Origin: Erythrobacter sp.
GTDB lineage: Bacteria; Pseudomonadota; Alphaproteobacteria; Sphingomonadales; Sphingomonadaceae
Assembly: GCA_009993605.1 (NCBI GenBank)
Contig: JAACTB010000007.1
Coordinates: forward strand, 186,001 to 250,000
DNA: 64,000 bases
Reading direction: 5' to 3'
Shown here: positions 1-64,000 of the stretch, piece by piece
Layout: each line of letters starts with the position of its first letter
Position numbering within the stretch: the stretch's first letter is position 1
Made by a program: the position numbers and the translations under genes
Notes under the pieces: model-generated
What the model was told of the DNA's origin: nothing
What the model saw: the letters and a program-made list of their open reading frames with translations, nothing else
The model's database searches: none

Positions 1-2
1 AA

Positions 3-1769
3 TTGCGGCTCGATCCCGGCAACCGGGTCACCGTGGTCGATAACGGGCGCGGTATCCCTGTGGCGGAACACCCCAAGTTCCCGGGTAAGTCGACGCTCGA
101 AGTGATCCTCTCGACGCTCCATTCGGGCGGCAAGTTCTCCGGCAAGGCGTACGCCACCAGCGGCGGCCTCCACGGCGTCGGCGTCAGCGTGGTCAACGCG
201 CTGTCCTCGCACACCCGCGTCGAAGTCGCGCGCGACCGGCAGCTTTACGCGCAGGAATTTTCGAAGGGGCAGACGCTCGGCCCGATCGAGGAACTCGGCC
301 CGACGCCCAATCGTCGCGGCACCACCGTCACCTTCACGCCCGACACCGAAATCTTCGGCGAACGCAATTTCAGCGCCAAGCGGCTGTTCAAGCTCGCCCG
401 GTCGAAGGCGTATCTCTTCGCCGGCGTCGAGATCCGCTGGAAATGCGACGAATCCCTCGCCAGCGAGGACGTGCCTGCAGAGGCAGTGTTCAAATTTCCC
501 GGTGGCCTCGCCGATCACCTCGCCGAACAGATCGGCGGGCGCGAATGCGTGACGGCCCAGCCCTTCACCGGGCGGCAGGACTTCGCGGACGAGGCCGGAC
601 GGGTCGAATGGGCGATCGCCTGGCCGCTCTATTCGGACGGATCGACCAGCTGGTATTGCAACACCGTGCCCACCCCCGATGGCGGCACGCACGAACAGGG
701 CCTGCGCGCCGCGCTCGTCAAAGGCTTGCGCGCCTTCGGCGATCTGGTCGGTCAGAAGAAAGCCAAGGATCTTTCCGCCGACGATGTGATGGTGGGCGCG
801 GAGGTGATGCTGAGCGTCTTCATCCGCGATCCCCAGTTCCAGTCCCAGACCAAGGATCGCCTCACCAGCCCCGAAGCCGCGCGCCTCGTCGAAAACGCGG
901 TGCGCGATCATTTCGACCATTTCCTGTCCGACAACATGGATCGCGGCAAGGCACTGCTCGGCCAGGTGATGGAGCGGATGGACGAGCGCCTGAGGCGCAA
1001 GGCCGAGCGCGAGATCAAGCGCAAGACCGCGACCAACGCGAAGAAACTGCGCCTGCCCGGCAAATTGACGGACTGTTCGGGCGAAGGCGACGGCGAGACC
1101 GAGCTTTTCATCGTCGAAGGCGACAGTGCGGGCGGCAGCGCCAAGCAGGCGCGCAATCGCAAGACGCAGGCGATCCTGCCGATCCGCGGCAAGATCCTGA
1201 ATGTCGCCAGCGCCACCGCCGACAAGATCCGCGCCAATAGCGAGATCGCGGACCTGACGCTTGCCATGGGTTGCGGCACGCGCAAGGATTGCGACCCCGA
1301 ACAACTGCGCTACGACCGGATCATCATCATGACCGATGCCGACGTGGACGGCGCGCATATCGCGACGCTGCTGATGACGTTCTTCTTTCAGGAAATGCCG
1401 GAACTGGTGCGGCAGGGGCATCTCTATCTCGCCCAGCCGCCGCTCTATCGCCTGACTGCGGGCAAGGAGAGCCGCTACGCCCGGGACGAGGCGCATCGCG
1501 CCGAACTGGAAGCGACGGTTTTCAAGGGTAAGAAGGTCGATGTCGGCCGGTTCAAGGGCTTGGGCGAGATGAACCCCAACCAGCTGCGCGAAACCACGAT
1601 GGATCCCGACAGCCGCAGCCTGATCCGCATCACTCTGCCCCAGGAATTCGAACAGCGCGCGGTGGTGAAGGAACTGGTCGACCAGCTGATGGGCCGTAAC
1701 CCTGAACATCGCTTCAACTTCATCCAGAACAATGCGGGCGACATGGACCGCGAGATGATCGATGCGTGA
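3..1769 (+). CDS. parE: DNA topoisomerase IV subunit B (5' truncated)
   Basis: This is the ATPase/TOPRIM subunit of topoisomerase IV, which with ParC decatenates daughter chromosomes. The window opens inside the gene, so the N-terminal part of the ATPase domain is missing and the true start lies upstream. The visible 588 residues carry the ATP-binding DNGRGIP motif (about residues 13–19) and a glycine-rich GGLHGVGVS lid (about 54–62). The TOPRIM metal site is shown by EGDSAGG (near 370) and DADVDGAH (near 442). There is no large insertion of the kind often seen in GyrB, and the length left fits ParE rather than GyrB. The family is certain; choosing ParE over GyrB is a judgement from length and C-terminal sequence. 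Confidence 0.93.
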   Translation: MRLDPGNRVTVVDNGRGIPVAEHPKFPGKSTLEVILSTLHSGGKFSGKAYATSGGLHGVGVSVVNALSSHTRVEVARDRQLYAQEFSKGQTLGPIEELGPTPNRRGTTVTFTPDTEIFGERNFSAKRLFKLARSKAYLFAGVEIRWKCDESLASEDVPAEAVFKFPGGLADHLAEQIGGRECVTAQPFTGRQDFADEAGRVEWAIAWPLYSDGSTSWYCNTVPTPDGGTHEQGLRAALVKGLRAFGDLVGQKKAKDLSADDVMVGAEVMLSVFIRDPQFQSQTKDRLTSPEAARLVENAVRDHFDHFLSDNMDRGKALLGQVMERMDERLRRKAEREIKRKTATNAKKLRLPGKLTDCSGEGDGETELFIVEGDSAGGSAKQARNRKTQAILPIRGKILNVASATADKIRANSEIADLTLAMGCGTRKDCDPEQLRYDRIIIMTDADVDGAHIATLLMTFFFQEMPELVRQGHLYLAQPPLYRLTAGKESRYARDEAHRAELEATVFKGKKVDVGRFKGLGEMNPNQLRETTMDPDSRSLIRITLPQEFEQRAVVKELVDQLMGRNPEHRFNFIQNNAGDMDREMIDA

Positions 1770-1806
1770 GGACGATTTCGCCGATGGCGAAAGAGAGGAC
1801 GACATC

Positions 1807-2133
1807 ATGGCGGGAGAACGGCGCATATCGCGCACCGATACCGCCCTGCCCGACTGGTACGTTTCCGATGCCGCCTATCGTCCGATACCGATCGCCTGGT
1901 TCGCGGGTGCGCTGGTCCTTCAGGTGCTGCTGCAACCGGCCATCGTCTATCTCGGCTGGGCGGGCGGCTCGTCGACCGCGTTCGTGCTGGCTTGCGCGAT
2001 CGGGACGACCGGTCTGATCTGGTACGCGACGCAGCGGCGCGGGATGGCCGAGGCCTCGCTCGCATGGCGCGCGGCGACGGTCGTCATGCTGCTGTTCTTC
2101 CTTGCGATCAGCGTGATAGCCTTGCTGGCCTAA
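1807..2133 (+). CDS. Small membrane protein of unknown function
   Basis: This is an unrecognised protein of 108 residues. The ATG at 1807 is preferred because a purine-rich AGAGAGGA lies just upstream. An in-frame ATG at 1762, overlapping the end of parE, would add 15 charged residues. About three hydrophobic segments follow a polar N-terminus of about 25 residues that contains DWYVSDAAYRPIP. It directly follows parE and may be co-transcribed with it. Its end overlaps the 3' end of the converging hydrolase/OsmC gene by four bases. No function can be assigned from sequence. Confidence 0.6.
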   Translation: MAGERRISRTDTALPDWYVSDAAYRPIPIAWFAGALVLQVLLQPAIVYLGWAGGSSTAFVLACAIGTTGLIWYATQRRGMAEASLAWRAATVVMLLFFLAISVIALLA

Positions 2134-3350
2134 TCCTGCGTCGCGGCCCGCGAGTGAACGTGCAATTCGCCTTCCAGTGTGCGGTGGACCGGACACATAT
2201 CGGCGATCTCCATCAGCCGCGCACGCTGAGCGTCGTCCAACCCATTTCCGGTCAGCGAAATCTTCCGCTCGATTGCCTGCACGCTGGCATCGCTTTCCTC
2301 GCAATGATCGCAATCCTTCGCATGGTCCCGGTCATGCGTCAGATGGATCGAAACGCCATCGAGCGGCCATTTCTTGCGATCGGCATACATCGCCATTGTC
2401 ATCGCGGTGCATGTGCCGAGCGCGCCCAGTAACAGGTCGTAGGGCGTCGGCCCGCTATCGTCGCCGCCGACGCTGCGCGGCTCGTCCGCGACGAAGCGAT
2501 GCGTCGCGGTGTGGACCTCGGTCCCGAACTTGCCGTGGCCGGTCCTGACCACCACGCCTTCTTCCGGCATCGGCCAGTCCTCGTCCAAGGGCATGTAGCG
2601 ATGCGCCCAGCTGGCGATTATGCTCGCCGCGAAGCGGGCATTGGTCTCGTCGAGGAGCAAGTGATCGGCGCCTTCCAGGCTGACGAAGCTCTTCGGATGC
2701 TTGGCCGCGCCGAACAGGGCACTGGCATTCTCGATCCCGACCAGTTCGTCGGTGGGGGAATGCAGGAACAGCAGCGGACGGCGTAGCGCCGCGACTTCGG
2801 ACAGGAGATCGACGCTTTCGACACGCTCGATGAATTCGCGGCCCAGCTGGAACGTGCGCCCGCCGATCGTCACCGCCCCCTCCCCGTCCTTGCGGATCGC
2901 CGCGAGATCGCCGTCGATGCGTTGGAGGACATGGGGTACATCGGCAGGCGCAGCGATGGTCGCGATCGCCGCAACCTTTGCGAGCCCGATCTCGTCCGCC
3001 GCCGCCAGTACCGCGGCGCCGCCGAGGCTGTGTCCGACGAGCAGGATCGGCTGTCCGAACCGGTCGTGCAGATGGGCGCCGACCGCGACCAGATCGGCGA
3101 CATCGGTGGCGAAGCCCGCGCGGCCGAACTCGCCCTCGCTGTCGCCCAGCCCGGTGAAATCGAAGCGTAGGCAGGCGATCCCCTCCGCCGCGAGCGCGCG
3201 CGCGACATGGACAGCCGCTCGGCTCTGGCGGGTGCAGGTGAAACAATGGGCAAATAGCGCCGCCCCGCGCACCAGCCCGGTCGGCAGTTCGAGCGATCCG
3301 GCGAGTTCGTTTCCGGCGGGCGAGGTGATGGTGAGGCGTTCGGTGGGCAT
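2130..3350 (-). CDS. Bifunctional alpha/beta hydrolase–OsmC family protein
   Basis: A two-domain fusion of 406 residues. The N-terminal part (about 1–250) is an alpha/beta hydrolase with the nucleophile elbow GHSLGG (Ser near 108), a candidate acid Asp in HSPTDE (near 201) and a His in GADHLL (near 230). The C-terminal part (about 265–406) is an OsmC-like peroxiredoxin domain. Its two redox cysteines sit in GTCTAMT (near 314) and DMCPVHR (near 386). OsmC proteins reduce organic hydroperoxides with thiols; the substrate of this fusion is not known. ATG at 3350 is preferred over a GTG six bases upstream. It stands alone, converging on parE. Confidence 0.88.
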   Translation of the reverse strand: MPTERLTITSPAGNELAGSLELPTGLVRGAALFAHCFTCTRQSRAAVHVARALAAEGIACLRFDFTGLGDSEGEFGRAGFATDVADLVAVGAHLHDRFGQPILLVGHSLGGAAVLAAADEIGLAKVAAIATIAAPADVPHVLQRIDGDLAAIRKDGEGAVTIGGRTFQLGREFIERVESVDLLSEVAALRRPLLFLHSPTDELVGIENASALFGAAKHPKSFVSLEGADHLLLDETNARFAASIIASWAHRYMPLDEDWPMPEEGVVVRTGHGKFGTEVHTATHRFVADEPRSVGGDDSGPTPYDLLLGALGTCTAMTMAMYADRKKWPLDGVSIHLTHDRDHAKDCDHCEESDASVQAIERKISLTGNGLDDAQRARLMEIADMCPVHRTLEGELHVHSRAATQD

Positions 3351-3447
3351 GGCCACTCCGTTGCAGATGCGATGGCCCCCTGCCTAGACGGTTGCGCCAC
3401 CGGTTCGAAACCGCGATTGTGCCCGGCAGGAAAAAAAGGGGAATTTG

Positions 3448-4761
3448 ATGCGTGTGCCAATGATCGCCGCCGGACTAGCGTTGGCGCTGCTCATGCCCGC
3501 GCAGGGATCGGCGCAGACCGAGGCGGAGACCGGTGCGAGCGAGCAGGATCCCCTCGACAGGCGCGCGGAAGACGTGGTGGGCTGGCTGCGCGGCGAGATC
3601 GCGCCCGAGGATCTCTTCACTGCGCAATTCCTCGCTCAGATCCCCGCCGAGACCCTGGCGCAGATGAACAGCCAGCTTGCCAGCCAGTTCGGTGCGATGC
3701 TCGGCGTCGAATCGGTCGAACGACAGGGCCAGCTCCGCGCGCGCATCGCGATCCGGTTCGAGCGCGCAATCGGATCGGGAACGATGGTTCTGGCCGATAC
3801 GGGTGAGGCGCGGATAGCGGGGCTGCAATTGTCCGATTTCGCGCCCGTCATCGGGGATAGTGCGGATGGCGATGCCGATCAGAGCAGCGCCGAAGCGATC
3901 GCAGCTGATTTGGCCGCCCTGCCCGGCGCCACGGCGGCCTGGTTCGGCCCACTCGATGGGGAGCCGATCTTTGCCTATGGTGACACCGAACGCCAGTTCG
4001 CGCTGGGTTCCGCCTTCAAGCTTTATGTTCTCGGCGCCGTCAGCGAAGCGGTCGCGGAGGGACGTCTGCGCTGGGATCAGGTCGTGCCCCTCGGACAGGC
4101 GAGCTTTCCCAGCGGGATCACTCAGAGCTGGCCCGAAGGCGCGCCGATAACGGTGCAGTCGCTGGCGACGCTGATGATCTCCATAAGCGACAACACCGCC
4201 ACCGATACGCTGCTACGGCTCGTCGGGCGCGAACGGGTCGAGCAATTCCTGCGCCGCACCGGCCATTCGGCGCCCGAACGCAGCCTTCCCTTCCTGACCA
4301 CGCGCGAGCTTTTCCTGCTGAAGACGCTCGATACCGGCCCCGCCTATGCCGAGGCCGGTATCGCGAGGAGGCGGGCAATGCTCGCCGATCTCGATGGTGG
4401 GGGCGTGACCACCGAACAAGTCGTCGCGGCTCTGGGTGAGCCGAAGCTGGTCGAGCAGATCGAATGGTTCGCCAGCATGGAGGACGAGCGCAAGCTGCTT
4501 CGCGCCCTCGTGGCGCTGGACGATCCGGTGCTGTTCGACATTCTCGCCGTCAGCCCGCAATTGTCCGAAACCCAGCGCGCCGGATGGGCCTATGCCGGGT
4601 TCAAGGGCGGTTCGGAACCCGGTGTGCTCAATTTGACCTGGCTCCTTAAAGATGAGGCGGGCCACTGGCATATGCTCGCGGCAAGCTGGTTGAACCCGGA
4701 GGCAGCGGTCGAAAATGCCGCCCTCGGTCTTCTCGCCGTGCGGATACTGGTGCTGCGATAG
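3448..4761 (+). CDS. Secreted beta-lactamase-fold serine hydrolase
   Basis: A 437-residue protein with an N-terminal signal peptide (hydrophobic core to about residue 22, then SAQ). After a spacer domain of about 130 residues comes a class A beta-lactamase-like domain. It has SAFK (Ser188/Lys191, the SxxK nucleophile pair), SDN (247–249) and KGG (386–388) in place of the usual KTG. These are the three catalytic motifs of the fold, so an active serine enzyme in the periplasm is likely. The long N-terminal extension and the absence of an obvious omega-loop glutamate motif make a housekeeping peptidase or esterase more likely than antibiotic resistance. ATG 3448 is used because a strong AGG/AAAAGGGG tract precedes it; a TTG lies one codon upstream. 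Confidence 0.82.
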   Translation: MRVPMIAAGLALALLMPAQGSAQTEAETGASEQDPLDRRAEDVVGWLRGEIAPEDLFTAQFLAQIPAETLAQMNSQLASQFGAMLGVESVERQGQLRARIAIRFERAIGSGTMVLADTGEARIAGLQLSDFAPVIGDSADGDADQSSAEAIAADLAALPGATAAWFGPLDGEPIFAYGDTERQFALGSAFKLYVLGAVSEAVAEGRLRWDQVVPLGQASFPSGITQSWPEGAPITVQSLATLMISISDNTATDTLLRLVGRERVEQFLRRTGHSAPERSLPFLTTRELFLLKTLDTGPAYAEAGIARRRAMLADLDGGGVTTEQVVAALGEPKLVEQIEWFASMEDERKLLRALVALDDPVLFDILAVSPQLSETQRAGWAYAGFKGGSEPGVLNLTWLLKDEAGHWHMLAASWLNPEAAVENAALGLLAVRILVLR

Positions 4762-4838
4762 CGAACGCGCCCCTCTTGCTCCGGACCGCCAGCGCCCCTA
4801 ACCGGGCATGCAGACGCATTCCGACGTAAGGACCAGAC

Positions 4839-5687
4839 ATGACGCAGCGCTTCGAAGGCACCAGCTCCTATATCGCCACCGAGGATCTGAAGGTGGCGGT
4901 CAACGCGGCGGTGACTCTGCGCCGCCCGCTCCTCGTCAAGGGAGAGCCGGGCACGGGCAAGACCGTGCTGGCGCACGAAATCGCCAAGGCGGTGGATGCG
5001 CCGCTGATCGAATGGAACGTCAAATCGACCACCAAGGCGCAGCAGGGCCTGTACGAATACGACGCGGTGGCGCGCCTGCGCGACGGGCAATTGGGTGACG
5101 AGCGCGTTCACGACATCGCGAACTACATCAAGAAGGGCAAATTGTGGGAGGCCTTCACCAGCGAACGTCTGCCCGTCCTTCTGATCGACGAGATCGACAA
5201 GGCCGATATCGAATTCCCCAACGATTTGTTGCAGGAACTCGATCGCATGAGCTTCGATGTGTACGAAACGCACGAGACGATCGCGGCGAAGGAGCGGCCG
5301 ATCGTCGTCATCACCTCGAACAACGAGAAGGAACTGCCCGACGCGTTCCTGCGCCGCTGCTTCTTCCACTACATCAAGTTCCCCGATCGCGAGACGATGC
5401 GCGAGATCATCGACGTGCACTTCCCGATCATTCAGAAGACGCTGGTCACCCGCGCGATGGATATGTTCTACGAACTGCGCGAAGTCCCGGGCCTCAAGAA
5501 GAAGCCCAGCACCAGCGAACTACTCGACTGGCTGAAGCTGTTGCTGAACGAGGACATGCCGCTCGAGGTGCTGCAGGACAGCAATCCAAATTCGGCGATC
5601 CCGCCGCTGCATGGCGCTCTTTTGAAGAACGAGCAGGACGTGATGATGTTCGAACGCCTCGCCTTCATGGCGCGCCGCCAGAGCTAG
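4839..5687 (+). CDS. MoxR-family AAA+ ATPase
   Basis: A 282-residue AAA+ ATPase of the MoxR group. Walker A is GEPGTGKT (35–42) and Walker B is LLIDEID (about 114–120). Sensor-1 region TSNNEKELP and the arginine-rich DAFLRRCFFHY segment follow. MoxR ATPases act as chaperones that mature or remodel partner proteins together with VWA proteins. The expected partner, a VWA/CoxE-like gene, lies at 7322–8506 on the same strand but is separated by an oppositely oriented chemotaxis gene. The family is clear; the client protein is unknown. Confidence 0.9.
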   Translation: MTQRFEGTSSYIATEDLKVAVNAAVTLRRPLLVKGEPGTGKTVLAHEIAKAVDAPLIEWNVKSTTKAQQGLYEYDAVARLRDGQLGDERVHDIANYIKKGKLWEAFTSERLPVLLIDEIDKADIEFPNDLLQELDRMSFDVYETHETIAAKERPIVVITSNNEKELPDAFLRRCFFHYIKFPDRETMREIIDVHFPIIQKTLVTRAMDMFYELREVPGLKKKPSTSELLDWLKLLLNEDMPLEVLQDSNPNSAIPPLHGALLKNEQDVMMFERLAFMARRQS

Positions 5688-5715
5688 GCGCGAGGGCCAG
5701 GCGCCCGGTCCGGCG

Positions 5716-7188
5716 TCAGGCCGCCGGACCACTCATCGACTTGAAGGAATGGGGAAGGATATTTCCGACCCCGGCGCCAGCGCGATTCTCGTCCGCGATC
5801 GTATAAGCGAGTTCGAAATTGCCCCAGCGTCGGCCTTCGATCTCGATGGGCACGTAGACGTTGCGGGTGACGCGATAGGTCTTGCCGTCGCCTTCCTGGC
5901 GATAGACCGCCATCATGAAATCGTCCGGGCAGACTTTCGCTTTCTGGTCGATCGGATCGAAAATCCTGCGTCCGTTCCGGCAGAAGGTGGTGTCGTGCGT
6001 GAGATTTCCGGTCGGCGCCTGCGAATGCTTGGTGAGATGCGTCGGTAGATAGCCGTTCATGTCGGTACAGGCCGCCGCCAGCACGCCGGGCAGAAGAGCG
6101 CTTTCGTCCAGTACGGGGCGCCAGTTCTCGTGCGCCCAGTCCATCAGCGCAGTGCGGTAGCGGACCGGATTGCTGCCTTCGATGGGACGGTAATCGGTGT
6201 CGAACAGATCGCTCATGGTCACCGCGCCCGACGCCAGAGCATCCTGCGCGATGCGCGTCACCTGCGCCGCGCGCTCCTTGGCTTTCTCCACCATGAGAGC
6301 ATCCTGGGGCGAGAGGTCCGCCTTCACGATCCGATCGAACATCTCGCTGGCGACCAGTTCGAGATCCTCGATCTGGGTATGAGCGTTCTGCAATTTCTGT
6401 TCGTTGTCGCTCGCCGCGCGGTCGAACTGGTCGAAGACGGTCTGAACGCGCGTGACGCCTGCGGTCATCATCCCGTTCGCCTTGGCGATCTGGTCGTTCT
6501 GCGAATCGACATCGCGCACCAGCGCGACGACATTGCCGAGCATTTTCTCGAAATTGCTGACCGAGGTCTTGGCCTCGCCGCTTGCTTTCGCTCCGACCTC
6601 GATCCGCTCGATCACCATGGCGGCCTCGCTGCCCAGCGTTCCGATCACGCTGGAAATTTCGTCCGTCGCCTGGCGGGTTTCCGCCGCGAGCGATTTGACC
6701 TCATTGGCGACGACGGCAAAGGTGCGGCCCGCGTCTCCGGCGCGCATCGCTTCGATGGTGGCGTTGAGCGCGAGGATATTGGTGGTTTCCGCGATCTGTT
6801 CGATGTCCTGCGAGCACCGCTGAACCTGCTCCATCGCCGCCGCGAACCCGGTCACGTGGGTGGCTAGCGTCTCGACGAGGTCGAGCAGGCCGGAAATCTG
6901 CGCGAGCGAGCCTTCGATCTGGCTGGCGCCCTGGCCCAAGCGTTCGATCGCGCGCGCGGACAGTATCCGCGCCTCGTCGCTCGCTTCCGATACGCGCCGC
7001 TGGTCGCGCTCCAGCTCGCGGACCGTATCCTGCAATTCCGCATGCTCGTCGCGAAGGCGTGCCGAGCTGTCGATCACCGCCTTGACGATGCCGGCCACTT
7101 CGGAACAGCCAACGGTGACCTTGCCGCAGGATTCAGGGATCAGGTCGAGCGCCTTTGCCGCGCGCACGTCCAGTGGCTTCATATCCAT
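5716..7188 (-). CDS. Cytosolic methyl-accepting chemotaxis protein with C-terminal sensor region
   Basis: A 490-residue chemoreceptor-type protein without signal peptide or membrane segment. The signalling domain is near the N-terminus: a long coiled coil whose conserved hairpin reads [15 protein letters not shown] (about 137–151) followed by [13 protein letters not shown] second helical stretch runs to about residue 310. The C-terminal part of about 150 residues (with DMNGYLPTH and CRNGRRIFD) resembles the sensor module found at the end of some soluble receptors. The domain order is therefore reversed relative to classical membrane receptors. No cheA or cheW is in the window, so its signalling partner is unknown. 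It lies between moxR and the VWA gene on the opposite strand. Confidence 0.87.
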
Positions 7189-7321
7189 TCTTGGCGGTCC
7201 CCCATTGATGGTCGCGGGCCTGTCTTGCAGCCGATTTGGTTAGGACCGGGTAAACGATTTCGATTTTCGACGATCGCTCTTGCGCTGGCGTCGGTATCGC
7301 ATCTGCGGTAGAGCGCCGATC

Positions 7322-8506
7322 ATGTTCTTCAATTTCGTCGACGAGCTGCGCGAGGCGGGCATTTCCGCCAGTTTCAAGGAACACTTGACCTTGCTCGAGG
7401 CGCTCGACAGGCAGGTGATCGAGGAAACGCCGGAAGCCTTCTATTACCTCAGCCGCGCGACCTTCGTTAAGGACGAAGGGTTGCTCGATCGCTTCGATCA
7501 GGTCTTCCAAAAGGTCTTCAAGGGGATCCTGACCGATTACGGCCAGAACCCGGTGGAGGTGCCGGAAGACTGGCTGAAGGCCGTGGCCGAGAAATTCCTC
7601 TCCGAAGAAGAGATGGAGAAGATCAAGTCTCTGGGCGACTGGGACGAGATCATGGACACGCTCAAGAAGCGGCTGGAGGAACAGAAAGAGCGCCACCAGG
7701 GCGGAAACAAATGGGTCGGCACGGGTGGAACGTCGCCCTTTGGCAATTCGGGCTATAACCCCGAAGGCGTCCGCATCGACGGCGAAAGCCGACACAAGCG
7801 CGCGATCAAGGTGTGGGACAAGCGCGAGTTCAAGAACCTCGACAACACTAAGGAATTGGGCACGCGCAACATCAAGATGGCGCTACGCCGTCTCAGGCGT
7901 TTCGCGCGCGAAGGTGCGGCGGACCAGCTCGATATCGATGCGACTATCGAGGGCACGGCGAAACAAGGCTGGCTCGACATCCACATGCGGCCGGAACGGC
8001 GCAATGCGGTGAAGCTGCTGCTGTTTCTCGATGTCGGCGGGTCGATGGACCCGTTCATCAAGATCACCGAAGAATTGTTCAGCGCCGCGACGAGCGAGTT
8101 CAAGAACCTCGAGTTCTTTTACTTTCACAACTGCCTGTATGAAGGCGTATGGAAGGACAATAAGCGCCGCTGGCAGGAGCGGACCAAGACCTGGGATGTG
8201 CTCCACAAATACGGCCACGATTACAAAGTCGTGTTCGTCGGGGATGCTGCCATGTCGCCCTACGAGATCACCCATCCCGGCGGCAGCGTGGAACACATGA
8301 ACGAAGAGGCGGGCGCCACCTGGATGAAGCGGGTCACCGACACCTATCCCGCGACCGTCTGGCTCAATCCCCTGCCGGAAAAGCAGTGGTCCTATTCCCA
8401 GTCGACCCGCGTGATGAAGCAGATCGTTAACGGTCGGATGTATCCGCTGACGCTGGATGGGCTGGACGATGCCATGCGCGAATTGAGCCGCAAGCAGGGG
8501 CATTAG
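7322..8506 (+). CDS. VWA domain-containing (CoxE-like) protein
   Basis: A 394-residue protein with a C-terminal von Willebrand factor A domain. The metal-binding MIDAS motif is D-V-G-G-S (Asp near 237), in the segment LLLFLDVGGSMDP. The N-terminal half begins MFFNFVDELREAGI, the characteristic opening of CoxE-like partners of MoxR ATPases. Such proteins work with MoxR in metallo-enzyme maturation or other assembly steps. The ATG at 7322 is chosen because this opening is conserved in the family; the frame runs open 14 codons further upstream. Its MoxR partner is at 4839–5687. Confidence 0.86.
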   Translation: MFFNFVDELREAGISASFKEHLTLLEALDRQVIEETPEAFYYLSRATFVKDEGLLDRFDQVFQKVFKGILTDYGQNPVEVPEDWLKAVAEKFLSEEEMEKIKSLGDWDEIMDTLKKRLEEQKERHQGGNKWVGTGGTSPFGNSGYNPEGVRIDGESRHKRAIKVWDKREFKNLDNTKELGTRNIKMALRRLRRFAREGAADQLDIDATIEGTAKQGWLDIHMRPERRNAVKLLLFLDVGGSMDPFIKITEELFSAATSEFKNLEFFYFHNCLYEGVWKDNKRRWQERTKTWDVLHKYGHDYKVVFVGDAAMSPYEITHPGGSVEHMNEEAGATWMKRVTDTYPATVWLNPLPEKQWSYSQSTRVMKQIVNGRMYPLTLDGLDDAMRELSRKQGH

Positions 8507-8572
8507 CGGACCCGGTATTCAGCGCGCGCTCATCCGCCGACACGCAGCGTAGTCTTTCTGGGGGGAGTTATC

Positions 8573-8944
8573 ATGCGCATCATCGCTCTGACTGTGACCT
8601 TCGGTTCGCTCATGACCGGCGCCGCTCTCGTCGCGCAATCGAACAAGACGGCTCCGGATCGCTTCGACATGCCCTCGTATCAGGATCCGGCACGTAGCTG
8701 GCGCGATATCGAAGATCCGATCAAGCGCGCGCGCTGCGAGGAGCAGATCAGCAAGGCACGCAGCGATGCAGGCCAGCCAGAAATCGAACGCGAACCGGCC
8801 GATGCCGAAAACCCGCTGATGCTGGCCACGGTGCACCAGACTATCGAGGATTGCCCGGTGCTGGTGATGAAGCACGACACCAGCGATATCCGTCCGGTGC
8901 CGAAGCGCCGCGAAGGTCTGCTCACGATCGAACCAGCGAACTGA
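8573..8944 (+). CDS. Small exported protein of unknown function
   Basis: A 123-residue protein with an N-terminal signal-peptide-like stretch (MRIIALTVTFGS... to about residue 22, ending near LVAQS). The mature part is polar and has two cysteines, in RARCEEQ and EDCPVL, which could form a disulphide in the periplasm. A good Shine–Dalgarno (GGGGGGAG) precedes the ATG. It is not a family I recognise. It lies downstream of the VWA gene with a short gap and may share its transcript. Confidence 0.6.
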   Translation: MRIIALTVTFGSLMTGAALVAQSNKTAPDRFDMPSYQDPARSWRDIEDPIKRARCEEQISKARSDAGQPEIEREPADAENPLMLATVHQTIEDCPVLVMKHDTSDIRPVPKRREGLLTIEPAN

Positions 8945-8963
8945 TCCATCCTTCGCTGCTCTT

Positions 8964-10163
8964 CTAGCGATAGAGCAACAGTCCCTCGATCTCTTCACGC
9001 CATTGCGCTTCGTCCGCGCTTGCCAGTCGGTCGAGATCGTCCGGCGCGGCCTTTCCGTCCTCGACCCATTCGCGCAAGCTCGGGCCGCCGTTGATGACGT
9101 CGATAGCGAGCCTTTGCAGCTCGTATTCGTAGGGAAAGTCGCGCCAAATGTCGTAATCGGGATACAGCCGCCGGATCGCCTTGAAGGCCAGCGCCTGCAA
9201 GCGCCAGGGGCGGAACGCGGCGTGATCGTAGAACGGCCCTTCCGCGTGGATCATCAGCCCATTGCACAGCTGGCCCGCGTGTTTGTGGAAGGTCGGCTCG
9301 AACCAGCATTCGCGGATCGCGCAGCCAGTCAGCCAGTCGGGCGCCATCCGCTCCATTTCGACCAGCACGGCCTTGGCGTCCACGTCCGGCGCGCCGAACA
9401 GTACTTCGAGCGGGCGCGTGGTACCCCTTCCCTCGCTCAGATTGGTCCCCTCCAGCATGACCGTTCCGGCATAGGCGCGCGCCATGTTCACATTGGCGGC
9501 GTTGGGCGAGGGATTGATCCAGACGCGATCCTGCGGCCAGCCATGTCCGGAGCCCCCGGGCTGCCAGCCTTCCATTTCGATCACGCGATAATCGACGTCG
9601 AGCCCAAAATGCCGGACGAACCAATGCCCCATCTCGCCCAGCGTCAGGCCATGGCGCATCGGCATCGGCGCAGCGCCGACGAAGCTTTCCTGGCCCGGCA
9701 CGAGCAGCGTGCCTTCCACCGGCCGCCCCGCCGGATTGGGACGATCCAGCACCCAGACGCTCTTATCGTGCTTCGCCGCTTCTTCGAGCAGATAGAGCAG
9801 CGTCGTCACGAAGGTGTAGATACGGCAGCCGAGATCCTGGAGGTCGAACAGAAAGACGTCCGCGCTCGACATCATCTGGCCGGTTGGGCGTCGCACCTCG
9901 CCATAGAGGCTGAAGACGGGGATGCCGTATTGCGGATCGGTCTCGTCCGCGGTTTCGACCATATTGTCCTGCTTGTCGCCCTTCAGCCCATGCTGCGGGC
10001 CGAAGGCGCTGGTGACGTTGACGCCCGCCGCGATCAGCGCATCGAGGCTGTGCGACAGATCCTCGGTCACGGAGGCGGGATGCGCAACGAGCGCCACGCG
10101 CTTGCGTTCGAGCGGTCGGCGGAGTTCTGGGTCGGCGAGGAGCCGGTCGATACCGAATTTCAT
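8964..10163 (-). CDS. namZ: Exo-beta-N-acetylmuramidase NamZ-like protein (DUF1343)
   Basis: A 399-residue DUF1343 protein. Members related to NamZ release terminal N-acetylmuramic acid from peptidoglycan fragments, so a role in cell-wall recycling is likely. Recognisable family segments are ALVAHPASVTED, FGPQHGLKGDKQDN, SLYGEVRRPT, LFDLQDLGCRIYT, WVLDRPNPAGR and the AYAGTVMLEGTNLSEGRGTT block. The start at 10163 (ATG) overlaps the stop of the upstream gene as ATGA, so the two are translationally coupled; the open frame extends further upstream but only inside that gene. I see no clear signal peptide, so the enzyme may act in the cytoplasm. Confidence 0.85.
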   Translation of the reverse strand: MKFGIDRLLADPELRRPLERKRVALVAHPASVTEDLSHSLDALIAAGVNVTSAFGPQHGLKGDKQDNMVETADETDPQYGIPVFSLYGEVRRPTGQMMSSADVFLFDLQDLGCRIYTFVTTLLYLLEEAAKHDKSVWVLDRPNPAGRPVEGTLLVPGQESFVGAAPMPMRHGLTLGEMGHWFVRHFGLDVDYRVIEMEGWQPGGSGHGWPQDRVWINPSPNAANVNMARAYAGTVMLEGTNLSEGRGTTRPLEVLFGAPDVDAKAVLVEMERMAPDWLTGCAIRECWFEPTFHKHAGQLCNGLMIHAEGPFYDHAAFRPWRLQALAFKAIRRLYPDYDIWRDFPYEYELQRLAIDVINGGPSLREWVEDGKAAPDDLDRLASADEAQWREEIEGLLLYR

Positions 10164-10696
10164 AACGAAACGGGTGGCGCAAGCGTCGCGGCGAAGCAAG
10201 TGCGATGGTGGAAGTCGGGATCGCCGGGCGGATGAGCGAGTGCCCAGAAGCTCTTGGTTCCTCCCGCCTCCTCGATGACCGCGCTGATCGCGAGCGCGCC
10301 CGAGGGGACCCCGCGGCGCGGAATCGCCACGTCCAGGATCGCGAGGCCGGAGCGCCCGCCGCGCCACGAGATCGTGGGCTGGGGCGTCACCGCTCTCTCC
10401 CGCATCCCTTGGCGATATCCGTCGAAATCGTAGGCCGCCCAGGCTTCGGACGGCGCGAAGTTGAACTCGGCGTAGGAGGGCCCGTCGCCGCAGAACAGTT
10501 CGAAACAGGTCGTCCGCCACAATTCATCCGTGCGCCTGCGTCCGGCGAAGGGCGGCACCACGATCGCGACCGCGCCCTCGATCCGCCAGCGCGCCTGAAG
10601 CAAGTGTCGGTCCTTTTGCGAAACCGAAGCGGCGATCCGCGTGACCTCACGCGGCGGAAAGGCGGGATGCGGGATCAATTCCAGCGTTTGCACCAC
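10160..10696 (-). CDS. DOMON-like domain protein
   Basis: A 178-residue protein rich in predicted beta-strands. It matches the style of DOMON-like domain proteins seen beside cell-wall or sugar genes in sphingomonads. Conspicuous segments are [50 protein letters not shown] and [14 protein letters not shown]. No ATG is available; GTG at 10696 or 10693 must serve as start, with GGGGGA just upstream. It overlaps namZ by four bases (ATGA), suggesting an operon and possibly a carbohydrate-related function. The molecular role is unknown. Confidence 0.65.
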
Positions 10697-10737
10697 TCTT
10701 CCCCCGTGCTTGGCCCCATGCTAGCGCGGCGCCCGTC

Positions 10738-11967
10738 ATGAGCAGCTACACATCCGATCTCCTGCGCGTCCTCGACGAGCGCGGCTACATCCATCAGACC
10801 ACCGATGCCGAAGGCCTCGATGCCCTCGCCGCGAAAGAGATCGTGCCTGGCTATATCGGTTTCGATGCCACCGCGCCAAGCCTGCATGTCGGATCGCTGG
10901 TGCAGATCATGATGCTGCGCCGCCTGCAACAGGCGGGGCACAAGCCGGTCGTGCTGATGGGCGGCGGGACCACGCGGATCGGCGATCCGACCGGGCGCGA
11001 CGAAAGTCGCAAGATGCTGACCGATCAGGCGATCGCGAACAATATCACGGGTATTCGCACCGTCTTCGAGAAACTGCTGACATTCGGCGACGGGCCGACC
11101 GATGCCGTGTTGGTCGACAATCAGGACTGGCTCGGCGAGCTCGGCTATATCGAGTTGCTTCAAGAAGTCGGCCCGCACTTCACCGTCAACCGGATGCTGA
11201 CCTTCGATTCGGTCCGATTGCGGCTCGAACGCGAACAGCCGATGACGTTTCTCGAATTCAATTACATGATCCTTCAGGGCTACGATTTCCGCCACATGGC
11301 GAAGGATATGGGCGTGCGCCTTCAGATGGGCGGCAGCGACCAGTGGGGCAATATCGTCAACGGGGTCGAGCTGGGGCGCCGGATGGATCAGGCCGAACTG
11401 TTCGGCCTTACCACCCCGCTGCTGACCACGGCTGACGGAAAGAAGATGGGCAAGACCGCCGCGGGCGCGGTCTGGTTGAACGAGGCGCAGCTGCCGAATT
11501 ACGATTTCTGGCAATTCTGGCGCAACACCGACGATCGCGATGTAGGGCGTTTCCTGCGCCTGTTTACCGACATGCCATTGGACGAGATCGCGCGGCTCGA
11601 AGCGCTCGAAGGGGCGGAGATCAACACGGCCAAGATCGCGCTGGCCAATGCGGTCACCGCGCTGGTGCGGGGAAAGGACGCGGCGCGCACGGCGGAGGCG
11701 ACTGCCTCCGAGACCTTTACCGGCGGCGGATCGGGCGAGGATTTGCCCGCGCTCGATATCGGTCCCGATGGTGTCCGCATCGGCGCGGCTCTCACCGAAC
11801 TCGGCTTCACGGCCTCCAATGGCGAGGCGAAGCGCAAGCTGGCCGAGGGCGCGGTCAAGATCGATGGCGAGACCATCACCGACCCGGGCCATCTCGTGAT
11901 TCTGCCCCCGGGCGAGCAGGCGCGGCTCAGCCTCGGCAAGAAGAAACATGCGATCATCCGCGCCTGA
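10738..11967 (+). CDS. tyrS: Tyrosyl-tRNA synthetase
   Basis: A 409-residue class I aminoacyl-tRNA synthetase that charges tRNA-Tyr. The HIGH-type signature is LHVGS (in [10 protein letters not shown], about residue 40–44). The tyrosine-binding segment QGYDFRHM and the KMSKS-type loop KKMGKTAAG (about residue 230) are present. The C-terminal 60–70 residues form an S4-like RNA-binding domain ([19 protein letters not shown]). Length is usual for bacterial TyrS. It is divergent from the DOMON-like gene with a 41-base gap. Confidence 0.96.
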
Positions 11968-12092
11968 GCGGCGACGGGACGAGCGCTCAAGGGCCTATCT
12001 TCGCTCTGTGTTTTACGTTTCGTCAGCCTTTCTCGGATAAATATCGGCCTTCCCCCGGGTCGTCCGGGTCTTTCATCGGAGGGTCCAAATCC

Positions 12093-12431
12093 ATGTCTGC
12101 CGGAGCCCAGCTCAGCGTGACCGACCTGCGGCGCATGGCGCGCCATCCGGTCGACCATCCTGTGATCGCGGAACATTATCGCGATGGCGACGTGCGGATG
12201 CATATCGCGAATATCTCCGCCAACGGCTTCATGATCGACGATGCCCGGCAGAACGAACGCGGCGATCGCGTAATCGTCCGGCTGCCTGTGATCGGCCGGA
12301 TCGAAGCCTATTGCATTTGGAGCCGCGACAATCGCGCGGGCTATCAGTTCGAGCGAATCCTCAGGATCGACGATTTCCTGGCCATGATCGACACGCTCCA
12401 GCCCAATCCGCGCCTGCGCAAGCTGCGCTGA
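12093..12431 (+). CDS. PilZ domain protein
   Basis: A 112-residue protein consisting of a single PilZ-like domain. The segment RRMARHPVDHP near the N-terminus and NISANGFMI about 30 residues later correspond to the R-rich switch and the (D/N)xSxxG motif that bind cyclic di-GMP. The first motif is not a perfect RxxxR pair, so binding is plausible but unproven. A strong GGAGGG Shine–Dalgarno precedes the ATG. Single-domain PilZ proteins usually act as adaptors for motility or polysaccharide export; nothing nearby identifies the target. Confidence 0.75.
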   Translation: MSAGAQLSVTDLRRMARHPVDHPVIAEHYRDGDVRMHIANISANGFMIDDARQNERGDRVIVRLPVIGRIEAYCIWSRDNRAGYQFERILRIDDFLAMIDTLQPNPRLRKLR

Positions 12432-12517
12432 CGATCGACCCCCGTGACAAGTCCGGCGCGTGAGCCGGACAGGCGAACTTGCTTTGCAAGGCGCGTCGGC
12501 TTTGCCAATGCGCACAT

Positions 12518-13834
12518 GTGAGCTTTACCGAACACACCGCCGCGATCGATCCGGACACCTCGCCGCTCCGCATCCACAATTTTCGCGCCTATCTCGTCGC
12601 GCGCTTCGCGATGGTGATCGGCCAGTATGCGATGATCCTGATCATCGGCTGGCAGACCTACACGATTTCGCGCGAAAGCGGGATGGACGCCTTTGCCGCT
12701 TCGGGGCAGCTTGCGCTGATCGGCCTGTTGCAGTTCCTGCCCCTGTTCGTGCTCTCGCCCTTTTCCGGGCTCGCGGCGGACAGGTTCAACCGCAAGACCG
12801 TCGCGCGGCTGACGATCCTGCTCCAGTTGGCTGGTGCGCTCATCCTCGCCTGGCTGACCTGGACGGGAGAGCTGCGGCTTTCCTCGCTCTTCGCGGTCGC
12901 GGTCCTGCTGGGAATCGTGCGCGCCTTCAACGGCCCGGCCCTGTCCGCGCTCGCTCCCAATCTCGTACCCAAGCCGATCCTGCCCAACGCCATCGCCCTG
13001 TCGTCGATCGCATGGCAGACCGGCATGATCGTCGGCCCGGCCGTGGGCGGATATGCCTACGACCAGGCGCCAGCCCTCCCCTATGCGATCGCCAGCGTGC
13101 TGTTCCTCGTCGCGATCATTGCCATCAGCACGATCGGAAAGGTGCCGCGATCGCCGATCACCGGGGCGCAGCGGCCGATTGGACAAGTTATCGACGGGTG
13201 GCGCTACGTCATTCGCAACAAGATGGTGCTCGGCGCGATCACGCTCGACCTGATGGCGGTGTTCCTCGCCGGTGCGACCGCGCTGTTTCCACCCTTCGCC
13301 TACGACATCCTTCAGGTCGGAGAGACGGGCCTCGCGCAATTGGCAGCGGCGCCCGCCGTGGGTGCGGCGGTCACCGCAATGTGGTTCAGTTTCCGCCCGC
13401 TCAAGACCAATGTCGGTCCGAAAATGCTTCGGGCGGTCGCCGTCTTCGGCCTCGCCACCATCGTCTTCGGCCTGTCGCGCTCGATGCCGCTATCGCTTGC
13501 CATGCTGGTGATCGTGGGCGCGGCGGATATGTTCAGCGTCTATATCCGCCAATCCCTGATCCAATTGCACACGCCAGACGACAAGCGCGGGCGCGTCTCC
13601 TCCGCCAGCTTGCTGACGATCAGCGCCTCCAACGAAGGGGGCGATGCGTTTTCGGGCTTCCTCGCCAGCGTGTTCGGCCCTGCCCTCGCCGTGGTCGCTG
13701 GCGGGATCGGGGCGATCGTGACAGTCGCACTGTGGGCGCGCATTTTTCCGGTCCTGCGGACGACTAGGACCTTCGACCCTCCCCAGGAGTTGGTGGAGGA
13801 AACCCCCGAAGAAAAGCTCCAGGAGCGTATCTGA
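12518..13834 (+). CDS. MFS transporter (multidrug/EntS-like)
   Basis: A polytopic major facilitator superfamily protein of about 438 residues with roughly 12 hydrophobic segments. The loop between helices 2 and 3 contains the family signature in a form [15 protein letters not shown]. Segments such as [11 protein letters not shown] and [11 protein letters not shown] resemble the MFS_3/EntS-type exporters. The GTG at 12518 (read as [11 protein letters not shown]) is the preferred start; there is no ATG until inside the first helix. Its TGA stop overlaps the ATG of cysK, so the two are coupled. The substrate cannot be read from sequence. Confidence 0.83.
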
Positions 13835-14754
13835 TGAAAGCCCAATCCGTCCTCGAAACCATCGGCAATACGCCGCATATCCGCCTTTCGCGTCTTTTCC
13901 CCAACCACGAGGTGTGGGTGAAGAGCGAGCGCGCAAATCCCGGCGGATCGATCAAGGACCGCATCGGCCTGGCCATGGTCGAAGACGCGGAAAAGGCCGG
14001 CAAGCTAAAGCCCGGTGGGACGATCATCGAACCGACCAGCGGCAATACCGGCATCGGCCTCGCCATGGCGGCGGCGGTCAAGGGCTACAAACTCGTGCTG
14101 GTCATGCCCGAAAGCATGAGCGTCGAGCGCCGCCGCCTGATGCTTGCCTATGGCGCCAGTTTCGACCTGACGCCCAAGGAAGGCGGAATGAAGGGCGCGA
14201 TCGCGCGCGCGCAGGAATTGGTGAAGGAAACCGATGGTGCCTGGATGCCGAGCCAGTTCGACAATGAATCGAACTGGAAAGTCCATGTCCGCACCACGGC
14301 GGAGGAAATCTACGAGGATTTCAAGGACAACCCCATCGACGTGATGATCACCGGCGTCGGCACCGGCGGCCACCTCACCGGCTGCGCCGAAGTGCTGAAA
14401 GAACGCTGGAGCGGCTTCAAGGCCTATGCGGTCGAGCCAGCAGGATCGCCCGTCATCAGCGGCGGCCAACCGGGCCCGCACCCTATTCAGGGCATCGGCG
14501 CTGGCTTCGTGCCGGAGAACCTGCACACTCAGGCGATCGACGGCGCCATCCAGGTCGATCCCGAGGACGCCAAAGAGATGGCGCGCCAGTGCGCGGCCAA
14601 GGAAGGCCTTCTCGTTGGCATTTCCAGCGGCGCGACTCTCGCTGCGATCAAGCAGAAGCTCGGCGAACTCGATGCGGGCGCGCGCGTGATGGGGTTCAAT
14701 TACGACACCGGGGAACGCTATCTCTCGGTGCCGGACTTCCTGCCGACGGAGTAA
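13834..14754 (+). CDS. cysK: Cysteine synthase A (O-acetylserine sulfhydrylase)
   Basis: A 306-residue fold-type II PLP enzyme that makes L-cysteine from O-acetylserine and sulfide. The PLP lysine lies in [11 protein letters not shown] (near residue 42), the substrate loop is PTSGNTGIG, and the phosphate-binding loop is [10 protein letters not shown]. The C-terminal segment [11 protein letters not shown] is typical of CysK. Translation is coupled to the upstream MFS gene by a one-base stop/start overlap. A strong rho-independent terminator follows 38 bases after the stop. Confidence 0.95.
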
Positions 14755-14791
14755 GCGCTTCGGCGTTGCGGAAGCCCGAAGAGCGAAAACG

Positions 14792-14827
14792 AAAAGCCGC
14801 TCCGGTTCGGAGTCGGAGCGGCTTTTT
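14792..14827. terminator. Bidirectional rho-independent terminator
   Basis: A perfect 13-base inverted repeat (AAAAGCCGCTCCG / CGGAGCGGCTTTT) encloses a 9-base loop and ends in TTTTT on the plus strand and AAAA on the other side. It sits between converging cysK and the acyl-CoA dehydrogenase gene and should stop both transcripts. Confidence 0.9.
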
Positions 14828-14845
14828 GATCTTTCGGCAAAGACG

Positions 14846-16651
14846 TCAAGCGGCGGTAGCGAAAGCCTCTTCGCCCAGTGCCATCAGGCTGTCCGATCCG
14901 GCCTCGAGCTTGCGCCGAAGGGCGCCGGCATCGGGGAGATAGCGGTCCATATAGTAACGCGCCGTCGCCAGCTTGGCTTCGTAGAACGCCTTGTCGTCCC
15001 CGCCATCCTTCAGCTTCTGCGCCGCGACCTTCGCCATGCGCAGCCACATCCAGCCGATCGAGACGATGCCCATGATGTGCATATAGTGATGCGCACCGGC
15101 ACCCAGATGGTTGGGGTTCTGCATCGCGTTCTGCATGAACCACATCGTGGCAGCCTGCTGCTGGCCCAATGCCTTCTCAAGCTGCTCGGCAAGCGGAGCG
15201 AGGGTCTCGTCCGACTTCGCGGCGGCGATATCCTCGCCCATCGTCTTGAAAAAAGCCTGGATCGCCGCGCCGCCCTTCTGGGCTAGTTTGCGACCGCACA
15301 GGTCCATCGCCTGCACGCCGTTGGTGCCTTCGTAAATCTGGGCGATGCGCGCGTCGCGCACGAACTGGCTCATCCCCCATTCCTCGATATAGCCGTGACC
15401 GCCATAGACCTGCTGCATATTGGTCGCGACCTCGTACCCCTTGTCGGTGCCGTAGCCCTTGATGACGGGGGTCAGGAGGCCGATCAGCTGGTCGGCCTGT
15501 TCGCGCTCTTCCTCGGTCTGGGCGCTATGGGTCAGGTCGACCTGCAACGCGCCCCACAGGCACAGCATACGGAAGCCTTCGGTGAAGGCCTTTGCATCCA
15601 TCAGCATCCGGCGCACGTCGGCGTGGACGAAGATCGGATCGGCCTGCGCCTCGGGCTCGGCCGGGCCGGTCAGCGCGCGGCCCTGACGCCGATCGAGGGC
15701 GTAGGTGACCGCGTTCTGATAGGCGACTTCGGCCTGGCTCAAACCCTGGATACCGACGCCGAGGCGCGCGGCGTTCATCATGATGAACATGGCGGCGAGG
15801 CCTTTGTTCTCCTCGCCAACCAGCCAGCCCTTGGCGCCGTCGTAATTGAGAACGCAGGTTGCGTTGCCGTGAATGCCCATCTTGTGTTCGATCGATCCGC
15901 AGACGACGCCATTGCGTTCGCCGAGCGATCCATCATCGTTGACGAGGAATTTCGGCACTACGAACAGCGAGATACCCTTGGTGCTGTCCGGCGCACCGGG
16001 CGTCTTGGCGAGGACGAGGTGGATGATGTTGTCCGCCATGTCGTGCTCGCCGGCGGAGATGAAGATCTTGGTTCCGGTGATCGCATAGCCGCCATCGGCC
16101 TGCGGTTCGGCCTTGGTACGGATCATCCCCAGATCGGTGCCGCAATGCGGCTCCGTCAGGTTCATCGTTCCGGTCCATTCATTGGAGATCATCTTCGGGA
16201 GATATTTCTCCTTCTGCTCCTGCGAACCCTTGGCGAGGAGAGCGGAGACGGCACCATTGGTCAGGCCAGGATACATGCCGAACGCTTGATTGGCGCTCGA
16301 CACGAACTCCTCGAACGCGAAGCCGAGAACGTGGGGCATGCCCTGCCCGCCGAATTCCTCGGGCTGCGACAGCGTGCTCCAGCCCGCTTCACGGAACTGG
16401 TCGAACGCCTGCTTGAAGCCCTTGGGGGTGGTCACCGAACCGTCTTCATGGCGCGTGCAGCCTTCCTGGTCACCCGACAGGTTGAGCGGAGCGAGAACCT
16501 CGGCGCAGAATTTCCCACCTTCGGACAGGACCGCATCGGTCACGTCCGGGCTCGCCATCTCGAAGCCCGGCAGATTGCCGTAGCTGGCCAAATCCAGCAC
16601 TTCGTTGACGATGAAGCGCGCATCGCGGGTCGGGGCGGTATAGGTGGGCAT
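14846..16651 (-). CDS. Acyl-CoA dehydrogenase (long, with extra C-terminal domain)
   Basis: A 601-residue FAD-dependent acyl-CoA dehydrogenase that introduces the alpha-beta double bond in beta-oxidation. Conserved segments include MNLTEPHCGTDLG (acyl-CoA binding), YAITGTKIFISAGEHD, and QQVYGGHGYIEEWGM. IAQIYEGTNGVQAMDL holds the likely catalytic glutamate. Its length exceeds the 380–400 residues of the short-chain enzymes because of an added C-terminal helical region of about 120 residues, as in the 590–600-residue subfamily. The downstream side has a strong terminator; a MerR regulator lies directly upstream on the same strand. Confidence 0.92.
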   Translation of the reverse strand: MPTYTAPTRDARFIVNEVLDLASYGNLPGFEMASPDVTDAVLSEGGKFCAEVLAPLNLSGDQEGCTRHEDGSVTTPKGFKQAFDQFREAGWSTLSQPEEFGGQGMPHVLGFAFEEFVSSANQAFGMYPGLTNGAVSALLAKGSQEQKEKYLPKMISNEWTGTMNLTEPHCGTDLGMIRTKAEPQADGGYAITGTKIFISAGEHDMADNIIHLVLAKTPGAPDSTKGISLFVVPKFLVNDDGSLGERNGVVCGSIEHKMGIHGNATCVLNYDGAKGWLVGEENKGLAAMFIMMNAARLGVGIQGLSQAEVAYQNAVTYALDRRQGRALTGPAEPEAQADPIFVHADVRRMLMDAKAFTEGFRMLCLWGALQVDLTHSAQTEEEREQADQLIGLLTPVIKGYGTDKGYEVATNMQQVYGGHGYIEEWGMSQFVRDARIAQIYEGTNGVQAMDLCGRKLAQKGGAAIQAFFKTMGEDIAAAKSDETLAPLAEQLEKALGQQQAATMWFMQNAMQNPNHLGAGAHHYMHIMGIVSIGWMWLRMAKVAAQKLKDGGDDKAFYEAKLATARYYMDRYLPDAGALRRKLEAGSDSLMALGEEAFATAA

Positions 16652-16697
16652 TGCGGGGTCCTTGAGCAGAGCGTTGGTTTGAAGGGGCTTGAAGCGA

Positions 16698-17147
16698 TCA
16701 GCCGTCGATCTCTTCGATGTGGTTGATGAAATCGGTCAATTCGGTGATCGAGCTGTCGATATCGGCGCGCTGGCTTTTCAGCTTCGCCACGTGCGCGCGG
16801 CATTTCTCGATCGTGACGCGGCGCTGTTCGACGCGGCCATCGCCCAGATCGTAGAGGTCGATCATTTCGCGAATCTCGGTCAGCGAGAAGCCGACATTCT
16901 TCGCCCGCATGATCCAGGCGAGCCGCGCGCGATCGCGCTTCGAATAGATACGCGTGAGCCCGACGCGCGACGGGGCGATCAAGCCCTCGTCCTCGTAAAA
17001 GCGCAAAGCGCGCGCTGTGCAATCGAACTCGGTCGTCAGGTCCGAGATCGAATAGCGTTCGCGCGCCAGAGCGTCGGGCCGGTCGAGCAGCGCACCGGAA
17101 TTGCCGGCGCGGCGCTGGAATTCGTCAATGTTCGGGTTTGCCGCCAT
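16698..17147 (-). CDS. MerR-family transcriptional regulator
   Basis: A 149-residue regulator with an N-terminal winged helix of MerR type ([20 protein letters not shown], residues about 32–51, then [10 protein letters not shown]) and a C-terminal coiled coil for dimerisation. It lacks the cysteine pattern of metal-sensing MerR proteins. Position immediately upstream of, and co-directional with, an acyl-CoA dehydrogenase suggests control of a fatty-acid or branched-chain catabolic gene, as for LiuR/PsrA-like MerR regulators. That role is inferred from context only. Confidence 0.85.
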
Positions 17148-17203
17148 GCCAAGCGGTTTAGCAGCACCTTACGTAAGCGTCAAGCTTTGACGCATGGGAC
17201 AGG

Positions 17204-17581
17204 TCAGACGCGATGCAGCGATCCGTCCTCCAACCGGCGGTAAAAACAGGACGGCGCGCCGGTATGACAGGTCGGTCCCTGCGGACGGCAGCGCAGGACC
17301 AGCGCGTCCTGATCGCAATCGACTCGGATTTCCTCGACCTTCAAGACATGCCCTGAACTCTCGCCCTTCTTCCACAGTCGGCCGCGCGAGCGGGAATGGA
17401 AGTGCGCATAGCCGCTCGCGATCGTGGCATCGAGCGCCTCGCGATCCATGAAGGCGACCATCAGCACCTCCGCCGTCTCGGCATGGGTGACGACGGCGCT
17501 CAAAAAGCCGTTGCTATCGAATTTCGGCCGAAATTCAGAACCTTGCTCTCGCTGTTTCGGTTCGATTGGATCGGTGGTCAT
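17204..17581 (-). CDS. hisI: Phosphoribosyl-AMP cyclohydrolase
   Basis: A 125-residue enzyme for the third step of histidine biosynthesis, opening the purine ring of phosphoribosyl-AMP. Motifs are VAFMDREALDATI, AHFHSRSRGRLWKKGESSGH, VDCDQDALVL and a cysteine-rich metal site GPTCHTGAPSCF. The ATG at 17581 (MTTDPIEPK) is chosen because residues upstream look non-coding; the open frame extends 17 codons more. It stands alone, apart from other his genes. Confidence 0.93.
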   Translation of the reverse strand: MTTDPIEPKQREQGSEFRPKFDSNGFLSAVVTHAETAEVLMVAFMDREALDATIASGYAHFHSRSRGRLWKKGESSGHVLKVEEIRVDCDQDALVLRCRPQGPTCHTGAPSCFYRRLEDGSLHRV

Positions 17582-17873
17582 CTGGTGTTCCTGGGCAACC
17601 CGTGTTGCGCGACGGCAACAAATCTTCCGCAAAATTCGGCCTTACCATGTATTGCTGTTTGATGAACCCGCCATCGGTGAGATGTATGTCCTCGCAGCTC
17701 GCAAGGGCCGCCATCCCGAACGAAGGTGCCGCAGAACGCGCCATGGTTCAGGGGGGTCCCGATATCGCAGCCTGCCACATGGCACGGCGCGATCGGAAAC
17801 GATGAGGGATTGGATCCAAGGCGCATGCTGGGGGGCCGCGCCGGTCTCGCGAGAGAGGGTTCGCATTGATTCG

Positions 17874-18680
17874 TCACGTGGCGCCCGGATCCTTCGTGGA
17901 TCCGGGCGTTTCGCTTTGTGATGTAGCGCGCAGGTCGATCGCTTCGTCGAGCACGCGGGCAAAGCAGCAGATGGTCACGGACGCCGCGCCCGCCTTTTTC
18001 AACGCCGCCACGCACACGCCCGATGTCGCTCCGCTGGTGAGCACGTCGTCGACGAGAAAGACATGACGTCCATGCAGGCGAGCCACACGACGCGGATTGA
18101 CCGTCACCGCCCCTGACAGCACCCGGCGCCGCGCCTTCGCTCCCATCCCGCCCAGCGAAGGGGTGCGCCGGGTGCGGATCAGCCCGTCGACCATCAACCG
18201 GCCATGACCGAGCCGCTCGATCTCGCGCGCCAGCAATCCGGCCTGGTTGAAGCCGCGCTGCCACAGGCGCCAGCGATGGAGCGGCACGGGAATTATCAAG
18301 CGCTCTCCGGTCGCGGGCGGCAGCCGCGCAGCCATCAGTCGCGCCAGCATCGGCGCGAGCGCGATCCGCCCCCCGTGCTTCAACGCCAGAACGAGTTTGC
18401 GCGAGACGTCGTTATAGAGGGTCGCTGCCGCGATGCCGTCATGTCGTGGTGGCTTCGCAAGGCAGGGCGCGCAGATCGCGCCGTCTTCCGGCCCGCTTTC
18501 CCCGAACGGCCGCTGGCAGGTCCCGCAAGATGGGGCGGACGGGATCACCAGCTGGTCCCAACAATCGGCGCACAGCCCGACCTGGCTCGCGAGGCCCGCG
18601 CCGCACGCCGGGCAGCGAGGCGGATAGACGAGGTCCACCAGCGGCGAGAGCGTGTCGGCAAGAAGCGCGCGGGGCGTCAT
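17874..18680 (-). CDS. ComF family protein (double zinc ribbon / phosphoribosyltransferase)
   Basis: A 268-residue ComF-like protein. The N-terminal zinc-ribbon region has cysteine pairs in PPRCPACGAG and GLCADCWD, plus CGTCQRPFG and ICAPCLAKP. The C-terminal phosphoribosyltransferase domain carries RGFNQAGLLA and the PRPP-binding loop FLVDDVLTSGATS. ComF proteins assist DNA uptake in competent bacteria; the function elsewhere is uncertain. The ATG at 18680 is supported by the conserved start of the domain; the longer open frame upstream is antisense to the methyltransferase gene. Confidence 0.88.
   Translation of the reverse strand: MTPRALLADTLSPLVDLVYPPRCPACGAGLASQVGLCADCWDQLVIPSAPSCGTCQRPFGESGPEDGAICAPCLAKPPRHDGIAAATLYNDVSRKLVLALKHGGRIALAPMLARLMAARLPPATGERLIIPVPLHRWRLWQRGFNQAGLLAREIERLGHGRLMVDGLIRTRRTPSLGGMGAKARRRVLSGAVTVNPRRVARLHGRHVFLVDDVLTSGATSGVCVAALKKAGAASVTICCFARVLDEAIDLRATSQSETPGSTKDPGAT
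17883..17917 (+). other. Strong GC-rich hairpin at comF 3' end
   Basis: A perfect 10-base inverted repeat (GCCCGGATCC / GGATCCGGGC) with a 5-base loop, followed on the plus strand by GTTTCGCTTT. It overlaps the last codons of comF (minus strand). On the plus strand it resembles a terminator, yet I see no credible plus-strand gene in 17582–17882. That 290-base stretch otherwise holds only the presumed hisI promoter region. Confidence 0.5.
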
Positions 18681-18735
18681 GGGAGAAGTGCTGGACCGCT
18701 TGCGCCACGCTGGCAAGCACGGCAAGGCCTGTCGC

Positions 18736-19488
18736 ATGGCCGATCGCCCCCCTCCCCGCATTTTCTCCCCCGCCCGCCGCCGTTCCGCGTGGTCGCGTGC
18801 GCTGGCCCGACAGGCTTCGCCAAATGCGGCCCGCTTCGTCGAGGAAGCCGTGGTCGACGATATGATCGAGCGGCTGCAATTCACACGCCTCGCTCCGGAA
18901 AGCTCGCTGGTGATCGGCGAATTGGGCCACGCTCTGTCCGAACATCTCGAAATCACCGGAAAGGTCGTGCGCGCCGACCCCTCCTCTTTCGACGAGGAAC
19001 GGCCCGTGGATGGCCGCCCGTTCGACTTCATCGCCAATCTCGGCACGCTTGCGACCGTCAACGATCTTCCGGGCGCCCTTCTCCATCTACATGCGGCTTT
19101 GGCGTCGGACGGTCTGATGATGGTGAGCCTCGTCGGCGCGGGAAGCCTTACGCATTTGCGCGGCGCTATGATCGCGGCCGAACCGGATCGTGCCGCGCCC
19201 CGCATGCATCCCGCCATCGATACGCGCTCGGCCACTGCCCTGCTCGAGCGCGCGGGCTTTCGCCGTTTCGTCGTGGATAGCTGGCCGATTTCGGTCGGCT
19301 ATCGCGCGCTCGACAGGGTGGTCGACGATCTACGGGATCAGGCCCTCGGCAATCAGCTTGCGCAACCCGGACCGGCACTCTCGCGCGCAGCTCTCGACAG
19401 GGCGCGCGCCGCCTTTCTCAAGACAGCGGACGAAGATGGCCGGGTGGTCGAGCGGTTCGAAATCCTGACCCTGACGGGCTGGGCCTAG
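18736..19488 (+). CDS. Class I SAM-dependent methyltransferase (BioC/NDUFAF5-like)
   Basis: A protein of about 250 residues resembling the alphaproteobacterial BioC/NDUFAF5-like methyltransferases. After the opening ADRPPPRIFSPARRR come VDDMIERLQ and a weak SAM-binding region (SSLVIGELGHALSEHL). FDFIANLGTLATVNDLPGAL corresponds to motif IV and post-I helices. The glycine-rich motif I is degenerate, so catalytic activity is uncertain. Start ATG 18736 is chosen on homology style; ATG 18679 would overlap the divergent comF start. The substrate is unknown. It overlaps ppdK by four bases tail to tail. Confidence 0.7.
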   Translation: MADRPPPRIFSPARRRSAWSRALARQASPNAARFVEEAVVDDMIERLQFTRLAPESSLVIGELGHALSEHLEITGKVVRADPSSFDEERPVDGRPFDFIANLGTLATVNDLPGALLHLHAALASDGLMMVSLVGAGSLTHLRGAMIAAEPDRAAPRMHPAIDTRSATALLERAGFRRFVVDSWPISVGYRALDRVVDDLRDQALGNQLAQPGPALSRAALDRARAAFLKTADEDGRVVERFEILTLTGWA

Positions 19489-22163
19489 CTCTTTTCCGCC
19501 GTCTTAAGCGCCGCTTGCGCCGCCGCAAGGCGGGCGATCGGCACGCGATAGGGCGAGGCGCTGACGTAATCGAGGCCAACGCTGTAGCAGAAGGCGATGC
19601 TGGCCGGATCGCCCCCGTGTTCGCCACAAATGCCGAGCTTGATGCCGTCACGCGCGCCCCGTCCGCGTTCGGCGGCCATTTCCACCAATTGGCCCACGCC
19701 ATCGATGTCGAGGCTGACAAAGGGATCGCGCGCGAAGATACCCTTGTCGACATAGGGTGCGAGGAAGCGCGCGGAATCATCGCGGCTGACGCCCAGAGTC
19801 GTTTGCGTGAGGTCATTGGTGCCGAAGCTGAAGAATTCCGCTTCCTGCGCGATCTCGCCCGCCATCAGCGCGGCACGCGGCAATTCGATCATGGTGCCGA
19901 CCAGATATTCGATCCGGCGACCGACTGTCTCGAATACCTCTTCCGCCACCCGGTCCACCAGCGCGCGCAGGATTTCGACCTCGCGTCTGGTCGCGACCAG
20001 CGGAATCATGATCTCGGGCACGGGTGCCTCATCGGCCTCACCCGCGACATCGCAGGCCGCTTCGAAGATCGCACGCGCCTGCATCTCGTAGATTTCGGGA
20101 TAGGTGATCCCGAGACGGCACCCGCGATGGCCGAGCATCGGATTGAATTCGTGAAGCTCGCTCGCCCGACGGCGCAAATGATCGACCCCAACCCCGCTCG
20201 CTTCGGCCAGTTCCGCGAACTCGGCATCGCCATGCGGCAGGAATTCGTGCAGCGGCGGATCGAGCAGGCGGATCGTGCATGGCAATCCGGCCATGGTGCG
20301 GAAGATCGCGACGAAGTCCGCGCGCTGCTCGGGCAGCAATTTGGCGAGCGCGGCGCGGCGGCCCTTCTCGTCCTCGGCCAGGATCATCTGCCGCACCGCG
20401 CTGATCCGGTCGGCATCGAAGAACATATGCTCCGTCCGGCACAGGCCGATACCCTCGGCCCCGAACTGGCGCGCCATCGCACAGTCGCGTTCGGTCTCCG
20501 CATTGGTGCGGACCCGCATCCGGCGGTGTTCGTCCGCCCACTCCATCAGCGTGCCGAAATCGCCCGCCAGCTCGGGCTCGATCGTGGCGACCTCACCCGC
20601 CATGACTTCGCCCTTGGCGCCGTCTATGGTGATGACGTCACCTTCCTTCAGCTCGCGATTTCCGATAGTTAGCGTGCGGCCTTCGCGCGCTATCGCAACT
20701 TGCGAAGCACCGGACACGCAAGGGCGGCCCATCCCGCGCGCCACCACGGCGGCGTGGCTCGTCATGCCGCCGCGCGCCGTTAGGATCCCCTTGGCGGCAT
20801 GCATCCCGTGAATATCCTCGGGGCTGGTTTCGATGCGGACCAGGATCACCTTGTCGCCGCGATTGGCCCACACTTCCGCCGTATCCGCGTCGAGCGCGAT
20901 CCTACCGCTCGCCGCACCGGGAGAGGCCGGCAGGCCCGTAGTCAGGATATCGCGGGGCGCATCGGGGTCGAGTGTGGGGTGCAGCAATTGGTCGAGCGCC
21001 ATGGGATCGACGCGCAGGATCGCGGCTTTGCGGTCGATCAGCCCCTCGCCCACCATGTCGACCGCCATCTTGAGCGCCGCCTTCGCCGTGCGCTTGCCGT
21101 TGCGGGTCTGAAGCAGCCACAGGACACCCTGCTGAACGGTGAATTCGATGTCCTGCATGTCGGTGTAATGCCGCTCCAACAGGTCGAACACGCGCGCGAG
21201 TTCGGCAAAGGCTTCGGGCATGGCCTCTTCCATGCTTGGGCGATCGGCCCCAGCGGCCTCGCGCCGAGCTTTGGTCAGATATTGCGGCGTGCGAATGCCC
21301 GCGACCACGTCCTCGCCCTGCGCGTTGACGAGCCATTCGCCGTAATAGGCTCTCTCGCCGGTCGAAGGGTCGCGGGTGAAGGCGACGCCGGTGGCGCTGG
21401 TGTCGCCCATATTGCCGAACACCATGGCCTGGACGTTGACCGCCGTGCCCATAACGTGCGGAATGTCGTTGAGGCGGCGATAGATCTTCGCGCGCTCGGT
21501 ATCCCAGCTGTCGAACACGGCGGCGATTGCGCCCCATAATTGTTCGATCGGGTCCTGCGGGAAGGGCTTCCCCAATTCCTCGGCCACGATGCGCTTGTAT
21601 TCGCCGACAAGCGCGCGCCAGTCGTCGGCGGAAAGGTCGGTATCGGCGTAGAAACCGTTATCTTCCTTCGCGATTTCCAGAGCTTCTTCGAACAGCCCGT
21701 GATCGACGCCGAGCACGACATCGCCATACATTTGAACGAAGCGGCGATAGCTGTCCCACGCAAAGCGCGCATCGCCCGATGTCGTGGCGAGGCCCTCGAC
21801 CGTTTCATCGTTAAGGCCGAGATTGAGGACAGTGTCCATCATGCCGGGCATCGACACCGCCGCGCCGGAGCGAACCGAGACCAGCAGCGGGTCCGCCGCA
21901 TCGCCGAAACGCTTGCCGACCGTGCGCTCGACATGCGCCAGAGCCTCGGCCACCGCCGCGCGCAGATCGCTTGAGAAATCAGCGCCTTCGCGCAGATATT
22001 TAAGGCATTCCTCGGTGGCGATCGTGAAGCCCGGCGGGACGGGCAGGCCGATGCTGGCCATCTCGGCCAGATTGGCGCCCTTGCCGCCCGTGATGGTCTT
22101 GTCCTTCTGGCGCGCATTCGTATGCGGCGCATCGCCACCGAAGATGAAAACCGTCTGCGCCAT
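19485..22163 (-). CDS. ppdK: Pyruvate, phosphate dikinase
   Basis: An 892-residue enzyme interconverting pyruvate + ATP + Pi with PEP + AMP + PPi, central to gluconeogenesis. The N-terminal nucleotide-binding domain contains GGKGANLAEMA and SVRSGAAVSMPGMMDT. The phosphohistidine swivelling domain has GGMTSHAAVVARGMGRPCVSG (catalytic His in TSHA; split here as GGMTSHAAVV/ARGMGRPCVSG). The C-terminal PEP-binding barrel shows SFGTNDLTQTTLG and CGEHGGDP. The ATG at 22163 (MAQTVFIFGG) is preferred; an upstream in-frame ATG would add seven unusual residues. It lies downstream of glyQS on the same strand. Confidence 0.95.
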   Translation of the reverse strand: MAQTVFIFGGDAPHTNARQKDKTITGGKGANLAEMASIGLPVPPGFTIATEECLKYLREGADFSSDLRAAVAEALAHVERTVGKRFGDAADPLLVSVRSGAAVSMPGMMDTVLNLGLNDETVEGLATTSGDARFAWDSYRRFVQMYGDVVLGVDHGLFEEALEIAKEDNGFYADTDLSADDWRALVGEYKRIVAEELGKPFPQDPIEQLWGAIAAVFDSWDTERAKIYRRLNDIPHVMGTAVNVQAMVFGNMGDTSATGVAFTRDPSTGERAYYGEWLVNAQGEDVVAGIRTPQYLTKARREAAGADRPSMEEAMPEAFAELARVFDLLERHYTDMQDIEFTVQQGVLWLLQTRNGKRTAKAALKMAVDMVGEGLIDRKAAILRVDPMALDQLLHPTLDPDAPRDILTTGLPASPGAASGRIALDADTAEVWANRGDKVILVRIETSPEDIHGMHAAKGILTARGGMTSHAAVVARGMGRPCVSGASQVAIAREGRTLTIGNRELKEGDVITIDGAKGEVMAGEVATIEPELAGDFGTLMEWADEHRRMRVRTNAETERDCAMARQFGAEGIGLCRTEHMFFDADRISAVRQMILAEDEKGRRAALAKLLPEQRADFVAIFRTMAGLPCTIRLLDPPLHEFLPHGDAEFAELAEASGVGVDHLRRRASELHEFNPMLGHRGCRLGITYPEIYEMQARAIFEAACDVAGEADEAPVPEIMIPLVATRREVEILRALVDRVAEEVFETVGRRIEYLVGTMIELPRAALMAGEIAQEAEFFSFGTNDLTQTTLGVSRDDSARFLAPYVDKGIFARDPFVSLDIDGVGQLVEMAAERGRGARDGIKLGICGEHGGDPASIAFCYSVGLDYVSASPYRVPIARLAAAQAALKTAEKS

Positions 22164-22306
22164 GCGATACTCCCAAAAATCCATGGGCGGATCGAGCGGA
22201 CAAGGCCGCTCGGGAAATTCCGCCCTTCATTCGACACACGCCCTGTCAAAGAGCCTGTCGAGCTACCCGTCCGCGCCTTCGAAACGCGGCGCGGCGACTC
22301 GTCGCA

Positions 22307-24478
22307 TCACCCCTCGATGCGCGAGAAATCGGCCACTTTGTGCACTGCAGCACGAAATTGCGCAAGCAGGTCGAGCCTATGCGCGCGCTTGGACTTGTCC
22401 TCGGCATTTACTGTCACTTCTTCGAAGAAGCGGTCGATCGGCGCTCTCAGACTGGCGAGCGCGGCCATGGCGGCAGCAAAATCCTCGTCCGCCAAGGCCT
22501 TCGCCGCGCGCGGCTCAGCCTGAGCCAGCGCGTCGGCCAGCGCTTTTTCCGCTGGTTCAAGGGCATAATTGGCCTCGCCCGCGTGGCGCGCGGCCATTTT
22601 GGCGTCGATCACCACTTTCATGTCGGGATCGTCAACGAGCGCCAGCGGATCTTCCTCGCCGGTGCTGGCGATTTCGCCTTCCGTGCCGTGCCAGTCTTCC
22701 TTCTTCAAGATATTGGCGGCACGTTTGTAAGCGGCGAGCAGGTCAGTGCCTTCGGCGGTCTCGATATAGACCTGCAAAGCCTTAACCCGCGCCAGAAGGC
22801 GAACGAGATCGTCCTCAGCACCCAGCGCGAACACTGCGTCGATCAGGTCGTGACGGACGCCCGCCTCGCGCTGCTGGACCTTGAGGCGGTCGGCGAAGAA
22901 ATCGGTCAGCTTGCGCGCCAAAGCGCGGTTCGGCCGCCCATCCCAGGCATGAACGACTTCATCGAGCGAGAGCTTCAGATCGTTGCCCTGCACAAGCCGC
23001 AGATAGCCGAGCGCGGCGCGGCGAAGCGCGAAAGGGTCTTTCGATCCGGTGGGAAGTATCCCGATCTTGAAGAAACTGAGAAGCGTGTCGAGCTTGTCCG
23101 CAAGGCTCACCGCCACCGTCAGCGGAGCAGTCGGCACCGCATCGTCCTGTCCCAAGGGCCGGTAATGGTCCGCGATGGCATCGGTGATATCGGTGGGAAG
23201 CCCTTCGGCACGCGCGTAATAGCCGCCCATCACGCCCTGCAATTCGGGAAATTCGCCAACCATTTCGGTGACGAGGTCTGCCTTGCAAAGCTCCGCGGCG
23301 AGGCGCGCGGCCTTGTGATCGCCGTTGGGCGCCTTGGCGTCGAACACCAGCCAATCGGCCATTTTCGCAACCCGCCCCACCTTGTCGGCCACCGTACCGA
23401 GCTTTTCGTGGAAGGTGATCCGCTCAAGCCCCTTGGCGTGCTGCGCCAGAGTCTTCCTGCGGTCCTGTTCCCAGAAGAAGCGCGCGTCGGACAGTCGCGC
23501 GGCGAGAACCTTGCGGTTTCCGTCGACCACGCGCGCGCCGCCATCCTCCGCCTCGATATTGGCCGTGCAGATAAAGGCATTGGCGAGCTTGCCCGTCTCA
23601 TCTTCGCAGACGAAATATTTCTGGTTCACCCGCGCGGTGAGCTGGATGACTTCGGGCGGAACTTCGAGATACGCCTCGTCGAAGCGACCGAGCAGCGGGA
23701 TCGGCCATTCGGTGAGGCCGGCATTCTCGATCACCAGCCCCTCGTCCTCGACCAGCGTGAGCCCCGCCTCGCTCGCGACCTTCGCGGCGCCGCTGCGGAT
23801 CAGGTCCTGCCGCGCCTCGTGATCGACGATGACATGGGCCGCGCGCAGTTTCATCGCGTAATCGTCGGCGCTGCCGATCGTGATGTCGCCAGCGTGGTGG
23901 AAGCGATGGCCGAGCGTGACCGCGCCGCTGGTGACGCCGTGGACCTCGCATTCGACCAACTCGTCCCCGAACAGCGCGACGATGCCCGATAGCGGACGCA
24001 CCCAGCGCAAGGATTCCGTACTGAGCGACGCCGCGCCCCAGCGCATCGATTTGGGCCAGCTGAAATCGCGCACGATGGTCGCAATGGCCTCGCCCAGAAG
24101 ATCGCGCATCGCGCGGCCCGGCGTCTCGATCACGGCGAAATAGGTGGGACGGCCCTTGACCTCGCGCACCTCCAACTGATCGCGGGTGACGCCCGCCTTG
24201 CGGCAGAATCCTTCGACAGCGGCATCGGGTGCGCCCTCGGGTGGGCCCTTCGCCTCCTCGCTTACCGCCTCGGTCGTGGCGGGAAGGTCGCGCGCAATCA
24301 GAGCAAGGCGGCGGGGGGTGGACCAGACGGTGACTTCGCCTGCCGAAACACCGGCGGCGGTCATCTCGCGCCGGAACAGCTTTTCCAGTTCGGCCCGGGC
24401 GCCCGCCTGCATCCGCGCGGGAATTTCCTCGCTGCGCAGTTCGAGAAGGAAGTCGTTCCGGTTATCGGCGCCGCTCAT
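22307..24478 (-). CDS. glyS: Glycyl-tRNA synthetase beta subunit
   Basis: A 723-residue subunit of the tetrameric bacterial-type glycyl-tRNA synthetase, responsible for tRNA recognition. The start reads [20 protein letters not shown], the conserved LxELxTEELP-type opening. [26 protein letters not shown] and [11 protein letters not shown] are typical internal blocks. The ATG at 24478 overlaps the glyQ stop as ATGA, so translation is coupled. Length is normal. Confidence 0.95.
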
Positions 24479-25377
24479 TTCGACCACTCCGGATACTCTT
24501 CCGCCCATCGTGGCGCTTCCTTGGCCATATGCGCCTCGCACGATCCGCGCGCGAGGTCGCGCACCCGGCCCATATAGCTGGCGCGTTCCTGCACGCTGAT
24601 CACGCCGCGCGCCTGCAACAGGTTAAAGATGTGGCTCGCTTCGACCGCCTGTTCATAGGCCGCGATCGGCACGTCGTTGGCCAGCGCGTTGCGGCACTCC
24701 GCTTCGGCCTTGTTGAACAGATCGAACAGGGCATCCGTCTCGGCGACCTCGAAATTCCATTTCGACATCTGTTTCTCGTTCTCGAGGAACACCTGCCCGT
24801 ATGTTACCCCGCGACCGTTGAAATCGAGGTCGTACACATTGTCGACGCCCTGAATATACATCGCCAGCCGCTCGAGCCCGTAGGTCAGTTCCCCTGCCAC
24901 CGGTTTGCAGTCGAAACCGCCCATCTGCTGGAAATAGGTGAACTGCGTCACTTCCATCCCGTCGCACCAGACTTCCCAGCCGAGGCCCCAGGCACCCAGA
25001 GTGGGCGATTCCCAATCGTCCTCTACGAAGCGGATGTCGTGCTTCAGCGGATCGATGCCGATCACGCGCAGGCTTTCGAGGTAGAGGTCCTGAATGTCCG
25101 GCGGGCTCGGCTTCAGGATCACCTGATACTGATAATAGTGCTGCAAGCGATTGGGGTTTTCGCCATAGCGCCCGTCGGTCGGGCGGCGGCAGGGCTGGAC
25201 GAAAGCCGCGTTCCAGGGTTCCGGCCCCAGCGCGCGCAGAGTCGTGGCGGTGTGGAACGTGCCCGCCCCCATCCGCATGTCGTAAGGCTGTAAGATCAGG
25301 CACCCCCCCTTGCTACTCCAGAAGTCGTGGAGCGCGAGGATCATGTCCTGAAAGGAGTTCTGCGGGTTCCGGTCCAT
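24475..25377 (-). CDS. glyQ: Glycyl-tRNA synthetase alpha subunit
   Basis: A 300-residue catalytic subunit of the alpha2beta2 glycyl-tRNA synthetase. Signature segments are [37 protein letters not shown] and [18 protein letters not shown]. First gene of the glyQ–glyS operon, with a four-base overlap to glyS; ppdK follows in the same orientation. Confidence 0.96.
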
Positions 25378-25493
25378 GGCGAGCGGCCATGCCGCAGGCG
25401 CGAAAGCGGGTCAATGTCGCGAGACCTGCGAGCAGTGCAATGCGGAACGCTTTTCCAGCAGATGTCATGTTCTGTCGACATGGTCACGCACCT

Positions 25494-25522
25494 ATGACAT
25501 TTAGTCAAGTATACCTGACAAT
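25494..25522 (+). promoter_or_regulatory. Promoter overlapped by a near-palindromic operator
   Basis: ATGACA (25494–25499), a 17-base spacer and GACAAT (25517–25522) form a plausible sigma-70 promoter for the membrane protein/XRE pair. Within it, GTCAAGTATACCTGAC (25504–25519) is a 16-base palindrome with one mismatched pair per arm, covering the spacer and the start of the -10 box. This is where the small XRE repressor encoded downstream would be expected to bind. Confidence 0.5.
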
Positions 25523-25538
25523 AAGCGCGGACGTCTCT

Positions 25539-25997
25539 ATGCCTTACGATCCTTTCGCTCCCACCGAAGCTGACCGCTCACGCCATTACTGGTTAATCTG
25601 GTTTGGTGCGGCGGGCACCGTGCTTCTGGTGTTCGACCTTTTCGCCGATTTCGATACCCTGATTACCGCTCTGGCTAGGGGTGCGGCTTCGGGAGGCCTT
25701 CTCGTGTCGGCCATGCCGTCGCGAACCGACACCTATTTTCAGAGCCTGTGCTCGGTCGGCCACCGCTGGGCGGTCGCGGCAGTGAGTGTCTATATGATCG
25801 TATTGTTCTTTTTCGACATTGCCGATGTGGCTTACGGCGCAGGACATCGAATGGCGAGCGGTATCGCCCCCTCGGAATCCACAGCCGACCAATCGATCAT
25901 GACGGATGGCTGGATCACTCTGCTCGGCGTGTCGGTCATCTTTTATTGCGGTTATGCTTATGCATGGGCGCGCGATCGGTTCGGCCGCGCCGAATGA
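25539..25997 (+). CDS. Membrane protein paired with XRE regulator
   Basis: A 152-residue protein with about four hydrophobic segments (WLIWFGAAGTVLLVFDLF, ITALARGAASGGLLVSAM, WAVAAVSVYMIVLFFFDIA and WITLLGVSVIFYCGYAYAWA). No family is recognised. The ATG at 25539 (MPYDPFAPTEADRS) is preferred; the open frame extends 50 codons upstream through the promoter-like region, which argues against the longer form. Its stop overlaps the start of the XRE gene (ATGA). Small membrane protein plus tiny HTH regulator pairs of this type are common, but their physiological role is mostly unknown. Confidence 0.7.
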   Translation: MPYDPFAPTEADRSRHYWLIWFGAAGTVLLVFDLFADFDTLITALARGAASGGLLVSAMPSRTDTYFQSLCSVGHRWAVAAVSVYMIVLFFFDIADVAYGAGHRMASGIAPSESTADQSIMTDGWITLLGVSVIFYCGYAYAWARDRFGRAE

Positions 25998-26188
25998 AGA
26001 ATCGCCTTCGCATCCTTCGTGCCGAGCGGGAATGGAGCCAGGCCGAACTGGCGATGCATCTCGAGGTCTCGCGACAGGCGGTCAACGCTATCGAGACCGG
26101 CAAGCATGACCCCTCGCTCGCCCTCGCCTTTCGGATTGCGCGGCTTTTCGGCATGGCCATTCACGAAATATTCGACGACGGGCTGTAA
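25994..26188 (+). CDS. Small XRE-family HTH regulator
   Basis: A 64-residue protein that is essentially one helix-turn-helix domain: RLRILRAEREWSQAELA, then VSRQAVNAIETGKHDPSLAL, ending AIHEIFDDGL. This matches the short YozG/YgzD-type regulators that bind DNA as dimers. It is coupled to the upstream membrane protein gene through an ATGA overlap. A near-palindrome in the operon's promoter is the likely autoregulatory site. Confidence 0.88.
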   Translation: MKNRLRILRAEREWSQAELAMHLEVSRQAVNAIETGKHDPSLALAFRIARLFGMAIHEIFDDGL

Positions 26189-26245
26189 GGGTAGCCGCCT
26201 GGAAATCCCGATCCCTCCATCGGATCGCATGAGAGTGCCCACCCA

Positions 26246-27220
26246 ATGCACCTGACCTTTTCGGTTCTCGCCGGTCTCGCAGCCGCCCTGCTGGCACCTG
26301 CCGCATGGGCAGAGGACCTTGACGCCGATACTCTATCGCGGAACGAGCGGTCTGCCCCGGTCGTCACGCAGGATTACGAGCCGAGCCCAGCCATCTGGAA
26401 GCTCGCGGACGAGGATACCACGATCTATCTTTTCGGGACCTTCCATCTCCTTCCCGATGGGTTTCTTTGGCGCAGCCCCGAACTCGATGGCGTCATCGAG
26501 GACGCCGACGAGCTGGTCTTGGAAACCAGCGATGCGGATGGCGCAGCGGGGTCACAGGAACTGATGGTGCGTATGCTCTCCGGCATCGAAAAGCGCATAC
26601 CGACCTCCCAGCGGTTGAGCCCGGAAGCGGGCAGGAAATGGCTGACGCTGGCGAAGCTGACCGGGACGCCCCCCGCCATCTTCGACCGGATGCCGCCGAT
26701 CCTGGCGATCATGGCGGTGGGATTGGGTCAGCTCGACCAGATGGGCTCGGCGCGCGAGAACGGTGTCGAGACGGCGCTGCAAAATGAATTCACCACGGCG
26801 GGCAAACCGATCGGGTCGATCGAGAACTCCGCCGACGTCTTCGCAAATGTCCTCGCGATCGACGAGGATCTGCTGCTCGCCGAATTGGAGGAAGACCTGA
26901 TCGCCTGGGATGGCGAGGACCCGGAGAACTTCTTCCTGGGTGAGGGACAGGAAGCGGACGGGCTCGATCTCGCGCTCGAACATCGCTGGGCGCAGGGTGA
27001 AGCGATCGACGATCTCGATTTCGGCGATGGCGAGTTCGGCGCCCTGTTCGAGAAGGTCCTGTTGGAAGATCGCAACCGGGCATGGGCCGAATGGCTCGAC
27101 GAGCGGCTGGACCGGCCGGGGACGGTTCTGGTCGCGGTCGGCGCGGGGCATTTCTTCGGCCCGAAATCGGTTCAGGTCATGCTGGCCGAGCGCGGTCTTG
27201 CCGCCGAGCGGTTGGATTGA
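26246..27220 (+). CDS. TraB/GumN family protein, copy 1 (secreted)
   Basis: A 324-residue TraB/GumN (Tiki-like) protein with a signal peptide ending near AWAED. The domain begins with WKLADEDTTIYLFGTFHLLP, the GTxH motif that in this fold supplies a metal-binding residue, and ends with VAVGAGHFFGPKSV, the second conserved GxxH block. Eukaryotic Tiki proteins are metalloproteases; bacterial members have no settled function. A related copy follows five bases downstream, making a tandem pair. An acidic insert lies near residues 205–265. Confidence 0.82.
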   Translation: MHLTFSVLAGLAAALLAPAAWAEDLDADTLSRNERSAPVVTQDYEPSPAIWKLADEDTTIYLFGTFHLLPDGFLWRSPELDGVIEDADELVLETSDADGAAGSQELMVRMLSGIEKRIPTSQRLSPEAGRKWLTLAKLTGTPPAIFDRMPPILAIMAVGLGQLDQMGSARENGVETALQNEFTTAGKPIGSIENSADVFANVLAIDEDLLLAELEEDLIAWDGEDPENFFLGEGQEADGLDLALEHRWAQGEAIDDLDFGDGEFGALFEKVLLEDRNRAWAEWLDERLDRPGTVLVAVGAGHFFGPKSVQVMLAERGLAAERLD

Positions 27221-27225
27221 TCTTG

Positions 27226-28128
27226 ATGACGAACTCTCGTCTAAAAACATACTTCGCACGCATGCTCGCCCTGCCCGGCCTGCTGGCGCTCGCCGCCTGC
27301 GGAGCGGAACCCGAACCCACGAGCGAGGTCGCGGCCAAGCCCATCCTGCTGGAAGTCGCGAGCGAGAATGGCGCGATCGAGGGGTGGCTGTTCGGAACGA
27401 TCCACGCGCTGCCGGATGGCGTATCGTGGCGCACGCCGTCGCTGGAAAAGGCAATCGGGGACGCGGATCTGCTTGTCGTCGAGGTCGCCAATCTCGACGA
27501 AGGCAGTGCGCTGACGGATATCTTTGTCCGGCTGGCCTTCGACGAACCGACCGGGCCGCTGGTCGACCGGATCGATCCGGCGCTGCGGCCGCAATACGAA
27601 GTGCTGCTGACCAAGGCCAAGGTGCGCAGCAATCATTTCGATGCGATGGAAAGTTGGGCGGCGGCGCTGACGCTGGCGCAGGTCGTCCAGGTGGCCAAGA
27701 CCGAAAACGGGGTCGACCGCGCGTTGATCCGCGACTTCAAGGGGCGCGACATCGTCGAGATAGAGGGCGGCGAAAAGCAGTTGCGCATCTTCGACGCGCT
27801 GCCGGAGCAGGACCAGCGCGACCTGCTCGATGCGGTCATCGCCGAGACCCGCGACTATGACGACGACATGGGCCGCCTCGCCCGGATCTGGAGCGAGGGG
27901 AACGCCAGGGAGCTCGCCAAACTGACCCGCGAGGGCATTCTGGCCGATCCCGAACTCTACGAAGCGCTGCTCGCCGGGCGCAACCGCGCCTGGACCGCGC
28001 AGCTCGAAAATCTCTTCTCGACCGATAGCCGCCCCCTGGTCGCGGTGGGGGCCGGCCATATGTTCGGGCCGGACGGGCTACCCGCCATGCTGGAGGCGAG
28101 CGGCTACACCGTGCGCCGCATCCAGTAG
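27226..28128 (+). CDS. TraB/GumN family lipoprotein, copy 2
   Basis: A 300-residue TraB/GumN protein starting at ATG 27226. The N-terminus has a lipobox LLALAACGAE, so it is probably a lipid-anchored periplasmic protein, unlike its freely exported neighbour. The two family motifs are LFGTIHALPDG and VAVGAGHMFGPDGLP. It lies five bases after copy 1 and is surely co-transcribed. Sequence divergence between the copies suggests an old duplication with distinct anchoring. Confidence 0.82.
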   Translation: MTNSRLKTYFARMLALPGLLALAACGAEPEPTSEVAAKPILLEVASENGAIEGWLFGTIHALPDGVSWRTPSLEKAIGDADLLVVEVANLDEGSALTDIFVRLAFDEPTGPLVDRIDPALRPQYEVLLTKAKVRSNHFDAMESWAAALTLAQVVQVAKTENGVDRALIRDFKGRDIVEIEGGEKQLRIFDALPEQDQRDLLDAVIAETRDYDDDMGRLARIWSEGNARELAKLTREGILADPELYEALLAGRNRAWTAQLENLFSTDSRPLVAVGAGHMFGPDGLPAMLEASGYTVRRIQ

Positions 28129-28160
28129 CGCCTAACCGGTCCTCCACCCCCGCTCGGAGC

Positions 28161-28188
28161 TTGCTTTTGCGCGCTACCGCGTTATAGG
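28161..28188 (+). promoter_or_regulatory. Putative rplY promoter
   Basis: TTGCTT (28161–28166), a 16-base spacer and TATAGG (28183–28188) lie about 90 bases before the rplY start codon in the only non-coding stretch upstream. The fit to sigma-70 consensus is moderate. Confidence 0.4.
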
Positions 28189-28276
28189 CGCGCCCTTCGG
28201 ACCCGCCATGGTCATCCCTGGAGGCGTGGCGTCCGATGAACCAAGCAACTCAACGCATACTCGAAAGGCAAGACCC

Positions 28277-28975
28277 ATGAGCGACGCTCTGACCCTGCCG
28301 GCCGAAGCGCGCGAACGGGCTGGCAAGGGAGCCTCCCGTCAATTGCGCCGCGAAGGCCGTGTCCCCGCCGTGATCTACGGCGGCAAGGAAGAACCCACGA
28401 TGATCCACATCGAGGAGAAGGAACTGGTCCGCCAGCTTGGCACCGGTCACTTCATGAACTCGATCGTGACTGTCGAAATCGACGGCAAGAGCGTGCGCAC
28501 GCTGCCCAAGGACGTGGCGCTGCACCCGGTCAACGACCGTCCCGAGCATGTGGACTTCCTTCGCCTCGCCAAGGGCGCCAAGGTCGACGTCAATGTCCCT
28601 GTGGTCTTCACCAACGAAGATGCCAGCCCCGGCCTCAAGAAGGGCGGCGTGCTCAACGTGGTCCGTCACGAGCTGGAACTGGTCTGCGAAGCCGACAAGA
28701 TTCCGAGCGAGATCGAAATCGACGTCACCGGCAAGGAAGTCGGCGATTCGATCCACATCAGCGAAGTGAAGCTGCCTTCGGGTAGCGAAAGCGCGATCAC
28801 CGACCGCGACTTCACCATCGCCACTCTGGTCGCCCCGTCGGCGCTCAAGAGAAGCGAAGGCGAAGAAGGCGACGATCAGACCGGCGCCGATATGGAGCCT
28901 GGCGAAACCGCCGCGACCGAACAGGGTCCGGACGACGACGCCGCTTTGGAACAGCAGGAAAAGAGCCCGGAATAA
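28277..28975 (+). CDS. rplY: 50S ribosomal protein L25/general stress protein Ctc
   Basis: A 232-residue protein of the long (Ctc/TL5) form of L25, which binds 5S rRNA. The N-terminal L25 domain starts [21 protein letters not shown] and contains VPAVIYGG; the TL5-type C-terminal beta domain covers about residues 95–190. A strongly acidic tail of about 40 residues ([10 protein letters not shown]... to the end) follows, as is usual in alphaproteobacteria. The ATG at 28277 is used; upstream in-frame codons look non-coding. It precedes pth, a conserved pairing. Confidence 0.93.
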
Positions 28976-29003
28976 GGGTTCTTCTCGCGATACCGAACAC
29001 GAG

Positions 29004-29033
29004 ACACCGGCCTGGCGACAGGCCGGTGTTTTC
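29004..29033 (+). terminator. Rho-independent terminator after rplY
   Basis: A 10-base perfect inverted repeat (ACACCGGCCT / AGGCCGGTGT) with a 6-base loop is followed by TTT(T)CG. It lies between rplY and pth, so pth may be expressed partly by read-through or from its own promoter. Confidence 0.8.
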
Positions 29034-29080
29034 GTTTGGGCTGCCTTCCCGAACGGCTCTGCGGTTGTTAGGGCGCGGCC

Positions 29081-29650
29081 ATGCAAATCTGGACTGGCCT
29101 CGGCAATCCCGGCCCGCAATATGCGATGCACCGGCACAATATCGGTTTCATGGTGTGCGATGTGATCGCGGAAATGCACGGGTTCGGCCCGGCGCAGAAG
29201 AAGTTTTCGGGCTGGGTGCAAGAGGGTCGCATCGGCACTGCAAAGGTGCTGCTCCTGAAACCGGCGACGTTTATGAACGAGAGCGGTCGCGCGGTGGGCG
29301 AGGCCCTGCGCTTTTACAAGTTGGGCACCGATGCGCTGACCGTCTTCCACGACGAGCTCGACCTCGCGCCCTTCAAGGTGAAGGTCCGCACCGGCGGTGG
29401 GCTGGCGGGGCACAATGGCCTTCGCAGCATCGACAAGCACTTCGGCCCGGATTTTCGCCGCGTGCGGATCGGGATCGGCCATCCGGGGCACAAGGACCGG
29501 GTGACCGGCCATGTCCTCGGCAATTACGCCAAGGCCGAACAGGACGATCTTATCCAGATGCTCGCCGCGATCGGAAGCGAGGCGGATCGGCTGGCGGCGG
29601 GCGACGACGTGCGCTTCATGAGCGATGTCGCGATGCGGATGCAGGATTAG
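29081..29650 (+). CDS. pth: Peptidyl-tRNA hydrolase
   Basis: A 189-residue enzyme that releases peptides from prematurely dissociated peptidyl-tRNA. The catalytic His lies in YAMHRHNIGF, with the conserved Asn in KPATFMNESG and Asp in FHDELDLAP. GGLAGHNGLRSI is the substrate-binding loop. It follows rplY after a terminator. Its last four bases overlap the converging lipoprotein gene. Confidence 0.95.
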   Translation: MQIWTGLGNPGPQYAMHRHNIGFMVCDVIAEMHGFGPAQKKFSGWVQEGRIGTAKVLLLKPATFMNESGRAVGEALRFYKLGTDALTVFHDELDLAPFKVKVRTGGGLAGHNGLRSIDKHFGPDFRRVRIGIGHPGHKDRVTGHVLGNYAKAEQDDLIQMLAAIGSEADRLAAGDDVRFMSDVAMRMQD

Positions 29651-29880
29651 TCGGCGTCGCTCCGCCGCGTCCATCCGAACGCGCGCATACACTCGGTGAA
29701 GAAAGCGGGGCGCCCGCTCGCTTCGGCGATCCGATCGGCCTGTTCCTCGCAGGTCCGTTCCGCCTGATCGAACGGCTTGCGATCGCCGCCCAGCCAATCG
29801 TCTTCGTTCGTGGTTTCGCAACCTGACAGAGCGACCGCCGCGCCGAGCAGTAGGGTCGGGAAGAGAAAAGGCCGGGTCAT
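29647..29880 (-). CDS. Small lipoprotein of unknown function
   Basis: A 77-residue protein with a lipoprotein signal (FLFPTLLLGAAVALSGCETT, lipobox LSGC). The short mature part has two further cysteines (RTCEEQ and FTECMRAFGW) that may form a disulphide. The ATG at 29880 fits the signal peptide; an upstream in-frame ATG would put charged residues before it. It is divergent from the SDR gene. No family is recognised. Confidence 0.6.
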   Translation of the reverse strand: MTRPFLFPTLLLGAAVALSGCETTNEDDWLGGDRKPFDQAERTCEEQADRIAEASGRPAFFTECMRAFGWTRRSDAD

Positions 29881-29956
29881 CGCCGCAATGCTTCCGCCGC
29901 CGCGCGCTGACATGCAAGCGGAAAGACGCTAGCCTGCTGTCCGAAGGAGACCGACC

Positions 29957-30955
29957 ATGACCGCCCTCACCCGCCGCACCCTGCTCGCCGGAGCCGCCGC
30001 CACCACCGCGCTGGCCGCCACCGCGACCCGCGCGCAACCCGATTCGGTCCAGCCCAAGGCCGACCTGTCGGGCAAATCGATCCTCATCACCGGCTGTTCC
30101 TCCGGCTTCGGACGGCTCGGCGCGGAACATTACGCCCGGCTCGGCGCGCGGGTGTTCGCGACCATGCGCAACCTACCCCGTCCCGAGGCGGAGGAACTCG
30201 TTAAGCTGGCGCGCGAGGAAAATCTCGACCTCCATGTGATCGAGATCGACGTCCTCTCCGACGATCAGGTCGCCGCGGGCGTGGCCGAGGCCGAGCGGAT
30301 CAATGGCGGCCCGATCGAAGTGCTGATCAACAATGCCGGGATCGGCATCTCGGGCCCGGTCGAGGTGCAGGACATGGCGGCGACCATGCTCGCCTTCGAT
30401 ACGAACGTCTTCGGCTGCCACCGCATGGCCCGCGCCGTGTTGCCGGGAATGCGCGCGAAGGGTGCCGGGCAGATCTTCCAGATCTCCAGCCAGCTCGGCC
30501 GCGTGATCGTGCCCTATGGCGGCCATTACAGCGCCACCAAATTCGCTTTGGAAGCGATGGGCCAGCAACTCGCCTACGAGCTCGTGCCGCACAATATCGA
30601 TGTCACCATCATCGAACCCGGCGGCTATCCGACCGAGGTCTGGGTCAACCGCAACATCTATACTGGCGCCTTGAAGAACCGCGCCGAGGACGTCCACACG
30701 AGCGGCTATCCCGAAGTGGTCGCCAACATGGGGACCGAGGACGGCTCGGGCCGCAGCGCCGATCCGATGGACGTGCCGCGCGCGATCGCCCGCACCGTGG
30801 CCATGGCGCCGGGCACGCGGCCCCTGCGCTTGCCCGTCAGCGGCGGGGCCGTTCCCCAGACCGCGATCAACGAGGTGACCGCGCAAACCCAGCTCGAATG
30901 GCTCGGACAGTCCGACCGGCTCGGCACGGTCATTCGCGCTGTGCACGCCCGATAG
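29957..30955 (+). CDS. SDR oxidoreductase with Tat-like leader
   Basis: A 332-residue short-chain dehydrogenase. The Rossmann motif is TGCSSGFGRLG (about residues 46–56), NNAG follows at the usual distance, and the catalytic YSATK (Tyr/Lys) lies in GGHYSATKFALEAM. Before the domain is a 26-residue leader, TRRTLLAGAAATTALAA, with twin arginines, a hydrophobic core and an AxA-like end (TRAQP). This points to Tat export, which is unusual for an NAD(P)-dependent SDR because folded enzymes carrying nucleotide cofactor would be needed in the periplasm. The substrate is unknown. Confidence 0.85.
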   Translation: MTALTRRTLLAGAAATTALAATATRAQPDSVQPKADLSGKSILITGCSSGFGRLGAEHYARLGARVFATMRNLPRPEAEELVKLAREENLDLHVIEIDVLSDDQVAAGVAEAERINGGPIEVLINNAGIGISGPVEVQDMAATMLAFDTNVFGCHRMARAVLPGMRAKGAGQIFQISSQLGRVIVPYGGHYSATKFALEAMGQQLAYELVPHNIDVTIIEPGGYPTEVWVNRNIYTGALKNRAEDVHTSGYPEVVANMGTEDGSGRSADPMDVPRAIARTVAMAPGTRPLRLPVSGGAVPQTAINEVTAQTQLEWLGQSDRLGTVIRAVHAR

Positions 30956-30977
30956 GTTTGGCGTTACGTTTGGATAT

Positions 30978-31004
30978 TGCCCCGGTCCGCATTCCGGGGC
31001 ATTT
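30978..31004 (+). terminator. Weak terminator-like hairpin after SDR gene
   Basis: TGCCCCGG and CCGGGGCA form an 8-base perfect stem with an 8-base loop, followed by only TTT. It lies between the SDR stop and the MaoC start and ends 8 bases before that ATG, so it could instead influence MaoC translation. Confidence 0.4.
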
Positions 31005-31012
31005 CCCGACCC

Positions 31013-31474
31013 ATGCTGTATTACGAAGACATCGAAGTGGGCACCCGGCAGAGCTTCGGCCGCTACGAGGTAGAAGCCGACGCGGTGCGCGACTTCGCCG
31101 AGAAGTTCGATCCCCAGCCCTTCCATCTGAGCGACGAGGCGGCGGCGAAGACGCATTTCGGGCGTATCTCCGCGAGCGGCTGGCATACCTGCGCCATGAC
31201 GATGCGCATGCTGGTCGAGAACATGTCGGTGGTCGAACAGGCGGGCCTCGGCTCGCCCGGGATCGATCAACTGCGCTGGGTGAAGCCAGTCTATCCGGGC
31301 GATGTGCTCCGCTGCGAAACCGAGGTGATCGACAAGCGCCGCAGCAAGTCCCGGCCCGATATGGGCCTTTTCAAAAGCCGGGTCAGCACCTTCAACCAGG
31401 ACGATCTGCTGGTGCTGGAAATGGTCAGCAATGGGCTCATCCGCGTGCGCGATCCCGACGCGCCGGTGGACTGA
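31013..31474 (+). CDS. MaoC family (R)-hydratase/dehydratase
   Basis: A 153-residue hot-dog fold protein. The catalytic hydratase motif is recognisable in FDPQPFHLSDEAA (Asp/His pair) followed by FGRISASGWHT. MaoC proteins hydrate enoyl-CoA or act on related thioesters, in fatty acid or polyhydroxyalkanoate metabolism. The ATG at 31013 (MLYYEDIEVGTRQ) is the conserved family start. It follows the SDR gene and could share a pathway with it. Confidence 0.88.
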   Translation: MLYYEDIEVGTRQSFGRYEVEADAVRDFAEKFDPQPFHLSDEAAAKTHFGRISASGWHTCAMTMRMLVENMSVVEQAGLGSPGIDQLRWVKPVYPGDVLRCETEVIDKRRSKSRPDMGLFKSRVSTFNQDDLLVLEMVSNGLIRVRDPDAPVD

Positions 31475-31478
31475 ACGC

Positions 31479-31973
31479 TCAGCTGCCGCAGCGCGCCACA
31501 CCGTCCTGTTGATAGACGATCCGGTCCCGCCCATCGCGCAGCGTCAGCGTCGCATCGTACAGCGTGGTCTCGCCCCCGATCGCCTCGCCATCCCCGCGCA
31601 CGATCATTTCCAGGCCGAACTGAGTTCCGTCATAGTTGGAGCGGGTCCCGAACGGCATTTCGCCGCTGCCCATATCGGGCGCGAGCCGCTGAATCTCGTT
31701 GTTCTGCTTCACGTACGCCGCCTCGACCATCGTCACCGCCATCGCCGCATCGGCATCTCGCGCCAATGCAAAGCTGCATCCGATCCCGATCAGATCGTTC
31801 GCTTCGATATCGGAATAGGCGATCGGCTCCAGCGTCACCGGAATGGGCGGCGGCACATTCGCCGCGCGGATCTCCGCCGAAGCCGCCGCATCGCTGGCCG
31901 CCTTCTCGTCCGGGCTCTGCTCCGCCCCGCAGGCCGCAACGGCCAGAGCCAGCAAGAGGATCGGTGCGCGCAT
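31479..31973 (-). CDS. Lipoprotein of unknown function
   Basis: A 164-residue protein with a clear lipoprotein leader (APILLLALAVAACGAEQ, lipobox VAAC). The mature domain has several aspartates and two cysteines, one in IGIGCSFALA and one near the C-terminus in GVARCGS. Two adjacent ATG codons exist; the second (31973) has the better distance to the GGGAG Shine–Dalgarno. It converges on the MaoC gene with a 4-base gap. No family is recognised. Confidence 0.65.
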   Translation of the reverse strand: MRAPILLLALAVAACGAEQSPDEKAASDAAASAEIRAANVPPPIPVTLEPIAYSDIEANDLIGIGCSFALARDADAAMAVTMVEAAYVKQNNEIQRLAPDMGSGEMPFGTRSNYDGTQFGLEMIVRGDGEAIGGETTLYDATLTLRDGRDRIVYQQDGVARCGS

Positions 31974-32308
31974 CATTGTCTCCCGAACGATATTCCGTGT
32001 CCGCCATCGAAATAAGCAGCGATTGGTGGTCGGAATGCAGAGACCATTTTGAATCGACCGGAGCAAGCGAGAAAGCTCCTGAGGAGAGAAAGCAGCGCAA
32101 GGTTGAATGTCGGCTTATCGGCAAGGCGAACTGAGCAAGGTGCGTCCGATTTTGGGGTGGAAAGCGGACCTCAATTTTCAGATGTCCTTGCCTGTCCGAA
32201 GCATCTGCGTACTGTCCGCCCTCGATAGCCCGCGCAAAAACGCTGAAAAATTGCAATCTACTTGGGTTTCTGCGTCACTTTGATCCATTCAGATCCGGGG
32301 TAAATGCA
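31974..32308. other. Intergenic region between lipoprotein and histidine kinase genes
   Basis: About 335 bases without a credible gene. It should hold the divergent promoters of the lipoprotein and histidine kinase genes, but I could not place convincing -35/-10 boxes. It contains one copy of a short imperfect palindrome (32144–32169). TCCGGGGTAA just before 32309 is the likely ribosome binding region of the kinase. Confidence 0.5.
32144..32169. repeat. Intergenic palindromic repeat, copy 1
   Basis: GTCCG and CGGAC arms, followed inward by TTT and AAA, bracket TGGGGTGG over 26 bases. A related but less symmetric copy (GTCCGTTTTGGGCTGGAAAA) lies at 33520–33540 on the other side of the kinase gene. 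They look like members of a small dispersed intergenic repeat. Confidence 0.45.
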
Positions 32309-33394
32309 ATGCCATTTTCGCATATCGATGAAGGGCTGTCGCCGGGTTTGCCCGAAGACGAAGGCCTCGTGGAGTTCCTGTTGGGGAACGGACCGTCGCT
32401 CATTTTCATCAAGGATGAAGATAGCAGGCTGATATACGCCAACAGCGCCTTTCTGGCGGTGTATGCGCCCGAGCAGCGCGGTAAGATTATCGGCACCACG
32501 ACGGTCGAAAGCTTTCCCGATGACGAGGCCGAACTCTTCATGAGCGAGGACCGGCGGGCGTTTCGTGAAGGGCGTTCCGAAATCGTGGAAGAAATCACGG
32601 ACTGGAAGGCGGATCGCCGCACCCTGCTGACGCGCAAGGTCGTGTTCGTGAACGAACAGGGGCAAAGGCGCCTGGTCTGCATTGCCACGGACATAACCCA
32701 ACTGGCCGCGCGCGAGCGGCGGCTGGTTCGCCTCAACGCGCAGCTCAAGATCTATTCGCACAGCATCGCGCACGATCTGAAGAACCCGATCGCCAGCATC
32801 CTGAGCGGCCTCAATCTGATCCAGCGCGACAAAAGCACCACTCTGGGCGACAGGGCGACCGCCATTTTGAGCGCGCTGCGGGACAGCGCGATGGGGCTTT
32901 CGGGCTCCATCTCGTCCATGCTCAAGGCGGCGTCGGAGGAAACCACCAAGCTCAATTTCGAGAAATACGATCTCAATATCCTGCTCGAGGAAGTGCGGTT
33001 CAATCTTTCCGCAGCGCTCGAAGGTATCGACGCCAGCCTCAACGTCACGCGCCTGCCAGTCGCGACCGTCGAGCCCAATCTCCTGCGCCAATTGTTCCAG
33101 AACCTGATTGAGAATTCGATCAAGCACGCCGGAACCGATCGCCTCGTCATCACCATCCACCACAAGGAAGAGGATGGCGAGCATGTGTTCTATGTCGGCG
33201 ACAACGGGAAGGGCATACCCGAGGCGAAGAAAGAAGCGGTCTTCACCCAATTCTTCAAGGAGGGCAGCGCCGAAGGACTGGGGCTGGGCCTGACCATCTG
33301 CCAGCGCATCGCGAACCTGCACGATGGCTATATGGAAATACACGACCGAGTGGAAAAGGGCTGCTGCATGCTCGTGCGTATCGCCGCCAAGTAA
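32309..33394 (+). CDS. Orphan soluble PAS histidine kinase
   Basis: A 361-residue histidine kinase with no membrane segment. An N-terminal PAS domain (about 20–130; LIFIKDEDSRLIYANSAF) is followed by a HisKA dimerisation domain with the phosphorylated His in YSHSIAHDLKNPI (second His, near residue 155). The HATPase domain has N-box NLIENSIKHAG, G1 DNGKGIP and G2 EGLGLGL. No response regulator is adjacent, so it is an orphan in this window. The signal is unknown; PAS domains often bind small ligands or sense redox state. Confidence 0.9.
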   Translation: MPFSHIDEGLSPGLPEDEGLVEFLLGNGPSLIFIKDEDSRLIYANSAFLAVYAPEQRGKIIGTTTVESFPDDEAELFMSEDRRAFREGRSEIVEEITDWKADRRTLLTRKVVFVNEQGQRRLVCIATDITQLAARERRLVRLNAQLKIYSHSIAHDLKNPIASILSGLNLIQRDKSTTLGDRATAILSALRDSAMGLSGSISSMLKAASEETTKLNFEKYDLNILLEEVRFNLSAALEGIDASLNVTRLPVATVEPNLLRQLFQNLIENSIKHAGTDRLVITIHHKEEDGEHVFYVGDNGKGIPEAKKEAVFTQFFKEGSAEGLGLGLTICQRIANLHDGYMEIHDRVEKGCCMLVRIAAK

Positions 33395-33519
33395 GGAGAG
33401 GGCGTTGCGATCCTGTCATCTCGATACGCCGGGTTGAAAGCTCCCCAGTCGAATCCGGGCTTGTCGAAAGGGTTCGCTGCGGGCTCGAATAATGTCTGCA
33501 AAGGGGTCGTTTGCTGACC

Positions 33520-33540
33520 GTCCGTTTTGGGCTGGAAAAC
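33520..33540. repeat. Intergenic palindromic repeat, copy 2 (degenerate)
   Basis: GTCCGTTTTGGGCTGGAAAA resembles the palindromic unit at 32144–32169 but lacks the matching CGGAC arm. It lies between the histidine kinase and mutL. Confidence 0.35.
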
Positions 33541-33577
33541 TTCGCAAGTCCCCATTTGACGAAGCAAGTTCAGCGCC

Positions 33578-35404
33578 TCACTTCCTCCCGAAAAGCTTCT
33601 CCACATCTTCCATGCTCAGCTTGACCCAGGTCGGTCGCCCGTGGTTGCACTGGCCCGATCGCGGCGTGCGTTCCATTTCGCGCAGGAGGGCGTTCATCTC
33701 GTCGACGCGCATGATGCGGCCTGCGCGGACCGATCCGTGGCAGGCCATGGTGGCGAGGACGAGGTCGATCTTTTCGCCGAGCAGCAGCGCTTCGCCGTGC
33801 TTGACCAGATCGTCGTCGATATCGCGCAGCAGCTTTTCGGGATCGCCCTGCTTCAGCGAATGGGGAACGGCGCGCACCAGCATGGCCGAGGGGCCGAAGC
33901 GCTCGATCACGAGACCGTAGCGTGCGAGACCATCGGCGGCATCTTCGAGCCGGTCGCAGGCGGTCTCATCCAGTTCGACCACGTCGGGCATCAACAGCGC
34001 CTGGCTGCGCGAAACGGCGTCTTCCGCACCCGCGGCCCGCAGGCGCTCCAATACAAGGCGTTCGTGCGCGGCGTGCTGATCGACGAGGACCAAGCCGTCC
34101 TTCGCCTCGGCAACGATATAGGTGTTGGCGACCTGTCCGCGCGCGATACCGAGCGGGTAGTCCTGCTCTTCCTCGGAGAGCGGCGCGGCTTCCTCCGCGC
34201 GGCCACGCGGTTCGGCCATGACGTCCGAAGTGGCCCCGCGCCATGCAGCGCCCGCCTCGGCAACCGAGCGCGACGGGGCCGACCAATCGCGGCCGCTGAA
34301 GATGGATGTGAGCGCGGGCGACGGCTCGTTGCGTGCGTCCCCCTGCCCCGGCTCGCTTGTCCAGCGCGCCATCGCCCCACGATCGGGTGTCTGCGCGCTG
34401 CGCCGGTCCCCGCTCGCCAAGGCCTGGCGCAGACCCGAGACGATGAATCCACGCACCGCATTCGCATCGCGGAAGCGCACCTCGGTCTTGGCCGGGTGGA
34501 CGTTCACGTCGACCTCTTCCGGCGGAAGATCGAGAAACAGCGCCAGCACCGCATGGCGATCGCGCGCCAGCATGTCGGCATAGGCGCCACGCACCGCGCC
34601 GGTCAGCAGGCGGTCCTTCACCGGGCGCCCGTTGACGAACAGATATTGGTGGTCGGCGATTCCGCGATTGTAGGTCGGCAGGCCCGCGATGCCGGACAGG
34701 CGGATCGGCCCCGCCTCGCCCGGCCGCTCAAGATCGATCGCGACGCCGTTGGTCTTGAGTTCGCGAGCAACGACTTGCGCCACGCGATCGGCGATCGCCT
34801 CGTCCGGCTGGAGTGCGAGGATGCGCCGCTCTCCATGCTCCAGCATGAAGCCGATATCGGGCCGCGCCATGGCGAGCCTTCGCACGACATCGAGGCAGGC
34901 GGCGTATTCGCTGCGCGGTGTGCGCAAGAACTTGCGGCGCGCGGGCACTTTGGCGAAGACCTGTTCGACCCGCACGCGAGTTCCGAGAGGGAGAGCGGCG
35001 GGCTCGTCCGCCACGATGGCGCCGTGATCGACCACCTTGCGCCACGCCTGCTGCGAGGCACGCGGTCGGCTTTCCAGCGTGAAGCGCGAAACGCTGGCGA
35101 TCGAAGGCAGCGCCTCGCCGCGAAAGCCCAGAGTCGCGACCTGTTCGATGGCCTCGTCGGGAAGTTTCGACGTCGCATGGCGTTCGAGCGCGAGGGCCAT
35201 CTCGTCCGGCGTCATCCCGCACCCGTCATCGGTCACTTCGAGCGAGCCCAGCCCGCCCTCGACCAATTTGACCGCTATCCGCGTCGCGCCCGCATCGATG
35301 GCGTTTTCGACCAGCTCCTTGAGCGCCGCGGCAGGGCGCTCGACCACCTCGCCGGCGGCGATGCGGTTGACGAGCGTTTCGGGAAGGCGGCGGATTGTCG
35401 GCAT
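33578..35404 (-). CDS. mutL: DNA mismatch repair protein MutL (endonuclease type)
   Basis: A 608-residue mismatch repair protein. The N-terminal GHKL ATPase domain shows LVENAIDAGA, DDGCGM and GFRGEALPSI. The C-terminal domain has the metal-binding endonuclease motif DQHAAHERLVLE, i.e. DQHA(x)2E(x)4E, near residues 440–451. ACHGSVRAGR and QCNHGRPTW complete the site. Such MutL proteins nick DNA themselves in species without MutH. It is divergent from mreB across a 195-base gap that should carry both promoters. Confidence 0.95.
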   Translation of the reverse strand: MPTIRRLPETLVNRIAAGEVVERPAAALKELVENAIDAGATRIAVKLVEGGLGSLEVTDDGCGMTPDEMALALERHATSKLPDEAIEQVATLGFRGEALPSIASVSRFTLESRPRASQQAWRKVVDHGAIVADEPAALPLGTRVRVEQVFAKVPARRKFLRTPRSEYAACLDVVRRLAMARPDIGFMLEHGERRILALQPDEAIADRVAQVVARELKTNGVAIDLERPGEAGPIRLSGIAGLPTYNRGIADHQYLFVNGRPVKDRLLTGAVRGAYADMLARDRHAVLALFLDLPPEEVDVNVHPAKTEVRFRDANAVRGFIVSGLRQALASGDRRSAQTPDRGAMARWTSEPGQGDARNEPSPALTSIFSGRDWSAPSRSVAEAGAAWRGATSDVMAEPRGRAEEAAPLSEEEQDYPLGIARGQVANTYIVAEAKDGLVLVDQHAAHERLVLERLRAAGAEDAVSRSQALLMPDVVELDETACDRLEDAADGLARYGLVIERFGPSAMLVRAVPHSLKQGDPEKLLRDIDDDLVKHGEALLLGEKIDLVLATMACHGSVRAGRIMRVDEMNALLREMERTPRSGQCNHGRPTWVKLSMEDVEKLFGRK

Positions 35405-35458
35405 GGCGGGGCGGGCAAGCTAGCGACGAAACGCCATGATTTCGAGACCGGACGCTGA

Positions 35459-36643
<1,185 letters not shown>

Positions 36644-36675
36644 GCCGCACGAACTAACTGGGGAGCACGGCCGCC

Positions 36676-37566
36676 ATGGCGCCGACCGGGCAACGGCGTT
36701 CGAGCTATTCGCGAAGGGCGCAATACAGCCTCTTTACGGGCTATATCGCCGCCGGCGCGGGTGCGCTGGTGGGCGCCATCCTGCTCGGCCTGTCGCTGTG
36801 GCAGCCGCAATTCCTGTCGGGCCTGCGCGGGGAGGCGAACGACGCCGTCGCGCCCGCCACCCGCACGGTCGCCACCGGGCGGACCGAAAGCAAGAGCCTT
36901 TACGAAAGCGTGCGCGGCTATCTGCGCGCAGGGTCGCAGAACGCGGCGCTGAAGCGCGAGATGGAGATCGCGCGGATACGCCTCAAGGAAGCCGCCGCGG
37001 TCGAGCAGGAAAACCGGCGCCTGAAATCGCTCCTGTCGCTGGAGGACACCGACACCGCCCCGGTCGCGACCGCGCGGCTAATCGGCGCCACCTCGGCGAG
37101 CACGCGACGCTTCGCCTATCTGGGCGCGGGCGCCGCCGACGGCGTGAAAGTCGGTATGCCGGTGCGCTCGCCCCGTGGGGTCGTCGGTCGTATCCTCGAG
37201 GTCGGCGACCGGAGCTCGCGCGTCCTCCTTCTCACCGACAGCGAAAGCGTGCTTCCCGTGCGGCGCGCGCAGGACGAGGTCGTGGCCTTTGCCGAAGGAC
37301 GCGGCGACGGTCTGATCCGCATCCGTCTGATCAATCTCGGGATCAATCCGATCGAGAAGGGCGACCTGTTCGTCACCAGCGGCGCGGGCGGATATTACCA
37401 ACCCGGCATCGCGGTCGCGATCGCCACGGAAATCACCGACGACGGCGCCCTCGCCCGGATCGTGACCGATCCCGCCGCGGCCGATTTCGTCTCGGTCCTG
37501 CCGATATTCGAACCTGCCGCCTTGCGCGGGTCGAGAACGCCGATCGAACGCGAATTGGGCGAATAA
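36676..37566 (+). CDS. mreC: Rod shape-determining protein MreC
   Basis: A 296-residue bitopic protein. A cytoplasmic N-terminus of about 20 residues precedes one membrane helix (GYIAAGAGALVGAILLGLSL). A coiled coil follows (about 80–115, KREMEIARIRLKEAAAVEQE), then a double beta-barrel periplasmic domain with GVKVGMPVRSPRGVVGRI and LFVTSGAGGYYQPGI. It links MreB to periplasmic wall enzymes and activates PBP2. Its stop overlaps the mreD start. Confidence 0.94.
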   Translation: MAPTGQRRSSYSRRAQYSLFTGYIAAGAGALVGAILLGLSLWQPQFLSGLRGEANDAVAPATRTVATGRTESKSLYESVRGYLRAGSQNAALKREMEIARIRLKEAAAVEQENRRLKSLLSLEDTDTAPVATARLIGATSASTRRFAYLGAGAADGVKVGMPVRSPRGVVGRILEVGDRSSRVLLLTDSESVLPVRRAQDEVVAFAEGRGDGLIRIRLINLGINPIEKGDLFVTSGAGGYYQPGIAVAIATEITDDGALARIVTDPAAADFVSVLPIFEPAALRGSRTPIERELGE

Positions 37567-38120
37567 TGGAGCGGATGAACCCCCGCTCCCGCAGCGATGC
37601 CTATGGCAGCCGCATCAATCGCTCGCACTCGACCGTTCTGGCGACGGTCATTCCCTATATCTCGATCCTGATCGCATCGATCCTCCCGCTGATCGTGATC
37701 GCCAGCGCGCTGCCCATCGTGCCGCCGCTGGGATTTCTCATGCTGATCGGATGGCGGCTCGTGCGTCCGGGCCTGTTGCCGGTCTGGGCCGGTTTTCCGC
37801 TCGGCTTGTTCGACGATCTGTTCAGCGGCCAACCACTGGGTAGCGCCGCCCTTCTATGGTCGCTCGCTATGATCGCGATTGAGATGGTGGAGACGCGTTT
37901 TCCCTGGCGCAGCTTCGCGCAGGACTGGTTCACCGCCGGTTTAATCCTGCCCGTGTATCTGCTGGCGGCAATGCTCTTTTCCGGCGGCGAACCCTCTCTA
38001 CCCATGCTGATTGCGCTCGTGCCCCAGATCGTCCTCTCGATCCTTCTGTTCCCGCTCGTCGCGCTGTTCGTGGCCTTTCTCGATCGCAAGCGCCTGACGC
38101 GCTGGCGCAAGCTGGGTTGA
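37566..38120 (+). CDS. mreD: Rod shape-determining protein MreD
   Basis: A 184-residue integral membrane protein with about five to six hydrophobic segments, including VIPYISILIASILPLIVIA and LLPVWAGFPLGLFDDLFSG, the latter a typical MreD motif. The ATG at 37566 overlaps the mreC stop by one base; an ATG three codons later is possible. It acts with MreC in the elongasome. Confidence 0.9.
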   Translation: MERMNPRSRSDAYGSRINRSHSTVLATVIPYISILIASILPLIVIASALPIVPPLGFLMLIGWRLVRPGLLPVWAGFPLGLFDDLFSGQPLGSAALLWSLAMIAIEMVETRFPWRSFAQDWFTAGLILPVYLLAAMLFSGGEPSLPMLIALVPQIVLSILLFPLVALFVAFLDRKRLTRWRKLG

Positions 38121-38127
38121 GGGCGGC

Positions 38128-40269
38128 ATGAAGCTCGGATCGCGCAAGACCAGTATCGTTACCGCTTCCACGCTCGACAATGCGTTCAAGCGGCGCAGCT
38201 TCCTTGTCGCCGCCGGCATGGGCGGGATCGCGACGCTTCTGGCGACGCGCATGGGCTATATCGCCATTGCGGAGAACGAGCGTTACGAGCTCGAAAGCGA
38301 GAGCAACCGCGTCAACTTGTCGCTGATCCCACCGCGCCGTGGCTGGATTCTCGACCGCAACGGCGCCCCCCTCGCCTCCAACCGCGCCGATTTCCGTGTC
38401 GACGTCATTCCCGACCAGCTGGCCGATGTCTCCGGCACGTTGACCGCTCTGGGTCGCATCCTGCGCCTCGACGAGGCGTCGATGGCGGATGTGACCAAGC
38501 GGGTCGAAGAAGCGGCCGGGTTCCAGCCCGTCGAGGTCGCCAGCGGCCTCGATTACGAGGATTTCGCGGCGGTCAGCGTCCGCTTGCCCGACCTTCCCGG
38601 CGTCGTCCCCCAGCGCGGCTTTTCGCGCCATTATCCGACTGGGCCTGCGGTGGGCCACCTCATCGGCTATGTCGGACCCGCCAATGCCGAGGAATACGAG
38701 GAAGAGGGCAATCCCCTCCTCATTACGCCCGGCTTCAAGATCGGCAAGGATGCGCTGGAGCGTCAGTTCGAGCAGGATCTGCGCGGGGTGCCCGGCGCGC
38801 GCCGGGTCGAGGTTACCGCCTCGGGCCGGATCGTGCAGGAACTGGAAACGCGCGAGGACGTGCAGGGCGACCCCGTTCGTCTCACCATCGACGGGCCATT
38901 GCAGGATTATGCGGCGCGCCGGATCGGGCTGGAAAGCGGATCCTGCGTGGTGATGGATTGCGAGAATGGCGACATTCTTTGCATGTCCTCCATGCCGAGC
39001 TTCGACCCCAACAGCTTCTCGCAAGGCATCGGACGCGTCGAGTACGCCATGCTGCGGGACGATGATCGCGTGCCGCTGCGCAACAAGGTGCTGAAGGGGC
39101 TTTATCCCCCCGGTTCGACCGTGAAGCCGATGCATTGCATGGCCTTTCTCAAGGCGGGCATCGATCCCAACCGCACCATCACCTGCGGCGGCGGGGTCCG
39201 GATCGGCAATCGCTTCTTCAATTGCTGGGGCAATCATGGCCAGGTCGACATGGCCAAGGGCATCTACCAGTCCTGCGACAGCTATTTCTATCGCATGGCG
39301 CTGGAGGTCGGGTTCGACAAGGTGGCCGATTTCGCCAAGTCGATCGGCATGGGCAAGCAGTTCGACCTGCCGGTTATCAGCCAGTTCTACGGCACCGTGC
39401 CCTCGCCCGCCTGGCTGGAGAAGAAATACGATCGCCAATGGCAGGCTTACGACACGGCCAATGCCTCGATCGGCCAGGGCTATTACCTCGCCAATCCCCT
39501 GCAACTCGCGGTGATGACCGCGCGCCTCGCGACCGGGCGCCACCTCTATCCGCGGCTCACGCGCTCGAACAAGAGCACCGGGGCCGATCAGATCGACTTT
39601 CCCGAAGATCACGTCGCCTATGTCCGCCAGGCGATGAGCGATGTGGTCAACGGCCCCGGCACGGCCGGACGCGGGCGCCTGCCGTTCGACGATATCTTGA
39701 TGGCGGGCAAGACCGGGACGGCGCAGGTCGTCTCGCTCAGCAAGTCCGACGGCAAATCCGGCCCATGGAAATACCGCGACCACGGCCTGTTCGTGTTCTT
39801 CGCCCCCTTTGACAAGCCGAAATATGCAGGCGCCGTGGTGATCGAACATGGCGGCGGTTCCGGGGCCGCCTACCCTATCGCGCGCGACGTTATGACCTTC
39901 ATGTTCGATCCCCAGAAGGGGATGGACGCTCTGCGCGCGCTCGAGGAACAATGGGGCGGCACGGCGCAGGAACGGCTGACCCGCAAGTACATCGCTTATG
40001 CCACCGCGGCGGGCGAGGCCGTCCCGCCCGCGCCGAGCCGGGACGAGGAAATCTTCGACCTTGTCGAAGCCGAAGCGCGCGTGGCCGCGCGCCAGAGCGA
40101 GGCGATCGCCGACACCGTCATCACGCCGCGTGACGAGGCCAATCCCAGCAGCGACGCGCCTCCGCCCGATTCCGTGGTCGCGCCGGGCACGGCTGCGGCT
40201 CCGCAGGCCGCTGCGCCAGACGCCCCATCGCCCGCGCCAGCCACCGCCGGAACGCCCCGCCCGCAATGA
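38128..40269 (+). CDS. mrdA: Penicillin-binding protein 2 (elongasome transpeptidase)
   Basis: A 713-residue class B PBP that crosslinks peptidoglycan during elongation. One N-terminal membrane helix (RSFLVAAGMGGIATLLATR) is followed by the pedestal domain (IPPRRGWILDRNG, HLIGYVG). The transpeptidase domain has active-site S330-T-V-K, SCD (382–384, SxD as usual for PBP2) and KTGT (528–531). The C-terminus has a long proline/alanine-rich tail of about 55 residues (SSDAPPPDSVVAPG...) not needed for catalysis. Its last four bases overlap mrdB (ATGA). Confidence 0.95.
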   Translation: MKLGSRKTSIVTASTLDNAFKRRSFLVAAGMGGIATLLATRMGYIAIAENERYELESESNRVNLSLIPPRRGWILDRNGAPLASNRADFRVDVIPDQLADVSGTLTALGRILRLDEASMADVTKRVEEAAGFQPVEVASGLDYEDFAAVSVRLPDLPGVVPQRGFSRHYPTGPAVGHLIGYVGPANAEEYEEEGNPLLITPGFKIGKDALERQFEQDLRGVPGARRVEVTASGRIVQELETREDVQGDPVRLTIDGPLQDYAARRIGLESGSCVVMDCENGDILCMSSMPSFDPNSFSQGIGRVEYAMLRDDDRVPLRNKVLKGLYPPGSTVKPMHCMAFLKAGIDPNRTITCGGGVRIGNRFFNCWGNHGQVDMAKGIYQSCDSYFYRMALEVGFDKVADFAKSIGMGKQFDLPVISQFYGTVPSPAWLEKKYDRQWQAYDTANASIGQGYYLANPLQLAVMTARLATGRHLYPRLTRSNKSTGADQIDFPEDHVAYVRQAMSDVVNGPGTAGRGRLPFDDILMAGKTGTAQVVSLSKSDGKSGPWKYRDHGLFVFFAPFDKPKYAGAVVIEHGGGSGAAYPIARDVMTFMFDPQKGMDALRALEEQWGGTAQERLTRKYIAYATAAGEAVPPAPSRDEEIFDLVEAEARVAARQSEAIADTVITPRDEANPSSDAPPPDSVVAPGTAAAPQAAAPDAPSPAPATAGTPRPQ

Positions 40270-41381
40270 GCGTCATTCCCGCTCCCGTCGCACGCCAGCC
40301 CTGGGCGATGCTGTTCCCGCTGTTCATCCTGATCGGGTTCGGCGGGCTGGTGCTCTATTCCGCCGCTGGAGGCTCGCTCGATCCCTATGCCGGATCGCAC
40401 CTGCTCAGGTTCGGTGTGTTTCTGGTGATGGCGATCATCCTCGCGCTGTTTCCACCCGATTTGGCCAAGCTTGCGGCTTATCCCATCTACGTCGTGCTCC
40501 TGATCCTTCTTGTGATCGTCGAAGCGATCGGCTTCGTCGGCGGGGGGAGCCAGCGCTGGCTCAATCTGGGCTTCATGCAATTGCAGCCTTCGGAACTGAT
40601 GAAGCCAGCGCTCGTGTTGGTCCTGGCGCGGTTTTACAGCGACCTGCCCGTGGGGATGATCGGAACCTGGCGCGCGGTCGTTCCGGCGGGCATCCTGATC
40701 GGCCTGCCCATCATGCTGGTGCTCGCGCAGCCCGATCTGGGGACCTCGCTCGCCATCGCCTTCGGCGGCGGGGTGGTCATGTTCCTCGCCGGATTGCCAA
40801 TGCGCTGGTTCGTGATGGGCGGCGCGGCGGCAGCGGTGATCGCGCCGCTCGCCTTCTTCTTCGGGCTCCAGCCGTATCAGCAGCGGCGGGTCTTCACCTT
40901 CCTCGACCCCGAGAACGATCCGCTGGGCGATGGCTATCACATCACCCAGTCGAAGATCGCGATCGGATCGGGTGGCTTCAGCGGCAAGGGTTTCAACGAA
41001 GGCACGCAGAGCCATCTCCATTACCTCCCCGAACCGCACACCGATTTCATTTTCGCCACCATGGCGGAAGAATGGGGGTTCGTCGGCGGCGTGGTGGTGA
41101 TCGGCTGCTTCGCACTGATCCTCTATTGGGCCCTGTCGGTGGCGCGCAATTCGAACGATCGGTTCGGCAAGCTGCTGGCGGCGGGGATGGCGGCGACGAT
41201 CTTCTTCTATGTGTCGATCAATCTGATGATGGTCATGGGCCTCGCGCCTGTGGTCGGCATTCCGCTTCCTTTCATGAGCCATGGGGGCTCTTCGATGATG
41301 ACCAACATGGTCTGCATCGGCACGCTGATGATGGTGTATCGCTGGAACCGACTGCAGGGCCGCAAGGGAACGCTTGGCTGA
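40266..41381 (+). CDS. mrdB: Peptidoglycan glycosyltransferase RodA
   Basis: A 371-residue SEDS-family glycosyltransferase with about ten membrane segments. It polymerises lipid II together with PBP2. Signature regions are SQRWLNLGFMQLQPSELMKP, QPDLGTSLAIAFGG, EPHTDFIFATMAEEWGFVGG and the C-terminal GIPLPFMSHGGSSM. It is the last gene of the rod-shape operon; the tRNA-Lys gene follows 117 bases later, preceded by a GC-rich hairpin (about 41457–41480). Confidence 0.95.
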   Translation: MSVIPAPVARQPWAMLFPLFILIGFGGLVLYSAAGGSLDPYAGSHLLRFGVFLVMAIILALFPPDLAKLAAYPIYVVLLILLVIVEAIGFVGGGSQRWLNLGFMQLQPSELMKPALVLVLARFYSDLPVGMIGTWRAVVPAGILIGLPIMLVLAQPDLGTSLAIAFGGGVVMFLAGLPMRWFVMGGAAAAVIAPLAFFFGLQPYQQRRVFTFLDPENDPLGDGYHITQSKIAIGSGGFSGKGFNEGTQSHLHYLPEPHTDFIFATMAEEWGFVGGVVVIGCFALILYWALSVARNSNDRFGKLLAAGMAATIFFYVSINLMMVMGLAPVVGIPLPFMSHGGSSMMTNMVCIGTLMMVYRWNRLQGRKGTLG

Positions 41382-41498
41382 AGCACGGGGCGAGCGATAC
41401 TTTTTTGGCAGATGCGCGCCCACCCCCTTTTCATCGGACAAAACCCGGCTATATGAGCGCCTCCCCGATTCGGGGGCGCGGCCTGACGGTCTGCGAGT

Positions 41499-41574
<76 letters not shown>

Positions 41575-41730
41575 CCTTTCCCATTGATATAGCTTCGGTT
41601 TTGTCTGCCAGCTGGCGAATGTCGGTTAGCACTCGATGGCGCTGATTACTCCAATGCGTTCCGAGGAGAGGGGCAAGGCGGTGCTAACCGCTCGACCTCC
41701 GGAATCCGGTCCGATGCTACAATCTGGATC

Positions 41731-42387
41731 ATGGATCCTATCGCCTCTCATCGCTTCGAAACATGCTTGTTCGAATGTGGCCCATCGTGGACGCGTTCTA
41801 CGTTTGACGATGGTCATGTGAACGAATTTGACTTTGCGCCAATCATCATGCGCGGCACCAATTCAAGCCTTGCGGGTGAGCTTGGATATGCCGGATCTGA
41901 ACCCTCTTACTACTGGGAGCACGATTTCATCCATCATTGGATCGCGGATCGAAAAGACGAGGGACCGAGTGAAGCGATACGGTTCGGCGATGAGCACATT
42001 CCCGTCGAAGATGCGCCGTTGGGTATCAGATACGAGGAATGGCTGGTCCACCACATCCAATCGTGGATTGGACGGACGGATAATCCCGCTTTCCTTCTCT
42101 CGTGCGAAGGATGGGATCCTCAGCAGGCGATGGACGAACTGAGGTTCGATCTCGGGCGAACCTTTGGTTCCTTGGCTAGACTGCCCCGTCTGGTTCGCCG
42201 ATGGTCTTTCAATAACGCGCTGGCCAATCTCGGGTATATGAACGCGGACGAATATGACGGTCCAAAATGGGCTCCTATCTCCTCTCTCGCTTCAGGCCTT
42301 CCGACCAAACTTGTCGAGTTCGAATGTGGAGAGCACGCTACTGCCACACGGTCTTTTCATCGTATGCCGCCTATCGTCGGATCGTAA
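41731..42387 (+). CDS. Hypothetical protein at left end of prophage
   Basis: A 218-residue protein that I do not recognise. Base composition and codon use are visibly less GC-biased than in the core genes, fitting recent transfer. It is rich in aromatic residues and acidic patches (SYYWEHDFIHHWIADRKDEG, IRYEEWLVHHIQSWIG) with no signal peptide or membrane segment. A TACAAT box ends 7 bases before the ATG and there is no Shine–Dalgarno, so the mRNA may be leaderless. It is the first gene after the tRNA, a position where an integrase would be expected, but it has no recombinase motif. Confidence 0.55.
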   Translation: MDPIASHRFETCLFECGPSWTRSTFDDGHVNEFDFAPIIMRGTNSSLAGELGYAGSEPSYYWEHDFIHHWIADRKDEGPSEAIRFGDEHIPVEDAPLGIRYEEWLVHHIQSWIGRTDNPAFLLSCEGWDPQQAMDELRFDLGRTFGSLARLPRLVRRWSFNNALANLGYMNADEYDGPKWAPISSLASGLPTKLVEFECGEHATATRSFHRMPPIVGS

Positions 42388-42408
42388 TTACTGCGCCCGT
42401 TCGGCGCT

Positions 42409-42675
42409 ATGGAAGATGACGAGAAGAAAACCGATTTCGACGCCTGCCTCATGGGCTGGATGATCTGCGATCTACGCGACGAGAAGGGCGAGCGGTGGCC
42501 GGTCATTCTTGCCGAGGTCTAGGGCGACAAGCGCGGACGCTGGGACGACGGCACACGCATCAGAACGGGCGTGATCAGATCGATGCCGGCGCCGCCTTTG
42601 CGCTTCGGCGATGTCGTCCAGACGAAGAGCTCGTCCTATCTACTCGGCAGACCGAGCGACACCACGATCCAGTAG
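42409..42675 (+). pseudogene. Small phage-type gene interrupted by in-frame amber codon
   Basis: From ATG 42409 the frame reads 37 codons to a TAG at 42520–42522, then stays open for 50 more codons to a second TAG at 42673–42675. The upstream half (MGWMICDLRDEKGERWPVIL) and downstream half (GDKRGRWDDGTRIRTG, LRFGDVVQTKSSSYLLG) look like one continuous small protein of 88 residues. TGG to TAG at a tryptophan position is a natural explanation. No function is known. It occupies the gap between 42388 and 42729. Confidence 0.55.
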
Positions 42676-42729
42676 CGCCCGCCCTCGCCTGCTGCTACTC
42701 GCCGGTCACGATAGACGAGGGAACCGCCA

Positions 42730-43095
42730 ATGCTGCTTCACGCTCTGACGATGGCCGCTGCCGCGCTCAGTCAGGCCGATGCGCCAGCCGATGACGCTGA
42801 TGCCGAATTGAACCGGTATTACACGGCCGCCATGGAGCGCCTCGCCGATCAGGGCGAAGACTACGCGAAGGCACGCACCGAGCTGCGGGACGCGCAGCGC
42901 GCCTGGATCAAATACCGGGACACCGAATGCGGTGCCGTCTTCACGAACTGGTATCCGGGATCGATCGCTCGCACGATGGCCGCCGACTGCTCTGATCGCC
43001 TTACGCGGGCGCGGACGCACGCGATCTGGGCCCACTGGCTGACCTACGCGGACTCGACGCCTCCGATCCTTCCAGAACCTCCGATCGCCGACTGA
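42730..43095 (+). CDS. LprI-like (DUF1311) exported protein
   Basis: A 121-residue protein with a short signal-peptide-like start (LLHALTMAAAALSQA) and a domain resembling LprI/DUF1311. ADAELNRYYTAAMERL leads into LRDAQRAWIKYRDTECGA, then ADCSDRLTRARTHAIWAHW; the two cysteines are those usually paired in the family. Some LprI proteins inhibit lysozyme. A GAGGGAA Shine–Dalgarno precedes the ATG. Presence in a prophage suggests a role in host envelope protection after lysogeny, which is inference. Confidence 0.72.
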   Translation: MLLHALTMAAAALSQADAPADDADAELNRYYTAAMERLADQGEDYAKARTELRDAQRAWIKYRDTECGAVFTNWYPGSIARTMAADCSDRLTRARTHAIWAHWLTYADSTPPILPEPPIAD

Positions 43096-43155
43096 TCCGG
43101 CAAAAAGCTGATCCTTTCTCTCGACGTTCGCGTATCGTTCCGCCATACGACGCCT

Positions 43156-44328
43156 ATGAGCGGCACCTTCTACGAATTCTTCGCCGGAGCTGGAATGGCG
43201 CGAGCAGGTCTTGGAGACCGGTGGCGCTGCCTGTTCGCGAACGACATCGATTTGAAGAAGGCAGGCACCTACGACGACAACTGGGGCGCTGGCGCGATGA
43301 AGCCAGCGGACGTGAAGACGCTCAAGCCTACCGACCTTCCGGGAGAGGCCGACCTCGTCTGGGCGTCGTTCCCTTGCCAGGACCTTTCGCTCGCAGGCGG
43401 CGGCGCAGGTCTCCGAGGTGAGCGCTCCGGCGTGTTCTGGCCCTTCTGGCGACTGATAGCGCAGCTGAACGAAGAAGGACGCGGCCCGCCCATCGTCGCA
43501 CTGGAGAACGTCGCTGCGACGCTGACATCCCATTCCGGAAAGGACTTCGAGGCGCTTTGCCTCGCTCTCGTCGACGCTGGCTACAAGGTCGGCGCGCGGG
43601 TTATCGATGCCGTCCTTTTCGTGCCGCAGTCGCGCCCGCGCATGTTCCTGATCGCTGTCCGTGATGACGTGACGATCCCGGCCGGTCTGGTCGAACCATC
43701 CGGTTCGCTCGCCGGCGTCGATAGCCGGGTCGCAGCTACCTATGATCGCATCGTCTCGCGCGTTGTGGATGAGCCGGAGCTGCAACGCGTGGTCGACGCT
43801 TGGATCAACTGGTCGGTCCCCCTGCCCTCAACCAAACGCGCAGGTCTGGCCGAGATCATCGAGGACGAGCCGGAAGGCGTCGAATGGCATAGCCAGGACG
43901 AAACCAAGACGCTGATCGACCGGATGAGCGACATCAACCGGCGCAAGGTTATCAAGGCCAGCAAGGCCGGCGCGCGGATGTTCGGCACCGCCTATCGTCG
44001 CACGCGGGTCCACAAGGGCGTGAAGACAGTCCGCACCGAGGTCCGCTTCGATGGTATCGCTGGATGCTTGCGCACGCCTTCCGGTGGATCCAGTCGGCAG
44101 ATCGTGATCGAGGTCAAGGGCCGACGCGTCCGCTCGCGTCTGATGAGTTCGCGCGAGGCAGCACGCCTCATGGGCATGTCCGACAAATACAAACTGCCGA
44201 GCGCCTATAACGAGGCCTATCACCTGATCGGCGACGGCGTCGCTGTCCCGGTCGTCGATCACTTGGCGCGCAACATCTTCGATCCGCTCATGGCGGCCAT
44301 GCGCTGCAATCTGCGTCTCGTCGCATGA
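43156..44328 (+). CDS. DNA cytosine-5 methyltransferase
   Basis: A 390-residue C5-cytosine DNA methyltransferase. Motif I is EFFAGAGMARAGLG at the N-terminus (SAM binding). Motif IV is FPCQDLSLAGGG with catalytic Cys near residue 74, motif VI is ALENV (near 116), motif VIII is QSRPRMFLI, and motif X near the C-terminus is YHLIGDGVAVPVV. The target-recognition region between VIII and IX is about 120 residues. The stop overlaps the start of the next gene (ATGA), coupling it to a nuclease-like protein, as in a type II restriction–modification system. It could also protect phage DNA from host restriction. Confidence 0.92.
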   Translation: MSGTFYEFFAGAGMARAGLGDRWRCLFANDIDLKKAGTYDDNWGAGAMKPADVKTLKPTDLPGEADLVWASFPCQDLSLAGGGAGLRGERSGVFWPFWRLIAQLNEEGRGPPIVALENVAATLTSHSGKDFEALCLALVDAGYKVGARVIDAVLFVPQSRPRMFLIAVRDDVTIPAGLVEPSGSLAGVDSRVAATYDRIVSRVVDEPELQRVVDAWINWSVPLPSTKRAGLAEIIEDEPEGVEWHSQDETKTLIDRMSDINRRKVIKASKAGARMFGTAYRRTRVHKGVKTVRTEVRFDGIAGCLRTPSGGSSRQIVIEVKGRRVRSRLMSSREAARLMGMSDKYKLPSAYNEAYHLIGDGVAVPVVDHLARNIFDPLMAAMRCNLRLVA

Positions 44329-45182
44329 GCATCATCCCTTGCACCGCGAATGATGAGTTGCGCGGGCGAATCCTCGAGTTCGCTGAGGTTCTGAAGACGC
44401 AGGCTCATTCGCTCGGCACCCACGGCCTTGATGAGCAGGAGTTCTACGACAGCGGTCTATTCCGAGGCGCGATCGAACGTATCCGGGGCCAATTCTCCGC
44501 CACGATGCGGGAGAAGCGCGATTTCGTCTCCCGCGTGCTCAACTGGCTTCAGGATCGCGGCGATATCGACGGCTGGGAATCCGCTGGCGAAGCAAACCGT
44601 CACGATTACACCGTCGAACTTCCATCCGGGCGCACCTGTGCCATCGAGCTGAAGGGCTGCCTCGATGGGAACAACACCAACATCTTCGAGCGGCCGCCAC
44701 ACTGCCACGAATTCGTCATGTGGTCGGTATGCACGAACCCGGGGGCGAACCCTCGCCACAACGCATGGTCCGGCATCCACACACGGCTGTCGGCAGAGAT
44801 CATTTCGAAAGAGCAACGGGTCGATGGTCTCATCATCTGGGACATGGTCTGCGGCACCATCGGTCGACCGTGTCCGAAGGTCGAAGCCGATCCAGCTCGC
44901 CTGACGGTTGTCGGACCTTTTCAGCTGCCTCCACCCTGCATCTACCTGTTCCCAGCAACCATCCCTTCGCCTCGCAACAATCCGAAGCCGGAGCCTCAGC
45001 AGCTCGACCAGGTCGAGTTTTTGAAGATCTTGCATGAAGCGTTCGGTGGCCACGATGACGAAGTGAACCGGGTGCGAATGGGCGTGAAATACGAAGGCGT
45101 CGACACTGTCCGGAAGACGCGCGTGAAGCGCGATGACGAGGTTGTAGCCAAGTCGGATTGGACCGCCATCCGCCGATCCTAA
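44325..45182 (+). CDS. Putative restriction endonuclease (PD-(D/E)xK-like)
   Basis: A 285-residue protein coupled to the methyltransferase gene by ATGA. Residues about 92–110 read HDYTVELPSGRTCAIELKG: an aspartate, then about 15 residues later E-L-K, the arrangement of a PD-(D/E)xK nuclease active site on consecutive strands. The rest is unrecognised. A helical N-terminus (about 1–85) and a segment GLIIWDMVCGT suggest a mixed alpha/beta fold. Context and motif together support a restriction enzyme, but the cleavage site and activity are unknown. Confidence 0.6.
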   Translation: MSIIPCTANDELRGRILEFAEVLKTQAHSLGTHGLDEQEFYDSGLFRGAIERIRGQFSATMREKRDFVSRVLNWLQDRGDIDGWESAGEANRHDYTVELPSGRTCAIELKGCLDGNNTNIFERPPHCHEFVMWSVCTNPGANPRHNAWSGIHTRLSAEIISKEQRVDGLIIWDMVCGTIGRPCPKVEADPARLTVVGPFQLPPPCIYLFPATIPSPRNNPKPEPQQLDQVEFLKILHEAFGGHDDEVNRVRMGVKYEGVDTVRKTRVKRDDEVVAKSDWTAIRRS

Positions 45183-45229
45183 CGCGGACCTGCTTGCCGA
45201 ATGTTCCGCTTTCGTTCTACCCATGCGGA

Positions 45230-45451
45230 ATGACGAATCAGCCCCTCCCCCTTGCCCATGACGAGACGCTGCGCGCGATGGCGGCAGCGATCTACTCAAC
45301 GGTCTTCTTCGATGACGTGAGCCTGAGCTTCGACCGCGCGGAACGGCGTAGGACCAGCGAATACCGCCGGGCGGTAGGAGCCGCGCAGCAGGCGATGGCG
45401 GCCGCGTCGCGAGTGCGCGAGCGGGAAAGGAGGCAGCTCCCGCTGCTGTGA
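45230..45451 (+). CDS. Small hypothetical protein
   Basis: A 73-residue protein, mostly helical and rich in alanine and arginine, from ATG 45230 (MTNQPLPLAHDETLRAMAAA). It ends in a basic segment (ASRVRERERRQ). GCGGA abuts the ATG but is too close to be a normal Shine–Dalgarno. It lies 48 bases after the nuclease-like gene on the same strand and could be part of the same operon. No family is recognised. Confidence 0.45.
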   Translation: MTNQPLPLAHDETLRAMAAAIYSTVFFDDVSLSFDRAERRRTSEYRRAVGAAQQAMAAASRVRERERRQLPLL

Positions 45452-45490
45452 ATGTAGGTCTCCGAGTGGTAACAGTTTGGAGAATGAAAA

Positions 45491-46087
45491 ATGTTCGCAC
45501 CGTATCCGAGAAAGTTGCTGAGATGGCGCACCAAGGAGAAGCACCCTGAGCATAATCGGAATTTCGTAGCCTGGCATCATTACGGCTATGCTGATCAAGC
45601 GTGGGGGCTCGACGAGTATCTCGTCCACCTCCCAGCGGTCTCCGAGAAGATCAACGACACATGGTTTTTCCGGGATCCGCGCGGCAAGTATCACCGGACG
45701 ATCCGCGACCTCTTCAGTGCGTTCCGCCTGCGGCGCAGCCGCACCGACGATCCCGGTCACATCGAGCGAATGCATCAGACTCTGGCCGCGATCGACGCTG
45801 GCCTTCACGCATCCGATCCGGATCAGATGATCGGCGAGATATTCGACGGCTCGCGTGCCTTCTTCTCGGAATACCTCACCTATCTCGAGGTCGAGCAGAT
45901 CATCGAGATCGACGGTGACAGAATCTCACATGCCAAGCTCAGCATCGAAGGCAGCGCGATCCTCTTGATGCTGGAGCGCTCGGCGCCCGGCTCCGACGCA
46001 GACTGCACACCGGACGGAAACTTTCGCCGGATGCTCGAAGCTCATCCAAATCGGTTTAAGGAGAAGATCGAGGACATTGAATGGTGA
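45491..46087 (+). CDS. Hypothetical protein in prophage cargo region
   Basis: A 198-residue soluble protein without recognisable family. The N-terminal third is aromatic and basic (MFAPYPRKLLRWRTKEKHPE, NFVAWHHYGYADQAW); the middle is helical (FSEYLTYLEVEQIIEIDGDR). A GGAG sequence about 10 bases upstream may serve as ribosome binding site. It lies between the restriction–modification genes and the MucR regulator, all in the same orientation. Confidence 0.55.
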   Translation: MFAPYPRKLLRWRTKEKHPEHNRNFVAWHHYGYADQAWGLDEYLVHLPAVSEKINDTWFFRDPRGKYHRTIRDLFSAFRLRRSRTDDPGHIERMHQTLAAIDAGLHASDPDQMIGEIFDGSRAFFSEYLTYLEVEQIIEIDGDRISHAKLSIEGSAILLMLERSAPGSDADCTPDGNFRRMLEAHPNRFKEKIEDIEW

Positions 46088-46139
46088 TCTCGACCAGACG
46101 CTGCACCCGCGCTAGGGATAGACCGATGCGAGGCCTCAC

Positions 46140-46673
46140 GTGAACAAGACGCTCGAAGAAGCCGCCCTGCTGATGGCCGATCTCGCGCGCCTTCCGACGC
46201 CGGATCTGGTGGCCCTCCTTCCTCATATCCGAGATCTGCGGCAGCGCATCCGCGAACGCGACTTCGCGCTGGGAACGCCCTCTCAGGCGGTCCTCGAGCA
46301 CGCCGAGGCGATGGCCACGGCTCATCTGACCGAGGATGAGCTGCGCGACTACAACGCCCGGCGGCGAGTAGCCGAGACGGTCCGGATCGACGGATTGATC
46401 TGCCTCGAGTGTGGCGAGAAGAAGGAGGCCCTCGTTCTGCATGTGACGAAGGGTCATCACATGACGTGGGACGAATATCTATCGAAGTGGGACCTACACG
46501 ACCTCGGTGATCGGTTCGAGGAGCTCGAGGACTATCCGAAGGTCAGCGGGTCGTTCATCGCCAGGCAGCGAACCAACGCGAAGACCTACGCGAAGGACAA
46601 TCCACTCAAATACACGGGCGCCGAACTCGCTCGCTATCGAGAGGAGCAGAAGAAGCGCTCATCGAGCTCGTGA
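46140..46673 (+). CDS. MucR/Ros family zinc-finger regulator
   Basis: A 177-residue protein starting with GTG. The zinc finger follows the Ros pattern: C88-x2-C91-x9-H101-x4-H106 in the segment around LICLECGEKKEALVLH, then MTWDEYLSKWDL, the conserved MucR recognition region. MucR/Ros proteins are global regulators of alphaproteobacterial envelope, motility and virulence genes. The N-terminal region is longer than in Ros. As the only clear DNA-binding regulator visible in the element it is a candidate lysogeny or cargo regulator. Its 3' end overlaps the converging relaxase gene by 15 bases. Confidence 0.82.
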   Translation: MNKTLEEAALLMADLARLPTPDLVALLPHIRDLRQRIRERDFALGTPSQAVLEHAEAMATAHLTEDELRDYNARRRVAETVRIDGLICLECGEKKEALVLHVTKGHHMTWDEYLSKWDLHDLGDRFEELEDYPKVSGSFIARQRTNAKTYAKDNPLKYTGAELARYREEQKKRSSSS

Positions 46674-47837
46674 TGCGCTGGTAGCGTGCAACTCGGTCCG
46701 AGCGGCCGCGATCGACCAGTGGGCACCTTCCGCCGCCTCGAGCCGCTGTCCGATCGCGTAGGCCGATTGCATGACGGCGTTTCGCTCACGTTCTGGAATC
46801 TTCGTCAGATCGACCGATCGCATCGCCTTGATCGCGGTCTCGGCAAGGTCTGCCACGAGCGGCGCATTCTGCGCCTGGCGGTCCCGTTCCGCGATCACCC
46901 GGTCGCGCTCAGCGTCGAGACCGGCCTTCCATTTGCGGACCTTCACGAGCTTCGCTTCGAACTCGGCACGCTCAGCATCCAGCGCGCGACGCTGCTCGGC
47001 CAGCCGGCCTTCCTCGGCCCGGGCGCGCGCCAGTGACGCCTCCAACTCGGCGCGCGCTCTCTCGAGTTCGGCACGCACGTCCGCCACCTCGGCCCGCTCC
47101 GCCTCAACCTGCCTGCGCACGATCCCGCCCGCTTCCCGTTCCGAGTTCGCTGCGGCTATCGCGTCGCCCATCTCCGCCTGGTGGATCGAGTTCGGCCTGT
47201 TCGGCGCACCGGACCAGACGCGGCCACGCTCGAGGCCGAGCGGTGCCATGAACTCAGCGAAGACGGTCTGCTCGTATGCCATCTGCCCGCGCGATCCGAT
47301 CCCGCCTCGCCAGTAGGTCGAGTAGTCGATCGGCGGCGCATCCTTCGCCCGCTTCGGCGGCAGGTCGCCACGCGCGGAGAGCGTCCAGCGCTCGCCCTTG
47401 TCCGCGAACCGCGCATCGACCCGCTGGCGCACGGGCAGCACCACGACGTGAAGGTGCGGCGTCTGCTCGTCGCAATGGAGCGTGACCGACACGATGGCGC
47501 ATCGCGGATACCGGCCGAGCAGGTATCGCATGCTGCGTCGGATGAACCACCGCAGCTGCTTGACGTATCGCACCGGGTCATCGCTCGGCCACCATTCCGG
47601 CGACGTGGTCATCATCAGTTCGAGCGCCAGCACGGCGCCCTTGCGCGGACGAATGCCGAGATCCGCAAGCCGGTCCCGGACGCCTACCCATGCATCTTCC
47701 GGTCCATAGATGACAGCTGGCGGAGGCGCTGAGCGATCCGCATTGCCCACGTCCTCCTCACGGTTGTTGTGGCCGCGTGCGTGGACGATATCGTTCTGCT
47801 TCAGCTTGCGCTGGCCGAGAATGCAATGGGTCGTCAT
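46659..47837 (-). CDS. MobV-type relaxase (Mob/Pre family)
   Basis: A 392-residue protein with the metal-binding relaxase motif HCDEQTPHLH (residues 121–130), exactly the HxDExTPHxH signature of MobV/Pre plasmid mobilisation proteins. A preceding block ALELMMTTSPEWW (71–83) also matches the family. The C-terminal half (about 235–330) is a long coiled coil (AEVADVRAELERARAELE). Such relaxases nick at an oriT and pilot DNA through a conjugation channel. Finding one inside a phage-type element is unusual. Its promoter places the ATG 6 bases after the -10 box, so the mRNA may be leaderless. Confidence 0.8.
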   Translation of the reverse strand: MTTHCILGQRKLKQNDIVHARGHNNREEDVGNADRSAPPPAVIYGPEDAWVGVRDRLADLGIRPRKGAVLALELMMTTSPEWWPSDDPVRYVKQLRWFIRRSMRYLLGRYPRCAIVSVTLHCDEQTPHLHVVVLPVRQRVDARFADKGERWTLSARGDLPPKRAKDAPPIDYSTYWRGGIGSRGQMAYEQTVFAEFMAPLGLERGRVWSGAPNRPNSIHQAEMGDAIAAANSEREAGGIVRRQVEAERAEVADVRAELERARAELEASLARARAEEGRLAEQRRALDAERAEFEAKLVKVRKWKAGLDAERDRVIAERDRQAQNAPLVADLAETAIKAMRSVDLTKIPERERNAVMQSAYAIGQRLEAAEGAHWSIAAARTELHATSASRAR

Positions 47838-47843
47838 GGGTGA

Positions 47844-47878
47844 ATTGTCCCACGCTGCGAATCGCTGCGCAAGGGGTC
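47844..47878 (-). promoter_or_regulatory. Promoter of relaxase gene (possibly leaderless)
   Basis: On the minus strand GACCCCTTGCGC contains the -35 box TTGCGC (47867–47872), followed by a 17-base spacer and GACAAT (47844–47849); six bases later comes the ATG of the relaxase. The same 12-mer GACCCCTTGCGC heads the promoter at 49666–49700. Confidence 0.6.
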
Positions 47879-47887
47879 AGAACACGA

Positions 47888-47909
47888 TTGTCTAAGACAT
47901 AATAGACAA
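47888..47909. promoter_or_regulatory. Perfect inverted repeat, putative operator
   Basis: TTGTCTA and TAGACAA are perfect 7-base arms separated by AGACATAA. The site lies just upstream of the relaxase -35 element and is AT-rich against a GC-rich background, as expected for a regulator binding site. Confidence 0.5.
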
Positions 47910-47920
47910 GTGTGCGTCGC

Positions 47921-48409
47921 TCAGGCTTCGCGAAGGATGATCCTGATACCGCCGGGGCGTGGCGACCAGCGCTTCTCCGTCACCAGTCGAACAATCTGCG
48001 CGTCGTCCTCGAGCACGCCAGCGTAAGTGCTTGCGGGTGGTCCGAGGCGCTTCACGGCCTTCGCGAAATCTTGCCCGCCGGGTTCCATCAACGCATCGCC
48101 GGCTGCCTTCGCCAAATTGTCCAAGTCCGGTCTTCCGATCGCCGGTTTACCTTGGCGTGCTTTCTGGACAGTCGGAAGAGCGATCTCCAGATTGAGCTCC
48201 AGAGGCGCATCGGCAGCAGGACGGGTAAAACCCGCCTGGACGATCGCGGCGACAATCTCGGCCTTCCACGCGGCCGACACAGGACTGTCCGCCAACACTC
48301 GTCGCCCGTAGACGCGCGGGCGCGGCTGGCTGCGCGGATGACCGAGCACGAGGCAATCGAGGTAAACCACCCTCGTATTGTGGACCTTCGACGCGTTCCG
48401 GCAGCGCAT
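47921..48409 (-). CDS. RusA-like Holliday junction resolvase
   Basis: A RusA-family endodeoxyribonuclease of up to 162 residues. Motifs are the N-terminal GHPRSQPRPRVYG, the catalytic aspartates in GRPDLDNLAKAAGDAL, and DDAQIVRLVTEKRW near the end. RusA resolves branched DNA during phage replication and packaging. The ATG at 48409 lies right behind a terminator. Family members usually begin near VVYLDCLVLG, so a GTG at 48370 is an alternative start. Confidence 0.86.
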   Translation of the reverse strand: MRCRNASKVHNTRVVYLDCLVLGHPRSQPRPRVYGRRVLADSPVSAAWKAEIVAAIVQAGFTRPAADAPLELNLEIALPTVQKARQGKPAIGRPDLDNLAKAAGDALMEPGGQDFAKAVKRLGPPASTYAGVLEDDAQIVRLVTEKRWSPRPGGIRIILREA

Positions 48410-48412
48410 ACG

Positions 48413-48445
48413 AAAAGGCCGGCGGATCGCTCCACCGGCCCTTTG
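48413..48445 (-). terminator. Rho-independent terminator in early region
   Basis: On the minus strand GGCCGG and CCGGCC (48417–48422 and 48435–48440), extended by imperfect A/T pairs, form a stem with a 12-base loop followed by TTTT. It separates the upstream early genes (48478–49627) from rusA. Confidence 0.65.
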
Positions 48446-48477
48446 AACGCGGACGCTGGCGATGGTTTATTCGAGCG

Positions 48478-49185
48478 TCAATCCTGTTCGCGGACCATCG
48501 CGGTCAGCACTTCCATGGACGACATGCGCGGTCGAACCTCGACCGTAGTGCGAGCCGAAGCAGCCATCGCAAGGCTGCCACACGGTTCGTCCTCCACGAC
48601 CTCGGCGTGCAGCTGCTCCTGCTCCTCGCGATGCCTGACGACCTCACGCGAGGTTTCGATAACGCCCCAGTCGCTCACCGCCCGCTTCACCGCTTCCGTC
48701 TTCGGCGCGTCCAGCCGGTCACCGTCACGTGCAGCCGGGAGCCAGTCGCCGACGTTGACGATCAGGTCCTCGATTTTCGACCGCTCGATGAATTCGGTCG
48801 TGCCCGACATGATCCCGGCGAGGATCCGGCGCGTCTGCTCGGCGTGCTGGTGGACCGGGAGATGGGCGAAGGCGGAGAATGCGGACCGGAGGTCGTGTTC
48901 CATCGGCATGCGCAGTTCGCGCGCTCCAGCGGCCTCTTCTGCCTTCATCCACTCGTCCCGGATCACGGTGTCGTAGATGCTGCCCATCTGGTCCTCGATC
49001 GCTGCGATTTCCTGTTCATCGGTGCAGTGCTCGCGAGCGGCATTGAGGGACAGTTCGAGCCCGTCGATCGGGTCGACGGCTGCGAGCTGCACCTGCTCGT
49101 CGAACGCGTCATGTGCTTCGATGGCGAGATCGATCGTGGTCTGGTCGATCGCGGAGCGGGCGGTGGTGGTCGTCGTAGTGGTCAT
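48478..49185 (-). CDS. Hypothetical early phage protein
   Basis: A 235-residue acidic, mainly helical protein. It begins with a run of threonines (MTTTTTTT) and then ARSAIDQTTIDLAIEAHDAF. No domain is recognised; an AGGGAA Shine–Dalgarno precedes ATG 49185. The open frame extends upstream only through the neighbour. It belongs to a two-gene unit behind the 49666–49700 promoter and ends at a terminator. Confidence 0.65.
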   Translation of the reverse strand: MTTTTTTTARSAIDQTTIDLAIEAHDAFDEQVQLAAVDPIDGLELSLNAAREHCTDEQEIAAIEDQMGSIYDTVIRDEWMKAEEAAGARELRMPMEHDLRSAFSAFAHLPVHQHAEQTRRILAGIMSGTTEFIERSKIEDLIVNVGDWLPAARDGDRLDAPKTEAVKRAVSDWGVIETSREVVRHREEQEQLHAEVVEDEPCGSLAMAASARTTVEVRPRMSSMEVLTAMVREQD

Positions 49186-49213
49186 GGTCGTGGTTCCCTG
49201 TTTGGATTGTTGG

Positions 49214-49627
49214 TTACGCAAAAAGGCGGACGACTTTCCGTCGTTCGAAATCGATTGCGGCTTCCTCGGCAGCGAAGGCTTGCGCCTCGGCGGTTGCGGT
49301 GATGCAGACCGGTATGAGCGCGGGCTGGTCCGACCAGTCGAAGCGCGCTGCTTCCTCGGCGGCGAGCGCGCGGCCCATCCAGTAGCGAGAGTGCGGGGAC
49401 AGCTTGATGCCGAGCGCATCGATCTGACGGTCTGCGTCCTCGGCGGTCATGCGACCGCTGGAGACCTCTGCGTAGGGCGATCCCGGCGACGCGTCCGGCG
49501 TGAGCGTCACGATATCGATATGGTCGAGCACGTGATGTGGGACCGAGGCGAGCAGCTGATCGATCGAGAGTCCGGTGAGGCGCGCGCGGGTGATCTGACT
49601 TTCGAGCAATTCGGTAGCGATTTTCAT
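49214..49627 (-). CDS. Hypothetical early phage protein
   Basis: A 137-residue protein, first gene after the leftward early promoter. AGGAGGAAGACA provides a strong Shine–Dalgarno before ATG 49627. The sequence is acidic and alanine-rich toward the C-terminus (ATAEAQAFAAEEAAIDFERR). No family is recognised. The strong translation signals suggest high expression. Confidence 0.65.
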   Translation of the reverse strand: MKIATELLESQITRARLTGLSIDQLLASVPHHVLDHIDIVTLTPDASPGSPYAEVSSGRMTAEDADRQIDALGIKLSPHSRYWMGRALAAEEAARFDWSDQPALIPVCITATAEAQAFAAEEAAIDFERRKVVRLFA

Positions 49628-49665
49628 TGTCTTCCTCCTGACGACCCTGTGCCGCCGATGAGGTC

Positions 49666-49761
49666 ATAATCCATGGGTCTTGTGATTCGCGCAAGGGGTC
49701 TAGGTCGATTTACAAAATAAATCTTAGGGGTCTTGCCTAACGGCCTTCCGTCAGACAGAAT
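49666..49761. promoter_or_regulatory. Divergent early control region with operator-like palindrome
   Basis: Leftward promoter: GACCCCTTGCGC with -35 TTGCGC (49689–49694), 17-base spacer, -10 GATTAT (49666–49671). Rightward promoter: TTGCCT (49733–49738), 17-base spacer, CAGAAT (49756–49761). Between them GATTTA-CAAAA-TAAATC (49707–49723) is a perfect palindrome placed to control both. The layout resembles a phage genetic switch, though neither flanking gene has a recognisable repressor domain. Confidence 0.6.
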
Positions 49762-49796
49762 CTGCACGTCGGCATCAGGCCGGCGGGAGACTGACG

Positions 49797-50291
49797 ATGA
49801 GCAAGAGGACCGCAGCGCAGAAGCGCGAATACGCGGAGAACGGGCGTGAGGCTGATCGGGTGGTAAAGGCCGTCACAACGAGCTTCGAGTTGCAGAGGCA
49901 AGCGTCGCGCGAAATCGCGAATGACGACGTTCGAGCATGGGCAAAGAGGTCGCACACCGTCACGCGTGCTCAGGAACGTCACGGGGCCGTCATCGACCTT
50001 TTCGGCCTTCGCGAGATAGAAGAGCGCATCAAGACCGGTCGCACCGTGCAGGAGGGTCTGCTTCTGCTAGGTCATCGCAGCCGCGATGGTCTGTATCGCC
50101 GAACATCGATCTGGTTGGCGACTTTCGGCTCGCGCGTGGTTCCGTTAGTTTTCGACCACGATGCGTGTGCCGTGACCACCGCCCTTCCGATGGACGCGCA
50201 TCACCTCGAGTTCATCGATGGCCGCTTTACCGGCCTTGTGGGCGGAGGCACCTGCGCTGGCCGCCAATACTGGTCCGCGATCTTCGGCTGA
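49797..50291 (+). CDS. Hypothetical protein transcribed against the phage late genes
   Basis: A 164-residue protein read rightward from the divergent control region, with GGGAG 11 bases before ATG 49797. The N-terminal third is basic and helical (SKRTAAQKREYAENGREADR); the C-terminal part is more hydrophobic and ends GGGTCAGRQYWSAIFG. No HTH can be identified with confidence. Its 3' end directly abuts the Rz1 gene on the other strand. Confidence 0.6.
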   Translation: MSKRTAAQKREYAENGREADRVVKAVTTSFELQRQASREIANDDVRAWAKRSHTVTRAQERHGAVIDLFGLREIEERIKTGRTVQEGLLLLGHRSRDGLYRRTSIWLATFGSRVVPLVFDHDACAVTTALPMDAHHLEFIDGRFTGLVGGGTCAGRQYWSAIFG

Positions 50292-50597
50292 TCAACGAAC
50301 CGTGCAGGTGCTTGGGGGAGCCGTCTTTCCCTCTTGCAGCGCCTTCACTGCGGCCAGCTTATCGCGGCAATCACATCCCGCCGCCATCAAATCGACTTCC
50401 CATCTCGCCACATCGACATCCGTCGCAGTCGCGGGATCCGGCACCACCGGCTCAGCCTTACAACGCAGCAGCGATGGCGGGATCGAAATGATCCCCGGCC
50501 GATCAGTCGGAACGCTGCTGGGCGTCGCGCAGCCGGCCAAGGTGATCGCGAGTGAGCTGAGACACAGCAGTTGCGCCATATTTTTTCTCGAGAGCAT
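50292..50597 (-). CDS. Rz1-like outer-membrane spanin lipoprotein
   Basis: A 101-residue lipoprotein (lipobox LAGC in LLCLSSLAITLAGCATPSS) whose start lies inside the Rz gene in another frame. ATG 50597 or 50579 may be used. The mature part is proline-rich and has cysteines (AAGCDCRDK). The overlapping arrangement is the classic sign of a two-component spanin that fuses inner and outer membranes at lysis. It is the last gene of the late operon. Confidence 0.8.
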   Translation of the reverse strand: MLSRKNMAQLLCLSSLAITLAGCATPSSVPTDRPGIISIPPSLLRCKAEPVVPDPATATDVDVARWEVDLMAAGCDCRDKLAAVKALQEGKTAPPSTCTVR

Positions 50598-50886
50598 CGA
50601 TAGTCCCCTTCTGCCGAGATACGGCCATTTCCAGTAACTCTGCTCGCACAAGCGCCGCCTCGGCGGACGTATCCGCTGCTCGCCGAGCTTCCCGCGCCTG
50701 TGCCTCGCGCTCCAACGCGGTTTTCGTCTCCAACCTCGCCTGGTCGAGCTGAACCTGAAGCGTGTCGCGCTCACCGGCCAAGCGTCCGGACGACATCGAA
50801 AGCCATGCGATTACCGCGACGAGGAGGCCGCCGACGATGGGTTTGAACCAGCGCTTCACGAACGCGAGGGCAGTCATCCAGCTCAT
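50503..50886 (-). CDS. Rz-like inner-membrane spanin
   Basis: A 127-residue protein with one N-terminal membrane helix (PIVGGLLVAVIAWLSM, about 17–32) and a long periplasmic coiled coil (TLQVQLDQARLETKTALERE). This is the architecture of Rz. Its start overlaps the stop of a 36-residue membrane protein (ATGA), and its 3' third overlaps Rz1 in a different frame. Confidence 0.83.
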   Translation of the reverse strand: MSWMTALAFVKRWFKPIVGGLLVAVIAWLSMSSGRLAGERDTLQVQLDQARLETKTALEREAQAREARRAADTSAEAALVRAELLEMAVSRQKGTIDALEKKYGATAVSQLTRDHLGRLRDAQQRSD

Positions 50887-50993
50887 CGGTCATCTCCTCG
50901 GTAGGTGCGGATGGCGCGTAGGCCGACGACCATCGTGGTGATGATCCCAGCCTCGACGGCCGCCATGAATACAAACAGGGCCCACGTCGTCAT
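50883..50993 (-). CDS. 36-residue single-span membrane protein in lysis cassette
   Basis: A very short gene: it begins MTTWALFVFMAAVEAGIITT, continues MVVGLRAIRTYR and ends in GDDR. One hydrophobic helix is followed by a basic tail. Both ends overlap neighbours by four bases (ATGA with the holin-like gene upstream and with Rz downstream). This is strong evidence for translation, since two independent coupling junctions would be unlikely by chance. It may be a second holin, antiholin or pinholin-like factor. Confidence 0.7.
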   Translation of the reverse strand: MTTWALFVFMAAVEAGIITTMVVGLRAIRTYRGDDR

Positions 50994-51286
50994 CGTGCGT
51001 TCACCTTTTCGGCTTCGGCTTCATCATCGGTCGGCGAAGGTGCGGGACGCTGCTCCGGCTCCTTCGGCAGCGCCTTGGGGCGGAAGGTGCCGATGACGCC
51101 GACGAGTCCGGTGGTTGCCGCGCTCACGAACGCGAGCGCGGCGACGATCTGCGGCAGGTTCTCCTGATCATCGATCGAGATCGTGATGATCGCGGCGGTG
51201 ATCGTCAGCACGACGATGGCGCCGAGCGTCGACAGGTAGGCGATCAGCGGCCCGGGGCTCTGGTCTCCGTTCACATCATGCTCCAC
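50990..51286 (-). CDS. Holin-like membrane protein
   Basis: A 98-residue protein starting with GTG, with two hydrophobic segments (PLIAYLSTLGAIVVLTITAA and IVAALAFVSAATTGLVGVIG) and a charged C-terminal tail (EPEQRPAPSPTDDEAEAEK). The size, topology and position just after the endolysin gene fit a class II holin. It overlaps the endolysin gene by 16 bases. No direct family match can be claimed. Confidence 0.65.
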   Translation of the reverse strand: MEHDVNGDQSPGPLIAYLSTLGAIVVLTITAAIITISIDDQENLPQIVAALAFVSAATTGLVGVIGTFRPKALPKEPEQRPAPSPTDDEAEAEKVNAR

Positions 51287-52056
51287 TTCTTGAAGGCTCG
51301 CGCGATTTTCTTGTGGTAGTCGTGCGATGCGAATGCGCTGCCATTGTATCCCTTGGCGAAGGGCACGCAGTCGGCGTGAAAGATCGAGATCCGACGCAGC
51401 GCGCCGACGAGGTGCGAGGATCGGATAAAGGCCACAAACGCCTCGAGGTGCGCGCGCTCCGAACTCTTCATGGCCGACCAGAAAGCCTCGACATCATCGA
51501 AGCCGGCGGCCGCATGGTTGAAGCCCATGATCTGGTAGCGACCGACGCTGGCCGACTTGAGCGCCGCCTCGCGGTCCAGCTCCATCGCGCGGTGCAGGCG
51601 AACGTATTCGGCCTGGCCGCCAGCGTAGAGGGCGCGGTTCCAGCCCTTGCTACTGATGTTCGGATGCGAGGCACGGAAGCGACCACCGGTGAAGGCGTCG
51701 AACTTGTGCGCCTCGAACAGGATCTTCGGCAGCTCCTGCCCATCCACGAAGCCGCCTGGCCCGTCGATAGCGAGGATCTCGGCGCGCATGTCCGTGAACC
51801 AGCCGCCGCCACTCTCGACCTCGTCTACGGCGCGGATCTGCGCCACCTGACATCCGAGCTCCTGAGCCGCCCACTGGAAGTCTTCGTCGGTCAGGCCGAC
51901 CTTGATTAGCGGGAGCGCAGGCGAAGGCGCGGATGCGGACGGGACGCCGATGCCGGTGAGAAACTGGTCGATCGCCGCGATCTCGGGATCGCCGGACTGC
52001 CAGCCGCGCCCACGAGCGTCGCGGATCGCATCGAAGATGGGGGCTCGGATCGTCAT
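51271..52056 (-). CDS. Phage endolysin, N-acetylmuramidase domain (DUF3380)
   Basis: A 261-residue endolysin. After an N-terminal extension of about 55 residues, the catalytic domain shows CQVAQIRAVDEVESGGGWF with a glutamate in VDEVESGG. ILFEAHKFDAFTGGRF and ASVGRYQIMGFNHAAAGF follow, all typical of the N-acetylmuramidase (DUF3380) family. No signal peptide is seen, so a holin is needed for release. The gene starts 6 bases after a -10-like GATAAT and has no Shine–Dalgarno. Confidence 0.9.
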   Translation of the reverse strand: MTIRAPIFDAIRDARGRGWQSGDPEIAAIDQFLTGIGVPSASAPSPALPLIKVGLTDEDFQWAAQELGCQVAQIRAVDEVESGGGWFTDMRAEILAIDGPGGFVDGQELPKILFEAHKFDAFTGGRFRASHPNISSKGWNRALYAGGQAEYVRLHRAMELDREAALKSASVGRYQIMGFNHAAAGFDDVEAFWSAMKSSERAHLEAFVAFIRSSHLVGALRRISIFHADCVPFAKGYNGSAFASHDYHKKIARAFKKWSMM

Positions 52057-52062
52057 GAGCGT

Positions 52063-52092
52063 ATTATCGCACGTGGAGGGATTCCGGCGGCG
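52063..52092 (-). promoter_or_regulatory. Leaderless-promoter module A (endolysin)
   Basis: Minus strand: CGCCGCCGGAAT (52081–52092), 12 bases, GATAAT (52063–52068), 6 bases, then ATG of the endolysin. Same spacing as modules at 53020 and 62878. No ribosome binding site is present between the hexamer and ATG. Confidence 0.6.
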
Positions 52093-52096
52093 AGCG

Positions 52097-52780
52097 TCAG
52101 GCGACCTCGCGCCAACGCTGCCGGGCCATCTCGACCAGCGCCTCGGGCCATCCTTGCGGCACGCCCTCGCCCTTCACGAACCCGGTCCATTCGTCGGACC
52201 CGCGCAGATCGTCGATCGCGTCAGTCGAATTCGCCGCGGCGATCTTCGCCTTCAGCGCTTCTTTCCTTCCGACCCATGGGTTCGACGCGTCGGCCATCGA
52301 TTTGGCGACGCCCTGCGCCGCACGGGTCACGCGTTCGCTCGCCTCGGGATCGTGCGCGTCGGCATCCTGCATATCCTCGGTCGGGATCATGAACGCCTGC
52401 ATCAAGGCGTATTTCAACGCCGCCGACATCGCCTTGTTTGTCGACTTGTCGGCGCTGTCCATGGCCTCGCCCTCGGTCCTCACGACGGCCTTCGATCCAT
52501 CCGCCACCGCCACGAAATCGAACTCGACGCTCAGGTGCGTGTAGAAAATCGTGCCGCCCTTCGCGGTCTGGCGCTCGTCCTGGCGCTTGCTGATGACGCG
52601 GGGGAGCACGACCAAACCGTTCCTCGCGATCACCGGAGCGACCGCATTCATGAATTGATCGATTCCGCGAAAGTTGAAGCCTTGTCCGGAATTGCGGCGA
52701 TCCTTCGACACGCCTCCCAGCAGATCGGCGGTGCAGGCGGAGATGGCGCCGTAGACGGCAGGGATGGCAGTGGCGGTCAT
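52097..52780 (-). CDS. ERF family single-strand annealing recombinase
   Basis: A 227-residue protein of the ERF (essential recombination function) family, which anneals complementary single strands during phage recombination. Recognisable is GQGFNFRGIDQFMNAVAPVI near the N-terminus, then TIFYTHLSVEFDF, and DKSTNKAMSAALKYALMQAF, the conserved lysine-rich core. ATG 52780 (MTATAIPAVYGAI) is the family-like start. It lies between an early-type coiled-coil gene and the endolysin gene, an unusual place for a recombination gene. Confidence 0.87.
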   Translation of the reverse strand: MTATAIPAVYGAISACTADLLGGVSKDRRNSGQGFNFRGIDQFMNAVAPVIARNGLVVLPRVISKRQDERQTAKGGTIFYTHLSVEFDFVAVADGSKAVVRTEGEAMDSADKSTNKAMSAALKYALMQAFMIPTEDMQDADAHDPEASERVTRAAQGVAKSMADASNPWVGRKEALKAKIAAANSTDAIDDLRGSDEWTGFVKGEGVPQGWPEALVEMARQRWREVA

Positions 52781-52788
52781 GGGTTTCC

Positions 52789-53013
52789 TCAGGCGGTGCG
52801 CTTGGCGCGGTAAAGGTCGGAGCGGCGGGCCCATTCGGTTCGGCGCGCACCTTCGAGTTTGGAACGGGCGCAAAGAAACGCGTCCTGCGCTTCACAGAGA
52901 TCGACCATCGCGATCTCCGTGTCCCGTTGTGCCTGTTCGAGATCGTCTTCGAGGAGCGCGATCCGGATCCGGTTGCAGGCGTCTTCGCAGGGCGTCGGTG
53001 CGGGCGTTTCCAT
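52789..53013 (-). CDS. Small coiled-coil protein
   Basis: A 74-residue protein, nearly all helical (RIRIALLEDDLEQAQRDTEI) with a basic C-terminus (WARRSDLYRAKRTA). The ATG at 53013 is preferred because it lies exactly 6 bases after TAAAAT of module B; an in-frame ATG two codons upstream falls inside that spacer. It is followed by the ERF gene with an 8-base gap. Function unknown; possibly a recombination accessory factor. Confidence 0.6.
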   Translation of the reverse strand: METPAPTPCEDACNRIRIALLEDDLEQAQRDTEIAMVDLCEAQDAFLCARSKLEGARRTEWARRSDLYRAKRTA

Positions 53014-53019
53014 CCGCAT

Positions 53020-53049
53020 ATTTTACCGCACTCGGATATTCCGGCGGCG
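53020..53049 (-). promoter_or_regulatory. Leaderless-promoter module B (coiled-coil/ERF genes)
   Basis: Minus strand: CGCCGCCGGAAT (53038–53049), 12 bases, TAAAAT (53020–53025), 6 bases, then ATG 53013. The upstream gene's TAA lies about 10 bases before the 12-mer. Confidence 0.6.
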
Positions 53050-53056
53050 CGGCCGA

Positions 53057-53623
53057 TTAGCGTCCCGCAGCGACCGGATGCTGCGTCGGCGACGGATGCA
53101 CTTGCTCGGAAATGGTTTCGCGATGCACTGGCGTCGGCGCGGCCGGCGTCTCCGACTTGCCTTCAAGGATACGGAAGCCGACCAGTGATGCGATGACGCC
53201 GAGAAGAGCGGGAACGGCCCACCTGATCACGGTCTCTCTCAGCGTGGAAGCGTCCTTCGCTGCCCGGGCGCGGCTTTCGCGAACCCATGCGCGGTCGTTA
53301 CCATCCAGCTCGCTCATGAAACGGTCGACGTTCGTCCAGCGTCGCTCGACCTCAGGCATCCTAGCCATGTTCTCGTCGATCCACGCGTTGCGCTTGTGTG
53401 CCTTGGAGATACCGTCCGGGGAGGTGGAATCGATCCCGATACGGAGATGATGTTCGTTGATGGCTGTCGTCACGCCCTTGGCGATCTCGCTCGCCAGCGA
53501 ACGCTGGATCCGGTCCATTGACCGCTCGACAGCCGCCTCCACCACTGGAGGCACGAGATCGCTGACAAGGAGAGCAACATCCTCGCGCGTGAAATTATTA
53601 CCCGTCCCGGTCATGCGCGTCAT
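53057..53623 (-). CDS. Phage membrane-anchored protein of unknown function
   Basis: A 188-residue protein with a soluble helical N-terminal region (VALLVSDLVPPVVEAAVERS) and one membrane helix near residues 148–167 (WAVPALLGVIASLVGFRILE). A short proline-rich tail follows. The ATG at 53623 overlaps the stop of the upstream tail gene (ATGA). It is the last gene of the structural operon before module B. It could be a lysis or superinfection factor; the sequence does not say which. Confidence 0.65.
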   Translation of the reverse strand: MTRMTGTGNNFTREDVALLVSDLVPPVVEAAVERSMDRIQRSLASEIAKGVTTAINEHHLRIGIDSTSPDGISKAHKRNAWIDENMARMPEVERRWTNVDRFMSELDGNDRAWVRESRARAAKDASTLRETVIRWAVPALLGVIASLVGFRILEGKSETPAAPTPVHRETISEQVHPSPTQHPVAAGR

Positions 53624-55587
53624 GATACAGTATCCGGAGGTTCCGGTGCTTCGAGCCGTGCGGCGACGCAGATCGTGCCTTCGACCTGACCGAAGCTCTG
53701 CATGGACGACCACCCTGCTCCGTTCGAGAAGCTCCACTGACCGTCCTGCGTCATCGCGAGACGATATGGCCGACCGGGCCAACGTAGATCGCGCATCATC
53801 GGGTTGAGTCCGTCCGGCTCGGCACTGGCCTTGAGCGCTCCGCCCGGGCCCGTCACGATGCCAGGGACGATCCGGCCAGCCTCGTGAGCCGAGAAGGTGC
53901 CGTCCTGATGCCGCGCGACGGGGAACTCACCTGCGCCGCGATATTGGCGGGCGCCGTCGCGGGGGTAGGGACCGGTGGGATGAAGGGAATGGGTCGCGGC
54001 AGCCGCACCGACCGACGCGTTGTTGACCGTATAGATGTTGTTGTGCGCGTTCTGATACTGAAATTCGCCGAGCGTAGGGATCCAGTATCGCTGTCCGCGC
54101 CACGCCTGCGCCGGGAAAAGATCCTGCGGAGGAACCGTCCACGTGCCTTGCGTGTCGTCGTCCCAGTCGGCTGGTCTGGTCGGGGGCTGGATCCCGGCGT
54201 CAGGCTGGTTCGCATACCACCAAATCGGCATGTATTGCCTCAGGATCGCGCTCTCGTCGAAATCCGCGTGCTGATACTCGCCTGTCGTGTCGGACCTCCA
54301 GACCGGCCAGACGATCTTCGCCTTCCAGCCATTCGCCGAAACGATCTCCGTCCGATCAAACGTGTCATCGTGAAAGTGATAATTGGCGAATTGCGGATGG
54401 TTCGACCAGATCACGTCGTATCCGCCTGCGACCTTGCGGAGGACCTTGCAGCTGAGCGGGCTGCCACTCTGGACGGCAAGTGTCACGCTGACCGATCGCG
54501 CAGCCGACGATCCGGTCACGGTGACACCGGCGATGCCTGCGGCCGAGATCAGGACCGTGCAGAACATCAGGACCACGCGGCGTTCGGTGATCGTCACCGG
54601 CGGGTTTGCAGGATCGTGGAACCAGTCCATGGGTGCATCGAGCAGCGGCTCGGACTTGTTCGAGGACTCGAAGGCTGCGCGACCGCGCATGTAATACGGA
54701 CGCTCCTCCGGCGTCGGCACACGGGTGTAGCTTTCGGCGTATCGAAGCACACCCGTGCACATAACGATATCGAGACCGAACGGACCGATCGGTCGGAGGA
54801 AGAGCCATTCGTGTGCCTGGTCGGTCTTCGTGATGACCTCGCCATCGTCGGGCAGAAAGTCCGCATCATGTCCCAGCTGCCGCGCCTCCGCCGGCGTCAG
54901 GTCCGCGATACGGCGCGCAACGCCTGCCGCGTCCATCGTCCAGCCGATCCACGGTCGTCCGCTGGGATCCGTTCCGTCCGGCGCGCCGGTGTTCGCGCTC
55001 GCTTCCAGCCTCGTCACGACCGCGAGATCGCGCGCGACGCATACGCCCCATGGGTAGGCCATGTTTGGCGTATAGTGCGATTGGATGACCTGCACGTCGG
55101 CCGGGAGCGTGCTTTCGCCGGACGACGTTCCATTGCTCTGCTGCTCCCACGCCCAGTCTGCCGTATATCCGGTCTCGTGGTCGCCGCCGCTGACGGATGT
55201 CAGGCGCCATGACGGCCGCGAAAAGCCGAACGGGTTCGTCTCCGTGCCGGGCGTGACGAGCGATGCGGCGACGTTGGCGCTCGCGAAACCGCGAAATGGT
55301 CCGAGACTGCGCACCTCCTCGCGATCGGCACCGGAATCGCGCAGGCGGACGGATCGAGCCTCGCCGACACCACCGCCAAGGTTCAGGAGCTCATAGGTGC
55401 CGATACGGCCTTCGGCGTCCACGAAGGGATCGCCGGATCCGACCGGAAGCGGCCAGCCGGCATCGGGATCGGCGAACGAGAGCGAACCATCCTCCGCCAA
55501 GCTGACGATGTGACCGCCGGGAAGAATCCAGTGCGAAGAAAGAGCGGCCGAGGATGCTCCGACCATCAGGAGCTTGCGGTAGAGCAT
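53620..55587 (-). CDS. Large phage protein downstream of tail tip genes (putative receptor-binding or fibre)
   Basis: A 655-residue protein of unknown family, rich in Trp, Gly and beta-strand-like segments (WWYANQPDAGIQPP, TQGTWTVPPQDLFPAQAW, RYWIPTLGEFQYQNAHNN). A hydrophobic stretch near residues 340–365 (VVLMFCTVLISAAGIAGVTV) divides it into two parts. The C-terminal 60 residues (WPGRPYRLAMTQDGQWSFSN) look like a small beta domain. Position after the distal tail proteins suggests host recognition. It is coupled to both neighbours by overlaps. Confidence 0.6.
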   Translation of the reverse strand: MLYRKLLMVGASSAALSSHWILPGGHIVSLAEDGSLSFADPDAGWPLPVGSGDPFVDAEGRIGTYELLNLGGGVGEARSVRLRDSGADREEVRSLGPFRGFASANVAASLVTPGTETNPFGFSRPSWRLTSVSGGDHETGYTADWAWEQQSNGTSSGESTLPADVQVIQSHYTPNMAYPWGVCVARDLAVVTRLEASANTGAPDGTDPSGRPWIGWTMDAAGVARRIADLTPAEARQLGHDADFLPDDGEVITKTDQAHEWLFLRPIGPFGLDIVMCTGVLRYAESYTRVPTPEERPYYMRGRAAFESSNKSEPLLDAPMDWFHDPANPPVTITERRVVLMFCTVLISAAGIAGVTVTGSSAARSVSVTLAVQSGSPLSCKVLRKVAGGYDVIWSNHPQFANYHFHDDTFDRTEIVSANGWKAKIVWPVWRSDTTGEYQHADFDESAILRQYMPIWWYANQPDAGIQPPTRPADWDDDTQGTWTVPPQDLFPAQAWRGQRYWIPTLGEFQYQNAHNNIYTVNNASVGAAAATHSLHPTGPYPRDGARQYRGAGEFPVARHQDGTFSAHEAGRIVPGIVTGPGGALKASAEPDGLNPMMRDLRWPGRPYRLAMTQDGQWSFSNGAGWSSMQSFGQVEGTICVAARLEAPEPPDTVS

Positions 55588-56189
55588 CAGGCGGCCTCGT
55601 AGCCGCTTGCGACCAGCTGGAGTTCCCAGTTCGAGCCGAGTTCAGGCCCTCCCCACCAGTCGGCCACCCACTTGTCGCGGTTGCCGTCGGCGGTGACGCG
55701 ATCGGCGGTTCCGATGGGAAACTCGACGCCCGTGAAGGCGTAGTCGAAGCCGTTGCGGATGATGCGGATGACGACGCCCGTCGCGCGATTGCGATCGCGT
55801 CCGGCGTCCAGCTGCGGCTGAGGGATCGGCTCCGGCGCGGCGAAGGTGATGGTCGCGGCACCAGCGAGATCTAGCGTCCAGACGTTCGCGACGTTCGGAT
55901 CGACGATGATCGCGCCGCTCGCGCGCAGGACGTAGGCCTGCTCCATGAACGAGCCGATTTCCATGTCGAGCTGGGGCGTCTTGTTCCAGTCATTGCCGGT
56001 TTCGGTATGCGCCGGGCCCTGCGTCGTGAGGAGACGGGCGTCTACGCGCGAGCGACCATCGTCCGGCTGCGCTGCTCGTCCGATCCGTCCGGTAGCCGGG
56101 GCCGCGCGGCTGGGAGCAGGAACGGGAACGCGCGCGCCCTGCTGTCGAGCAGGCTCGCCGAGTTGACGGATGCTATCGTCGAGGCTCAC
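55587..56189 (-). CDS. Phage tail-associated protein
   Basis: A 200-residue protein starting with GTG. A proline/arginine-rich N-terminal 50 residues is followed by a predicted beta domain (NVWTLDLAGAATITFAAPEP, RIIRNGFDYAFTGVEFP). Coupled by overlap to the tip protein upstream and to the 655-residue protein downstream. Such small beta-domain proteins often decorate the tail tip; no family is recognised. Confidence 0.6.
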   Translation of the reverse strand: MSLDDSIRQLGEPARQQGARVPVPAPSRAAPATGRIGRAAQPDDGRSRVDARLLTTQGPAHTETGNDWNKTPQLDMEIGSFMEQAYVLRASGAIIVDPNVANVWTLDLAGAATITFAAPEPIPQPQLDAGRDRNRATGVVIRIIRNGFDYAFTGVEFPIGTADRVTADGNRDKWVADWWGGPELGSNWELQLVASGYEAA

Positions 56190-58045
56190 CGGAGCGCAAT
56201 TCCCTTGAAGCCCTGATAGGGCGTGACGTTGACCATTATAGGCGCAAGCGTCTCTCCGCCGCCGGCTGGCAGAACAGACACGCGGATCTCGGTCCGCACG
56301 TCATCAATGACCTTGCTCAGATCCTGCCCCGCAGTGGCCGCCTGTTGCAGCGCCGCGATCTGCTCGTCTGCCGTGTTGATTATCTCGACCTTGCTGACGC
56401 CGATGCCAGGCGCGAAAGGCGCATTGTAGACCGGGGCGGCGTATCCAGCCCTCGACCAGTTCGGTCCGAACGCGATCGTCCTTTCGCCGGTTCCACCAGC
56501 CACGCCGGATCCGGTCGAGACTGCGAGCGAGATGATGCACGTCGCTTCAGACACCGAAAAGCGGAAGGTGTAGCCGCGCACCTTGCCGACCGCTTCGCCG
56601 CCGACGCCGGGAATCCGGTCGCTGACGAGGCGCACGGTGTCGCGGCAAGAGATGTCTAGGACGGCGAACGCGTCGACCTCGATGTCGATCGTGTAGGAGC
56701 GCTGCGAATAAGCAAGCCGCTGCAGGGCGACTGCGATGCCGTGATCGATCGACTGGCGGCCGCGCTCGGTGTTGAAGAACGACGCAGCCATCGGCGATCC
56801 CAGCGGCGAACCATCCAGGACCACGAGCTCCCAGCGGTAGAGTGTCGTTCCATTCTCGCCATCGTATGCGCGATCGATCCAGAGGCTCTCGCCGGAATCG
56901 TGCGGCTCGAGACTGCGCCAGATGAAGCCGGCGAATGACACCACCGCACCCTGCCCGTAGCGGACGTTCGGCTGCCACTCTGGTGCGGCTGCGTCGAATG
57001 CGAGGCGATCCAGATTGATCTCGACGGTCTCGCTATCGGTCGAGGCGCCCTGCCCACCGTTGTAGACCGAGAAGCGGACCTCTTCGCGACGCTTCGTCTC
57101 GCTGGTCGCGGCAAGCTTGAGAGTCGGTGCAAGCCAGTGACGACGTATCTGGACCGGCTGAGGCTGGGTGGCTCCCGGGCGGAACGTCCGCGCCGCTGCA
57201 GCGGCCTGCTCGAACTGGACAAGCTCCTGCGCTCCCTGAGGCACTGAAACGGATGCCAGGCGCGATTCCGACACGGCGTAGCCGCCGCTGAAATCGTCGC
57301 CATCTTCCGGCCACCGATCGGCGATAACGTCCGGCGTAAGCGTGGAGAGGCCACCTTGCTCGGCAGTTGCGTCCTCGATCATCGCGCCGACATCGAACTC
57401 GCCAATCTGGCGCTGCGTCCATTCTGCCGAGATAACCACGTCGACGCGGCCAAGCGGACGACCATTGCGGATCACCCTGCAGGCGCCCTGTCTGTGATTG
57501 CGACCGATGTTCCGATCGACGCCTCCGCCACCATTGACGGCGCTGGATAGGATCGGCTGTCGCGTCGTGCGGTCCCAGCACACCAGCGCAGGGATACCGT
57601 CGAGGCGCTCGACCGGGTCAGACAGATCGCCTGCGCAAGGGTCCGCGAACGGCAGAGCGACACCTACGAGCACGGCATCACGCAGAGCTTGCCAGTTCGC
57701 ACGCCGCGCCTCGTAGCGCAGCGTCACGTCCTCGGATCCGAGCTCGACATCGCCGGTATCGTCCAGAACGCCGTCGTAAAGCAGGATCGTGTCGACACGC
57801 ACGAGATCCGCGTCGAGCCGATCGACCGACAGCAGAATGCGCTCACGTCCGCCCACCAGAGCATCGACGCCCACACCGGTATTCTCGAAGGCGACCTCAA
57901 GGACGGGGAATTCGCCCTCCTCTTCGCTGATCGTGATGCCGAAGTGCGGTAGATCGTCCACCCGGTCCGCTTCCGCGTTCCAGTCGTGCGTCTCGTCGCA
58001 GAGCTTCGCATAGATGCGACCGAGGCTCACCGGGGCGCCGCTCAT
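56186..58045 (-). CDS. Phage tail tip / baseplate protein
   Basis: A 619-residue structural protein. Order and size place it as the tail hub or central tip protein following the distal tail protein. It is beta-rich: VSLGRIYAKLCDETHDWNAE at the start, RRANWQALRDAVLVGVALP, and a C-terminal region with IEVDAFAVLDISCRDTVRLV. ATG 58045 overlaps the upstream stop (ATGA); the longer open frame lies inside that gene. No enzymatic motif is apparent. Confidence 0.7.
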   Translation of the reverse strand: MSGAPVSLGRIYAKLCDETHDWNAEADRVDDLPHFGITISEEEGEFPVLEVAFENTGVGVDALVGGRERILLSVDRLDADLVRVDTILLYDGVLDDTGDVELGSEDVTLRYEARRANWQALRDAVLVGVALPFADPCAGDLSDPVERLDGIPALVCWDRTTRQPILSSAVNGGGGVDRNIGRNHRQGACRVIRNGRPLGRVDVVISAEWTQRQIGEFDVGAMIEDATAEQGGLSTLTPDVIADRWPEDGDDFSGGYAVSESRLASVSVPQGAQELVQFEQAAAAARTFRPGATQPQPVQIRRHWLAPTLKLAATSETKRREEVRFSVYNGGQGASTDSETVEINLDRLAFDAAAPEWQPNVRYGQGAVVSFAGFIWRSLEPHDSGESLWIDRAYDGENGTTLYRWELVVLDGSPLGSPMAASFFNTERGRQSIDHGIAVALQRLAYSQRSYTIDIEVDAFAVLDISCRDTVRLVSDRIPGVGGEAVGKVRGYTFRFSVSEATCIISLAVSTGSGVAGGTGERTIAFGPNWSRAGYAAPVYNAPFAPGIGVSKVEIINTADEQIAALQQAATAGQDLSKVIDDVRTEIRVSVLPAGGGETLAPIMVNVTPYQGFKGIALR

Positions 58046-58551
58046 GGCGTGATCTCCGCCGCTTCCTCTTCCAGCGCATACGACCACGTGCTGTCGGCCG
58101 ACATCATGTCGCCGGAGTAGGCGAAGTCGAGCACCATCATCGTCAGGCGAGGGCACCACCACGTCTGCCAGGCGTCGGCGAATGCAGCTGGATCCGTGAT
58201 CTCGCGACCGTCCTGCGCGCGGTAGACCAGTCCACCCTCATGCGCAGCGATCGGACGGCGCAGATCGGCCTCGGCGACGTAGCCGGGCTCGACCAGCGGA
58301 AGGGTGCAGTCAAGCATGATGACGTCGCCGATGACCAGCGATATAGGCTGGACCATGTAGCCACCGGACAGGTCCACCGCGAACATGCGCGAAGGCAGGC
58401 GACCGCGCGAGGAGGCGCGCAGCGACCAGTTGTCGTCGCGACGCGGTGCGGGGACGCCATCGATCGAGCCGTAGGCCATCGTGACGCCGCGATGCGCGGA
58501 AAGATCGATCAGGCGGCCGTTGATGGCCGGGATGTGACGGGAAAGATCCAT
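58042..58551 (-). CDS. Phage distal tail protein (putative)
   Basis: A 169-residue protein directly after the tape measure gene, the position of distal tail proteins in siphoviruses. It contains YMVQPISLVIGDVIMLDCTL and a Trp/Met-rich C-terminal part (TWWCPRLTMMVLDFAYSGDM). Overlaps its neighbours at both ends by one to four bases. Assignment is from gene order. Confidence 0.6.
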   Translation of the reverse strand: MDLSRHIPAINGRLIDLSAHRGVTMAYGSIDGVPAPRRDDNWSLRASSRGRLPSRMFAVDLSGGYMVQPISLVIGDVIMLDCTLPLVEPGYVAEADLRRPIAAHEGGLVYRAQDGREITDPAAFADAWQTWWCPRLTMMVLDFAYSGDMMSADSTWSYALEEEAAEITP

Positions 58552-60866
58552 CAGCGGTGACCTCTCGGTTTGCGCTGGCGAGCGCGGCCAGCGGTCTTGC
58601 GTTCGAAGAGGCGCTGCAGGCCGTCGGCGAGATCATCGTCCGCCTTGCCGGATGCGCTGCCGAGACCGGGGATCGAGAGCGACAAAGGTCGACCAGGCGA
58701 ACCACCACCGACCTCGAGAACGTCGGGCGTTCCGAAGCCCATCGACATACGGTTGAGGCCATCGATGAACGGCTTGCCGCCATAGGCGCGCATCGCACGG
58801 GCGTTGATGACGCCTTCACCATTGGAGAGACGCGCGGGGATGCTGTCCGACGTGCCGGTGCCGGGCCCGCGCACATAGCCGCCCTGCGCGAAACCTGCGG
58901 CCTTGGCGCCCTGCTCGATCAGGAACTTGCCGGACTTGAAAAGGAGACCGGCGGGCGAGTTCTCGACGGCGTTCTTCAGTCCCTCGAGGATCGCGCTGAT
59001 GACCTTCTTCGCGGTCTCGAAGGGCGAAGCGAGGAAGTCGGCAAGACCCTGCCACGCGGACTTGATCCCGCCCACGAAGGCGTCGACCGCATCGCCGATC
59101 GCTTCCCAGACGCCGACGAGGAAGCCCTTGATGCTGTCCCAGTTCTTGTAGACGACGTAGGCCAGCGCCGCGACCGCAGCGATGCCCGCGATGATGAGAC
59201 CACCGGGCGGCGTGAACATGAGGAGCGCGGCGGCGCGCAGCACGTTGAATGCCGCCACCACGCCTCGCACGGCCGTTCCGACGAGGCTGAGAGAGGCTGC
59301 CACCAGCGACAGCATCCCGGTCAGCTTGCCGATGATCAGGAACGCGGCGATCTTGTTCGCGCCCTCCTCGCCGAAGATCGAAACCATCGTGTCGCGGATC
59401 GTCTCGAGGATCGCGAGGAACGCCGTGCCGACGCCGACGAAGATCGGCACCCAGCGATCGACCATAGCCGGCACCTGCTCAAGGAGCGGCATCAGCTGGC
59501 CTTGGATGAAGTCGCGAAGGGTGAGCACCCATGCGTAGCGCTCGGTCACATTGCCGTCATTGCCGGCGAATGCCTGGCGCAGCGCATAGATCACGCCGGG
59601 GATGTCGAACGCGAGCTGCAGGAGCATCTGCCGCACCCAGCCGAACGCGCCTGCGGCGTTCGATGCCCAGCCACTCATATCGAGGCCGAGAGCGACGCCC
59701 ATCTGCCGCAGCCACTCCGTCGTGTAGTAGCGAAGGACGCCCACCTCGTGCGAGACAGCCGCGAAGAGCGCCGGCAGACGTTCGATCGTTGCACCGATCC
59801 GCGCACCGGTCCGCTCGAAGGCGCCGGTCGCTTCAAGGCGATCGATCAGGACGGATGCACTGTCCGCGATGGTCGCAAGTCCGCGCGCTAATCCGCCGTT
59901 TGCCGCTTCGGCACGAGCAAGGAAGATCCGGTTGCGAAGACGAGCGAACGAAGCCTGCGGACGCTTCGCAGCCTCCTCCGCAGCTGGTGCGAATTCTTTG
60001 ACGAGCTGACGCGAGAAGCGGTCGAGGAAGATGGACGCGTCGAGACCTTTGGCGACCATCGTTTCGAGGCCTGCTGGGTTCGTTCCCATGGCGCGCGCAG
60101 CGATGTTCATGGCGCCAGGCAGACGCTCGCCGAGCTGACCGCGCAGCTCCTCCATGGACACCTTGCCCTTGCCCGCGATCTGCTGGAGCGCGAGGAGCGA
60201 TCCCTCGACCTCCTCGTTTGTCCGGCCAAGAGCGGAGCCGGCCATCAAAATGCCGCGGAAGGTGCGCTCCGTCGTGGCACCGGCTGCGTTCGTGCCCTTG
60301 GTCGAGTTGGCGAGAGCGACGAAGGCGGGACCGACCTTGCTCAGCTCGACACCGAGCTCGTCTGCCGTCGCCTTTACCTTGTTGAACTGCGCATCGACCT
60401 GCGCGGTGACATCGCGGCTTTTGTAAAGCTCGTCGCGGAGCCGGAACACCTCGTCACGAGCGCCTGCGAAACCACTCGAACCGGCGCGACCGAGAGTCGT
60501 CATTCGCTTTTCGGCGTCAGCCAGCTGGCCCTCGAGCTCGCTCGTGCGATCGATCGCGACCTTGAGACCCGCCTGCATGGACGTGACGGATTGACCGGCG
60601 TCGAGATACTTCGACACCTCCAGACCCGCCAGTGCGCCTGCCAGCGTGCCGACGAGAGCGGTCGTGCGCGCAATCGACGCGATGCCACGGATTGTGATGA
60701 AGACCGGACGGGAGATCGCACGAAGCGAGGCGGCCGCTTGGGCAGCGCTGCGCTCGATATGGCCGAAGGACCGGGATGCAGATGCCTCCAGCGCTTTGAA
60801 CGAGGCTCGTGCGGATGCGACGCCATCAGCGCGGATGCGGACGCGAATGTCGGGCGTATTTGCCAT
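58551..60866 (-). CDS. Tail tape measure protein
   Basis: A 771-residue tape measure protein that sets tail length. The N-terminal half is helical with coiled-coil segments (SELEGQLADAEKRMTTLGRA) and contains the tape-measure-domain block MEELRGQLGERLPGAMNIAA. Two or three hydrophobic segments follow in the second half (MLSLVAASLSLVGTAVRGVV, PPGGLIIAGIAAVAALAYVV). A GGY(V)RGPGTGTSDSIPARLS segment near residue 690 is the usual C-terminal hallmark. Preceded by the frameshifted chaperone genes, with GGGAGG as Shine–Dalgarno. Confidence 0.93.
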   Translation of the reverse strand: MANTPDIRVRIRADGVASARASFKALEASASRSFGHIERSAAQAAASLRAISRPVFITIRGIASIARTTALVGTLAGALAGLEVSKYLDAGQSVTSMQAGLKVAIDRTSELEGQLADAEKRMTTLGRAGSSGFAGARDEVFRLRDELYKSRDVTAQVDAQFNKVKATADELGVELSKVGPAFVALANSTKGTNAAGATTERTFRGILMAGSALGRTNEEVEGSLLALQQIAGKGKVSMEELRGQLGERLPGAMNIAARAMGTNPAGLETMVAKGLDASIFLDRFSRQLVKEFAPAAEEAAKRPQASFARLRNRIFLARAEAANGGLARGLATIADSASVLIDRLEATGAFERTGARIGATIERLPALFAAVSHEVGVLRYYTTEWLRQMGVALGLDMSGWASNAAGAFGWVRQMLLQLAFDIPGVIYALRQAFAGNDGNVTERYAWVLTLRDFIQGQLMPLLEQVPAMVDRWVPIFVGVGTAFLAILETIRDTMVSIFGEEGANKIAAFLIIGKLTGMLSLVAASLSLVGTAVRGVVAAFNVLRAAALLMFTPPGGLIIAGIAAVAALAYVVYKNWDSIKGFLVGVWEAIGDAVDAFVGGIKSAWQGLADFLASPFETAKKVISAILEGLKNAVENSPAGLLFKSGKFLIEQGAKAAGFAQGGYVRGPGTGTSDSIPARLSNGEGVINARAMRAYGGKPFIDGLNRMSMGFGTPDVLEVGGGSPGRPLSLSIPGLGSASGKADDDLADGLQRLFERKTAGRARQRKPRGHR

Positions 60867-60870
60867 GTCG

Positions 60871-61170
60871 TCAGCCTCCCATGCGCTTGAAGAATTTTAC
60901 CACGTCGGCCTTTCCCGCTCGCGCGCCGATCAGCGCTGCTTGAGCAGCTGCTGCGGTCTGGCGCGTCTCGATGCCGCGCAGCACGCGCCACCGGGTCCAG
61001 AGCTGAGCGAAGGAGAGGTCGAGCAGGTAATCGCGATTGAGGCCGTGAAGCTCGAGCTCCACGACCCAGCCGAGCGCGATCTCAAGCGGCGGCGGCCCCC
61101 TCTTCGCGCGTCCAGCCGCCCTGCCCTTCCCTCGCTCGGCCTTGGGCAGTGTCAGACCGAGGGCTTCGAA
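60871..61170 (-). CDS. Tail assembly chaperone, C-terminal (T-like) part made by -1 frameshift
   Basis: This reading frame has no good start of its own. It is entered from the upstream chaperone gene by a -1 shift at 61170–61176. After the slip the frame is open from TTC (61170) to the stop at 60871, giving 99 residues. These include a basic linker (KAERGKGRAAGRAKRG) and the domain LNRDYLLDLSFAQLWTRWRV. With the 130 upstream residues the fusion is 229 residues, equivalent to lambda gpG-T. The fusion recruits tape measure and tube subunits. A GTG at 61062 is the only alternative start. Confidence 0.78.
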   Translation of the reverse strand, partial: FEALGLTLPKAERGKGRAAGRAKRGPPPLEIALGWVVELELHGLNRDYLLDLSFAQLWTRWRVLRGIETRQTAAAAQAALIGARAGKADVVKFFKRMGG

Positions 61171-61559
61171 AAACCCTCGTCGGGGACCACGGTCGACAGA
61201 GACTGCGCTTTCGAGATGATCGCCGCCTTCTCCTCGTCGGAGAACAGACCGTCGATCCGTGCCTCGGCAGTCTCGTCGCCGGGATGACCCATGGCGATTG
61301 CGACCATGGCGTTCGTGAATTCGACCACGCGAACCAAGCGATCCAGCGCCTCGTCGGTCAGGTCGTCATCGCTCGCCTTGTCGTCCTCGACGAGGAACTG
61401 CAGGCCTTCGATGCTGTCCTTGAAATCGGGGAAGCGCTTGCGGATGCGCAGAGCGTCCTTCGAGCCGATCGTGGAAAGGGGATAAGTGCGACCGCGAATG
61501 GTGATGGACGGGGTTTCCTCGAACTGGTCGAAGATGGAGGCGTAGTTCGTGGCGCTCAT
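61152..61559 (-). CDS. Tail assembly chaperone (G-like)
   Basis: A 135-residue acidic protein between tail tube and tape measure genes. Residues RGRTYPLSTIGSKDALRIRK and LEDDK-like acidic segments resemble the G-type tail chaperone. An in-frame GGGTTTT heptamer five codons before the stop allows a fraction of ribosomes to make the longer G-T fusion. AGGA precedes the ATG at a good distance. Confidence 0.8.
   Translation of the reverse strand: MSATNYASIFDQFEETPSITIRGRTYPLSTIGSKDALRIRKRFPDFKDSIEGLQFLVEDDKASDDDLTDEALDRLVRVVEFTNAMVAIAMGHPGDETAEARIDGLFSDEEKAAIISKAQSLSTVVPDEGFSKPSV
61170..61176 (-). other. Programmed -1 ribosomal frameshift site
   Basis: In the chaperone frame the bases read GA(G GGT TTT) TCG, a perfect X_XXY_YYZ slippery heptamer (GGGTTTT). 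Shifting back one base opens a frame of 99 codons reaching to the tape measure gene with no stop. GC-rich sequence follows that could form a stimulatory structure. Confidence 0.8.
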
Positions 61560-61585
61560 GATGCAGTCCTGTGTCTGGAGAAGGT

Positions 61586-61611
61586 GCCCGGCCGGTCGAA
61601 ACCAGCCGGGC
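61586..61611 (-). other. Hairpin between tail tube and chaperone genes
   Basis: GCCCGGC and GCCGGGC form a 7-base perfect stem around a 12-base loop in the 95-base gap after the tail tube gene. It lacks a T-run, so it may protect or attenuate the abundant tube transcript rather than end transcription fully. Confidence 0.4.
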
Positions 61612-61654
61612 TAGGCGGCGCTGGGAAGATCGTCAGAACCAGCGCTCAGGGAAA

Positions 61655-62398
61655 TCAGCCGATGCGGATCGTGCCGAAGGATCCATCCGGTCCGGCCTCG
61701 ACCTCGACCGAGAATTCGGCATCCATCGGGTCATTCTCGCCGATCCAGCCCATGGCGCCGCTGGGGCGGATCGTGCCCTGCGGGATGTCCATGACGAAGG
61801 GTTCTTTACCCTCCTCGATGCCGTAGAGGCGCAGATGGACCTGACGGTTCGCTGCCTGACCCATGGCGATGCGCATTCCGCCGGTGACGGCCGGTGCGAT
61901 GCCGGTGATGAGGTTCGTCGCGGGCGTGCCAGCGGGAACGTTGCGGATCAGGACGACCTCGCCGCGCTCGACCATCGTGAAGTCCACGCCCGGTTCCAGT
62001 TCGCCGATCTCGACGCTGGTGACCCGGCGGCCGAGCGGGATGCGATCGCCGACGACCAGCTGGCCGACCTCCTTCTGGAAGTCCGGAACGGCAGGCAGCT
62101 CCATGAGCGACTGCAGGCCCATCGTCGCCATCGCTCGGATCTCGCGGCTGATGCTCTGCGTCGTGAACGAGAAGGTCATCCCGGTCTCGTTCGAGAGCGC
62201 GCCGATCTGACGACGGGTCGGGAAGTTCGAGGAGTAGACCTTCGTGGTCTCCGCCTCCATCTCGTTTTCGGCCACGGTCACGTTACCGAGGTGCTCTTCG
62301 CGCTCGGCGGCGGTTCCGGAAGCGATGACCTCCACGAGGACGGCGCGGCCCTGGTGGATGAGGTCCATCGAGAGGGGGTCGAGGTTCATGATGCTCAT
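61655..62398 (-). CDS. Major tail tube protein
   Basis: A 247-residue protein placed between tail terminator and chaperone genes, the canonical site for the tail tube gene. It has a beta-rich pattern (RGEVVLIRNVPAGTPATNLI, RQVHLRLYGIEEGKEPFVMD) ending in DAEFSVEVEAGPDGSFGTI. AAAGGA precedes ATG 62398. The hairpin after the gene fits a highly expressed structural protein. The assignment rests on order, size and style. Confidence 0.75.
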   Translation of the reverse strand: MSIMNLDPLSMDLIHQGRAVLVEVIASGTAAEREEHLGNVTVAENEMEAETTKVYSSNFPTRRQIGALSNETGMTFSFTTQSISREIRAMATMGLQSLMELPAVPDFQKEVGQLVVGDRIPLGRRVTSVEIGELEPGVDFTMVERGEVVLIRNVPAGTPATNLITGIAPAVTGGMRIAMGQAANRQVHLRLYGIEEGKEPFVMDIPQGTIRPSGAMGWIGENDPMDAEFSVEVEAGPDGSFGTIRIG

Positions 62399-62409
62399 GG
62401 CGAGTCCTT

Positions 62410-62871
62410 TCAGGCTGAGCGGGTAGGTTCGCCCTCGCGCATCGGCGCGACGAGCTCGTAGACGGTGACAAAGAGGTAGGCAGAATCCGACATTTCGAGG
62501 GCGGCGGGCTCACCGCCTCGGCTAATGATATCGCGCGTGGCGAGTGCTCGGAGCGGCGTTCCTTCGGCGAATATGCGGCGCTCAATTTCGGCGTCGATCT
62601 CGTCGAGCCGGCCGTCCTCTGCGTCCTCGTCATTCACGATGATCGCGACGCCGAACTGGAAGCTGCGGTAGGTCGGCTTAGGACCTTGGATTGCGTTGTT
62701 GATGCGCTGCGGCTCGAGATCGGCGATCGGGAAGACGCAGACGGCGCTTGTCCCCTGTTCGGCAAGAGCCACGCCCATTGCGATCCGATGCGTCTGGAGG
62801 ATGCGAACGTTCTCGATCCCTTCAAGGGACGCGGCGAGTGCTTCTCGGATCTGGCGGCGCATGTGAACCAT
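62410..62871 (-). CDS. Tail terminator protein (putative)
   Basis: A 153-residue protein beginning MVHMRRQIREALAASLEGIE, a helix typical of tail terminator (gpU-like) proteins, followed by strands (YRSFQFGVAIIVNDEDAEDG) and a C-terminal YLFVTVYELVAP. Tail terminators cap the tube and join it to the head. The ATG lies 6 bases after TAGAAT of module C with no Shine–Dalgarno. Confidence 0.68.
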   Translation of the reverse strand: MVHMRRQIREALAASLEGIENVRILQTHRIAMGVALAEQGTSAVCVFPIADLEPQRINNAIQGPKPTYRSFQFGVAIIVNDEDAEDGRLDEIDAEIERRIFAEGTPLRALATRDIISRGGEPAALEMSDSAYLFVTVYELVAPMREGEPTRSA

Positions 62872-62877
62872 GGACGG

Positions 62878-62907
62878 ATTCTACCACGCGGAAAGATTCC
62901 GGCGGCG
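62878..62907 (-). promoter_or_regulatory. Leaderless-promoter module C (tail terminator)
   Basis: Minus strand: CGCCGCCGGAAT (62896–62907), 12 bases, TAGAAT (62878–62883), 6 bases, then ATG 62871. Spacing is identical to modules A and B. Confidence 0.6.
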
Positions 62908-62912
62908 GACGC

Positions 62913-63248
62913 TCAGCGCTTCCTCGTGGCGCCGAGTTCTACGACCCAGACACCATTGAGCTCGTCGCGGACAGGCTTCACCTTCCACGTTGCACCCTTG
63001 TGCTCGAGACGGTCGGCTTCGGTCACATCAGGTCCGCGCCAGCCTTCCGGCATCTGCTCGACGAAAAGCCGTGCGATGACCTTGCTGCCGGTTGCCTGCA
63101 TCTCGCCGCGCCGCGCTTGCCACGTCTCCGCTTCGTCGATCGGGATGACGCCAACGGGACGACGCTCGCCGGTCCCTGCGATCACGTAGATCGCCGGATC
63201 TGCGAGCAGCTCGAAACCTGTCGCGACGAGATCGTCCCACTCGTCCAT
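62913..63248 (-). CDS. Phage neck / head–tail joining protein (putative)
   Basis: A 111-residue protein starting at ATG 63248 (MDEWDDLVATGFELLADPAI), coupled to the upstream gene by ATGA. A GERRPVGVIPIDEAE segment and a C-terminal strand pair (WKVKPVRDELNGVWVVELG) fit small head–tail connector proteins. The role is inferred from position before the tail terminator. Confidence 0.55.
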   Translation of the reverse strand: MDEWDDLVATGFELLADPAIYVIAGTGERRPVGVIPIDEAETWQARRGEMQATGSKVIARLFVEQMPEGWRGPDVTEADRLEHKGATWKVKPVRDELNGVWVVELGATRKR

Positions 63249-63502
63249 CAGAGGCCGAATATCTCTGTCGGGCCCGGCACGTAATCGGATGGCCATTCCC
63301 TGACGGTGCGAACATCACCATCGCGGTCGATCAGAACTCCGCCGGGCCGGACGAATTTGAAATGCTCGCCGCTTTTGAGTTTGCGGAGTTGGCCGAAGCC
63401 CTGTTCGACGACCGTTCCGTTCGTTTTGTGTATGACGGACGCCGAGATCTCGTCGATGGAGACGGGGCTCTCTTCCTGCGTGGTCAGTGTTTCCTCGGTC
63501 AT
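63248..63502 (-). CDS. Hypothetical phage protein
   Basis: An 84-residue protein with a very strong Shine–Dalgarno (GAGGAGG) seven bases before ATG 63502. N-terminus acidic and Thr/Glu-rich (MTEETLTTQEESP), then GQLRKLKSGEHFKFVRPGGV, a beta-like stretch. It is coupled at both ends. It may be a small head or neck decoration protein; no family recognised. Confidence 0.6.
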   Translation of the reverse strand: MTEETLTTQEESPVSIDEISASVIHKTNGTVVEQGFGQLRKLKSGEHFKFVRPGGVLIDRDGDVRTVREWPSDYVPGPTEIFGL

Positions 63503-63996
63503 GCGATCCTCCTCATGGAAACCAGGCACTCATCAATGAGCAAACCGTCGGAAGTCGGCCCGTTCTTGACACTCTTGTCGCCGAGCGACGCAACTACGAT
63601 AGCCGCGCGCTGTCCAGCGATCATCCTGATGATGGCGGGTCCAGACCCGTCCATATATCCTCCATTTGGCGGGCCCTCGAAGCCTGCCCACCCTGCGGCG
63701 TCGTAATCTGGCGACAGGCCGAAACCAGCGGCTCCTACGAAACTGCCGGCTGAATCATACTTGAAAAGCTTCATGTAGAGACGGCCTTTGGGGATGCCGT
63801 TCGGATATCCCACTCGAGCGAGGAGCGTGACGTTGAACTGGAAGGTCCCGTCTGCTTCGGCCACGAAGTATTTGTTCGCTCCCGGACCAGACTGCTCCAT
63901 GTGGCAATCGCGACCTTGAGCTTGAACGACCTGCGTCATGGGAAGAACGACCGTGCTTCCGGAGGTTGGAAATCCGACGGTATGGGACGCATTCAT
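63499..63996 (-). CDS. Hypothetical phage structural protein at window edge
   Basis: A 165-residue protein from ATG 63996, ending in GCATGA that overlaps the next start. The gene may begin further right, outside the window, so the start is uncertain. It is rich in glycine and beta-strand-like segments (KYFVAEADGTFQFNVTLLAR, GRLYMKLFKYDSAGSFVGAA). The style suggests a virion surface or carbohydrate-binding protein, but no family is recognised. Confidence 0.55.
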   Translation of the reverse strand: MNASHTVGFPTSGSTVVLPMTQVVQAQGRDCHMEQSGPGANKYFVAEADGTFQFNVTLLARVGYPNGIPKGRLYMKLFKYDSAGSFVGAAGFGLSPDYDAAGWAGFEGPPNGGYMDGSGPAIIRMIAGQRAAIVVASLGDKSVKNGPTSDGLLIDECLVSMRRIA

Positions 63997-64000
63997 CACG

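Follow-up and report, generated by a model that had tools for sequence, protein, structure and literature searches.

A candidate phage promoter class with a conserved box in place of the -35 element in an Erythrobacter prophage

Three short gaps between genes in a prophage of Erythrobacter sp. raise the question of whether this phage carries a promoter class of its own, with a conserved 12-mer near a -10 element and a start of transcription at the ATG. In the window (the whole stretch of 64,000 nucleotides that was analysed), the pattern CGCCGCCGGAAT-N12-NANAAT-N6-ATG has three exact matches of identical geometry, as the original prediction described, against none in each of 100 dinucleotide shuffles. 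The gaps between stop and start that these modules fill, previously given as about 40 bases, measure 40, 43 and 41 nt, the position of a Shine-Dalgarno (SD) sequence is taken by the -10 hexamer, and the usual -35 position is indeed GC-rich. The accompanying statement that neighbouring phage genes do carry an SD holds for a part of them, as 28 of 46 other prophage ORFs have an SD of at least 4 nt and the rest do not; this count comes from a home-made ORF caller, which missed the portal, capsid and 41731 ORFs, and one of the 46 is the xis-like ORF, taken with another start. The prophage spans 40.7 kb between its att repeats, and the features are listed in Table 1.

Table 1. Coordinates of the nine candidate sites and of related prophage features. 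Coordinates above 64000 lie past the right end of the window (64000 + L130 numbering).
Feature	Coordinates	Strand	Details
tRNA-Lys(CTT)	41499-41574	+	
att repeat, 53 bp	41525-41577 (left copy); 82182-82234 (right copy)		
Candidate box promoter (site 41694)	41694-41723	+	GACCTCCGGAAT-N12-TACAAT; between tRNA-Lys and 218-aa ORF starting at ATG 41731
Endolysin gene	51271-52056	-	Pfam Muramidase 5.8e-49; behind module 52063
Candidate box promoter (site 52063)	52063-52092	-	CGCCGCCGGAAT 52092-52081, N12, GATAAT 52068-52063; endolysin (muramidase) ATG 52056; full match with ATG 52092-52054
Erf-type ssDNA annealing protein	52097-52780	-	Erf 1e-17; second gene behind module 53020
Candidate box promoter (site 53020)	53020-53049	-	12-mer 53049-53038, TAAAAT 53025-53020; ATG 53013, second in-frame ATG 53019; 74/76-aa ORF, then Erf gene; full match with ATG 53049-53011
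Candidate box promoter (site 53651), weakest member	53622-53651	-	AAGCACCGGAAC-N12-TATCAT; ATG 53614; within 3' end of upstream ORF 53620-55587; in-frame ATG 53623 overlaps stop of that ORF
Tape measure gene	58551-60866	-	downstream of tail-terminator-like gene
Major tail gene	61655-62398	-	downstream of tail-terminator-like gene
Tail-terminator-like gene	62410-62871	-	phrog_4204 2.6e-06
Candidate box promoter (site 62878)	62878-62907	-	12-mer 62907-62896, TAGAAT 62883-62878; tail-terminator-like gene ATG 62871; full match with ATG 62907-62869
Candidate box promoter (site 67318)	67318-67289	-	before capsid
Candidate box promoter (site 69194)	69194-69165	-	before 71-aa ORF and portal
Candidate box promoter (site 72181)	72181-72152	-	before small and large terminase genes
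Candidate box promoter (site 80295)	80295-80324	+	before xis-like gene and integrase

The box and the -10 element at a fixed distance

What computation establishes is the motif with its constant spacing, its confinement to the prophage as far as this genome goes, and where it stands with respect to genes. Searching the whole prophage gave a larger set, of which the three modules first noticed are three of nine members: CCGGAAY-N12-[TG]ANNAT occurs nine times in the 40.7-kb prophage versus zero times in approx. 427 kb of adjacent host DNA, and the stricter CCGGAAT-N12-TANAAT has six matches across the 2.99-Mb genome, all of them inside the prophage. The distance between the box and the -10 element equals 12 at all nine sites; when it was varied (CCGGAAY-Nk-TANNAT, k = 5-25), the prophage gave seven matches at k = 12 and one at k = 14, and the host a single one, at k = 5.

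The enrichment belongs to the combination of the 12-mer with the -10 element and not to the 12-mer alone, which with up to 2 mismatches shows no clear enrichment (33 occurrences in the window against an expected 25.1, sd 4.5). Nor is the 12-mer found at random positions of the host, since CGCCGCCGGAAY occurs once in 427 kb of host DNA and six times in the prophage, each time with a -10 element at N12. Boxes in the prophage without a -10 element show no clear excess over the host rate for CCGGAAY (14 versus 12.2 expected), and the corresponding values are 7 versus 4.7 for CCGGAAT and 8 versus 6.2 for GCCGGAAY. In an unguided search for gapped 6-mers before [TG]ANNAT, the CCGGAAY/-10 pair ranks first with nine sites. 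The best pair elsewhere reached 6 among 10 regions containing distant portal genes, which represent 10 of the 16 further genomes where the portal has a match; it reached 5 across eight 40-kb segments of host DNA that half overlap, and 6 over 60 simulations with a Markov model.

When the nine sites are aligned, the box and the -10 element are conserved and the spacer is mostly variable, with TG at -15/-14 (TGn, extended -10) in six of them. The 12-mer occupies -36 to -25, i.e., the place of a -35, and no TTG-type hexamer (TTGACA-like -35) is present at -35 to -30 in the aligned sites. With a matrix trained on these nine sites, they score 23.5-39.8 and the best host score is 16.5; in leave-one-out scoring, two sites fall below that host score, 41694 slightly (15.3) and 53651 clearly (8.6). 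Each site faces a downstream phage gene, and the genes faced include terminase, portal, capsid, tail, Erf, lysis, xis/int and two unknown ones (the 218-aa ORF behind site 41694 has no Pfam or PHROG match). Early-type genes (xis, Erf) and late genes stand side by side in the set, which is hence no simple late class. The proposal of a dedicated phage promoter-like class was supported, with the box in place of the -35 and prophage-specific (nine sites versus none in the host).

Distance to the start codon and predicted leaderless mRNAs

The fixed geometry that had been proposed is retained between the box and the -10 element, but it extends to the start codon in six of the nine sites only, where the ATG follows the -10 element after 5, 6 or 7 nt; in the remaining three, 47-79 nt separate the -10 element from the start codon. 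The class is therefore not defined by how far the ATG lies from the -10. At the ATG frequency of the prophage, six of nine has a binomial probability of 5e-7, and since the first three sites had been chosen for their ATG spacing, a separate figure was obtained for the others (three of six, approx. 0.0015). This suggests, from the position of the -10 element, that six sites would give leaderless mRNAs starting at the A of the ATG or directly beside it, and for the three original modules the start at the ATG likewise stands as a prediction, with the -10 six nt before it.

Host genes gave no leaderless signal in a crude test (4 TANNNT at offsets 5-8, approx. 3.7 expected). In Sinorhizobium meliloti, 171 leaderless start sites that begin at AUG are mapped (PMC3616915), whereas the starts predicted in this study are concentrated in a single phage set whose members share a box. 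Two further candidate phage promoters, at 76107 and 76712, have TTG-type -35 hexamers and a -10 ending 6 nt before an ATG, although such -35/-10 matches are no commoner there than in shuffled sequence (2 against an expected 2.5). A -35/-10 promoter at 73582 was left out of the leaderless group because an SD precedes the in-frame ATG at 73537.

Occurrence in other genomes and phages

Across 59 other genomes of the genus, CCGGAAT-N12-TANAAT has two matches in total, one in rimK-like DNA (judged by eye) and one intergenic, while among 386 further genomes of the class 49 had a match, never more than two. The stricter, ATG-ending pattern matches 6 of 397 genomes in the family scan, three times in this genome and once in each of five others; three of the outside matches share one identical sequence. 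The family-scan match in genome G071 adjoins apparent ATP synthase genes (by eye) and was taken as chance. Among the matches listed for viral contigs, no sequence other than this phage carries more than two sites, so that a related regulon may exist elsewhere, and other carriers of the motif set were found only as copies of the same phage (two IMG/VR contigs by portal, and likewise by terminase).

The portal of the phage has matches in 16 further genomes of the family, at 26-33% identity, the terminase has no match among the genome contigs searched and stays below 60% identity to 349 named phage records, and megablast with both prophage halves returned no named phage. In a distant search, the only similarity was to eight Streptomyces phages, over 64-90 nt at Erf, and no relative was found among plasmids.

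A putative activator and the alternative explanations

Besides promoter activity at these sites, we infer an activator, the way it acts and the translation of leaderless mRNAs, and the nine sites probably form a phage-specific regulon of host sigma70 promoters, activated by a putative phage factor that replaces -35 recognition. The host sigma70 RNA polymerase would recognise the -10, often extended (TGn-TAnAAT), and a phage-encoded DNA-binding activator would sit on the 12-mer, substitute for the absent -35 and contact or remodel sigma region 4. Such an activator may turn on many lytic units, among them the terminase, portal, capsid, tail, Erf, lysis and xis-int units and both unknown genes, with leaderless mRNAs expected at six sites and 5' leaders at three (67318, 69194 and 72181).

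That such a class is not described, as the original prediction had it, is too strong a claim, since T4 middle promoters share the layout. PMC2988021 places the MotA box near -30, where it replaces the -35 and is spaced 12±1 bp from the sigma70 -10, with no sigma70 -35 and with TGn in many promoters. The T4 box as given there, (a/t)3TGCTTtA, differs from the GC-rich 12-mer, as TGCTT is not present in CGCCGCCGGAAY, and the T4 spacing of 12±1 contrasts with solely 12 among the sites found here. Unlike T4, the Erythrobacter set belongs to a temperate alphaproteobacterial prophage, includes structural, lysis and xis/int genes, and has six apparently leaderless members of nine. GafY of the Caulobacter gene-transfer agent is also from an alphaproteobacterial phage-like system; according to PMC11150451, this activator makes contact with domains 3-4 of RpoD at promoters whose -35 is degenerate, but it binds far upstream and needs IHF, while the box described here lies directly against the core promoter.

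We suggest only tentatively that a sigma-appropriation-like switch evolved independently in an alphaproteobacterial temperate phage, with a putative activator at nine promoters and leaderless mRNAs from six. If this is true, the switch spans excision, recombination, packaging, structure and lysis, and one factor links it to an SD-free mode of translation; if the activator is MotA-like, a phage box replacing the -35 also arose in this kind of phage. From sequence alone, the combination of a box confined to the phage and a sigma70 -10 at constant distance predicts both the activator and the nine-promoter regulon, and with the predicted leaderless starts it can be tested directly whether phage structural and lysis genes are translated independently of an SD.

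By position, the candidate activator is a 125-aa HTH-like protein (72756-73133) with weak Pfam matches, no homolog at E<=0.001 among 376 other family genomes, and one 32-residue match among phages. Its AlphaFold model is poor (pLDDT 48), and neither of the two models made for regulator candidates was good enough to search for similar folds. Other candidate regulator genes lie at 46140-46673, 79473-79700 and 80330-80572 in window numbering. No Pfam match to MotA/AsiA was obtained in the prophage proteins scanned, several ORFs being PHROGs-only or outside the scan. A cluster of GTTTAGC-type repeats (76429-76620) adjoins the replication genes and is an alternative operator candidate.

Of the other explanations, an operator of the phage repressor, as in L5, survives best, although we hold it to be unlikely. 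Here the lysogen would silence every unit through dispersed, asymmetric, oriented boxes overlapping promoters, which would act as extended -10 promoters of constitutive activity after loss of the repressor. According to PMC9283540, L5 sites are several asymmetric 13-mers across a temperate phage genome, oriented with transcription and located in promoters or short intergenic spaces, often before genes, and the coverage of early and late functions in our set is as expected of repressor sites. However, the constant spacing of 12 is needless for a steric repressor, full boxes here are tied to a -10 element and lone boxes show no clear excess, unlike L5 stoperators away from promoters, and the GTTTAGC-type cluster offers another operator.

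The -35 elements of ECF sigma factors resemble GGAAY. An alternative sigma factor, of phage or host, could then read CCGGAAY as -35 and TANNAT as -10 over a 12-bp spacer, both elements being conserved, but we regard this as improbable. In ECF promoters, GGAAC is followed by 16-17 bp and then a CGTT-type -10, and here TANNAT stands at N12 instead and resembles an extended sigma70 -10. No sigma family exceeded the Pfam cut-off in the prophage proteins scanned, with the XRE protein reaching E 0.079 and 12.9 bits against Sigma70_r4, under the cut-off of 24.1.

Phages often use host regulators, and a host regulator may have no other target of this kind; still, a host activator or host promoter class exploited by the phage is slightly less probable again, as all strict genome matches lie inside the prophage and the best host score is below those of the nine sites on which the matrix was trained. 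A general host promoter is ruled out by the scans of this genome and the genus. Very improbable is a coincidence of GC-rich words before starts or of a shared peptide at two coding sites: sites 67318 and 69194 do lie within C-terminal codons of portal/terminase genes, both reading PPPES...VES, and 53651 and 80295 also overlap ORF ends, but five of the nine sites are intergenic, and a chance origin of the set is rejected on the basis of the shuffles, Markov simulations, host segments and distant portal regions, none of which reached its count.

Nine promoter-like sites in the prophage

The three modules of the original prediction, each a 12-mer box, 12 bases, a -10 hexamer and 6 bases before an ATG, are present on the minus strand as described (52092-52054, 53049-53011 and 62907-62869; 3 matches versus 0 in 100 shuffles), and the stop-to-start gap, put at about 40 bases, measures 40, 43 and 41 nt. 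A wider, whole-prophage search returned nine CCGGAAY-N12-[TG]ANNAT sites, the three modules included, and none in the rest of 468 kb of the contig holding the window; named by box start, they are 41694+, 52092-, 53049-, 53651-, 62907-, 67318-, 69194-, 72181- and 80295+. When the spacer of CCGGAAY-Nk-TANNAT was varied (k=5-25), the prophage gave seven matches with a 12-base spacer and a single one with 14 bases, and the host gave one, with 5. The stricter CCGGAAT-N12-TANAAT occurs six times in the whole genome, 6/6 inside the prophage; 3 of 60 genomes of the genus have it (six matches here, one in each of two others), as do 50 of 387 sampled genomes of the class, with more than two matches in this genome alone. 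The 12-mer by itself (<=2 mismatches) showed no clear enrichment in the window (33 vs 25.1 expected).

An unguided gapped 6-mer search put the box/-10 pair first in the prophage, with 9 occurrences; the maximum elsewhere was 6 for ten regions surrounding distant portal genes, 5 for eight host segments that half overlap, and 6 for 60 Markov simulations. Scored with a matrix trained on the nine, the sites themselves reach 23.5-39.8 and the best other site in 468 kb 16.5; leave-one-out scores are 8.6-35.9, and since 41694 (15.3) and 53651 (8.6) then fall below the best host score, seven of the nine sites are secure by this test. Judged by sequence, the promoter-like set is real, functionally coherent and confined to the prophage in the genomes searched.

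The genome measures 2.99 Mb, and the two copies of a tRNA-Lys repeat (see table) mark the prophage ends. Next to the prophage, the host gene at 40266-41381 encodes a protein that looks RodA-like by eye; it shares 94% identity with an Erythrobacter sp. HI0063 protein and at most 80% with other proteins from Erythrobacter, Qipengyuania and their relatives. The prophage encodes a gpA-type terminase, lambda-type portal, capsid and tail proteins, together with Erf, RusA, endolysin, an AAA_25 protein, an XRE protein, an excisionase-like protein and an integrase. ORFs came from a home-made gene caller that preferred an antisense ORF to portal and capsid and failed to call the one at 41731; the Pfam scan covered many of the prophage ORFs, not all. 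The viral contigs found were of the same phage only (99.995-100% identical over the pieces compared).

Site anatomy and start codons

With the -10 set at -12..-7, the CGCCGCCGGAAT box occupies -36..-25 and is complete at six sites; CCGGAA is invariant, but by definition of the set. Spacer positions standing out are C/A at -24, C/T at -23, A/G at -16 and TG at -15/-14 (6/9), and no TTG-type -35 was seen in the nine sites. All nine point at the downstream gene. Five are intergenic, 53651 and 80295 overlap ORF ends, and 67318 and 69194 fall within the ends of the genes for portal and terminase. These last two promoter-like sites (67289-67313 and 69165-69189; L130:3289-3313 and L130:5165-5189 in L130, the DNA past the window's right end) use the same frame of the C-terminal codons, so PPPES...VES appears near the C-terminus of both proteins.

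An ATG follows the -10 by 5-7 nt at six sites (41731, 52056, 53013, 53614, 62871, 80330; binomial 5e-7). Leaving out the three modules, because their ATG had drawn notice, gives 3/6, or about 0.0015 by our own arithmetic. The start codons at 53013 and 53614 are uncertain, since the in-frame ATGs 53019 and 53623, respectively, overlap or touch the -10. Elsewhere the start lies further off: 65 nt after the -10 for capsid, with a Shine–Dalgarno, 79 nt for the 71-aa ORF preceding portal, and about 47 nt (TTG) for the small terminase gene. Host genes gave no leaderless signal in a crude test (4 vs about 3.7 expected).

A core-promoter activator and its alternatives

The nine sites are most likely read by an activator that would touch RNA polymerase in the core promoter, because their -10, sigma70-type and often extended, stands at a fixed distance from the box, which fills the -35 position. 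The nearest known parallel is the T4 middle promoter: in passages of PMC2988021, the MotA box lies 12±1 bp from the -10 and takes the place of the -35, its centre being at -30, and about half of these promoters have TGn. By this analogy, the putative mechanism class is already known, although the original prediction knew of no description of such a class; what does appear new is the predicted, partly leaderless layout, together with the box and the host group. The literature searched, mostly open-access and in part only, yielded neither a phage promoter class with this box nor a leaderless one with such a box.

The strongest rival is that the boxes are repressor operators like those of L5, which, in passages of PMC9283540, are likewise asymmetric, dispersed and oriented along transcription. 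However, the box in the prophage is tied to a -10: of 23 CCGGAAY, 9 have one, and the 14 without show no clear excess over the 12.2 expected at the host rate. A sigma factor reading the sites, or a host regulator acting on them, is less likely.

Candidate regulators and neighbouring features

Prophage ends, candidate regulators and candidate -35 promoters (positions past 64000 are 64000 + L130)
Feature	Position	Strand	Basis
53-bp repeat of tRNA-Lys 3' part	41525-41577 and 82182-82234
Candidate regulator, phage-encoded ROS/MUCR-family	46140-46673	+	Pfam 6.4e-09
Candidate regulator, second ORF behind 73582	72756-73133		HTH-like stretch, weak matches only
Candidate regulator, XRE protein	79473-79700		HTH_3 2.2e-07
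Candidate regulator, excisionase-like protein	80330-80572
Candidate promoter TTGAAA-17-TATTAT	73582		near early/replication genes; pattern match
Candidate promoter TTGCCA-17-GAGAAT	76712		near early/replication genes; pattern match
Candidate promoter TTGCGC-18-TACAAT	76107		near early/replication genes; by eye

Position suggests that the regulator gene is among those behind the 73582 promoter, which lie directly upstream of the terminase genes' box promoter. The candidate promoters at 76712 and 76107 end 6 nt before an ATG. A distinct early class of host-type promoters is no more than a suggestion, as -35/-10 matches near early and replication genes do not exceed the frequency in shuffled sequence (2 found, 2.5 expected). 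The main counts are unaffected by these chance-level matches, by the two weak sites or by the post hoc share of the ATG count.

Between minor-tail and replication genes, 76429-76620 (L130:12429-12620) holds eight GTTTAGC-type repeats (<=1 mismatch) in both orientations, candidate iterons or operators; what is exceptional is their clustering, not their number in the 18 kb as a whole (10 vs 6.2 expected). Near the left end lies an LprI (lysozyme inhibitor) domain protein (42730-43095, +; 1.4e-18), and a Mob_Pre (plasmid recombination enzyme) match (46659-47837, -; 1e-11) seems unusual for a tailed prophage. At 43156-45182 (+), a C5 cytosine methyltransferase precedes a 285-aa protein that matches phrog_31486 (8.6e-140) and is 65-70% identical to proteins of Burkholderia phages Menos and AH2; in those phages a methyltransferase gene is likewise touched by the match. 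Methyltransferase and 285-aa protein are possibly a phage modification pair, and we note beside them that the promoter box contains CCGG.
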